From Fibrobacteria bacterium (lineage in GTDB: Bacteria; Fibrobacterota; Fibrobacteria; UBA11236; JADFYW01): a DNA stretch of 39,676 bases. The stretch is taken from the NCBI GenBank assembly GCA_015232855.1, contig JADFYW010000027.1, positions 1-39,676 of the forward strand, in the 5' to 3' direction. This document shows, piece after piece, positions 1 to 39,676 of the stretch (positions are counted from its first letter, which is position 1; the number at the start of each line of letters is the position of its first letter). The translations under genes and the position numbers were made by a program. The notes beneath the pieces are model-generated. The model ran no database searches, was not told where the DNA came from, and worked only from the letters and a program-made list of their open reading frames with translations.

Positions 1-204
1 GGAGGCGGGGAATATCCAACTATATCAATTACGGACGTAAATAATTGGCGTGCAGTGATGCTGAATTATCAACCTGAGAATGTGCATAATTTAAATGCCT
101 CCAAGCAAATTTTGTATGATGCCATTATGTGGACGGCAAAAAAGATTTGCAAAAAACCTGTTACCTATCAGGTTATTAAAGGTGAACCCAAGAAGAATAA
201 GTAA
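1..204 (+). CDS. C-terminal end of a secreted protein, paralogue of the next gene (partial)
   Basis: The reading frame is open from the window edge to TAA at 202-204 and gives 67 residues. The stretch containing N-W-R-A-V-M-L-N-Y-Q-P and I-L-Y-D-A-I-M-W-T matches the end of the first domain of the following large protein (R-R-A-V-N-L-S-F-Q-P, then I-T-Y-D-A-I-M-W-A). This fragment is therefore the end of the same glutamine-amidotransferase/ThuA-like fold. Unlike its neighbour, it stops about 20 residues after the shared motif, in a lysine-rich tail, with no repeats or FlgD-like tail. Its start lies outside the window and its function is unknown. Confidence 0.7.
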   Translation, partial: GGGEYPTISITDVNNWRAVMLNYQPENVHNLNASKQILYDAIMWTAKKICKKPVTYQVIKGEPKKNK

Positions 205-761
205 CATTAATAAGTTCTCTTTTCTTCTGACTTCAATTTAGTGCTTCCCATGTAACTCTACAGTTAAATTTTTGGTAATTTAAGTTCTACATTACGATTA
301 GTGTAGAAATATAAAATAATAGTACTATTTAGCTATATTTCGTCAAATAAATCCAAATATTAGTGAAATAGAACAATTTTATTCAAATATTATAAACAAT
401 TTGGGTATCAATCGAGAACCCGAAAATATTATTATGATTCCTAACTCATAATTATATTCAGTCTGCCCTCTTTTTTTGATAGTAAATCCAATGGCCTTTA
501 AAATAAGGCTAGTATGTGGTTTTTGTTTATACAATTAAATAATGTATTGCTAGAATTCTTTATTCTTTTGTACTCAGAATTATTGGTTTTGTAATGATAA
601 AATAATCGGTTTTGCTATATCATTTGGTAAATTTGTAATAAATAGCAAAAAAGTTTCACAATATTGCTAAAATGGTGTGCGGTGATCAGGTGTTTGCCTT
701 ATATTCGTACCATCAATTGATTTTCAAAGGTCTCAAGAGAAAATCAAAGAGAGGGGTGATA
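205..761. other. AT-rich intergenic region, 557 bp
   Basis: No convincing gene is present. A 43-codon open stretch without ATG (323-451, +) reads like protein but is too short to call. The AT-rich stretch before the next gene (about 590-660) probably holds its promoter; a TATCAT at 618-623 could be a -10 box, but it lacks a good -35 partner. The sequence AGAGGGGTG just before the next start (750-758) is a strong ribosome binding site. Confidence 0.5.
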
Positions 762-3700
762 ATGGAAAGAACAATGAAAATGTCTGTACTACTTCTTTCT
801 CTCCTGTTGGGAGTGGTTTTTGTATCAGAAAGCTGGTCCGTCGCCAAATATAGATATGACAAAAATCACGAAGATTCAGTACGGGTATTAGTGCTCTGGA
901 ATTATAATTCCGTTGGTTCGACTTCGTGTCCTTCCGGTACACGTGATGTGGGTAGAGTTGCCAAAGATTTTGTACTGGAAGCTATCAATGGTGTTCCAAA
1001 TATAGAAATTCGACGGACGGAGATAACAAATCTTAGTGCGGTAAAAGCGGTATTCGCTCCTAATCTTCCTCATGTGCTTGTACATGTACAGGCCGGATGG
1101 CGCAGTCAGAATGGCCCTTATCTTCCTGAAGTTATAACTTATTTAACACAGAATGGAGTTGGTATTGTATCTGTTGGTGATGATGCTGCTTTCACCGCTT
1201 CCCAGATATTTGGCATTACCGATTATAGTAACGGTCCCGCTCCCATGGGTGCCGCCAGAGACTATCCCCAGTTATGGATAACTCTTAATCCGGAAAACGA
1301 TGTTCCTCAAGAGCCAGGTATTATAAAAAATGCTGTTAAATATTATGTACCCTCTGCTCACCTTGATTTTAAACCTTATGCTGTAAATGGACGTTGTGAA
1401 GCGGATGCGGATAAATTTACGGTACTCCCTTCCTTTTTGCATGTTGTCTCGTTTATGGGCTTTCAGCAGGGAGTAGCTCCTAATGGCGCCCATGTTGGTA
1501 ATGTAGATGAATTCTCTACAATTCTTGCCTTTGGTAATGATACACGTCGTGCGGTTAATCTTTCTTTTCAACCGCAATATTTGCAAAACGCAGAAGCTGT
1601 TGAACAAATAACTTATGATGCAATTATGTGGGCATCTCTTGCTAATCAGGGCTTTGAAGTAGAAGAGCCTGTTGCAGATCCTGCAAGTAAAAGTTTTGAA
1701 TTTGCAGAAACCGTTAGTTTAAATACGGCCACTACCAATGCGAAAATCTATTACAGTTTGAATAACGGAACTTACCAGTTATATACCACTCCTATTGAAA
1801 TTACGGAAACTACGGTATTGAAAGCTTTTGCAAGGGACGGCAAGGTCAGTAGTGATACTATCACAGAGAACTATATAAAGACTGCCTATGATTCTAAAAT
1901 TGAGCTTACCAGTGTCAGCGGTCAAATTTTGAGTGGAATAAGCGGTCTTACCGAAACAGATAACCAATTTATCGTTACTTTAACCGCTCCTTATGCGACA
2001 CTTACTTCTGTTGTTCTTGATATAAGTACGGGTACCAGTAAAGATATTGAAACATTTATTTTAAAGCATTCCCGGAATACGGGTAATGCTCTTATATTTA
2101 CAGACACACTCAACTTTGCCGTACTCCCAACATCCCCCTCCAACGGCATGGTTGAGGTGTCAAGTTTTGATAGAATCAGCGCATCATGGGATAATCCTCT
2201 TAATAGTCAAGATAAACCAGAGGCTGCATTTCAGATAACGCCATTACCCCTTCCTGGTAAAGTGTATTTTGCAGATGAATATGGTGAAAAAGTTGTTTCC
2301 CTTACCGGTGAAGAAACCCTGCTCTATGTTGTAGTGGAGGACCAGGAATTTGATCCTTCCCGTTTGGATGAATATAGCATTACCCTCACCAATACTAAAG
2401 CTGAAAATAATACCAGTCTTCCTGACAAAGAAACTTTTAAACTCAGGAAAATAGCACCAGGGAAATACGGTGCTACTGTCCCGGTAACGCTTTCAAAACT
2501 GAGTCCCGCTGTAGTTCAAGGGAACTCCCGTTTTGAAATACGTAAGGGAGATATGCTCTCCGTGGTATATGTTGACCCTGTTGATAAACTAAAAGCCCAG
2601 GATGACCAAATGTATGGTATTCAGATTCAACAGTCAGGGATTATTCATTTTGCAAACGCAAATTTTACCGTGCCTGCTCGGGTCATTGAAAGCGGCAAAT
2701 GGGATGCGTCTCAGGGCAGGGTATACCTTTATTATGAGGATGATTATGTATCCACCATTATCCGGAAGACAGCGGATATCGTGGTAATAGGTTCAGATGA
2801 AAATGGTGCTGAGATTGTTGACCGGGAAACGGTTCATTTACATCTTTCCGGGCAACGGGGAGAAATTGGTGAATGGACGATTGAACTTCCTTTGATTGAG
2901 GATACTTCTGCTATACCTGGTGATGGTATTCTTCAGTATTACTTCTCCAGTGAAATCAGGGTAGAGGTTGCTACCCATATGGCGGGAACCGTAGAAAAAT
3001 TGGCAGGAGATATAAGCAAAGCGGTACTCCCACTTATGCCAGCACCTTATCCGGGAACCGTATTTTTTGCTTCCAAAGATTGGGAACCAATTAGCTCGTT
3101 TACCGGAGATGAAGAAAGATTATACATCGTTGTTATGGACAGGGTTTATGATAAAGACCGCATGGATGAGTATGTGGTGACGGTTACTAATACCAAAGGT
3201 GAAAATAACACTGCTCTAACAGATAAAGAAAGTTATAAACTAATGGAAATTGCTCCCGGTAAGTTTGGCGTCATTGTCCCTGTATCACCATCCTCCCAAT
3301 CCCCCCCGGTGATACAGGGCAATGGTAAATTTCGAATGAGGAAAGGTGATGGTGTCAAGGTTGTTTATGTGGATCCTGTAGACCAACTGGAAGCAAGTGA
3401 CAGTAAAAACTTTGGGATGCCAGGCCAGCAAAAAGGGCAAATCTATTTTTCAAATGCTGATTATTCAATACCTGCTCTCACTATGGAAAGAGGGATCTGG
3501 GATGCGTCCTCAGGGATGGTCTATTTGTATTATGAGGATGATTATATATCTGGTCTGATTCGTAAGTCTGTACATATTACTCTCACAAGTACTGATGGTC
3601 AGGGGCGAAAGATAATTGACACTGAGATGGCTCATTTAAACCTTACAGGAAAAAACGACAGTATAGGAATATGGACTCTTGAGCTTATGCTTCATGATAA

Positions 3701-5933
3701 CCCCACAGCTGTTCCTGGAGACGGAAAGCTACAGTTCTATTTTTCTGGTGAAATTGTAGTTAATGTTGCAACACACCGGGCGGGAACTATTGAAAAGCTT
3801 GCCGGGGATACGGTGAAGGCCGTTTTGTCTACGGCTTATGCGAACAGGCAAGAACAAATTTCCTTGAGGGACGCGACAACGGGTTCTCTTATCTATCGGC
3901 AGACAAATGCAGTAAAAGTTTGTGTGGAAGATCAGGTGTTTTCCGCTGCGTATCAGGATACACTTTTGCTGGAAAAGGTGGAATGTAAAAGTTCCGGCGA
4001 TTTACTGAAAGGGGTAGAACTGCTGCAAACAACTTTTGGGTCAAATGAGTATTGCGGTGTGTTTAAAAAAGATGAAGCGATGGTAGGCGCGTTTAATGAT
4101 GATGTCCTCCATTGCCAGGATATTGATAATTTGGTGGCTTATTATACAGACCCTGTGTATGGAACCTCTGTTAAAAAAGTCGTGTCCATTATGGATAATG
4201 TTAATACAGAAATACAGTTAATTGATTTAGCCGGAAATTCAATCATTAAAACCTATAGAGAATCAAAAGGAAACCGTATAAAAGTACGCTTAACCCATAA
4301 TACTCCTGATATTTATCTGGTGGATACGTTGTATGTAACTTTATCAACAGATGCAGGGGATGCGCTTACAGTCAGGGCAATTGAAACTTCAAAAGATAAT
4401 GGAGTTTTTGAAGCAGTAGTATCGCTTGGTTTTACTGAATTACCGGATAAGCATAATAATGTTATAGAAGGTCGCTTGAATCCTGGTGAATTGATAAATA
4501 CAATGATGTTAACGGCACAAAACGGGCCTGCGGCAATAAGTATAACCGTAACAGCGGCCTATGTGCCTGTTGAAAAAGCCTGGATCGTGGATGGTAACGG
4601 TGATGGACAGGTGGATTCAATATTTGTTAATTTTAAATCATCTATACCGTCATTACCAGGCCAGGTAAGTTCAATAGACTGGCCCTATGAGGGTGCTCAG
4701 GAACAGGTGGTCCAGGCAACTCCATCCTTCCCCGAATTTAGTCCTGTAAATTATGTTCCCGGAAATTTGTCTACTATTACTGTGGTCTTACCCGGTGTAC
4801 TGGATCGTTCCCAGGCAGTGTTTCCGGCTGATGTTACCGGCAGAGATATACAAAATCCACCCTTTTTAAATTTGCCCGAAGGTCCAATATTTCAAGGGCA
4901 ACGTGTAACTATAGAAGACGCAGTCGGACCGGTTATTGTATCTGCAGAAAAACGAACATCCGGTAATGTATATTATAAAGATGTAGATGGTATTGTACGG
5001 AAACGTCCGGATACTCTTATAATCACTATTTCAGAAAAAATCAGGCAATTGCATAACGCAGGAACACCTTGGGATTCCCTCTTTTTCTTTAAGTCCCGGC
5101 ATATGGAAAACAAAGATGCTTATCCCTTGATTTCATTAGCGGGTGTTAACCCTGTGGTGCAGGGATTTGATAGCTTGAGCTGGATATTTATCCTGGATAA
5201 TGGAACTGAAACTATTAAACCGCTCATTGATGATGAATTGTTTATGAGTCCTTTGGCGCCTTATGTGGATGCTTCCCCAGCTCAAAATAGGCCTCAGGAC
5301 GTAGGGACGATTATTACTGGTGTGGAACCGTCTGCATCTCTTCAATATTCAAATATTTATGTACCGGTTGTGGGGGCTGATGTTGATGATCCACTTTCTC
5401 TTATGGCTAATCTGCATATTAATGAAAATGGTGCGGTAACTCCTGGCCGGGATCTGGTTTTAATGGATAACGGATTTGGTGAATATGCATATGCGCGCAT
5501 GTGGGTTAAGCCTGTTGGGTTACAGTGGGATGGTTCGGTTATGGATCCGGGTACGGAATGTAGTATGGGTTTTAGCGAGCAGACGGGCCTGTCAGAATAT
5601 CCGGAAAATTGTCTTTCAACGGTGCAGGTGTTTATTGATGATGCTTACACAGCGGAAATTGCAATATTTGATCATATGGGAAAGTATATTTTCCAGTCTG
5701 TACAGTACTTTGGACATTGCGGTGAAATTGACAACAAGTACCGCAGGACCACCAAAGGAATTCAGAGTTGGCTTGTCTGGAACCAGAAAGATATGCATGA
5801 CAGGTATGTGGGTACTGGTGTTTACATTTGGAAAGTTAAGTTTACCACTTCAAAAGGCAGTCATATGGCAGTTTATCGCCAGGGTATTGTGCGTTCGGGT
5901 ATAGACCCTATGGAAGGCTGTGCTGTACAGTAA
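762..5933 (+). CDS. Giant secreted multidomain surface protein with tandem repeats and FlgD-like tail
   Basis: This is a 1723-residue exported protein of unknown function. I chose ATG 762 because it follows a strong AGAGGGGTG site and begins a classical signal peptide; an in-frame ATG at 672 would add 30 unlikely residues. Domains in order: a Rossmann-like glutamine-amidotransferase/ThuA-like domain (about 30-295); a Fn3-associated/CHB_HEX-type beta domain (about 298-376); two tandem ~265-residue repeats (about 493-756 and 758-1023), each holding P-G-x-V-x-F-A, T-N-T-K-x-E-N-N-T and V-V-Y-V-D-P-V-D; a D-G-N-G-D-G-Q-V-D calcium-loop-like motif near 1277; and a C-terminal FlgD-Ig/CTD-like domain (about 1627-1723) with L-V-W-N-Q-K-D and G-V-Y-I-W-K. 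The architecture suggests a cell-surface or matrix protein exported by T9SS or a similar route. No catalytic residues are evident. The first domain is shared with the upstream fragment. Confidence 0.85.
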   Translation: MERTMKMSVLLLSLLLGVVFVSESWSVAKYRYDKNHEDSVRVLVLWNYNSVGSTSCPSGTRDVGRVAKDFVLEAINGVPNIEIRRTEITNLSAVKAVFAPNLPHVLVHVQAGWRSQNGPYLPEVITYLTQNGVGIVSVGDDAAFTASQIFGITDYSNGPAPMGAARDYPQLWITLNPENDVPQEPGIIKNAVKYYVPSAHLDFKPYAVNGRCEADADKFTVLPSFLHVVSFMGFQQGVAPNGAHVGNVDEFSTILAFGNDTRRAVNLSFQPQYLQNAEAVEQITYDAIMWASLANQGFEVEEPVADPASKSFEFAETVSLNTATTNAKIYYSLNNGTYQLYTTPIEITETTVLKAFARDGKVSSDTITENYIKTAYDSKIELTSVSGQILSGISGLTETDNQFIVTLTAPYATLTSVVLDISTGTSKDIETFILKHSRNTGNALIFTDTLNFAVLPTSPSNGMVEVSSFDRISASWDNPLNSQDKPEAAFQITPLPLPGKVYFADEYGEKVVSLTGEETLLYVVVEDQEFDPSRLDEYSITLTNTKAENNTSLPDKETFKLRKIAPGKYGATVPVTLSKLSPAVVQGNSRFEIRKGDMLSVVYVDPVDKLKAQDDQMYGIQIQQSGIIHFANANFTVPARVIESGKWDASQGRVYLYYEDDYVSTIIRKTADIVVIGSDENGAEIVDRETVHLHLSGQRGEIGEWTIELPLIEDTSAIPGDGILQYYFSSEIRVEVATHMAGTVEKLAGDISKAVLPLMPAPYPGTVFFASKDWEPISSFTGDEERLYIVVMDRVYDKDRMDEYVVTVTNTKGENNTALTDKESYKLMEIAPGKFGVIVPVSPSSQSPPVIQGNGKFRMRKGDGVKVVYVDPVDQLEASDSKNFGMPGQQKGQIYFSNADYSIPALTMERGIWDASSGMVYLYYEDDYISGLIRKSVHITLTSTDGQGRKIIDTEMAHLNLTGKNDSIGIWTLELMLHDNPTAVPGDGKLQFYFSGEIVVNVATHRAGTIEKLAGDTVKAVLSTAYANRQEQISLRDATTGSLIYRQTNAVKVCVEDQVFSAAYQDTLLLEKVECKSSGDLLKGVELLQTTFGSNEYCGVFKKDEAMVGAFNDDVLHCQDIDNLVAYYTDPVYGTSVKKVVSIMDNVNTEIQLIDLAGNSIIKTYRESKGNRIKVRLTHNTPDIYLVDTLYVTLSTDAGDALTVRAIETSKDNGVFEAVVSLGFTELPDKHNNVIEGRLNPGELINTMMLTAQNGPAAISITVTAAYVPVEKAWIVDGNGDGQVDSIFVNFKSSIPSLPGQVSSIDWPYEGAQEQVVQATPSFPEFSPVNYVPGNLSTITVVLPGVLDRSQAVFPADVTGRDIQNPPFLNLPEGPIFQGQRVTIEDAVGPVIVSAEKRTSGNVYYKDVDGIVRKRPDTLIITISEKIRQLHNAGTPWDSLFFFKSRHMENKDAYPLISLAGVNPVVQGFDSLSWIFILDNGTETIKPLIDDELFMSPLAPYVDASPAQNRPQDVGTIITGVEPSASLQYSNIYVPVVGADVDDPLSLMANLHINENGAVTPGRDLVLMDNGFGEYAYARMWVKPVGLQWDGSVMDPGTECSMGFSEQTGLSEYPENCLSTVQVFIDDAYTAEIAIFDHMGKYIFQSVQYFGHCGEIDNKYRRTTKGIQSWLVWNQKDMHDRYVGTGVYIWKVKFTTSKGSHMAVYRQGIVRSGIDPMEGCAVQ
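2241..3830 (+). repeat. Tandem intragenic duplication (two ~795 bp units)
   Basis: Two in-frame units, about 2241-3030 and 3036-3830, encode homologous domains. The shared blocks are P-G-x-V-x-F-A, D-E-Y-x-x-T-x-T-N-T-K, I-A-P-G-K, K-G-D, V-V-Y-V-D-P-V-D, W-D-A-S, Y-Y-E-D-D-Y and P-G-D-G. They have diverged clearly in sequence, so this is an old duplication of a structural unit and not a recent slippage event. Confidence 0.85.
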
Positions 5934-5977
5934 ATAAGCTTAAATAGTACCATTCGTCCATTTAAATAACTTCAAAT

Positions 5978-6026
5978 CCTCCTCTCCTCCCTTAGCCCCT
6001 CCTCCTGCAAGCCGGGGGAGAGGAGG
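5978..6026. repeat. Palindromic C/T-rich hairpin, possible dispersed repeat
   Basis: CCTCCTCTCC at 5978-5987 pairs perfectly with GGAGAGGAGG at 6017-6026 around a 29-base C-rich loop. It lies 45 bp after the stop of the giant gene. There is no T tract after it, so it is a weak candidate for an intrinsic terminator; its composition stands out from the AT-rich surroundings, as mobile extragenic palindromes often do. Confidence 0.55.
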
Positions 6027-6225
6027 AATACGAAAAGGCAAAATATCTTTGTCTGCGTGGTAAAACTGTCTATTATATTTCTTAACCCGTTATTGTTCTT
6101 TTTCTTTTTAGGAAACTGGTGGATATTTAGTATCTGTCATTAAAAAAACATATTTAAAAGACAGAAGTTGCAATACCTTTAATTCTATATATAATAAGGT
6201 ATTACGTGAATTATAAGTTATATAT

Positions 6226-6288
6226 TGATGAAATAATGTTAAATATTACAAAAAACATATTGCCTTATTTGACGTTTCAGGGTATCAT
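6226..6288 (+). promoter_or_regulatory. Promoter A of TIGR02147 gene, with shared upstream motif
   Basis: The -35 box TTGCCT (6260-6265) and -10 box TATCAT (6283-6288) are 17 bp apart. The spacer ends in TTTCAGGG, so the 15-mer TTTCAGGGTATCATT (6275-6289) is identical to one at the same position before the other paired TIGR02147 gene. TGATGA at 6226-6231 occupies the place where the two related promoters carry a full TGATGACCA. The predicted leader is about 30 nt. The boxes are read by eye; the identity between promoters is directly visible. Confidence 0.65.
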
Positions 6289-6326
6289 TAGATTTGGTAG
6301 GAATAGAAATCCAGGGCTGATTACGT

Positions 6327-7178
6327 ATGGCAACAAAAAAGATACCTGTTTCAGTATATAATTATACCGATTACCGGAAATATCTTGCGGATTATTTTGA
6401 ACATAATAAACGGCGGGGGCGCCTTGTAATCATGCAAGATGTGTGTGATGATGTTAAAATTATCTCAGTTGGCCATCTTTCCAGTGTTATGCACGGGAAG
6501 GCTAATATGTCCAAAGATCTTACTGCTGCTTTTGCTAAGTATTGCAGGTTAAAGAAAAAAGAATCAGAATATTTTAAAACAATGGTGTTTTTTAACCAGA
6601 CAAAAAGTCATAGCAAGAAAAAGAAATATTTTGAAGAACTGGTGTCATTCAGAATGTCCTGCGTATATAAAGTCTGTGCGCATATGTATCAATATTACGA
6701 CAAATGGTACCACTCAGCAATTCGAGCATTATGTGAGTTTATGGATATTAGGGATAACCATAATGAAGTTGCGCTTATGCTTATTCCTTCTATAAGAGAG
6801 CATGAAGCAAAAAACTCCATTAATTTACTGGCAGAGCTGGAGTTGGTGGAAGCTGATGAAAATGGTTTTTATCGTCCCATTGATAAATACATTGATACCG
6901 GAGGACATGCAACATCTACCTCCATCAATAATTATTTGGCAGCCATGATGGACAAAGCTAAAGAAAGTCTTGATCGTTTTCCGGGTGATGAAAAAAAATT
7001 ATCCTGGATAACCCTGGGTCTTGATGAAGCTGGCTATGAAGAGTTCTTGCAGGAAGTGAGGAACTTTAGGTATCGTGTGGGCGAATTGGTACAGCGTCAT
7101 AAAGCAAATAGAGTGTATCAAGTGAATATGCAGATTTTTCCATTGAGTAAAACTTACCCTAACCAGAAAAAAGAATAA
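6327..7178 (+). CDS. TIGR02147 family protein, probable DNA-binding regulator
   Basis: This 283-residue protein has the family's N-terminal signature (Y-N-Y-T-D-Y-R-K-Y-L-A-D-Y-F). A helix-turn-helix-like segment resembling XRE folds follows at about 30-80 (D-V-K-I-I-S-V-G-H-L-S-S-V-M-H-G-K), and a winged-helix-like segment at about 155-195 (A-K-N-S-I-N-L-L-A-E-L-E-L-V). Members often also match DUF4423. The family was defined from a large paralogous set in Fibrobacter succinogenes and has no established function; regulation is inferred from the folds. It ends 11 bp before a surface lipoprotein gene, and the same pair recurs on the minus strand at 30017-27409. Its promoter matches that of the other pair. 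The site before ATG 6327 (CAGGGC) is a weak match to a ribosome binding site. Confidence 0.85.
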   Translation: MATKKIPVSVYNYTDYRKYLADYFEHNKRRGRLVIMQDVCDDVKIISVGHLSSVMHGKANMSKDLTAAFAKYCRLKKKESEYFKTMVFFNQTKSHSKKKKYFEELVSFRMSCVYKVCAHMYQYYDKWYHSAIRALCEFMDIRDNHNEVALMLIPSIREHEAKNSINLLAELELVEADENGFYRPIDKYIDTGGHATSTSINNYLAAMMDKAKESLDRFPGDEKKLSWITLGLDEAGYEEFLQEVRNFRYRVGELVQRHKANRVYQVNMQIFPLSKTYPNQKKE

Positions 7179-7185
7179 GCCTTTT

Positions 7186-7276
7186 AATTATGAATTATAA
7201 ATTACAAATTATGAATTACAAAGTGCCCGAAGGGTCATTTTTTAAATTCATCATTCATCATTCATTATTCATAATC
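7186..7276. repeat. AT-rich inverted/direct repeat element overlapping a lipoprotein start
   Basis: ATTATGAAT at 7187-7195 is inverted as ATTCATAAT at 7267-7275. The left part repeats ATGAATTA-like units and the right part repeats TTCATCA-like units, with P-E-G-coding sequence between. The element forms the first 29 codons of the lipoprotein gene, including much of its signal peptide (F-I-I-H-H-S-L-F-I-I). Similar AT-rich palindromes translated into such strings are familiar from other low-GC genomes. I infer a small non-autonomous repeat absorbed into the gene. Confidence 0.55.
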
Positions 7277-8905
7277 TTTGTGTTGGTTTTAATGCTATCT
7301 GGTTGTGGTATGGGTCAAGATACTGCAGGGACTGCTTCTGGTGGAGAGTCAATAGAAGTAGCGGGTATTATATCTGTAAACTCTGGTGCTCATATGACTA
7401 ATACTGTGGTAACTCTTTATCCAAAGACCTATAACCCTTATTTGGATGGTACGGTTCCTGATTCTTTGGTTGACACAACGGATGAAGAAGGGATATATCG
7501 TTTTGAAAACGTAGAAACTGGCAGTTATAACATAAAAGCGGTTAGTGCGAAAGGATTGATGTTAGCGTTAAAACAAGGTATTAATATAACCGAAAAAAAG
7601 GATACCACGATCACTCTTTCTGAAATGTTTTTGAAACCTCCGGGTAAAATAAACGTTTCTCTTCAGGAGGTAAGTGCGAAAGAAGGTGATTATGTTTGTC
7701 TTCCTGGTACTGGTGTTTCTGCACTTATAAATACTCAGAATGTAACTGAACAACTTGTTGCTGTGTCGGATGTACCTGTTGGAAGTTACCGGGAACTTGT
7801 ATATGGAGATAGTGTTGGTGCAAACCTTAATTTACTGGATAGTAGTCTGGAGGTAGTGTCAGATAGTCTTTCTGTTGTGGCCCCTTACCGGGCATGGAAC
7901 AAATCAAAGAAAATTATTATTAATACGAGTGTTTCAGGAGCTGATATAAAGGAAATGCTGGTTAATTATCCGCTGCTAGTACGTCTTGATTCATCTCATT
8001 TTTCTTTCAGTGATGCAAAAAGTGATGGTGGAGATATTCGTTTTTCTACTTCCGCGGGAAAGGTACTTCAATATGAAGTTGAATACTGGGACCTGGAGAA
8101 TAAAAAAGCAGAATTATGGATCCTTGTTGATACCATACTTGGGGATAATAGTGAACAGTTTATTACTATGCATTGGGATAATGCTACTGTTGCGGAAGGT
8201 GAAGATGGAGCTGCTGTTTTTGATACGGCCGATGGATTTACAGGAGTCTGGCATTTGGGTGAAACGGGGGCTACAGATTCAGATGGATTCAAAGATGCTA
8301 CAGCGAACGGAGATCATGGAACAGGTGTAAGTCTGGATATGAGTTCTTCTGGTTCGTCTGTTGTTGGTTCAGGCCAAACATTTGACGGTATTGATGATTA
8401 TGTTGACTTGGGCGAATCTCAGGGGCTTGATGGTGTTACTTCTTTTTCGGTGAGTTTCTGGTGTTTAGCTGATACAGTAGCTTTTTCCTCTTTTGCTGGT
8501 ATTTTGGCCCGGGGAACTGAGGAAAGATTGGGGGCACCTTATGTATATGGGGTTGTCGGTGACAGTAGTATAAGGATGACCTTTACAACTTTAGATGTTG
8601 AAGGTGATGGAGATGTTGTGACTGCCCCTCTTGAGCAAGGGAAATGGCATTATGTGTCTTTTACCTGGGATGGTAACGTTGTTACTGCTTATCTTGATGG
8701 GGTTCCTGGTGCAACAGATACTACTACGGGAACTGTTTTGCGGACTTCAGATGGAAATAACTGGATTGGCGCCATGCCCGGTTGGGGTAAATGGGATGGT
8801 AAGCTGGATGAAATGAGGATTTCTTCCCTGCCCCGTTCCGCTGATTGGGTTAAATTCTGTTATGAAACACAGAAGCCAGGAACCACTATTCTTAAGTTTA
8901 AGTAG
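7190..8905 (+). CDS. Surface lipoprotein: carboxypeptidase-regulatory-like, DUF2341 and LamG domains
   Basis: This is a 571-residue lipoprotein. The signal peptide ends in L-M-L-S-G-C, making Cys39 the probable lipidation site if ATG 7190 is used (ATG 7211 is an alternative). Domains: a carboxypeptidase-regulatory-like beta domain (about 55-160, with D-E-E-G-x-Y-R-F and G-S-Y-N-I-K-A); a middle beta region; DUF2341 (about 240-360, P-L-L-V-R-L-D, then V-W-H-L-G); and a LamG/concanavalin-like domain (about 365-571, F-D-G-I-D-D-Y-V-D-L-G, W-H-Y-V-S-F-T-W-D-G, L-D-E-M-R-I). LamG folds commonly bind glycans, so a surface glycan-binding or sensing role is inferred. It is the partner of the preceding regulator gene (11 bp gap, probably co-transcribed). 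No enzyme motif is seen. Part of its signal peptide is encoded by an AT-rich repeat. Confidence 0.85.
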   Translation: MNYKLQIMNYKVPEGSFFKFIIHHSLFIIFVLVLMLSGCGMGQDTAGTASGGESIEVAGIISVNSGAHMTNTVVTLYPKTYNPYLDGTVPDSLVDTTDEEGIYRFENVETGSYNIKAVSAKGLMLALKQGINITEKKDTTITLSEMFLKPPGKINVSLQEVSAKEGDYVCLPGTGVSALINTQNVTEQLVAVSDVPVGSYRELVYGDSVGANLNLLDSSLEVVSDSLSVVAPYRAWNKSKKIIINTSVSGADIKEMLVNYPLLVRLDSSHFSFSDAKSDGGDIRFSTSAGKVLQYEVEYWDLENKKAELWILVDTILGDNSEQFITMHWDNATVAEGEDGAAVFDTADGFTGVWHLGETGATDSDGFKDATANGDHGTGVSLDMSSSGSSVVGSGQTFDGIDDYVDLGESQGLDGVTSFSVSFWCLADTVAFSSFAGILARGTEERLGAPYVYGVVGDSSIRMTFTTLDVEGDGDVVTAPLEQGKWHYVSFTWDGNVVTAYLDGVPGATDTTTGTVLRTSDGNNWIGAMPGWGKWDGKLDEMRISSLPRSADWVKFCYETQKPGTTILKFK

Positions 8906-9084
8906 TGTTGAGAAGCGGGCTTTTTGTCAAGTCTCTGTGTTACCACAGTGTATCTGTTTTTACCTTTTAACTCACATTGCGCAAAATCTACAGGAGGTTG
9001 CGTAGTTTTTACAATAAAATTTTAATGTTTTAAAGGATCTTATTACGACTTGCTTAGTTGCTTATGCTTGAATTGAGGAAAAAA

Positions 9085-9888
9085 ATGTTTGTTTCTGTGT
9101 TTAATTATTCTGATTATCGTAAGTTTCTTGCTGATTTTTTTGATAACCAGCGTCAAAACGTTAACTCATTGAGTTTGAGGAGTATCTGCGATGATATTGG
9201 AATTAAATCTTCAAGGCACCTTACTTTGGTCTTAAAGGGTCAGTCTAATATTTCACAGAAATTAACCAATGTAATTACTGAATACTGCAAATTAAATGAG
9301 GGTGAATCAGTTTATTTTAAGACAATGGTTTTTTATAATCAGGCAAAAGGATTAAGCACTAAACGAATATTCTTTGAGAAGCTGTCCTCTTTTCCTGAAT
9401 CCTGTGTATATGGGGTGAGTAAACATAACTACAAATTTTATGATCGCTGGTATCATTCTGTTGTCCGTGCTATTACTGAATTTATGGATGTAAAGAATAA
9501 CTATGATCAGATTGCACAAATGCTAAGTCCTCCTGTTACAGCAAATGAAATTAAAAACTCACTGGAATTGCTTCTACAACTTGAACTGATATTTTTGGAT
9601 GACCGGGGTTTTTATCATCCCACCGTTAAAAGTACAGGTATAAATGAAAGTGTGCCTTATATGTCTCTGAATAATTTTGTAGCAGGCATGGTGACTAAAA
9701 CGCAGGGTAGTGTTGATGCATTGCCAGGTGAGAAACAGTTGTTGTCCTGGATAACTCGTTTTACTGAGATGACCCAACAAGCAAATGCTGATCAAGTCTT
9801 GTTTAAAAACCTGACATCGGATACTTCGGATTCTTATAATGCCGTTACTTCTGACCAGGAACAAGGCGAATATATCTGGTTTTGCTGA
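9085..9888 (+). CDS. TIGR02147 family protein, probable regulator with shortened C-terminus
   Basis: This is a paralogue of the gene at 6327. ATG 9085 is preferred: GAGG lies 7 bp upstream and the protein then starts directly at the family motif F-V-S-V-F-N-Y-S-D-Y-R-K-F-L-A-D-F-F. In-frame starts at 9058 (TTG) and 9064 would add only a short extension. The helix-turn-helix-like part (about 25-75, K-S-S-R-H-L-T-L-V-L-K-G-Q) and winged-helix-like part (about 145-190) are intact. After S-W-I-T-R-F-T the sequence leaves the family pattern: the usual ending with V-Y-Q-x-N-x-Q-x-F-P is replaced by an unrelated tail ending Y-I-W-F-C. This could be an old frameshift or C-terminal replacement. Unlike the other two copies it has no lipoprotein partner and lacks their promoter signature. 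Confidence 0.8.
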   Translation: MFVSVFNYSDYRKFLADFFDNQRQNVNSLSLRSICDDIGIKSSRHLTLVLKGQSNISQKLTNVITEYCKLNEGESVYFKTMVFYNQAKGLSTKRIFFEKLSSFPESCVYGVSKHNYKFYDRWYHSVVRAITEFMDVKNNYDQIAQMLSPPVTANEIKNSLELLLQLELIFLDDRGFYHPTVKSTGINESVPYMSLNNFVAGMVTKTQGSVDALPGEKQLLSWITRFTEMTQQANADQVLFKNLTSDTSDSYNAVTSDQEQGEYIWFC

Positions 9889-9992
9889 AGCAGGGGACCG
9901 TTGACAATATCAAATTTCAGAAGTTTTGTTGAGGTGAATATGCTTCGCCAACAGTTAATGGGTCATCTTTTATTGGTTATTAAACAATTTTT

Positions 9993-10050
9993 AAACGATT
10001 AATTAAGAGAAAAATGGAAATGGCATTTTAAATCTTAAAGAGTTGCTTAT
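9993..10050 (+). promoter_or_regulatory. Conserved leader element, copy 1
   Basis: This 58 bp block upstream of the CE3-like esterase aligns without gaps to 11340-11397 upstream of the next gene (44 of 58 bases identical by my count). Shared islands are AAACGATT, ATGGAAATG, CTTAA and AGTTGC. It is probably a regulatory or promoter element common to both genes. Confidence 0.55.
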
Positions 10051-10082
10051 CTTCAGTGTAAGATGTTCAAAATTAATTCAAA

Positions 10083-11321
10083 ATGGAAACTATTGGTATG
10101 AAGCCTTATATTTTACTGCCAACCCTTTTGGTTCTGATGGTATCATATTTGTATAGTGAGCCACTTAAAATTCTTCCTCTGGGTAATTCAATCACTCAGG
10201 GGGATAGTAAACATAACACCTATCGACGTCCCCTCTACCACAAATTACATAATGCAGGGTATGATTTTGATTTTATCGGTAGTATGAATAGAAATCTGGG
10301 AGGCAAGATGCCACCGAATCCTGATTTTGATTTGGACCATGAGGGGCATTATGGCTGGAAAATTGATGCTATTATGTACCGCTCTGATGGACAAGCCACT
10401 TTACCGGACTGGCTGAAATTATATACACCGGATATGGCCTTTGTTCATTTGGGTACTAACGATACTAAGCAAAGTCTGGAGAGTTCCATAGATGAACTTT
10501 CTGATGTTGTGGATACCCTACGGGCTGATAACCCCAATGTAGTAATCTTTTTGGCCCAGCTTATTCCTTTGAATACATCCACTGCTGCGGTGATAGATCA
10601 ATTAAACGCTTTGATACCAAATATTAAAACCGAGATGTCAACGGAACAGTCTCCTATCATTATTGTTGACCAGAATACAGGTTTCATTGTAACTGAGGAC
10701 ACTTACGATAATGTCCACCCCAGTGAGAGCGGTGAAGAAAAAATGGCGGAGAAATGGTTTCAAAGTTTTAATGGCTATTATGGCCCCAAACTTATCTTTC
10801 CAAACGGAGGAGAAAGCCTGAAGGCCGGAGCTGTGGATACAATCCGATGGAGTTCGAAGTGTAAAATGGATAGTGTTGTGTTGGAATATAATGTGGGTAC
10901 TGGTTGGCAGCTAATAGTTGGTCCAATTTTGAATACTGATAGCTATCCATGGGAAGTGCCGGACCTTGCCGCCGAGAACGTTGTACTGCGAATCCGTTCA
11001 GTAGACAGTAGTGTGTTTGACTCGACTAATGCGGGCCTTAGTATTATAAAGGGTACCTCTGTTAAAAACGCTTCGTTACAGCCCTTCTCATTTTCTGTTG
11101 AAGGTTTTGGGATGATCTATGACGGTCAAACAGATTATACCAGCGTAGTCAGTATTTTCACTGTCACAGGAAAGCCTATTATCACCTTATCTATTGGTCA
11201 AGGAAATGTAGTCTGGGATAGAAAAGATGAAAAGGGACATCTTGTACAAAACGGCATTTATTTATTCCATGTTTCTGGTGAGAATACATCGTTTGTTAAG
11301 AAGTTTAGTATCGCCGACTAA
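10083..11321 (+). CDS. Secreted SGNH (CE3-like) esterase with sorting domain
   Basis: This 412-residue protein probably removes acyl (acetyl) groups from polysaccharide outside the cell. After a signal peptide (about 1-25) come the SGNH blocks: G-N-S-I-T with Ser36 as nucleophile, H-E-G-H-Y-G-W, G-T-N-D at 124-127 and D-N-V-H-P-S with Asp209/His212. This set resembles carbohydrate esterase family 3. A beta domain follows (about 237-325: F-P-N-G-G-E-S, I-R-W-S, Y-P-W-E-V-P), of a kind common in secreted enzymes of these bacteria. The C-terminal sorting domain (about 335-412) holds V-V-W-D-R-K-D-E-K-G, G-I-Y-L-F-H-V and V-K-K-F. No good ribosome binding site precedes ATG 10083; Met6 is an alternative. 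Substrate cannot be read from sequence. Confidence 0.82.
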   Translation: METIGMKPYILLPTLLVLMVSYLYSEPLKILPLGNSITQGDSKHNTYRRPLYHKLHNAGYDFDFIGSMNRNLGGKMPPNPDFDLDHEGHYGWKIDAIMYRSDGQATLPDWLKLYTPDMAFVHLGTNDTKQSLESSIDELSDVVDTLRADNPNVVIFLAQLIPLNTSTAAVIDQLNALIPNIKTEMSTEQSPIIIVDQNTGFIVTEDTYDNVHPSESGEEKMAEKWFQSFNGYYGPKLIFPNGGESLKAGAVDTIRWSSKCKMDSVVLEYNVGTGWQLIVGPILNTDSYPWEVPDLAAENVVLRIRSVDSSVFDSTNAGLSIIKGTSVKNASLQPFSFSVEGFGMIYDGQTDYTSVVSIFTVTGKPIITLSIGQGNVVWDRKDEKGHLVQNGIYLFHVSGENTSFVKKFSIAD

Positions 11322-11339
11322 TAGTTGTAATACGTTTGT

Positions 11340-11397
11340 AAACGATTACCTAGGTGAATGATGGAAATGTCGTTTCAACTCTTAAGAAGTTGCATAC
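11340..11397 (+). promoter_or_regulatory. Conserved leader element, copy 2, with LacI-like operator
   Basis: This is the second copy of the 58 bp block described at 9993. Here it overlaps a small palindrome, CGTTTGTAAACG (11333-11344), inside TGTAAACGATTACC, which resembles LacI/CcpA-type operators. The palindrome is not conserved in copy 1, where only AAACGATT remains. Confidence 0.5.
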
Positions 11398-11451
11398 ATT
11401 ATTTCAATGTTAGGGTTGTTTTTACTTAAAAAAACTGAAAGGTGTGGAAAT

Positions 11452-12636
11452 ATGTCCCAAACTGGATTAAAATGGAAACTGATGATTTTGTGCATTTTTT
11501 TGTTGGATGTAGTTGCCTTTGGGGCTGATGCTATTGCACAAAAAGTGATTTTTGAAACAGACATGGAATCTGATATTGATGATGCGGGTGCATTAGCAAT
11601 GCTCCATGCCATGGCGGACAATGGGGAATGTGAAATAATAGCAGTTATGCATAACACTTCTGACCCCTATGGTCCGGGGGTAATAGACGCTATAAACACA
11701 TGGTATTACCGCCCTGACATTCCTATTGGTAAATATCCAATAGATGATGCTTATTCTGTTACTTTTGGGGGAGAATCACGTTATACCGAGGCTGTTTCTA
11801 AAGACAGCACATTTCCTAAAGATATATTTACCCGGGATGACGTTCCTGATGCAGTTGAAGTCTATAAACAAATGCTTCCGGATCAGCCAGACAGTAGTAT
11901 CATAATAATTTCAGTTGGTTGGCAAATGAATTTGAGACGTTTGCATGAAGATTCTCTGGGGAGAGTGTTAATTGAAAAGAAAGTAAAACAATTGGTAATC
12001 ATGGGGGGAAGATGGAATCCAAGTGGCAAGCCCCATATGAACCTGGCTGGCAGAAGTAATGAGGTACCAGTAGCAGCTAAAGCCGGTGAATATGTGGTGA
12101 ACAAATGGCCAACTCCCGTGTTGTATTTGGGTATTGGTGCTATTCCAGGTTTTGCCGGGTCTGATTTAGAACAAGAACCTTATGAAAACCCTGTACGGAG
12201 ATGTTATGAATATGCAATAGAACATTCTCGCTTTAATCTTAATTGGGAACATCATACTGCAGATCAATCAACCATCTTACTCGCTCTGAGGGGAGTCGGT
12301 GAGTATTGGACGCTGATAGACGAGGGAATACCAACTATGTATTGGGATGGCAGTGCCTGGATGACAAAATGGGATTCTTCGCCGGATTCTCATCATACGG
12401 CTGTTACGAAAGTAAGTGATAAGGCTAAACTGGCGGAAGCTACAGATATTATCGAGGCACTTATGGTACAGGCACCTAAACAACCTGTCATGGTCCGTTT
12501 TGATCATATTGAACCTGTATCCCATACTCCTGTCAGGTTTAATTCTGGAATGTTTCAATTCTTTTCATCCAGTGAAGATAGGTGGTATGATTTGCAGGGA
12601 AAATTGAGGATTAAACCAGTCCGAGAATTCCCATAG
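11452..12636 (+). CDS. Secreted nucleoside-hydrolase-like (DUF1593-like) protein
   Basis: This 394-residue exported protein has the nucleoside hydrolase fold. ATG 11452 is chosen because AAAGGTG sits about 7 bp upstream and a signal peptide follows; the in-frame ATG 11407 adds 15 residues. The calcium-binding N-terminal signature appears as D37-M-E-S-D41-I-D43-D44-A-G-A-L, and Q-L-V-I-M-G-G and P-V-L-Y-L-G blocks follow. The family hydrolyses N-glycosidic bonds of nucleosides or, in DUF1593-type members, is linked with polysaccharide-degrading loci; the exact substrate here is unknown. The end (R-W-Y-D-L-Q-G-K-L-R) looks like the start of a sorting domain that is cut short, so the gene may have lost its CTD. 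It shares a conserved leader with the upstream esterase gene. Confidence 0.75.
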   Translation: MSQTGLKWKLMILCIFLLDVVAFGADAIAQKVIFETDMESDIDDAGALAMLHAMADNGECEIIAVMHNTSDPYGPGVIDAINTWYYRPDIPIGKYPIDDAYSVTFGGESRYTEAVSKDSTFPKDIFTRDDVPDAVEVYKQMLPDQPDSSIIIISVGWQMNLRRLHEDSLGRVLIEKKVKQLVIMGGRWNPSGKPHMNLAGRSNEVPVAAKAGEYVVNKWPTPVLYLGIGAIPGFAGSDLEQEPYENPVRRCYEYAIEHSRFNLNWEHHTADQSTILLALRGVGEYWTLIDEGIPTMYWDGSAWMTKWDSSPDSHHTAVTKVSDKAKLAEATDIIEALMVQAPKQPVMVRFDHIEPVSHTPVRFNSGMFQFFSSSEDRWYDLQGKLRIKPVREFP

Positions 12637-13183
12637 CCCGATCGAATAGTGTCCGTTGTATGAAAGATTATCTGTGGCAAGAAGACGAACGAGGCATACT
12701 TATACAGCTCTTGCGTTAGTAGGTCTACCAACAGAGGTGGCCAGATGAACCTGCTAAAACCTTTTGTGGTGGTTATTTGACCTAACGACCAAGGTGTTAA
12801 GCGGACTTGGCAGCTATGACCTGTCAGGGAAATATATTCAATATGATGGGTGCGGGACCACTCGATAAAATATGAGATGGATAATACGAAAACATGGACA
12901 TTTGTTCAATGGTCCTTTATTTTGGATAAAAGTTGACTGGATAGCTAATATAGATATTTAATAAAGTGAATTATAACAGTATAAAAACTAAAGAGTTAAG
13001 TGATAAATAATTGATTGAATAAAAAAAATACTATATAACCGAAAATGGATAGCTAAATTTTATTTTTTGGTCTATTATAGGATCAGTTATGATCTTATGG
13101 TATCAATATCCTAAGCACACAACAAACAACAGTTATACATGTGGTGGCATTATTCGCACATGGGTTTTTGGGAAGGGAAAATA
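12637..13183. other. Intergenic region with possible transposase and CTD relics
   Basis: No intact gene is present. A short frame reads V-Y-Q-Q-R-W-P-D-E (12723-12749), which fits the Y(2)R(3)E part of the IS4-type transposase signature but lacks the following Lys. Another frame (12815-12865) reads Y-D-L-S-G-K-Y-I-Q, like a sorting-domain core. Both are interrupted by stops. An 11 bp direct repeat TGGATAGCTAA occurs at 12938-12948 and 13046-13056, in the probable promoter zone of the next gene. Confidence 0.4.
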
Positions 13184-14698
13184 ATGTTTAGAATATTTTA
13201 TTTTTGTTTTTTAACGGTCACGGCCTTTAGTGCCTCTGAAAACGGTAAATTCACTGTTGCTTTTTGGGGAGACTCCCGGGGTAACGGCGGCCAGGCTACT
13301 GAAGAAATTGCCGGTTATTTAGTTGAAGAAAAGGGAAAAACTATTGATGCCCACATTCAAAATGGTGATTTCACCTATGATGGCACCTCAAGTGACTGGG
13401 TTCGTGCCTGGGGTATTAAGAATATTAAGGAGGCATGTGTAAAAGACTATTTTTATATGTCCACCAGTAACCACGACATTGGTTCTTCTTATCAGGGGGA
13501 AATGGCAGACTTCTTACCCAGTAATGGCTCAAACGTCTTTTATTATCATAAATCCTGGCCTATACCCGGCACTCTGCGCAAGGTCCACCTTTTAGCATTT
13601 GATTTGTATTATAAACAGGATACGGATGCGCAAATCAACTATTTCAAAGACAAACTAAAAGATGCCAGTCCGGATGACTGGATATTGGCGCTCTGGCATT
13701 CGCCCAGTTTTAACCGCATGACCTATAAAAATGAACAGTTCGGGCAAAAAATGGACTTTGTTAAATATGTGGCTTCAGCCGAGACAGGAGGGGATTTTGT
13801 GCTGAATGGTCATGCCCATGTGTTTGTTCGTTCTCATGTGCTGGATGCAGAGGGTAATAGAGTTGAAATTTCAGATAGCCGTCATCATACCTCACCAGAC
13901 AGTTCAGCCGGTTTAGTACATATTGTTAATGGCCGCGGAGGACAGTTTGACTATAATGAGAATTCACCCTGGGAGAACAATGTATTTCAGCCTGATTTGG
14001 GAAAAACTCCTGATGGTTTGGTTACCTTAATGGAATTTGATGATAATACGGTTCATCTCAATACAGTGAAAATCGGAAGTGACTATTTGGTCTTTGACAC
14101 GCTGGATACCTGGTCCTGGACCAGAGGTGCTCCCATGGCTCTTAGTTCGGATACAACCGCACCGGTTGTGACGGTTGATGTATTGAAGACTAATAAAACC
14201 ACTCCCGGGCTTACCGGAACTATCGATGACCCCACTGCTACCATCACTATTGACCTGGATGGTCAGCAATATACCGCTGTTAATAATGGTGACGGGACAT
14301 GGGCTCTTGCAGATAACCTTATAACTCCTTTAACTGATAATATATATGATGTTAAAGTGACGGCTGTTGATACAGCCGGTAATATTGGGAATGATATAAG
14401 TACTAATGAATTGGTTAGTGCAGAATTTTCTGTTGATTGGCATTCCCATATGACACCCTTGGATTTTGATGCTATACCGGTTTATGCTGATGGTAATGGT
14501 ATACACATTGAAATTCCTATTGATGTTAGTTTTTCCATTAATATCATCGATGTGTATGGTAGTGTTTTAGAATCATTTTCGGGTTCTCGCCGTGGAGAAC
14601 GTAATTGGAATAATACAACAAATGTTTCAGGTGTATTTTATGTTATTGTGAATATGGCCGGAAAGAGTTTCTTCCGTAAGGTCATGTTAATTAAATAG
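13184..14698 (+). CDS. Secreted calcineurin-like metallophosphoesterase with Ig-like and sorting domains
   Basis: This 504-residue protein starts at ATG 13184, which follows GGGAAGGGA by about 6 bp and begins a signal peptide; ATG 13139 would add 15 residues. The binuclear metal motifs of calcineurin-like phosphoesterases are present in order: G-D-S-R-G (Asp30), Q-N-G-D, S-N-H-D, L-W-H-S and G-H-A-H. It should cleave phosphomono- or diesters outside the cell. An Ig-like beta domain follows (about 325-410, P-G-L-T-G-T-I-D-D, D-G-T-W), then a sorting domain (about 430-504) ending F-F-R-K-V-M-L-I-K. It sits downstream of the nucleoside-hydrolase-like gene but has its own 547 bp upstream region, so co-transcription is unlikely. 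Confidence 0.83.
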   Translation: MFRIFYFCFLTVTAFSASENGKFTVAFWGDSRGNGGQATEEIAGYLVEEKGKTIDAHIQNGDFTYDGTSSDWVRAWGIKNIKEACVKDYFYMSTSNHDIGSSYQGEMADFLPSNGSNVFYYHKSWPIPGTLRKVHLLAFDLYYKQDTDAQINYFKDKLKDASPDDWILALWHSPSFNRMTYKNEQFGQKMDFVKYVASAETGGDFVLNGHAHVFVRSHVLDAEGNRVEISDSRHHTSPDSSAGLVHIVNGRGGQFDYNENSPWENNVFQPDLGKTPDGLVTLMEFDDNTVHLNTVKIGSDYLVFDTLDTWSWTRGAPMALSSDTTAPVVTVDVLKTNKTTPGLTGTIDDPTATITIDLDGQQYTAVNNGDGTWALADNLITPLTDNIYDVKVTAVDTAGNIGNDISTNELVSAEFSVDWHSHMTPLDFDAIPVYADGNGIHIEIPIDVSFSINIIDVYGSVLESFSGSRRGERNWNNTTNVSGVFYVIVNMAGKSFFRKVMLIK

Positions 14699-14756
14699 AT
14701 TCAGAGTATTGTTGTTCCAGGAGCGGGATTCCAGGGGGGAGCTCGCTACGCTAAAA

Positions 14757-16724
14757 TTATAGTTTAATAAGTATCTTTCTTATAATGGTATGTCCGGGTA
14801 ACATTAATCTGGTAATATATGCTCCGGATTGTAGTCCTTTAACAGAGTAAGTGCTTTTTCCCTGTCCATAATAGGTGCGGACGGTTTTGCCCGTCAGGTT
14901 TGTAATATGGATGGAATAAAATGTTGTTGCAGGTACTTCAATAAAAATATGTTGTGGGGTGGAATGAATAATATGTTGTGAGTTACCGTGATGTGTCACA
15001 AAGGTGGATTGTTTACAGGAACTGTCATTGATAGTGGCCCTTGGGTTGTATTCAACATAATTGCTATCCATACAACCGGGAATAGCATCCCATCCCCATG
15101 CTTCGAGTTCGGCTATGTTACTTCGGGTGTTGAGACTGTTATTTATTTGAAGTCTTATAGCGGTAGTTACCAAAGGTTCAAAGGCTAATTTATACCATAC
15201 TTTATTGTTCGACTGTACGAGACCATTGGGTATATCTGCCCATACTGAGTCTTTTAAGTATTGAAGGGTGAAGTCGGTAATACCCCATTTGGAAAACGTC
15301 AGGTCTGCTGTTGGTTCAACAGGAGCTGATGGGTTATCCTGAATCGTAAACACATCAATTTCATTGATAAGTTGAGTACCCCCAAAATCTATGCGAATCC
15401 AGTCGGGAAAGCTCCCGTCTGTAGCGTCTTCCCAGCCCCCGCCATTCATATTGGTACCCCAGCCGTATCCACTACGGTCACCATTAATAGCCAGACTTGG
15501 ATGATAAGCAATGTCTCGGGAGGAAGAAGCACTGGCTTGACCCCCAAAGGATGCCAGGGCGACATTTCGCTTGTCTGTTAGTAAGGGCTGTTCTTTAGGA
15601 ATTAATAGACTTGAAACCTGTTGAGCGTACCACCGGACGAGAAAATCATTAGGATGATTGATGTTATTACCCGTCATATCGCGAAAATGCTTTTGTTTAA
15701 GGAGTTCCTGATGAACAGATGTTATATCTGCTAACACAACACCTTCTCCGGTTAACTCGTTCAGTACTGTTTTATAACTTGCCTGAGTGCCAGCAAAAGG
15801 TGACTCGTTATTGGCAAGGGTTGGAGAGACCAGAATAAATTCACAATTTGGATTTTGCGTTTTCACATGGTCTATCATGCTTTTAATGTTTGCTTTATAG
15901 CTGGCATTGGATACTTTAAAGGTGCCATCGTTCATGCCAAAAGCGATAATGACTAAATCTGGTTTTTCGGGGGTAACCAGTGTCCCGACATTATCTTTTC
16001 CCCAGTCAGATGTTTTGCCGCCTACAGATACATTTCTATAACTGATTGATGATTTATAAAAGCGTTTGAGATTGTCCGTAATAAGGAAACTCCAATTGGG
16101 CATAAAAGGGGATGCTCCAGGTGGTTGACCGCTATGATTGGCACCCCTTAAGATGCTGTCTCCCAAATAGATTATTTTTACAGGTTGCCCGTTCTTTAGT
16201 TTTCCAATGACCGTGGTAAGTTTGTCACTCTGATACAGCGGTATAGGACCCTGCCAGACATCTTGTCCATGAGTATAGGTAACTGCTAATTGTCTTTCAT
16301 GAAAATAGGTACCTCCGCTTCCGATAAGGAATAAACCCCCTCCTTCTTTGGACATGGTCATACTGCTGCTGAAAGTTGGGTAGAGTTCCTCATGTGTTAA
16401 AAAGGCAGCCTGGGAACCGGGAAGTAATTTAAGAACAGAATCTTCAAATACCCAGTCTACTTCATGTACAAATTCTGTATCCAGAGAGGAACTCTTTACA
16501 GATAATATTTCGATAGGGGGGAAGAGCAGTTTTGCAAGGGGAGAGCCTCCTGAAGTGGAGGTCATAAGAACTGATTCATTAAACATGGTGTCGCAATTCC
16601 AGAAGGGCTTCATGTTATCTGAAAAATTAAAATGGGCACTAAAGCCTGCTTTTATAAAAAACAGAAGAATAAAAAGGTGATTTGTGATAAAACACGGTTT
16701 TTTGAATTTTGTTATCGAACTCAT
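14757..16724 (-). CDS. Secreted SGNH hydrolase with CBM32/discoidin-like module and sorting domain
   Basis: This is a 655-residue exported esterase-like protein. After the signal peptide (about 1-30) there is a beta-rich N-terminal region, then the SGNH domain (about 175-375): Y-L-G-D-S-I-L-R-G with the nucleophile Ser, S-V-G-G-K-T, F-G-M-N-D-G and N-H-P-N-D. A F5/8-type C (CBM32-like) domain follows (about 385-550: A-S-S-S-R-D-I-A-Y-H-P, W-I-R-I-D-F-G-G, I-A-E-L-E-A-W-G). Next is a short Cys-bounded segment (C-M-D-S-N-Y ... I-N-D-S-S-C) and a sorting domain ending I-I-R-K-I-L-I-K-L. The start is supported by AAAGGA about 10 bp upstream. It is convergent with the phosphoesterase gene and probably monocistronic. 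The likely role is deacylation of a surface-bound glycan. Confidence 0.82.
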   Translation of the reverse strand: MSSITKFKKPCFITNHLFILLFFIKAGFSAHFNFSDNMKPFWNCDTMFNESVLMTSTSGGSPLAKLLFPPIEILSVKSSSLDTEFVHEVDWVFEDSVLKLLPGSQAAFLTHEELYPTFSSSMTMSKEGGGLFLIGSGGTYFHERQLAVTYTHGQDVWQGPIPLYQSDKLTTVIGKLKNGQPVKIIYLGDSILRGANHSGQPPGASPFMPNWSFLITDNLKRFYKSSISYRNVSVGGKTSDWGKDNVGTLVTPEKPDLVIIAFGMNDGTFKVSNASYKANIKSMIDHVKTQNPNCEFILVSPTLANNESPFAGTQASYKTVLNELTGEGVVLADITSVHQELLKQKHFRDMTGNNINHPNDFLVRWYAQQVSSLLIPKEQPLLTDKRNVALASFGGQASASSSRDIAYHPSLAINGDRSGYGWGTNMNGGGWEDATDGSFPDWIRIDFGGTQLINEIDVFTIQDNPSAPVEPTADLTFSKWGITDFTLQYLKDSVWADIPNGLVQSNNKVWYKLAFEPLVTTAIRLQINNSLNTRSNIAELEAWGWDAIPGCMDSNYVEYNPRATINDSSCKQSTFVTHHGNSQHIIHSTPQHIFIEVPATTFYSIHITNLTGKTVRTYYGQGKSTYSVKGLQSGAYITRLMLPGHTIIRKILIKL

Positions 16725-17146
16725 TGTTTGATTTTCCTTTGCAGGAGTGACATTATAATTAATTGAAAAGGTTCAAACCCCAGTCATTCCCGCGAAGTCG
16801 GGAATCAAGAACATAGTAGAGCTTCGTGTTCTTTTCACTAAAATTGAAAAGTAATAACCAATGACTGACGTTTTGATTGGGCATCGCTTTGCTCCTTCAA
16901 CCTCGATGAGCACCGCAGTTGAAAAAACTCTCGGTTCCGGACAACCTAAAATAAACCAGGGTGTTTAAATACTCAATTTAAATATAAAGGTAACCAAAAG
17001 GCCCAAAATTCGCAGGCTAATTCGTTTCCAGGAGTGTACTTTCTGTATGCTCCCCAATTTTGTATTGTAGACCAAGAGTACTACGAAAAAAAAAGGAAAA
17101 GTCCGGTTTTATGTGCGTCTGCCCGGATTGACGGTATATTTGAAAT
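16725..17146. other. Divergent intergenic region with REP-like hairpins
   Basis: This is the 422 bp between two divergently transcribed genes. It contains an ATTCCCG/CGGGAAT hairpin (16786-16805) followed at once by AAGAAC/GTTCTT (16807-16833). The remainder carries no gene. Promoters for both flanking genes must lie here, but I could not fix them. Confidence 0.5.
16786..16833. repeat. REP-like double hairpin
   Basis: ATTCCCG (16786-16792) pairs with CGGGAAT (16799-16805), and AAGAAC (16807-16812) with GTTCTT (16828-16833). The first hairpin matches the widespread TCATTCCCGCGAA...CGGGAATC class of extragenic palindromes seen in many environmental bacteria. Confidence 0.6.
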
Positions 17147-18928
17147 ATGAAAAATATTAATAAATATCCACGTTTTTTTATTGAACATATGTCTTCTTAT
17201 CATAAAATCCTGATTGTTGTATCTGCATTGTTGCTGTTTATAGCAACTGCATATTCACAAACTAATGAGGATTCTCCTTTCGGTTTTTGCCCGGCAGCTG
17301 TTTTTTTAGAAGGTTATCAAAATTCAGGTTTTTCGGATGCACAGAATATTGGAGTAACCTGGACCAGGCCAAGTATTTTTGCTTTCTGGGCTTTAGTGCA
17401 ACCTGATATGAATGATTCAACACTTATTTTTAATCGGTATGATCAGATGTTTGGCACAGTGCCTGCAGGTATAAACATTCTGGCAAATATTTCTGCTGCA
17501 CCTGCAAATGGTGATTTTTCTGAACATTTAATGCAGGATTCCTATCGGCCGACAGATTCTACAAAGTATATCCGCTTTGTAAAAAGGCTTGTTGACCGGT
17601 ATAATGGAGACGGGGTCAATGATATGCCAGGGTTGGTTAATCCTATAAAGTACTGGCAGGTAGGGAATGAGCCCAATGACCGTAAAACCGGTTTCGCAGA
17701 CCTTCAAAGAATAACCTATACGGCAGTTAAGGACGTTGATACAACCGTAAGTATTGTGATAGGAGGAGTGTCTGGTTTTCCACCTCAATATATCAGCTTT
17801 TTTAATAAAACATACGAGCCTTTATTACAGGAACTTGGCGGTAAATATTTTGATATTTTCGATTTTCACTGGTATGGTAATGCCTCCGGAGAGTACAGGT
17901 TAAAAGACACTAAAACCGGTCAGGATGTATTGGAGCATATTAAAGCAACTATTAAAAAATACGGATATTCTGAGGATATGCCTTTTTGGATAACTGAGAT
18001 GGGAGCGTATTCCGGATCTCCCGGACCTCTTTTCGCACTTACATTTCCTTCTCAAACAGAAGCGCAGCAGGCATCTGACTATATTAAACGGTATGTGTAT
18101 CCTCTTGCACGGGGAGTAAAAAAAATATTTCCAGCGTATGGGTTAATTGAGGGTTTTAAACAGGATGATGGCTACTACGATCATACCGGTTTAATTTATG
18201 ATGGTAAATTGTCAGATGACCTGGGGATTGGTGTTAAGAAGCTCGGCTATTATACCTATAAGCTTATGACAGAAAAACTTGAAGGTAGTGATTGGAACCA
18301 GGTGGAAACAATTATTGACGGCACTGACGATACTTATTGTTATGGTTTTAAAAAGAAGGACGGAAAGATCATTCGGGTTTTATGGTGGGATTATTTTGAT
18401 GACCCTGGGTATACAAATGGTAAAACTACTGATGTAAATTTAACTATACCAAATATAGATTCGGTTCTGATAACTTCTGCAGTTCCTAACGCTGACAATG
18501 GCAGTGAACTGAATGAAAATGATTATCCGGCTATGTTCAAAACGGAAATAAAGAAAGTCGTCGGGAATATGGTGAATATCACATTAGGCGAAAACCCTGT
18601 ATTTATTGAAAAGCTGTCTTCTTCAAGTGTTGGAGTAGGGGAGACAAACCATTCGAAAAAGGAGATCCGTATATTGCATCAAAACTATCCTAACCCTTTT
18701 ACGAGTTATACCGTTTTTAGTTTTGACTTAAATAGTGATAACCGGATATCTCTAAAGATATTTGATGTTTCGGGAAATGAGATAACAACCCTTATTAAAG
18801 ACCGTTTCTACCAAGCAGGAGGTTATGAAGTCAAATGGGATGCTTTAAGCATGCCTTCAGGAATATATTACTATCAAATAACATCTAATTCGTTTTCAGA
18901 AATAGGAACTGCCAGACTGATCAGATAA
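17147..18928 (+). CDS. Secreted clan GH-A-like glycoside hydrolase with canonical T9SS sorting domain
   Basis: This 593-residue protein has a TIM-barrel glycosidase pattern: W-Q-V-G-N-E-P with Glu175 as the likely acid/base and W-I-T-E-M-G with Glu284 as the likely nucleophile, the spacing expected of retaining clan GH-A enzymes (GH5/GH39-like). The signal peptide begins at M-S-S-Y-H-K (Met15); ATG 17147 gives an extended n-region, and neither start has a clear ribosome binding site. The last ~85 residues form a textbook type A sorting domain (Q-N-Y-P-N-P-F, I-S-L-K-I-F-D-V-S-G, G-G-Y-E-V-K-W-D, S-G-I-Y-Y-Y-Q-I), closer to those of Ignavibacteria/Bacteroidota than the CTDs of its neighbours. 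It is convergent with the GH43 gene, with only 17 bp between the stops. Substrate unknown. Confidence 0.8.
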   Translation: MKNINKYPRFFIEHMSSYHKILIVVSALLLFIATAYSQTNEDSPFGFCPAAVFLEGYQNSGFSDAQNIGVTWTRPSIFAFWALVQPDMNDSTLIFNRYDQMFGTVPAGINILANISAAPANGDFSEHLMQDSYRPTDSTKYIRFVKRLVDRYNGDGVNDMPGLVNPIKYWQVGNEPNDRKTGFADLQRITYTAVKDVDTTVSIVIGGVSGFPPQYISFFNKTYEPLLQELGGKYFDIFDFHWYGNASGEYRLKDTKTGQDVLEHIKATIKKYGYSEDMPFWITEMGAYSGSPGPLFALTFPSQTEAQQASDYIKRYVYPLARGVKKIFPAYGLIEGFKQDDGYYDHTGLIYDGKLSDDLGIGVKKLGYYTYKLMTEKLEGSDWNQVETIIDGTDDTYCYGFKKKDGKIIRVLWWDYFDDPGYTNGKTTDVNLTIPNIDSVLITSAVPNADNGSELNENDYPAMFKTEIKKVVGNMVNITLGENPVFIEKLSSSSVGVGETNHSKKEIRILHQNYPNPFTSYTVFSFDLNSDNRISLKIFDVSGNEITTLIKDRFYQAGGYEVKWDALSMPSGIYYYQITSNSFSEIGTARLIR

Positions 18929-18945
18929 AGTATTCAAGTATCTGC

Positions 18946-20931
18946 TTAATATACCGGGATTTTGAGTGTATTATAAGCACCTTTTTCAGATACTACTTCC
19001 AAAATGTATATGCCGGGTTTAAACTTAGCTGGTAGTAGAAATTGTCCAAAATCCTTTTTCGATGCCGTTAAGATGTTCTCTCCTTTTACATTTCTGATGG
19101 TTAGATAAAACGTTCCGGGAATTGTAATGGTAATGTTCCGGTTAAAGAATGTTATACTATTGCGGATTTGTGGGGATAAAGAAGGTATACTCAAGCCGGA
19201 ATCTGGCCAGGAGTAATATTCAAAAGCATCAACGATTACATAGGTACCGGTACTGGAAGCAGACTTTGTCCCTTTGACTTCCACTTTCATGGTGTGTTCT
19301 CCCGGAGCCAGAATAGGGCTTTCATACAGTTTTGTCTGGTACTGGGTAGAGGAACTATAGCAGTCCACATCTTCTTGTAATACCCCATCGATATAAATGG
19401 AAACGTATCCCAAATCATTTCGTTTTTGACCGATGAAAGAAGCCCGGATACCGGAAAAAGTGAATTCCACTGATTCTTGTGGGGTATTTGAAAAATAGCA
19501 GGCCCCTTTATAATACGAGGAGTTTTGATACGCTGTCCAGTTTGCAGAAGCTTTTACTGGCGGGTCAAGTTCATCTACTTTTACAGCTTCAGAAGGCATT
19601 GCAGTAAATGAAACCTTATTGCTGCTACCCGGCGAACCGGAAGTAATTGCCTTTATCTGGTACAGGTAGGCTTCACCTAATATTGCAGATGTATCTGTAA
19701 AAGCGAGTGTTTTCGAGTCCGCAATATGTTTATTGTCCCGGTATATCTCAAAATGGTCAAGAGAATCGCCAGAGATAGTCGTTTCCCAACGAAGTTCTAC
19801 CTGTGGGTTATCATTCCTTATTTTAAGGACCGGTGTTTGCAATGTTACGCCAGATACGGGTGTTTCGGATGCATCACCGGTTAAAGGGTTGTAGTAATTT
19901 GTCCATTCAAGGTAATAATCGCCCTGTGCATTTTTTTTGAGCGGCAACATCCGGTATCTGGATGTGTTAATGTCTTTACCCTCTCCCCATATCCAGTCGT
20001 CCAGAAGGCCAAAACAGGTGTTTGTCTCTTTTATATAAACGAACTCGGTGATTTGTCCCCATGACTCTCCATTTGACATAGACTTTTTCGCACTATAGGG
20101 GCCCAGGGGGTTGTCAGCCCAGGCACCGGTGACTTCGGTGTTAGACCAGCCCTCAAGGTCGGAACCGGCAACAACATATTTACCCAGAAATTTGACCATG
20201 GCTGGCGCTTCATGGGCGGAGGTTACCGCTTTTACCACTTCACCAGTTACATTGAGGTAGTCCGGTGTTAGTTTGTCTACCCGTAAGTTAAAGACCCTGT
20301 CGTTGTATACGCCATAACCGGTGCCGTCATCATCCTTAAATAAATTGCAGTCCTGAGAACCCCCGGCTGACACATTTATCTGGACAAGATCATCGAAGGG
20401 GCCGGTTGGACTATCTGCTACTGCCCGGGAATACATTTGTTGTTGTGTGGTGCCAAAAAAATGAAAAAAATACATGACATATTTTTTGGTACTGTCGTTA
20501 TAAATAACATGGGGACGGTGGATAGAGCCCTGGGACGTCCAGCCTGTGTCCCGTATGGCAAAGGCAACACCTTCGTGTTTCCAATTTACCAGGTCGGTGG
20601 AACTGTAAATATTAAAGGGGTTCATTAAATCATGGCTTTTATCGCCATACCATCCATCAGGATTGCCTTCATAATTAGAACCGTACCAGTAGAAAGTATC
20701 TCCAAAACGGGAAATGCCGCCGTCATGGGCAGAGATGGGGTTACCTTCGGTGTCATACCAGGTATCGTTATTGTCAACATATCCGCTTGAGAAGGCAGAG
20801 GACAGGAAAATCAGGCATAAAAAGTATATATAGGAAAAGGAAAAGTTGTATAAAGAAAAATGTCGCATACTACGACCTGACTTTTTTTGCAACGCTTCTT
20901 TCACCGTACATTGTGCAGATGAGCGAGACAT
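18946..20931 (-). CDS. Secreted GH43 glycosidase with Fn3, jelly-roll-like module and sorting domain
   Basis: This is a 661-residue protein. The GH43 five-bladed propeller (about 50-350) has W-Y-D-T-E-G-N-P-I-S-A-H-D-G-G-I near its start and F-Y-W-Y-G-S, which resembles the exo-beta-1,3-galactanase-type subfamilies (usual motif A-H-G-G-G; here the second position is Asp). E-A-P-A-M-V-K marks the probable acid block. Then come a Fn3-like domain (about 365-445), the ~125-residue module shared with three other genes here (about 450-577, ending V-D-A-F-E-Y) and a sorting domain. ATG 20931 follows an excellent GGAGAAGGGGGA; ATG 20868 is a weaker alternative giving a shorter n-region. It is the last gene of the minus-strand cassette, 113 bp after the EEP gene. 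Arabinogalactan-type substrate is a guess from the subfamily. Confidence 0.82.
   Translation of the reverse strand: MSRSSAQCTVKEALQKKSGRSMRHFSLYNFSFSYIYFLCLIFLSSAFSSGYVDNNDTWYDTEGNPISAHDGGISRFGDTFYWYGSNYEGNPDGWYGDKSHDLMNPFNIYSSTDLVNWKHEGVAFAIRDTGWTSQGSIHRPHVIYNDSTKKYVMYFFHFFGTTQQQMYSRAVADSPTGPFDDLVQINVSAGGSQDCNLFKDDDGTGYGVYNDRVFNLRVDKLTPDYLNVTGEVVKAVTSAHEAPAMVKFLGKYVVAGSDLEGWSNTEVTGAWADNPLGPYSAKKSMSNGESWGQITEFVYIKETNTCFGLLDDWIWGEGKDINTSRYRMLPLKKNAQGDYYLEWTNYYNPLTGDASETPVSGVTLQTPVLKIRNDNPQVELRWETTISGDSLDHFEIYRDNKHIADSKTLAFTDTSAILGEAYLYQIKAITSGSPGSSNKVSFTAMPSEAVKVDELDPPVKASANWTAYQNSSYYKGACYFSNTPQESVEFTFSGIRASFIGQKRNDLGYVSIYIDGVLQEDVDCYSSSTQYQTKLYESPILAPGEHTMKVEVKGTKSASSTGTYVIVDAFEYYSWPDSGLSIPSLSPQIRNSITFFNRNITITIPGTFYLTIRNVKGENILTASKKDFGQFLLPAKFKPGIYILEVVSEKGAYNTLKIPVY
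19200..19580 (-). other. Shared jelly-roll-like module, copy 1 (in GH43)
   Basis: This is one of four copies in the window of a ~125-residue domain with the pattern Y-Y-K-G-x-C-Y, S-x-E-F-T-F-x-G, Y-I-D-G-x-x-Q-E-D-V-D-C-Y, G-E-H-T-x-K-V-E-V-K-G-T-K and V-D-A-F-E-Y. Domains of this type are common at the ends of secreted glycosidases and are probably carbohydrate-binding. Confidence 0.7.
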
Positions 20932-21044
20932 ATTATTCCCCCTTCTCCAATATCTTTTCTATTCTATAATAGCCGAAAAGGCCTGAATTCCCAATGGCTT
21001 TTTGGGGAAAAATGAGCGTTTTCAGCAAAAATAACCGCTTAAAT

Positions 21045-22808
21045 TCAATTCTCTGTACTGAAACGAAGAATATACAAGTTAGCGTTTGTTCCAGTGATAG
21101 CCTGTATGTCAATGACTGGTTCTTTTGTATTGAATTTGCATATAATAGAGCCTTTCAGTGTATAAATAGCCACAGATTTGTTTTCATCTTTGATATACTC
21201 TGGAAAGGTAAATGTGCGGCCTGGTGTTATATGTATACCGGAAGTGGATAGGCTGCTGAGATGTCCGGGAGATGCTTCTATAGCCGTAACAGAATCCGGC
21301 CAGGGTAAATACTCGAATGCATCCACTACCAGTAGCGTACTGGAACTCAAACTATTTTTAGTTCCTTTTACTTCGATTTTTACGGTATGTTCACCAGCCT
21401 GCAGTATTTCACTTTTATAAAGGAGTGCTTGTAATTCATTTTTTGCACTGTAACAGTCAATATCCTGTTTCCATTGGCCGTCAATAGAAATTGATGCCAG
21501 TCCCATATCGGAACGCAGCTCACCAATAACAGATACCTGAATACCATGAAAGGTAAATTCTACAGACTCCCCGGTTATTGCCGAGTAAAAACATCCACCT
21601 TTATAATATCCGGAATCATCCCAAGGAGTCCAGCCATTTGTCTTGGTTACTTGCTGGTCCCGTTCATCGACTTTTTCAAAACCATAGGGTGTCGCTATTA
21701 CATCTATTTTTCCACTGATATCTAAAGTATCTGTCGTATCACCCATAACCAGAATTTGGTATGTATAAGACTCTCCTAATTCTGAGGTAAGATCTGAGAA
21801 TCCGATAGATTGGCTGGTTGCTAGGTATTCGCCGTCCCGCAAAATAGTGTAAAATTCTATTGAGTCAGTAGATGTAGTGACGTTCCAGCTAAGATTAACT
21901 CTGGATTGATTTGTTATACTGGCTTGCAGGCTATCAATCATAGGAGGCCGCAGCTTGATGGTAGCAACAAGGGGCCAATGGTCTGATTCATCCATATTTG
22001 GATTATCATAGGGTACATGAGACTCTATGAAGCTATACCCGTCTTTTAAAAAGACATAATCTATCTGCCAGAGTTTACCGGGCGGGCGATGACAACAGTC
22101 GTCTACCGTGTATAATTCCTCTCCCATAAAATCTATACCGGAATCCATCCAGCCATCATCGGTGAACTTTTTGTGATTTGTGGGTTCTGAGCGTGGCGAA
22201 AAATTCATATCTCCTATAACTATTTTTAAACCATTGTACTGGTTCATAAACCCAAGCATGTTATCTATTTTTCCTGCTTTTTTTTCTACACTATTAGCTG
22301 AAAATAGATGAGACTGAAAAAAATGTACATCTTGTCCGGGATTAGGCTGGACGGTCGTCCTGACTAAAAAATTTATATCGCCAATATTATCTTCACTTTT
22401 TGATATGATTGGGTATTTACTAAGCATCAGCAGCCCCCCTGTGGTGTTCAGGTAAGTAAATGCTTGCGGGAAGTATTCTGAATACATAGGATAATTGTGG
22501 GTGTCGAGATAATTAATGATGTAGGTAACCCAATCAGTATCAACGCCTCCAGGGCCGCCGTAACTGTGAACGACCTCTCCCATGCCGACCAGGTCTGCCT
22601 GCTCATCAATAAGACCTTCACAGATTTGATCGAGCTGACTATTTTCCCAGTTTAGGGTATTCCAGGCACCGATATTCCAGGTGATGACTTTAAGCTTGGT
22701 AACCGCTGCTTGGGATGAAAAGGGAAACAAAAACAGGAAACACAAAATAATGACGGTTTTGTACAAGCAATGAATATTCCATGCTTTGCGTAACGAAAAA
22801 AATGTCAT
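21045..22808 (-). CDS. Secreted EEP-family phosphoesterase/nuclease-like protein with Fn3, jelly-roll and sorting domains
   Basis: This 587-residue protein starts at ATG 22808 (AAAGGGT about 7 bp upstream) with a signal peptide. The endonuclease/exonuclease/phosphatase domain (about 35-290) has the diagnostic T-W-N-I, L-V-G-M-G-E-V, S-H-L-F, G-D-M-N-F-S-P (near 198) and S-D-H-W-P-L (near 275). A C-C-H-R-P-P-G-K-L-W-Q-I-D-Y block replaces the usual loop before the Asp of I-D-Y and is specific to this pair of paralogues. Fn3-like, shared jelly-roll and sorting domains follow. The family cleaves phosphodiesters of DNA, sphingomyelin or phosphoinositides; the substrate here is unknown. It is co-transcribed with the upstream alpha/beta hydrolase fusion (11 bp gap). 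Its closest relative here is the gene at 30478-32181. Confidence 0.83.
   Translation of the reverse strand: MTFFSLRKAWNIHCLYKTVIILCFLFLFPFSSQAAVTKLKVITWNIGAWNTLNWENSQLDQICEGLIDEQADLVGMGEVVHSYGGPGGVDTDWVTYIINYLDTHNYPMYSEYFPQAFTYLNTTGGLLMLSKYPIISKSEDNIGDINFLVRTTVQPNPGQDVHFFQSHLFSANSVEKKAGKIDNMLGFMNQYNGLKIVIGDMNFSPRSEPTNHKKFTDDGWMDSGIDFMGEELYTVDDCCHRPPGKLWQIDYVFLKDGYSFIESHVPYDNPNMDESDHWPLVATIKLRPPMIDSLQASITNQSRVNLSWNVTTSTDSIEFYTILRDGEYLATSQSIGFSDLTSELGESYTYQILVMGDTTDTLDISGKIDVIATPYGFEKVDERDQQVTKTNGWTPWDDSGYYKGGCFYSAITGESVEFTFHGIQVSVIGELRSDMGLASISIDGQWKQDIDCYSAKNELQALLYKSEILQAGEHTVKIEVKGTKNSLSSSTLLVVDAFEYLPWPDSVTAIEASPGHLSSLSTSGIHITPGRTFTFPEYIKDENKSVAIYTLKGSIICKFNTKEPVIDIQAITGTNANLYILRFSTEN
21296..21676 (-). 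other. Shared jelly-roll-like module, copy 2 (in EEP protein)
   Basis: This is the second copy of the four-fold module described at 19200. It has Y-Y-K-G-G-C-F-Y-S, S-V-E-F-T-F-H-G and V-V-D-A-F-E-Y-L-P-W-P-D-S. Confidence 0.7.
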
Positions 22809-22819
22809 ATTATTACCCT

Positions 22820-25021
22820 TTATAAAGAAGATAGCTTAAAAAACTTATGGGTATAGATTTTCCTTTTCGTTGTTATTTGGATAACGTACATACCGGTAGT
22901 AAATTTAGTTGAAGCAATAGTAAAAGATTCTCTGTTCAGTGCAAATTCTTTAAGAAATGTCCTACCTGATATATCCATTATTTTGAATTCATATGGTACT
23001 TTAAGTTCTACTGAAAACTGGATATCTCCATTTAACATGTTTTTCTGGTGAACAGGTGTTTTAATATTGTCCTTATCCAGAGGTTTCACTTCTCCGCGGG
23101 TACTTACCAGAGTGTCTTTCGTAAAATTAACCAGTATATGGTTCGTTACTTCTGTCATACCTCTGGCGTACGTTTCCATATCAGTTTCTATATGGAAGCG
23201 CATTACCCTTTTTGAAGAGTCCGTTTTGCCGTAGGTAATAGTGGAATTGGGGTGAATATTTACATCCACCGGATAAAATTTGAATAACGGTGATTTTGGA
23301 GCTGAACTATACACGCCTTTAGGAATGGAAAAATATTTTCCATTTCCAAGATGTATTTTTCTATCCGCCAAATAAGAAATTAATGCACCGGCCCAAAAGT
23401 CTTTTTTTTGTGTATACCAGGCGGCCATATATGGTTCATTAACATCAGATTCCAAAAATGCAATGGGATCCTCTGTACTTTCCTGAAACATATAACTGAT
23501 AAACTGCACTATTCCTGATGGGGCTCCTTTCATAATTTCACCATAGGTTGCGTTCCAGTAAGAAGAGTTTCCGTTATTCTTCCATGGTCCTCCATCCCAA
23601 TCCGGAACCCAATAAAACGGGATTTCTGATTTCATAATGGTAATGTATGCTTTAGGGTCAAGATTAGTGTTCCATTCAAGTATATTACTGTTGGCGTCAC
23701 CAATAAGACTGAGAAGACGCTTTATTTTGCGTTTGCATAAATCGGGATTTCGGTTATAAGCAGCAGCTACGTCACGAAGGCTACCCAGGGTAAGGATTGA
23801 AACTGAAGAATCTTCTTCTCCTTCAAGAGTCTTCAAAATCATTTCAGGACCTTGTTGATATTTTTCATCCTGGTCAAGGCCTTTATCCTCCGGTGATTTT
23901 AAAAAATTGCGAAGGCCAATATAGTATGGCACCTTTCTGCCACTTAAATAGTTGATTTGGGAGACAGGGATGGAGCCGGGATAGTCTTCCTGGCTTTTGG
24001 TGGTATTATCAAGAATAATAACTTTTATATCAAATTCACTCATGCCAAAGGTAGTGGCAATGTCAAAATGGTCATCAGGATCATCATGGGGGTGCCAGAG
24101 GTCTGAGCAATAAATCAAAGGTTCCCTGTTTTTTAAAGCAAAGGGCTTTTGTTTTGAAAAGCTGAAGAGCCAGTCGGCCTGGCCTGAAAATTCATTAAGG
24201 TAAGATGACCAGAGATCATGGGTGCCATCTTCATATTCAGAGTATATATGGCGGGGTGGATGATTGGAAACAATGTTTGCTTCTACATCAGCTTTGGGCA
24301 AACCTGTACAGTTTTCAGTATTACAATTGGTATAGAAGATATCATGGCCTAAAGTGTCCAGGGTCAGCATCATATTGCGTGTTCCGGAAACAGGAATAAC
24401 TGTGTCATCTTTACCATGTTGCCCCCAGATAGCCATATGCTGGACTAAATGCATTTTAGCAGGATCACCAGCACCGCATACCGCAATGGCAGCGGCAAAT
24501 GTATTTGGGTACCGGGTTATAATGTCCCAGGTACCAAATCCTCCCATGGATTGCCCCAAAGCATATAATCTCTCTGTGTCTATGGAATAAACCTGTATTA
24601 TGGAATCTAACATATCTTTAACGGTTATCAGCTCGTTTGATTGAGGGATTGCATCCTGATTATAATTTCCCAGCGTCCAGTCATAATCAACCCATCGTTG
24701 GTCGAGAGGACATTGTGGAGCAAGGATAAAAGCCGGGTGCCTGCTCTGTATAGAATCAGAAGAAAAAAAATGAATAGTTGGATCATCTTTTATTTGAAGG
24801 ATATTATCGTTACCCCGCCAACTCGCTCCATGTAAGTGAAGAATCAAGGGGTACGAATGGGAAGGATTATAATTTTTTGGTAGTAAGAGACGAAAGGGAA
24901 GACTCGTTCCATTATGATAATGGCTTCCCGGAATAAATTTTTCCAGAACCTGCGTACTGGAATCAGTAGCGGCTAAACTTACAGAAACCAGGAACAAAAA
25001 TAGGATTTTATAATACATCAT
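22820..25021 (-). CDS. Secreted fusion of alpha/beta hydrolase esterase and nucleoside-hydrolase-like domain
   Basis: This 733-residue exported protein fuses two enzyme folds. The N-terminal alpha/beta hydrolase (about 25-300; CE1/S9-like) has the oxyanion segment L-H-L-H-G-A, nucleophile Ser158 in G-Q-S-M-G-G, acid Asp in G-K-D-D-T-V-I-P and His in G-T-H-D-L-W. After D-W-L-F-S-F-S-K it switches to a nucleoside-hydrolase-like domain (about 305-620) with an Asp-rich start (H-D-D-P-D-D-H-F-D), L-T-L-G-S-L-R-D-V-A and R-L-L-S-L-I-G-D. A sorting domain ends the protein. Its paralogue at 34112-35647 has the same esterase domain but carries the jelly-roll module instead. It is followed at 11 bp by the EEP gene, and 265 bp separates it from the upstream glycosidase gene, so a private promoter is possible. 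Confidence 0.8.
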   Translation of the reverse strand: MMYYKILFLFLVSVSLAATDSSTQVLEKFIPGSHYHNGTSLPFRLLLPKNYNPSHSYPLILHLHGASWRGNDNILQIKDDPTIHFFSSDSIQSRHPAFILAPQCPLDQRWVDYDWTLGNYNQDAIPQSNELITVKDMLDSIIQVYSIDTERLYALGQSMGGFGTWDIITRYPNTFAAAIAVCGAGDPAKMHLVQHMAIWGQHGKDDTVIPVSGTRNMMLTLDTLGHDIFYTNCNTENCTGLPKADVEANIVSNHPPRHIYSEYEDGTHDLWSSYLNEFSGQADWLFSFSKQKPFALKNREPLIYCSDLWHPHDDPDDHFDIATTFGMSEFDIKVIILDNTTKSQEDYPGSIPVSQINYLSGRKVPYYIGLRNFLKSPEDKGLDQDEKYQQGPEMILKTLEGEEDSSVSILTLGSLRDVAAAYNRNPDLCKRKIKRLLSLIGDANSNILEWNTNLDPKAYITIMKSEIPFYWVPDWDGGPWKNNGNSSYWNATYGEIMKGAPSGIVQFISYMFQESTEDPIAFLESDVNEPYMAAWYTQKKDFWAGALISYLADRKIHLGNGKYFSIPKGVYSSAPKSPLFKFYPVDVNIHPNSTITYGKTDSSKRVMRFHIETDMETYARGMTEVTNHILVNFTKDTLVSTRGEVKPLDKDNIKTPVHQKNMLNGDIQFSVELKVPYEFKIMDISGRTFLKEFALNRESFTIASTKFTTGMYVIQITTKRKIYTHKFFKLSSL

Positions 25022-25168
25022 AGCTTTTTCTCGTTATAGGTTCTAAAAATGGACACTTCTGTTTTTTTGCGTGATATATTTACAACATCTCCTTTGTAAA
25101 CAAAAGAAACAGCATCTGCTACTGTATTGAAATAAAAGAGCAGCCATATAATTCATTTTTTCTTTTCA

Positions 25169-25182
25169 GTAGGCTTGCCTAC
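25169..25182. promoter_or_regulatory. Perfect 14 bp palindrome upstream of the hydrolase fusion
   Basis: GTAGGC and GCCTAC are separated by two bases in the 265 bp gap between the glycosidase and hydrolase-fusion genes. It lies about 150 bp upstream of the hydrolase start and has A/T-rich flanks. It could be an operator or a small RNA hairpin; it has no T tract of terminator type. Confidence 0.4.
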
Positions 25183-25286
25183 AAAATAGTCGTCTTGTTT
25201 CTGCCAGAAGTCGAAAAATAAAAAATACGATCATTTATTTTTAAACATTATTTCATATTAAAGTAACAGGTAACCTACCGATAGTG

Positions 25287-27101
25287 TTAATAAAGAATTA
25301 CTTTTTTTTCTGTGGATCGGTGTTTGTTTATAATGTGGAGAAAATATACCCCACTGGCCTGTCCGGAAAGATCTATGGGTACAACCGTTGAGTTTATTTT
25401 ATTCTTGTAAATGAGTTCACCTGAATTTTTGAATACGGTAATGCTCCCATTATGCCACTCAGAATTCTCAAAAACGACTGAAAATATACGGTTATGCGCA
25501 GGATTTGTTATAATACTCAGTCCTGTCGGGGTTATGGCAGAATTTTGTTTTATCACACTTATACCACCATTGGCAATTTGTGAAATGGGGGTACTCTTTG
25601 TCGACTCATGCCATTCCGCATTCACTGCAGATACTGTATAGTTGTATTCGTCATCTTCACTCAGTCCGGAATCTGAATAAGATAATTCTCTGGTTTGTGA
25701 AATTTCTACGCCGTTTCGGAATATCCGATAAAACCTGATTGCTGATTCAGTGTCGGTAGAAGCTTCCCATGTAATATCTATAATGGACTTACTTTTGGAA
25801 TCAGCCTTGATATTTTTTGGGATGCTAGGTGGGGTATTGTCGGTGAGTATAATAAAAAGTTCTCCTCCTCCTTCCTCCAGTGCTGCTGATGTGGTGTTGC
25901 CGGAAATTGTTTGTGGTGTCATCTCACCTGTCGTTCTGCTGAATTTCCCAAGTCCTTTTATGCTTTGGTTGAGGGATAAGGTAAAAGTCCTTGCAGCAGT
26001 ATTTTCCCGGTTTGCCAGGAAGATGTAATAACAGCCCCAAATATCCCAAAGTTCGCCGATAACAGCCTGTCCGCCGGAAACCGCTGTCACCAAATCAGTT
26101 CCGGTTATTCCCCTCGCATTAGAGGGAACCGGAGCGCTGTGATACACCTTGGATGATTTTAAACTTTTTAACATCGGGGCGAGTGTTTGTACCTCCCCAT
26201 TAATTTTCTGGGCATAATACCATTTATGATTTTTTTCATTAGTATTTAAATCTACAAGAGCGTTACCATAATCTCCCCAGGTTTCCGAGGCCCAGTAGGA
26301 AAAATATTCCAGACCTTTGCCGCCATACGCTAATGTGGTATATACTTGCCATCTTAAATCGCCTTCCGTAGGCTCTCGGTAAACACCTCCATGTCCGACA
26401 CTCAGTGGACAGTTCCAGAATGGAATATTATGGAGAAGAGCATAATTGCGGATAATTTCCATATTTTTGAAATGTTTATTATTGTCGGTCTTACCATCGG
26501 AGTAAAGCGAATAACAATCGTAACTTAATACTTTTGGTTTCACTGTTTCTATGAAACTGCTTACATACTCATCATAGCTCGAAGCACCCAGCTGTTTTGA
26601 ACTGGCCCAATAGGGTAATAGATTTACAAAGGGAAGCCTATCCGGATCCAATTCTTCAATTAATCTGGCACAGTAGGCGAGTTCAGGGAACCATTCAGCG
26701 TTTGGTTCATCTGACAAAAGGTAACCAAACAGAGAAGAGTGGTCTTTGTTTTCAGCGACAACCTTTCTTATAATAGGATCCAATTCGGCAATGGTGTAGG
26801 TGTAATAAAAATTACTGTATACCATACCCTGGATGCCAACCTTTTTGCACAAATCCAGATCCTGTGTGGTAACTCCCATATCCACCGAAGACCATTGAGC
26901 GACAGTAAAATTCGCATCCGCCACTTCCTGGTATTTTTCCAGAGTGACCGGTGGCCCGCCCCAGTAGGTGATGATTATTTCATCTTCCCAGGTGCCTTTG
27001 GCATGTAGTATTGATGGTGCAAGGTAAATGCAAAGCAGAAGTGTATAAAACAGAATGCCCGGCTTAATGAATATTGATTTTATATAAGTATTGTACATCA
27101 T
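25287..27101 (-). CDS. Secreted TIM-barrel glycosidase-like protein with Fn3 and sorting domain
   Basis: This 604-residue protein is not assignable by eye to a numbered GH family. A signal peptide is followed by a barrel-like domain (about 33-330) beginning E-I-I-I-T-Y-W-G-G-P-P. It contains L-S-D-E-P-N-A-E-W (candidate acid/base Glu near 132) and G-K-G-L-E-Y-F-S-Y-W (candidate nucleophile Glu near 262), arranged like retaining GH-A enzymes. A small beta domain, a Fn3 domain (about 430-510) and a sorting domain ending K-K-V-I-L-Y follow. It is a close paralogue of the gene at 32227-34050; the 3' ends of the two genes are almost identical in DNA. The promoter's -10 box lies only 6 bp before the ATG, so the transcript may be leaderless. 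It is the first gene of the minus-strand cassette. Confidence 0.75.
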   Translation of the reverse strand: MMYNTYIKSIFIKPGILFYTLLLCIYLAPSILHAKGTWEDEIIITYWGGPPVTLEKYQEVADANFTVAQWSSVDMGVTTQDLDLCKKVGIQGMVYSNFYYTYTIAELDPIIRKVVAENKDHSSLFGYLLSDEPNAEWFPELAYCARLIEELDPDRLPFVNLLPYWASSKQLGASSYDEYVSSFIETVKPKVLSYDCYSLYSDGKTDNNKHFKNMEIIRNYALLHNIPFWNCPLSVGHGGVYREPTEGDLRWQVYTTLAYGGKGLEYFSYWASETWGDYGNALVDLNTNEKNHKWYYAQKINGEVQTLAPMLKSLKSSKVYHSAPVPSNARGITGTDLVTAVSGGQAVIGELWDIWGCYYIFLANRENTAARTFTLSLNQSIKGLGKFSRTTGEMTPQTISGNTTSAALEEGGGELFIILTDNTPPSIPKNIKADSKSKSIIDITWEASTDTESAIRFYRIFRNGVEISQTRELSYSDSGLSEDDEYNYTVSAVNAEWHESTKSTPISQIANGGISVIKQNSAITPTGLSIITNPAHNRIFSVVFENSEWHNGSITVFKNSGELIYKNKINSTVVPIDLSGQASGVYFLHIINKHRSTEKKVILY

Positions 27102-27107
27102 ACTTTA

Positions 27108-27170
27108 ATAATATCCTGAATTCTGAAAAAAGCAAGCTAAACTTAAAAATAGTTTTATAAATGGTCATCA
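27108..27170 (-). promoter_or_regulatory. Promoter C of the glycosidase cassette
   Basis: On the minus strand, TTGCTT (27135-27130) and TATTAT (27113-27108) are 16 bp apart, with TTCAGGA directly before the -10 box, as in the two TIGR02147 promoters. TGATGACCA (27170-27162) ends 26 bp upstream of the -35 box. The start codon is at 27101, so the expected transcription start falls on or beside the ATG and no ribosome binding site is visible. Confidence 0.6.
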
Positions 27171-27288
27171 TATTCTTATTTGGAAAGAAGATTTGTTTGG
27201 TGTAAAACCTTATAAATGTATAATAATGAGGTTTATTGGAAAAAAAGCACTTGGCTTTTGTGTTTATGATTATAATAGGAACAATAAA

Positions 27289-27297
27289 TGGTCATCA
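27289..27297 (-). promoter_or_regulatory. Distal TGATGACCA motif of promoter C
   Basis: This is the second exact copy of the motif, 127 bp upstream of the proximal copy, in the same orientation. Confidence 0.5.
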
Positions 27298-27408
27298 TTT
27301 GTTTGCTGCTGAAGCTAAGAAATCAAATATATGGGAAATAATTAAAATTGAGTGAATTTCTGGATTGGTTAGACTATAACCAGAGCTATTTAGTGAAATT
27401 GTTTTTGT

Positions 27409-29160
27409 TTATTTGAATTGAACGACAGATGAACCTTGTTTCTGGCATTCGTAGTCCAGCTTTATCCAGGCTTCAGAAACCGCAGTCTGTTTTACTCTGA
27501 CTTCATCCATAATACCATTGAAATAGGGGTTGGTTGGCCCGTTTTCCCAGTAGGTGTTATACCCGCCTCCAATTTTCCAAAATCCTGAAAAATTCTCAGC
27601 CTGTTTTACTGTTGAGTCTCTTACTATTAGCGTTCCATCGATATACAAACTTTGTCCTTCTGTGGGTGATAGTGTTGCTACTACCTGATGCCAGTTTCCG
27701 TCATTATATTTTTCAGGAGTAGAAATAGCTCTGCGAATGCCCGGGCTTTTCCCAGTGGAATCGGCTGGGCCGATTAAAAGTGAATCTTCGGATGAAATTG
27801 AATCGGGTTCAGGAGGGAATACGCCGAAATTGAGATGGCCAGAGTCACCCATAAATATTAATCGGTCATTACTGTATAATACAGACTCAAGAGAGTCTCT
27901 CTCAAAGGTGATAAGTCTACCGCCTGCTATGTCTGTTTTTAGCCAGAGAGAAAGAGAAAATACAGAGGGATTGTCAAATCTTTTAGGGGTGATAAGTCTT
28001 TGATTTATTCCATTAAAATAAAGTGCAGAACCAATTAAACCCGGAATGGAGTTTCCGGCTATTTGCTCCAGGGGAATAGCATTGTTTTCTGCAGTACTTG
28101 CGTCATTAACCCGGGTAGAAGAAACAGAATCGAAATGCCAGACACCGGCGTATTGGGTTGACGAATCAAAAGTAACAGACTCGTCGGAACGATCTGTTGC
28201 ATTGGTGTTACCGGTATATAAATGAATGGATTGTGTGTTGTTGTTACCATATACGGTATCCAGTTTAACCCAAACGTGGGCTATTCCACTTTCTTTGTTC
28301 CACTGTTCGATTTCATAGGGTAAAGGTTTGTCATGAGTGTTTGTGATACGAAGATCTGAACCATCAGGTTGAGCACAACTAAAAAGTGAATGTGCAGCAA
28401 AACTGCTGGATGTATCCAGGCGAAGTAACAATGGGAAGTTGGTAACATGTTCTTGAATGTTTGCACCGGTAGCCTTTGTGTTGATAGTGCCTGTGATATG
28501 ACATTCCCACTGGTAATATCTGCTGATATGAATGGTGCTATCAGACAACACAGTAATATTTTCAAAAACAGTGGTTGTGGTGTCGGTTTCCCGGTTTTTG
28601 GAAAATCGGATGTCCTGGTAAATGGCTGCTGGGACGGAGTTCAGTTCAATTGTTTTGTTCTTGAGCCCGGCACTGTCAATATGTACGCTCACATCGGTAC
28701 CGGGAATGTAAAAGTAGGCGTCTGGAATGTTTAGAGAATCAGGTATGGTAACTTTAATGGTACCAGATTTTTTTAGGATTGTTGTGTCTACCTGAATGAG
28801 CTTGTTGAGGTCGGTAGTGTTAACCAAAAGGTTCTGTAGTAATGAAGATAAGGGCTTATCCGGGTGTCGTGTTACAATGTTGTATGAACCTGATGTGATG
28901 TTTGGTAAACGATATGTTCCCTGTTCATCTGTTAGCGTTTGCCATGTTTCAGGTAAGGAGTCTTCCTGGTAGGCCTGATAATTATCCGGATAGAGTGATA
29001 CGCGTGCGTTCTGAATAATCTCACCATTTTCATTAACAATAACGCCTGCTATGGTGTTTCCATTGCCTGTTTCGGAACCACCTCCGGCAATATTTTCAGA
29101 ACAATGCCAGAATATAAAGCAGGCACTCAGATATAAAAATATGCAGCTGGCTTTTTTCAT
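27409..29160 (-). CDS. Surface lipoprotein: carboxypeptidase-regulatory-like, DUF2341 and LamG domains (second copy)
   Basis: This 583-residue protein has the same architecture as the lipoprotein at 7190. The signal peptide ends F-I-F-W-H-C, so Cys20 may be lipidated, but His at the position before it is atypical for a lipobox. A Ser/Gly-rich linker is followed by a carboxypeptidase-regulatory-like domain (about 35-130, D-E-Q-G-T-Y-R-L, G-S-Y-N-I-V), DUF2341 (about 220-345, P-L-L-L-R-L-D, V-W-H-F-D) and LamG (about 355-583, W-H-Q-V-V-A-T-L, M-D-E-V-R-V). The ATG overlaps the stop of the regulator gene (ATGA, 29157-29160), so the two are translationally coupled. A surface glycan-binding or sensing role is inferred from LamG and from the fixed pairing with TIGR02147. 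Confidence 0.83.
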   Translation of the reverse strand: MKKASCIFLYLSACFIFWHCSENIAGGGSETGNGNTIAGVIVNENGEIIQNARVSLYPDNYQAYQEDSLPETWQTLTDEQGTYRLPNITSGSYNIVTRHPDKPLSSLLQNLLVNTTDLNKLIQVDTTILKKSGTIKVTIPDSLNIPDAYFYIPGTDVSVHIDSAGLKNKTIELNSVPAAIYQDIRFSKNRETDTTTTVFENITVLSDSTIHISRYYQWECHITGTINTKATGANIQEHVTNFPLLLRLDTSSSFAAHSLFSCAQPDGSDLRITNTHDKPLPYEIEQWNKESGIAHVWVKLDTVYGNNNTQSIHLYTGNTNATDRSDESVTFDSSTQYAGVWHFDSVSSTRVNDASTAENNAIPLEQIAGNSIPGLIGSALYFNGINQRLITPKRFDNPSVFSLSLWLKTDIAGGRLITFERDSLESVLYSNDRLIFMGDSGHLNFGVFPPEPDSISSEDSLLIGPADSTGKSPGIRRAISTPEKYNDGNWHQVVATLSPTEGQSLYIDGTLIVRDSTVKQAENFSGFWKIGGGYNTYWENGPTNPYFNGIMDEVRVKQTAVSEAWIKLDYECQKQGSSVVQFK

Positions 29161-30017
29161 TTTTGCCGGCCTTTATTAATTTTAGAAACGGGAAATGTTT
29201 GGAAATTCATTTGATATACGCAATTTGCCTGGTCATCTTTACTGGCCAGGTCAAGGCAATCAGAACGAAACTGCCGGAGTCTTTTAATAATTTCCACCAT
29301 GGTTGTAGAAGATAGACTCAGGGTCAGTGTAGAAAAATCCCGTGCTTCACTGGAATATTTTTCAAAGGCTGCTTTGGCCAGTTCCATATTTCCCAGCTGA
29401 TAGTTGGCAATGGCAACAGAGGTCCATCCTTCTCCGGTGGAAATGACCGGATCTGATTTTGTGTAATAACCGGATTTGTCTTTTTTGATTAATTGTAACT
29501 TTTCTAAAACCCGAATAGCTTTTTTGGCTTCATAGGCCCTTATGGGTGGCTCAAGTTGTCTGGCAAGAGTGGCAAAATCGTCTTTGAACTTGAAGTAATC
29601 CAGTATTTCGCGTACCACCGTATAATACCATTTATCGTAAAATTCGTAATGACGGTAGTCCAGTATTCTTGTTTTTTTCTTTCGGAGACGGGTTAACCGA
29701 TCGAGCAATTCCTTTTTCTTAACGGAAGCCCTGGTTTTATCAAATTGTAACAGTAATTTTAAATAGTGGAGTTCGCTTTTGTTTAGTTGCAGGATTGCAG
29801 CTAATCCCGGAATGAACTTGTCTGTAAGTGACTTTTTTCCCTGAATTACCCGGATGAGAAACGCTGAATCACACCCTAACTCATTTGCCATTGCTCTTTT
29901 GGAATATCTGGTTCCGGTGGAGCTTTTGGCATCAATCCAATCAGAAATGAATTTTCGATAGTCCAGATAATCGAAAATATCCGGGAAGGTGGGCTGATGC
30001 GTATTTTGTTGCTTCAA
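29157..30017 (-). CDS. TIGR02147 family protein, probable DNA-binding regulator (second paired copy)
   Basis: This 286-residue family member carries F-D-Y-L-D-Y-R-K-F-I-S-D-W near its N-terminus. A clear helix-turn-helix-like segment lies at about 38-70 (S-K-R-A-M-A-N-E-L-G-C-D-S-A-F-L-I-R-V) and a winged-helix-like segment at about 160-195 (E-A-K-K-A-I-R-V-L-E-K-L-Q-L-I). The start is TTG at 30017 with AGGT a few bases upstream; no ATG precedes the conserved domain. Its C-terminus keeps the family ending (V-Y-Q-M-N-F-Q-T-F-P-V-S-K). It overlaps the lipoprotein gene by 4 bp. It has the same promoter as the copy at 6327, plus two TGATGACCA motifs upstream, which suggests autoregulation or a common controller. 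Confidence 0.86.
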   Translation of the reverse strand: MKQQNTHQPTFPDIFDYLDYRKFISDWIDAKSSTGTRYSKRAMANELGCDSAFLIRVIQGKKSLTDKFIPGLAAILQLNKSELHYLKLLLQFDKTRASVKKKELLDRLTRLRKKKTRILDYRHYEFYDKWYYTVVREILDYFKFKDDFATLARQLEPPIRAYEAKKAIRVLEKLQLIKKDKSGYYTKSDPVISTGEGWTSVAIANYQLGNMELAKAAFEKYSSEARDFSTLTLSLSSTTMVEIIKRLRQFRSDCLDLASKDDQANCVYQMNFQTFPVSKINKGRQK

Positions 30018-30053
30018 AATTACCTGATGGGATTTGAGAACTGTTTTGATTAA

Positions 30054-30118
30054 ATGATACCCTGAAAATGTACAAAAAGCAAGTAGATTTTAAACTATTG
30101 TTAAAAATATGGTCATCA
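30054..30118 (-). promoter_or_regulatory. Promoter B of the second regulator-lipoprotein operon
   Basis: On the minus strand, TTGCTT (30082-30077) and TATCAT (30059-30054) are 17 bp apart, and TTTCAGGGTATCATT (30067-30053) is identical to the sequence in promoter A. TGATGACCA (30118-30110) ends 27 bp before the -35 box. The predicted leader is about 30 nt. Confidence 0.65.
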
Positions 30119-30205
30119 ATATTTTTGGTGTATTTATTTTTTATTGCTTTAAAATGGATATTTAAGAAGAAGGTATAACTTAAGGAAACTTATTTAAGAT
30201 ATGAG

Positions 30206-30214
30206 TGGTCATCG
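30206..30214 (-). promoter_or_regulatory. Distal TGATGACCA-type motif of promoter B
   Basis: CGATGACCA on the minus strand lies 96 bp upstream of the proximal motif and differs from it by one base. It is preceded by CCAAATAA, as is the proximal motif of promoter C. Confidence 0.5.
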
Positions 30215-30401
30215 TTTATTTGGGGGGCAAAAAATACACAAAGCTCAACGCAAAGGTAGCCATTGTGTTGAATCGTGTTTAGTATGTATTTACGGTAAAA
30301 AATATTTGAATATTTCAGGTCCTGAGTATTGGGATTCTATGATAAAAAGAAAAACTCCGGAACGGATATGTTGAGGAAGTGTAACGCTTCTGCCGGGAAT
30401 C

Positions 30402-30455
30402 GAAAAAAAAAGACTTTCCCCTCTTCAGTACCAACACGAACCCTTCCAGGGGAAA
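30402..30455 (-). terminator. Intrinsic terminator of the first minus-strand cassette
   Basis: On the minus strand, TTTCCCCT (30455-30448) pairs with AGGGGAAA (30422-30415) and is followed by GTC and nine T residues. The loop is long (25 nt). It begins 23 bp after the EEP gene's stop and separates the cassette from the regulator-lipoprotein operon. Confidence 0.65.
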
Positions 30456-30477
30456 TTATTAGAGCAAAACTAAAAAA

Positions 30478-32181
30478 TTATAACTTTAAGATTTTTCTGA
30501 CAATTTTATTTAAACTCACTTCTAAAACATAGATACCAGGTTTTACATGATCGGGTATTTCAAACCTTCCAGATCCACTGCCAGATCCAGTAAAAGTACT
30601 TTTACCATTGATATCCCGGATGGAAAATATGTAATCTCCACTATTTTCAATACTGATAATACGGTTGCGTACAGAGATTAAATTTCCTGGACACTCTGAT
30701 GATGTAGGTATACCAGCCACAGAATCCGGCCAGGGAAAATATTCAAAAGCATCCACAATAACCCAACTGGCGGCACTTGCGTTGTTTTTCGTGCCTTTCA
30801 CCTTCACCTTTATTGTGTGTTCCCCCGGAGTAAGGCGTTTACTTTTGTATAATACGGACTGGTATTGGGATGTTTCGCTGTAACAGTCTACATCTTCCTG
30901 CCAGACATCATCAATATATATGGAAGCATGTCCCGCGTCCGCCCGCATTTGACCGATAACGCTGGCCATTACCCCGTTAAAAGAAAAAGAAATCGTTTCT
31001 TCTTCAATCGCTGAATAGTAACAGCCTTCCATGTAATATGCAGGATCCTGATAGCTAAGCCAGTTAGCTGAAGCTGATACAGAGGTATCTGTCTCGTCAA
31101 CCTTACTAACACCATAGGGTGTAACTGGGATGGTAACAGCACCGGAAATTTCCAGCGTATCGTTTTGCTGTCCTACTGTAGCTACCCGATAAGCATAGGT
31201 TTGTCCGAATATGGCTGAGGTATCAGAAAAAGACGATATATCACTTATGCCTATATTTTTCCCATCGCGAAAAATAGCAAAATGAGAAATGGTTGTAATA
31301 TCAACCTTCATTTCCCAGGACAGGTCGACCCTGGTTGGTGGTTCCACTTTCACATTCAGATTGCTAACAGTACCTGTAGGTATGGCAATGGTTGCGACAA
31401 TCGGCCAGTGGTCCGACTGAAAAAAATAGGCATTATCATAGGGTACATGGGTCTCGATATACCCGTTATCATCCTTGGCCCACATAAAATCTATCTGGTA
31501 TAATTTTCCGGGAGGACGATGGCAACATTCGTCTACCGTTTTTAAATCATGACCTAAAAAATCCATTCCGGAGTCCTTCCATCCATCGTTTTTTAATGCT
31601 ATATAGGGTTCGGTGAGAGGTAATAAATTAAAGTCTCCGGTTAAAATTTTAGCGCCGGGAAAGTTTTTCGCCAGGTTTATTATCTTAGTAACCTGGTCAA
31701 CCTGTTCTGAGGTACTGGATCCCACCCAGATATGGGTCATAAAAAAGCTTACCAGCTCTTCCGGGTTTGGTTCAACACAAATAACCCCTGTCCGCATATT
31801 ACTACCGGCATCTATCTGGATATCGGTGGAATAGGTAATGGGATATTTACTTAACATCAAAATGCCTTCCCACCCAAACGTTCCGAAATGGTAGGCGTAC
31901 ATGGGGTAGTTGTTGGCAGTGAGATAATCGGTTATATAGGTAACCCAGTTTTTAGCTACACTGCCTTTTCCCCCAAAATTTAATGCCACCTCGGTCATAC
32001 CGACCAAGTCTGCTTTTTCGTACATGATTCCTTTGCAGATTTCATCAAGCTGCCAGTTTTCCCAATTGAGCGTGTTATAGCATCCGATGTTATAACCGAT
32101 TACCTTTAATTGCTTAATTGCATGACTATTGGTAGAACAAAGAAAAAACAGTAATGCAGGAATTACCAATCTCAAAAACAT
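30478..32181 (-). CDS. Secreted EEP-family phosphoesterase/nuclease-like protein (second copy)
   Basis: This is a 567-residue paralogue of the gene at 21045-22808. It has a signal peptide (about 1-21) and the EEP domain (about 22-270) with G-Y-N-I-G, L-V-G-M-T-E-V, T-H-I-W, G-D-F-N-L-L-P (near 181) and S-D-H-W-P-I. It also has the same C-C-H-R-P-P-G-K-L-Y-Q-I-D-F block. Fn3-like (about 275-355), shared jelly-roll (about 360-485) and sorting domains ending R-K-I-L-K-L follow. The ribosome binding site is weak and A-rich. It is the last gene of the first cassette, 45 bp after the glycosidase-like gene (46 bp counting from its stop), and is followed by a terminator. Phosphodiester cleavage is expected; the natural substrate is not evident. 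Confidence 0.82.
   Translation of the reverse strand: MFLRLVIPALLFFLCSTNSHAIKQLKVIGYNIGCYNTLNWENWQLDEICKGIMYEKADLVGMTEVALNFGGKGSVAKNWVTYITDYLTANNYPMYAYHFGTFGWEGILMLSKYPITYSTDIQIDAGSNMRTGVICVEPNPEELVSFFMTHIWVGSSTSEQVDQVTKIINLAKNFPGAKILTGDFNLLPLTEPYIALKNDGWKDSGMDFLGHDLKTVDECCHRPPGKLYQIDFMWAKDDNGYIETHVPYDNAYFFQSDHWPIVATIAIPTGTVSNLNVKVEPPTRVDLSWEMKVDITTISHFAIFRDGKNIGISDISSFSDTSAIFGQTYAYRVATVGQQNDTLEISGAVTIPVTPYGVSKVDETDTSVSASANWLSYQDPAYYMEGCYYSAIEEETISFSFNGVMASVIGQMRADAGHASIYIDDVWQEDVDCYSETSQYQSVLYKSKRLTPGEHTIKVKVKGTKNNASAASWVIVDAFEYFPWPDSVAGIPTSSECPGNLISVRNRIISIENSGDYIFSIRDINGKSTFTGSGSGSGRFEIPDHVKPGIYVLEVSLNKIVRKILKL
30727..31106 (-). other. Shared jelly-roll-like module, copy 3 (in EEP protein)
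   Basis: This is the third copy of the module described at 19200. It has Y-Y-M-E-G-C-Y-Y-S, I-Y-I-D-D-V-W-Q-E-D-V-D-C-Y and V-I-V-D-A-F-E-Y-F-P-W-P-D-S. Confidence 0.7.
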
Positions 32182-32226
32182 ATTCTTTTTCTTTTTTTTA
32201 AATGAGCTGGCAACATATCGATAGTT

Positions 32227-34050
32227 TTAATAAAGAATTACTTTTTTTTCTGTGGACCGGTGTTTGTTTGTCATGTGGAGAAAATATACCCCACTGGCCT
32301 GTCCGGAAAGATCTATAGGTACAACTGTTGAGTTTATTTTATTCTTGTAAATGAGTTCACCTGAATTTTTGAATACAGTAATGCTCCCATTATGCCACTC
32401 AGAATTCTCAAAAATGACTGAAAATATACCGTTATGAGCAGGGCCTGTTAAAATGTTCGGCCCATTCGGGGTATTGGCAGACTTTTGTTTTATTGCAATT
32501 ATACCACCATTAGCTCTTTGTGAAATGGGGGTGCTCTTTGCCGACTCATGCCATTCCGCATTCACCGTAGATACTGTATAGGTGTATTCGTCATCTTCAC
32601 TCAGTCCTGAATCTGAATAGAATAAATTTCGGGTTTGTGCAACTTCTACATCATTTCTTAATATTCGATAAAACCTGATTTCTGATTCAGCGTCGACAGA
32701 GGCTTCCCATGTAAGATCTATAACAGACTTACTTTTGGAATCAGCCTTGAGATTTATAGGAACGCTAGGTGGAGTGTTATCGGTGAGAATAATAAAAAGT
32801 TCTCCTCCTCCTGCTTCCAGTGCTACCGATAAGGTGTTGCCGGAAAGTGTTTCTGGTGCCATGTCACCTGTTGTTCTGCTGAACTTCCCAAGACCTTTTA
32901 TGGTACTGTTGAGAGATAAGGTAAAGGTCCTTGCAGCAGTATTTTCCCTGTTTGCCAGAAAAATGTAATTGCAGCCCCAGATATCCCATAATTCCCCAAT
33001 CACTGCCTGACCACCCGATACAGCCGTAACAAAATCCGTACCGTTGAATCCTTTTGTATTAGAAGGAAGCGGCGCACTGTGGTACACCTTGTTTGACTTC
33101 AAACCTTTTAATACCGGAGCCAGTGCCTGTACTTCCCCATTAATGCTCTGAGCATAGTACCATTTATGGTTTTTTTCATTAGTCCCAAGATCAACAAGGG
33201 CATTCCCATAATCCAGGCCCCAGTCTTCCGTTGCCCAGTAAGTGAAATACTCGAGTCCTTTTCCTCCATAAGCTAATGTGGTATATACCTGCCATCTTAA
33301 ATCTCCTTCAGTTGGCTCCCGGTATACGCCTCCACTCCCAACACTCATTGGACAATTCCAAAAAGGAATGTTATTTAAGAGTGCGTAATTGCGGATGATT
33401 TCCATATTTTTAAAATGTTTATTATGATCTGTTTTGCCATCTGCATAAAGAGAATAACAATCGTAACTCAATACTTTCGGCTTCACAATTTCTATGAAAC
33501 TGCTTACATATTGATCATAGGTTGATGTTCCCAATTGGGATGAACTTGCCCAATAGGGTAATAGATTTACAAAGGGGAGTCTGTCCGGATCCTGTTGCTC
33601 AATTAACCGGGCACAATATGCAATTTCCTCAAACCACTCGGCGTTTGGCTCATCAGACAAATGGTAACCAAATAGATTAGGGTGGTCTTTGTTTTCAGCA
33701 ATAACTTTTTTAATAATGGGATCCAACTCTGCAATGGTATAGGTGTAATAAAAATTGCTGTATACCATACCCTGGATACCAACCTTTTTACAAAGATTAA
33801 GATCCTGCATGGTGACTCCCATATCAACGGTTGAATACTGGGCTACATTGAAATTAGCATCAGCAATTTCCTGGTATTTTTCCAGGGTGACCGGGGGACC
33901 GCACCAGTAAGTAATGATGATTTCATCTTCCCAGGTGCCTTTCGCGTAGCTGTTAAAGGGCATAATCGATAATAAATACATTAAAAAAAACACGAAAATA
34001 TTATTAACGATTACTTTACTTTTGTTTTGTTCGATATTACGATTCATCAT
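32227..34050 (-). CDS. Secreted TIM-barrel glycosidase-like protein (second copy)
   Basis: This 607-residue paralogue of the gene at 25287-27101 has the same motifs: Y-W-C-G-P-P, L-S-D-E-P-N-A-E-W and G-L-E-Y-F-T-Y-W. Note W-C-G in place of W-G-G. I chose ATG 34050 because AAGGAA lies 7 bp upstream and a signal peptide follows; an in-frame ATG at 34101 would add 17 residues. It follows the esterase gene closely (61 bp from this start) in one operon and precedes the EEP gene. Its last ~215 bp are about 96% identical to the paralogue, against roughly 78-80% in the catalytic part. The GH family is not assigned. Confidence 0.75.
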   Translation of the reverse strand: MMNRNIEQNKSKVIVNNIFVFFLMYLLSIMPFNSYAKGTWEDEIIITYWCGPPVTLEKYQEIADANFNVAQYSTVDMGVTMQDLNLCKKVGIQGMVYSNFYYTYTIAELDPIIKKVIAENKDHPNLFGYHLSDEPNAEWFEEIAYCARLIEQQDPDRLPFVNLLPYWASSSQLGTSTYDQYVSSFIEIVKPKVLSYDCYSLYADGKTDHNKHFKNMEIIRNYALLNNIPFWNCPMSVGSGGVYREPTEGDLRWQVYTTLAYGGKGLEYFTYWATEDWGLDYGNALVDLGTNEKNHKWYYAQSINGEVQALAPVLKGLKSNKVYHSAPLPSNTKGFNGTDFVTAVSGGQAVIGELWDIWGCNYIFLANRENTAARTFTLSLNSTIKGLGKFSRTTGDMAPETLSGNTLSVALEAGGGELFIILTDNTPPSVPINLKADSKSKSVIDLTWEASVDAESEIRFYRILRNDVEVAQTRNLFYSDSGLSEDDEYTYTVSTVNAEWHESAKSTPISQRANGGIIAIKQKSANTPNGPNILTGPAHNGIFSVIFENSEWHNGSITVFKNSGELIYKNKINSTVVPIDLSGQASGVYFLHMTNKHRSTEKKVILY

Positions 34051-34111
34051 AATCGATTTCCTTCTTGAGGGACAGTATGTGAATTTTGAAAACGGATGCA
34101 TAAATATTGAA

Positions 34112-35647
34112 TTAGGGTGTAAAAAATTTGAAAAATTTCGGCTCTGAGTATGCCGCTTTTACCTCTAGAAAAAATATTCCTGAACGGAAATGTTGAGGAA
34201 TTGTAAAACGCCCGGGAAAATCTCTTACTGTTTTAAAGACCTCTTTGCCCTGAATGTTTTTGATGGTTAGAGAATAAGAACCTTTCTGGTTTATTACCAC
34301 ATCCCGGTTTTCTATGAGCAAATGATGAGTTGAATGTATGATAGAAGAGGAAAGCATGGGTACTGAATCCGGAACCGGGAAATATTCAAATTTATCCACT
34401 AAAACCATGGTGTTGCTGCTTGCCGCATTTTTAGTTCCTTTCACTTCAATTTTTATTTTGTGTTCTCCTGGCTGAAGAGTGTCACTTTCAAAAAGCATCT
34501 GCTGATAAAGGGTAGCATAGTTATAACAGTCAATATCTTTAACCCAGATGTCATCGATGTAAATCGATGCATATCCAAAATCACTTCGCAACGCGCCAAT
34601 ATAGCGAACCTGTATCCCGGTAAAGGTAAACTCAATAGATGATTTTGTTGCATCGGTATACATGCAACTATTTTTGTAAAAAGCCCCATATTGATAGGGC
34701 GTCCAGCTTGCCGTTGCGGCCACAGCTGTATCCAGTACATCCACATGTTTAAGATTTGGTTGAATGACTGGTTTTGAAAAACTGAATAGCCAGTCGTTCA
34801 TACCTTCAAATTCATGAGGGTATGTGGCCCAGAGGATATGTAATACACCCTGAAATTCTGAATAGATGTGGCGAGGTGGATGTTCTGATTGTATAAGGGA
34901 TGATACCTTATTCACCGGGATACCTGTACAATCCCCCGCATTACAATTTGTAAAGAGAACATCGCCAACTAATGAATTCAGAGTATTCATCATCTTGCGT
35001 GTTCCGGATACTGGTAAAACTTCATCACCGTTTCCATGCAGGCCCCAAATACCCATATGTTTAATCAAATGCATTTTGGAAGGGTCACCGGTACCGACAA
35101 CAGCAATAGTCGCAGCAAACTTGTTGGGGTTTCGGGTTACCATGTCCCAGGTTCCAAAACCGCCCATTGATTCACCGTAGGCATATAATCGGTTTGTATC
35201 TATAGAATATGTATGGATAAGAGAATCTAAAATAAACTCAACGGCAGCGAGTTCATTGGATTTCGGAACATTGTCCTGTACATAATTTTCTTCCCAATAA
35301 TTATAATCTACCCAGGCCTGATCGCTGGGGAGTTGTGGAGCAAGAATAAAAGCTGGATACTTTGCCTGATTTGAATCAGCAGAAAAATAATGAATACCGG
35401 GATCATCTTTAATTTGGGAAATGTTATCATTTCCACGCCATCCCGCACCATGTAAATGGAGAAGTAGTGGATACTTTTTGGTAGAATCATAATTTGCAGG
35501 GATCAAAAGACGAATAGGTGTTATGGTCCCTTTGTGGTTATGGATACCAGCGGAAAACTTGTCAAGAATGCCCGCCTGAGTATTTATGACTAATAGAACA
35601 ATAATGAATAGTGTTACTATTAGTGCATGTGTTAGTTGTTTAAACAT
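34112..35647 (-). CDS. Secreted alpha/beta hydrolase esterase with jelly-roll module and sorting domain
   Basis: This is a 511-residue exported enzyme. The alpha/beta hydrolase domain (about 25-300) has L-H-L-H-G-A-G-W-R-G, nucleophile Ser160 in G-E-S-M-G-G, G-N-G-D-E-V-L-P for the acid and a conserved His in L-H-I-L-W. It is of the CE1/feruloyl-esterase-like or S9-like type; a CE1-like esterase role is favoured by context. The shared jelly-roll module (about 302-427) and a sorting domain (about 435-511, ending K-F-F-K-F-F-T-P) follow. The C-terminal tail is less typical than its neighbours'. It is the first gene of the first cassette. CAGGAT sits about 9 bp before the ATG. Its esterase domain is the sister of that in 22820-25021, where a nucleoside-hydrolase-like domain takes the place of the module. 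Confidence 0.82.
   Translation of the reverse strand: MFKQLTHALIVTLFIIVLLVINTQAGILDKFSAGIHNHKGTITPIRLLIPANYDSTKKYPLLLHLHGAGWRGNDNISQIKDDPGIHYFSADSNQAKYPAFILAPQLPSDQAWVDYNYWEENYVQDNVPKSNELAAVEFILDSLIHTYSIDTNRLYAYGESMGGFGTWDMVTRNPNKFAATIAVVGTGDPSKMHLIKHMGIWGLHGNGDEVLPVSGTRKMMNTLNSLVGDVLFTNCNAGDCTGIPVNKVSSLIQSEHPPRHIYSEFQGVLHILWATYPHEFEGMNDWLFSFSKPVIQPNLKHVDVLDTAVAATASWTPYQYGAFYKNSCMYTDATKSSIEFTFTGIQVRYIGALRSDFGYASIYIDDIWVKDIDCYNYATLYQQMLFESDTLQPGEHKIKIEVKGTKNAASSNTMVLVDKFEYFPVPDSVPMLSSSIIHSTHHLLIENRDVVINQKGSYSLTIKNIQGKEVFKTVRDFPGRFTIPQHFRSGIFFLEVKAAYSEPKFFKFFTP
34367..34745 (-). other. Shared jelly-roll-like module, copy 4 (in esterase)
   Basis: This is the fourth copy of the module described at 19200. 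It has S-I-E-F-T-F-T-G, I-Y-I-D-D-I-W-V-K-D-I-D-C-Y and V-L-V-D-K-F-E-Y-F-P-V-P-D-S; it is the most diverged of the four. Confidence 0.7.
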
Positions 35648-35695
35648 TTGAAATAATCCTGGTTTTTAAGAATGATAAGCTTTGAACCTTTAAAA

Positions 35696-35803
35696 GTTGT
35701 CAGTAGCGAGTTATCAGTTGTCAGTTTTTTAGTGGCTTCGCCATTTTGTATAAATATCGCGAAGCGCACTACTTATCTGATTACTGACAACTGAATACTG
35801 ATT
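35696..35803. repeat. Palindromic MITE-like element between two genes
   Basis: GTTGTCAGTA (35696-35705) is inverted as TACTGACAAC (35782-35791), and a nested GCTTCGC/GCGAAGC pair (35735-35741/35759-35765) lies inside. The outer parts are built of repeated CAGTTGTCAG/CTGATTACTG-like units, as in known small dispersed palindromic repeats. It fills most of the 157 bp gap between the LamG protein and the esterase cassette and could also act as a terminator-like hairpin. Confidence 0.6.
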
Positions 35804-35804
35804 A

Positions 35805-38579
35805 CTATTTAAGCATCATCAATTTCTTAACCATAACTTCTCCACCAATCTTTATTCGGGCAAAATATTGTCCCGCATGTAATTCCTGACCTTTACTGTC
35901 TCTGCCGTCCCATTGCAATGAATGCGGCCCCTTTCTCAACAGGCCAGAGCGATAAGAACGTACCATCTTACCGTCGACACCATAGATATCAAGTTTTACC
36001 GATTTCGCTATTTGAAGATTAAAATCAAATTTAATCTTATCCCGAAAAGGATTTGGATATAGACTGACATTAATTCCATCACTTATTGTTTTCTCAACAG
36101 AAACAGCATCATCTTCCAACAGATAAAATTCACGCAGACCGGCATCTCCATTCATATCTCTTGCTGCAAACTGAATGATGTTAAAAGAATCCGGCTTTTG
36201 GCTTATGGCCGCGCCCGTTAATTTAAAAGTGGTTACACCACCGGAACTGTCTTCGATAGTTCCCATTTCCCAGTCGCTCCAGCTTATACCACCATCTCCA
36301 GAATAACGGAATGCTCCTGAATTATACTCAGCAGCCACTTCATTTTCACCAAGAACCCGGCTGATAAATTGAACGTCATCCAGTTGTCCCTTAAAAAACC
36401 ACTGACGGTTAATCACTTTACCAAGACTTAAAGGCTGAGAACGCCACATGTTAAAACCGGTCCAATCTTTGGACATCTGGAGTTTCCCGTCTACATATAC
36501 ATTTGCATACTTGCCATCCCAGGTAAAAACAAAATGGTGCCATTCGTTATGTGAAAATGAGCCTGCGGGCGTAGCCATGTTATAGCCTTTTCTACTCATG
36601 TCCCAGCTATTTATACTAATATTTCCAGTATTAAAACGGACAAACAGGGTTTGATAAGCTTCATTCTCGCCAAAGGAAATAGCGGGTTGAGTATTTTCAG
36701 CTTTAACCCAGGCAGAAAGGGTAAAAAGCTTTGATCGGCCAAGCTGGTTAAACCCCATATTAACATAATCATCAACCCCGTCAAACTTAAGGGCTTTACC
36801 GGCATTAGGAGACCAGGTAGCGTCCACATAGGTTGGCCCATTGATTGCACTGCCCTTAAAATCATTCCCTGCAATATTGGTTAAGTCGCCATCCAGGTGC
36901 ATAAGAAGCAGTGTTTCTTCTCTAAGAGAAGCTGGCTGAGCTCCAATTACCAAACCATTTTTATCATGAGCCTTTACGGTTATATCAAGATTATCACCAG
37001 TCCTGGAAACCGTTAAATGCTCAGCAACAGGAGGTAAATCAACCTTAACCGCATAATCTGAGCTTTTTAGGGTATCACTACCTGCTAAAATACTAAACCT
37101 TATTTTATTTAATTTTGCCTTAACATCAGCAAAAGGAATACTATCAATAGTTACAATATGTTGTCCCTGTTCGTTCATGCCCTGAGAAGCTTCCGCAGGA
37201 TGGATGTTCCAGGTACTACCACCATCGGTTGTATATTCACATACCACCGATGCCAGATCGAGACCGGTAACATCCTTAATGTTAACAGTAAGATTGGCAG
37301 GAAGACTGGTGACCACGCCATCGTCTTTAAGATTTGACCAATCCAGTGCAGCAATATTTACCTTAAATTCCTTTTTCCAGATTCTCGGATTTCGATGGTA
37401 TTTATACGGATAAACATCCTTTATTTTAAACATGATTTTATTATTCGTGCTGCCTACTGAGTTAAATGGAACACGATTAGCAGTAATGGTTACCCACTCC
37501 TTTGTGCCTTTAGCACCCGTTGCGCTTACATCCTCATGTTTGATCCATTTTGTATTTGGGGTAATAACGGGGTCAACCGCATAATAACACTCAATCCATG
37601 TTGGATCCAGACCCACAAAGGTTCCCTGGACCTGCACCTTACAATCGGGTGCGGATTTGTTTACGCTGCTGCCGGGACTGAAATTTTTCCATACAGGAAT
37701 CGTTTCACCGAGCCCCGTAACCCGTTTTATTGTTGCAGCCCGTTGTACCCAGTTGGTTCCCCAATCATATGCTACGCCTTTTGCCTTCTTATTCCAAATA
37801 AAGAGTATCACATTTTTGGTTTTATTCCAGGAATCCGTGAACCAAAGATCAATTTTGCTGTCTGGAAAAGATGTAGAGGACCCATTATACCCTCCACCTC
37901 CATGAGCAATATCTTCCGGTGAAGCGGTAGTTCCCTGTATAGTCCATACCCACATTCCATTAAAGGTTCCCGGATGAGCGTTGGTATAACTTACGACTTC
38001 ATCAATTTTGGGATACCAAAGATCGATGTACACCTCATTAAATACGCCATCTACACCCGTCCAGTTCCAATGAGACGCGAAACAATCCACATCTGAAATT
38101 ACCAGGGGACAGTCACCTGTAGGATGCGCCTTTTTAACAGCGGCCTTTTCCCTGTTGTAAATTGCGTTACTGAATACAACATCATCGTGATTTGGCTTAG
38201 TATCACAAAAGCCATAATAGAAAGGTTCATCAATTTGAACAAAATCCACCCCCAATTGAGCGGTATGGGCCAGGGCATCCTCTTTTTGAAAGCCCCCGCC
38301 GGCAACCCACAGCCCGTATTCATGAGCTTCATGAACCCACTCGGCCTGACTGTAATATTGTTTACCAAACGTCCAGGTTCTAAAATGAACGCCGTTTAAT
38401 CCATTTGCAATTAATTCTTCAAAAGTCCAGCGTTCATCCGATGGCGGTTCTTTACTTGTGAGTAATTGTAATCCATCAATATCCGCCATCACCATACCCC
38501 TGGTAGGAGTGGCTGATTGTATAATGGTAACCAACATGGCTAATACAATGCCAGCCAGAATAGTTTGTTTTAATTTCAT
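35805..38579 (-). CDS. Large secreted glycosidase-like protein with LamG and T9SS sorting domain
   Basis: This 924-residue protein starts at ATG 38579 (GAGGT 5 bp upstream) with a signal peptide. Residues about 28-290 look like a TIM barrel of an unassigned glycosidase-like family: F-E-E-L-I-A-N-G-L-N-G-V-H, F-V-Q-I-D-E-P-F-Y-Y-G (candidate catalytic Glu) and M-W-V-W-T-I-Q-G. Two or three Ig-like beta domains follow (about 290-530). A LamG/concanavalin-like domain comes next (about 550-745: F-D-G-V-D-D-Y-V-N-M-G, W-H-H-F-V-F-T-W-D-G, L-D-D-V-Q-F-I-S-R). The canonical sorting domain (about 835-924) has L-Y-P-N-P-F, V-K-L-D-I-Y-G-V-D-G-K, S-L-Q-W-D-G-R-D-S-K-G and V-K-K-L-M-M-L-K. A cell-surface glycan-active role is likely; the substrate is unknown. 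It is probably monocistronic, with a repeat element downstream. Confidence 0.8.
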   Translation of the reverse strand: MKLKQTILAGIVLAMLVTIIQSATPTRGMVMADIDGLQLLTSKEPPSDERWTFEELIANGLNGVHFRTWTFGKQYYSQAEWVHEAHEYGLWVAGGGFQKEDALAHTAQLGVDFVQIDEPFYYGFCDTKPNHDDVVFSNAIYNREKAAVKKAHPTGDCPLVISDVDCFASHWNWTGVDGVFNEVYIDLWYPKIDEVVSYTNAHPGTFNGMWVWTIQGTTASPEDIAHGGGGYNGSSTSFPDSKIDLWFTDSWNKTKNVILFIWNKKAKGVAYDWGTNWVQRAATIKRVTGLGETIPVWKNFSPGSSVNKSAPDCKVQVQGTFVGLDPTWIECYYAVDPVITPNTKWIKHEDVSATGAKGTKEWVTITANRVPFNSVGSTNNKIMFKIKDVYPYKYHRNPRIWKKEFKVNIAALDWSNLKDDGVVTSLPANLTVNIKDVTGLDLASVVCEYTTDGGSTWNIHPAEASQGMNEQGQHIVTIDSIPFADVKAKLNKIRFSILAGSDTLKSSDYAVKVDLPPVAEHLTVSRTGDNLDITVKAHDKNGLVIGAQPASLREETLLLMHLDGDLTNIAGNDFKGSAINGPTYVDATWSPNAGKALKFDGVDDYVNMGFNQLGRSKLFTLSAWVKAENTQPAISFGENEAYQTLFVRFNTGNISINSWDMSRKGYNMATPAGSFSHNEWHHFVFTWDGKYANVYVDGKLQMSKDWTGFNMWRSQPLSLGKVINRQWFFKGQLDDVQFISRVLGENEVAAEYNSGAFRYSGDGGISWSDWEMGTIEDSSGGVTTFKLTGAAISQKPDSFNIIQFAARDMNGDAGLREFYLLEDDAVSVEKTISDGINVSLYPNPFRDKIKFDFNLQIAKSVKLDIYGVDGKMVRSYRSGLLRKGPHSLQWDGRDSKGQELHAGQYFARIKIGGEVMVKKLMMLK

Positions 38580-38618
38580 GTTTACCTCAACTTTTAATTA
38601 TTGTAAAGTGTCTGTTCC

Positions 38619-38661
38619 CCTCACTTTGAGTAGACCCAACGGGCCGTATCGAGAAGTGAGG
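38619..38661. repeat. Inverted repeat upstream of the LamG glycosidase-like gene
   Basis: CCTCACTT (38619-38626) pairs with AAGTGAGG (38654-38661) around a 27-base spacer that includes ACGGGCC. It lies 40-82 bp upstream of the start codon, so it may affect the leader or be a dispersed palindrome. Confidence 0.45.
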
Positions 38662-38721
38662 CCGGTGTTTCTTTTCTGATATCTACCAACTGATTACCGA
38701 TTCCCAATTCAACATCATTAG

Positions 38722-38760
38722 TTTCTTAACCATTATCTATGTTCCTGCTTTTTGCCTCAC
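38722..38760 (-). pseudogene. Relic of a T9SS sorting-domain end
   Basis: On the minus strand the frame reads I-M-V-K-K-L-M-M-L, matching the end of the neighbouring protein (V-M-V-K-K-L-M-M-L-K). There is no preceding domain in frame, and a short tail runs on to a stop. It appears to be a leftover from duplication or deletion of a CTD-encoding gene. Confidence 0.4.
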
Positions 38761-38811
38761 AAAATACTGACTTATTCCTTCTTTGCTATAACAACTAAGC
38801 TTAATACAATT

Positions 38812-39600
38812 CTATTCTTTAAAGCTGATGAGCGATGAACCTATTTTTTGATTTTCGTAACTAAGACGAACCCAGGTTTCTGAAACAGCTTTGTGGAGAA
38901 TTTGCACCTCATCAAGCGAACCTTTGAAATAAGAATTGGATGGCCAATTGTTCCAACCGGTCATAAAGCCACCGCCAATCTTCCAAAACCCGGAAATATG
39001 TTCAGCTTCTTTTACTGCTGTATTTATGGAAATTAGCTTACCATCGATATAGAGGCTTTGGCCATAAAAAGGGGAGAGTGTTGCAACCAACTGGTGCCAG
39101 TTCCCATCATCATACCTTTCAGGTGATGAAATTATTCTACGAATCCCCGGGCTTTTTCCAATAGAATCCGGAGGACCTATAAGAAGTGAGTCTTCAGCAG
39201 AAAGTGAATCGGGAGTGGGTGGGAAAACTCCGAAATGGAGATGACCGGAATCGTCCATATAGATTAGTCGGTCATTGTTGTAGAAGACATATTCCAGGGA
39301 GTCTTTTTCAAAGGCAATGAGTTTACCGCCCGCCGAATCAGTTTTAAACCAGAGGGAGAAAGAGAATGCTCCAGGGTCATCATATTGTTTTGTGGTTGTA
39401 AGATTCTGATCAATTCCATTGAAGTTGAGGGCGTTACCAATGTTTCCTGTTGTAGTATTTTCCGAAGTCATATTTTGAGCAGAAGCCTGGTTGCCGGCAT
39501 TACTTCCATCAGGTAAAGAAAGCGCGTTTTCAAGATGCCAGACACCGGCATATCCTTGGGCATCGAATACGACTGGCCCACTTTCTATCAAGCAAAGCAC
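38812..39600 (-). pseudogene. 5'-truncated DUF2341/LamG lipoprotein gene (third copy)
   Basis: The frame encodes up to 262 residues matching the C-terminal half of the two lipoproteins: V-V-F-D-A-Q-G-Y-A-G-V-W-H-L-E-N at the DUF2341/LamG junction, then a complete LamG (F-N-G-I-D-Q-N, W-H-Q-L-V-A-T-L, L-D-E-V-Q-I). A TAG codon lies directly before the possible GTG start at 39600, and homology to the paralogues stops near 39590. No signal peptide, lipobox or regulatory domain remains. Upstream sequence reads in another frame (R-H-I-V-V-D-V-T-I-D-Q-E-Y) that does not clearly match the paralogues. I infer a truncated or frameshifted gene; a sequencing error is an alternative. Confidence 0.6.
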
Positions 39601-39676
39601 CTAAAAAACTATACAGTTCAAGGGTATATTCCTGGTCAATGGTTACGTCCACTACAATATGCCTTTCCCGGGTATA

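Follow-up and report, generated by a model that had tools for sequence, protein, structure and literature searches.

Three promoters in the window (the whole analysed stretch of DNA, 39,676 nucleotides) raise a key question: are the operons that they precede read by one common activator, or are the sites upstream of them more local in use? The window corresponds to contig C199 of a draft genome of 5.38 Mb (350 contigs, ~80% complete). An earlier note on this DNA had described promoters A, B and C as sharing TTGCYT, a spacer of 16-17 bp and TATYAT with TTCAGGR abutting the -10 box, and had proposed a single activator for all three, plausibly a TIGR02147 protein. All of these core elements are present at the three positions (Table 1): promoter A reads TTGCCT-N17-TATCAT, promoter B TTGCTT-N17-TATCAT and promoter C TTGCTT-N16-TATTAT, each with TTCAGGR abutting the -10 box. 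The described gene content also agrees with the family and domain matches, A and B being followed by a regulator and lipoprotein pair and C by an enzyme cassette.

Table 1 Features of operons A, B and C in the window
Feature	Position	Strand	Basis or remark
Candidate low-complexity repeat AAAAAACATATT of A, distal copy	6143-6154	+	repeat test
A TGATGA, partial match, probably a different operator	6226-6231	+	sequence
A own repeat AAAAAACATATT, proximal copy	6250-6261	+	repeat test; overlaps the -35 box
A core promoter TTGCCT ... TTCAGGG TATCAT	6260-6288	+	sequence
A regulator, TIGR02147 protein outside the clade of the B regulator	6327-7178	+	234 bits
A lipoprotein partner (DUF2341, LamG)	7190-8905	+	domain matches
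Remaining cassette C	18946-25021	-	putative operon membership, from strand and spacing
Cassette C, GH43	18946-20931	-	
Cassette C, endo/exonuclease/phosphatase fold	21045-22808	-	
Cassette C, esterase / nucleoside-hydrolase-like	22820-25021	-	
Cassette C, first gene, 604 aa, fn3 and T9SS sorting domain	25287-27101	-	profile matches
C TTCAGGA and -10 box TATTAT	27108-27120	-	sequence
C -35 box TTGCTT	27130-27135	-	sequence
C proximal operator copy TGATGACCA	27162-27170	-	sequence
C distal operator copy TGATGACCA	27289-27297	-	extends to CAAACAAATGATGACCA, 27289-27305
B lipoprotein (CarboxypepD_reg, DUF2341, LamG)	27409-29160	-	domain matches
B regulator, TIGR02147 protein, TTG start	29157-30017	-	NCBIfam 252 bits vs cut-off 50; DUF4423
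B TTCAGGG and -10 box TATCAT	30054-30066	-	sequence
B -35 box TTGCTT	30077-30082	-	sequence
B proximal operator copy TGATGACCA	30110-30118	-	sequence
B distal operator copy CGATGACCA	30206-30214	-	extends to CAAATAAACGATGACCA, 30206-30222

Core promoters of TIGR02147 genes

By curated NCBIfam score, the regulators of A and B and the product of a third gene, which follows the A pair (9058-9888, + strand, 170 bits), are all members of the TIGR02147 / DUF4423 (PF14394) family of Fibrobacterota. The family is large and paralogous within this one genome, with 48 matches, 46 of which score higher than the 50-bit curated cut-off. A gene lies close behind the TIGR02147 gene in 38 of 40 intact cases examined; it mostly encodes a lipoprotein and its start overlaps the regulator gene by a few bases (4 bases at B), and a simple rule revealed a lipobox in 31 of these downstream genes.

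The motif TTCAGGRTATNAT (TTCAGGR-TATNAT) occurs 11 times in the genome, compared with 3 occurrences of the reversed control. Outside open reading frames it is restricted to four sites, namely A, B, C and C133:8563, the last directly upstream of another TIGR02147 gene; all four are at TIGR02147 loci. In addition, TTC (5-7 bases before the -10 box) and G (2 bases before it) are enriched across 40 TIGR02147 upstream regions, and the same enrichment was not found in 121 control upstream regions. The TTGC / TTCAGGR-TATNAT core is thus a feature that loosely characterises promoters of the TIGR02147 type, and not an operator. The likeness of A, B and C in this part is typical of such promoters and gives no proof of a common activator. 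A wide promoter class defined by TTGC...TTCAGG was also considered and rejected, because its genome matches fall mostly inside open reading frames. Many predicted -10 boxes of the TIGR02147 genes of this genome lie just 7-25 bases before the start codon, which suggests that the leaders of many of these genes are very short.

Sites upstream of B and C

A specific element at a nearly fixed distance upstream of the -35 box had been described for all three promoters, at A as TGATGA only; the description of a specific shared element holds for B and C, and A has the partial match. At B and C, TGATGACCA ends 27 and 26 bp upstream of the -35 box, respectively, and a second copy is present farther upstream in both regions (Table 1). 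Measured from the -10 box, the proximal copies lie ~60 bp and the distal copies 155-185 bp upstream (-59 and -155 at B), and the two are separated by 96 bp at B and 127 bp at C. Pattern searches covered the whole genome, with the reversed word as the control for word counts. The composite TGATGACCA-N20..32-TTGCYT was found at B and C only. The extended distal site CAAAYAAAYGATGACCA is likewise free of mismatches only at B and C. The bare word YGATGACCA tells little, as it occurs 74 times in the genome compared with 54 times for the reversed control. A genome-wide TGATGACCA regulon was rejected because the composite is confined to these two promoters.

Could the resemblance of B and C be a chance match or the remnant of an old promoter duplication, with no function? 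Spurious repeats are frequent in AT-rich upstream DNA. In 4000 dinucleotide shuffles, any 9-mer common to B and C at a matching offset appeared 98 times, and the full pattern, in which a second copy is present in both promoters, appeared 6 times. Nevertheless, such an origin seems very improbable: the composite is unique in the genome, four copies are found in two promoters, the spacings differ (see above), and the layout recurs at other loci. Moreover, B and C are little alike outside the listed elements, which counts against a recent promoter duplication. Our preferred reading, to which we assign a probability of about 70%, is that TGATGACCA serves as the private operator of B's own TIGR02147 protein, which would control its own operon and the adjacent cassette C.

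The upstream region of A

At A, the hexamer TGATGA is in frame with a 9-mer that would end 25 bp upstream of the -35 box, but the CCA that completes the word at B and C does not follow, and no second motif copy was found upstream. The same operator word is thus not found at all three promoters. The shuffle frequency of TGATGA within 5 offsets is 0.001, a value uncorrected for the choice of the motif after B and C had been seen. This match, together with the same core promoter, is what speaks for one TIGR02147 activator controlling A, B and C via a common element, with a degenerate site at A. We consider such a shared activator improbable, as the CCA and the second copy are missing, the A regulator belongs to another clade and is only 29% identical to that of B, and the core resemblance is common to other TIGR02147 promoters. 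In addition, A has a repeat of its own, the 12-bp AAAAAACATATT, whose two copies are 107 bp apart. The proposal of one activator for the three operons is therefore not upheld. A search for an operator common to the members of the clade of the A regulator gave none.

Several minor features were observed around A. An inverted repeat, AATACCTT/AAGGTATT, was spotted by eye upstream of A. The product of the third TIGR02147 gene (9058-9888) departs from the family in its C-terminal part, with the profile match ending at position 224 of 272, and no lipoprotein gene follows directly downstream; this gene may be degenerate. In the region 12938-13139 (+ strand), upstream of gene 13139-14698, TGGATAGCTAA is present at -93 and again at -201, a distance of 108 bp, and the same upstream region has GTGAATTATAA in common with that of A. 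It is possible, judging by these words, that gene 13139-14698 is a target of the A regulator or of the 9058 regulator.

Repeated upstream words in the TIGR02147 family

These results lead to another question: is the two-copy arrangement of B peculiar to this locus, or does it recur among the paralogs? In the repeat test, the proximal and distal upstream windows of one gene were compared, and windows paired across genes served as the null. This test and the word tests covered ~0.66 Mb around TIGR02147 genes. Values above the 90th percentile of the null were obtained for 17 of 36 TIGR02147 genes and for 16 of 115 control genes (Fisher p=1e-4). The controls that passed include C as well as L047-5824, L107+12667 and L109+5909, three genes that adjoin TIGR02147 genes and whose words resemble those of the adjacent regulators; the contrast is thus understated, if anything. 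The separation between copies was 75-122 bp in 13 of the 17 TIGR02147 cases, compared with 36% in the null. The geometry is like that of B, and the repeated word differs from paralog to paralog; for instance, AAGTGTTATCAAAA is present twice, 86 bp apart, and is found in exact form nowhere else in the genome, and TGGTGAAAAAT is present twice, 84 bp apart. For approximately half of the TIGR02147 genes, no clear upstream repeat was detected by this test. Helical phasing of the two-copy sites was rejected, as by inspection the separations have no common phase. A further repeat was seen upstream of an ATPase-like gene located close to a TIGR02147 gene (L027+2758): AACTATAGATTTAGC occurs there twice, 106 bp apart (-53 and -159), and this word matches that of no regulator.

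Words shared with neighbouring operons

Pairs of a regulator and another gene on the same contig whose upstream regions share words above the 99th percentile of the null numbered 9, while 2.6 were expected. The clearest shared words were an exact 20-bp word on contig C140, a 21-bp word with one mismatch on C40 and a 23-bp word with two mismatches on C350, together with those of C7 and C17. The neighbours involved mostly start with an apparent signal peptide, as judged by eye. The 21-mer of C40 has three mismatch-free copies in the genome, all on C40, and its reversed control has none. One copy lies before a secreted-protein gene, one before the regulator, and one between the lipoprotein gene and the following operon, which is truncated where the contig ends; this gene order mirrors that of B and C. 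For the C350 word, too, exact copies are found on its own contig only.

Comparison with related genomes

Conservation of the putative operators was assessed in six related, GC-rich genomes of the same order (G004-G009); among the genomes searched, none besides that of the window belongs to the same family. TIGR02147 ortholog groups in G004-G009 keep group-specific upstream words, which are doubled in several groups at B-like positions. Examples include GTTTAGTAA at -144 and -36, GCTTAC at -157 and -58, and TTGGCAA at -146 and -55 from the -10 box. In the relatives, the repeat test applied to one member per group was weakly positive, so the support from these genomes comes from words that the members of an ortholog group have kept. 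Upstream of the genes of one ortholog group (L116, L131, L153, L168 and L185, from G004-G008), repeats similar to GAGCGAAGCGCTTCCGG occur in runs and have the look of a dispersed repeat element; these were excluded from the word test.

The strongest case of an apparently conserved operator crosses families and links the regulators L010 and L011 of the window's genome with the group L130/L154/L190 of another family (f2), to which they are 56-60% identical. Two copies of GGTGAA are found only at L010 and L011 among 37 genes of the window's genome, and two copies of TGGTGAA only at L130/L154/L190 among 92 genes. At L011 and in the f2 group, the distal copies lie between -154 and -168 and the proximal ones between -70 and -82; at L010, the proximal copy is inverted and lies at -59. 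A weaker case is that of L014, whose word CGTTGA recurs, doubled or inverted, in the groups L129/L186 and L127/L175/L114/L066. For B itself, no ortholog above 46% identity was found, a scan of the genome contigs with the B protein gave no match, and TGATGACCA is absent upstream of the nearest relatives of B in G004-G009 (<=46% identical, GC-rich genomes); the B operator is thus without a phylogenetic footprint.

These comparisons bear on the identity of the binding protein. The genome encodes many other regulators, and TGATGACCA could be read by another transcription factor encoded elsewhere, with the B TIGR02147 protein merely one of its targets. We regard this as unlikely, since the composite occurs only at the operon that encodes the regulator and at the adjacent one, the words of C40 and C350 are similarly local, and related TIGR02147 proteins of different families have retained related operators. 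A TIGR02147 protein as the reader of the B/C element, the part of the earlier proposal that concerns these two promoters, thus remains the best candidate, and the protein encoded in B would be the direct binder of TGATGACCA.

Proposed mechanism and relation to known systems

In the proposed mechanism, the B protein, for which an XRE-type DNA-binding domain is predicted at the N terminus, followed by DUF4423 at the C terminus, would bind two copies in the same orientation ahead of its own promoter (about -70 and about -165, counted from the expected start) as well as the same pair of sites ahead of the neighbouring cassette C. In this way it would couple its own operon, encoding the regulator and a surface lipoprotein, to secreted enzymes. 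We infer activation rather than repression at B and C; a proximal site centred near -67 and a non-consensus -10 box suit an upstream-acting activator. Sites lie nearer the promoter in some relatives, and repression is thus possible at other members. The signal reaching the B regulator would perhaps be linked to the lipoprotein.

The predicted DNA-binding domain was assessed by profile and structure comparisons. HTH_3 was found in 3 of 19 TIGR02147 members, with a weak best E value of 0.0011; the profile matches, with E near 0.01, are weak as well, among them that to 9sf2_A (E 0.0075). An AlphaFold model built from three window sequences had a mean pLDDT of 57 and was usable in its N-terminal part only; with this part, the top Foldseek matches were mostly XRE domains, although weak, with E above 0.05. 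Taken together, these profiles and the model weakly suggest that TIGR02147 proteins bind DNA.

Autoregulation via nearby operators is typical of XRE / HTH_3 regulators (lambda-repressor-like proteins, SinR and restriction-modification controller proteins), to which the likeness consists of the weak profile and Foldseek matches. TIGR02147 proteins differ from them in that DUF4423 follows and the Foldseek E values are high; moreover, the sites described here lie well upstream, in two copies ~75-127 bp apart, and not over the promoter. In the polysaccharide utilisation loci of Bacteroidota, the local regulators are SusR, hybrid two-component systems and ECF sigma / anti-sigma pairs. Similar to these, TIGR02147 genes are present as many paralogs per genome, beside secreted enzymes and a surface lipoprotein, and would control their neighbours. 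Unlike them, TIGR02147 is an unrelated protein family, and neither a membrane-spanning sensor nor a SusC/D pair was identified in the regulator operon.

The library entry for TIGR02147 names it as the second paralogous family of Fibrobacter succinogenes and assigns no function, and a search of freely available journal papers gave no mention of it. The sole paper found for DUF4423 reports a Bdellovibrio protein that is raised during growth in prey (PMC12546842). In the F. succinogenes genome paper, cellulase regulation is called unanswered, with a handful of recognisable regulators nearby (PMC3079729). Relative to the TIGR02147 annotation, the private operators and neighbouring targets proposed here are new.

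B-C would then be one case of a layout present in many TIGR02147 paralogs, in which the word differs and is sometimes reused at a neighbouring operon. We lean towards the broader view, somewhat less firmly than for B-C itself, that TIGR02147 is a large family of local regulators, with dozens per genome, private operator words in a two-site layout, and a surface lipoprotein paired with a secreted-protein operon next to it. The operator would be readable from neighbouring DNA and would follow the regulator across families of Fibrobacterota. If true, this would provide a function for the unassigned family and make regulator-target pairs predictable directly from sequence, and the B-C pair suggests how these bacteria may control secreted enzymes.

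The lipoproteins encoded after TIGR02147 genes of this genome also have a common feature: many of them share an AGGG-ETTNGISG-like stretch after the lipobox cysteine. In the lipoproteins of the window, this stretch is followed by CarboxypepD_reg, DUF2341 and LamG domains, and the partner family is uniform.
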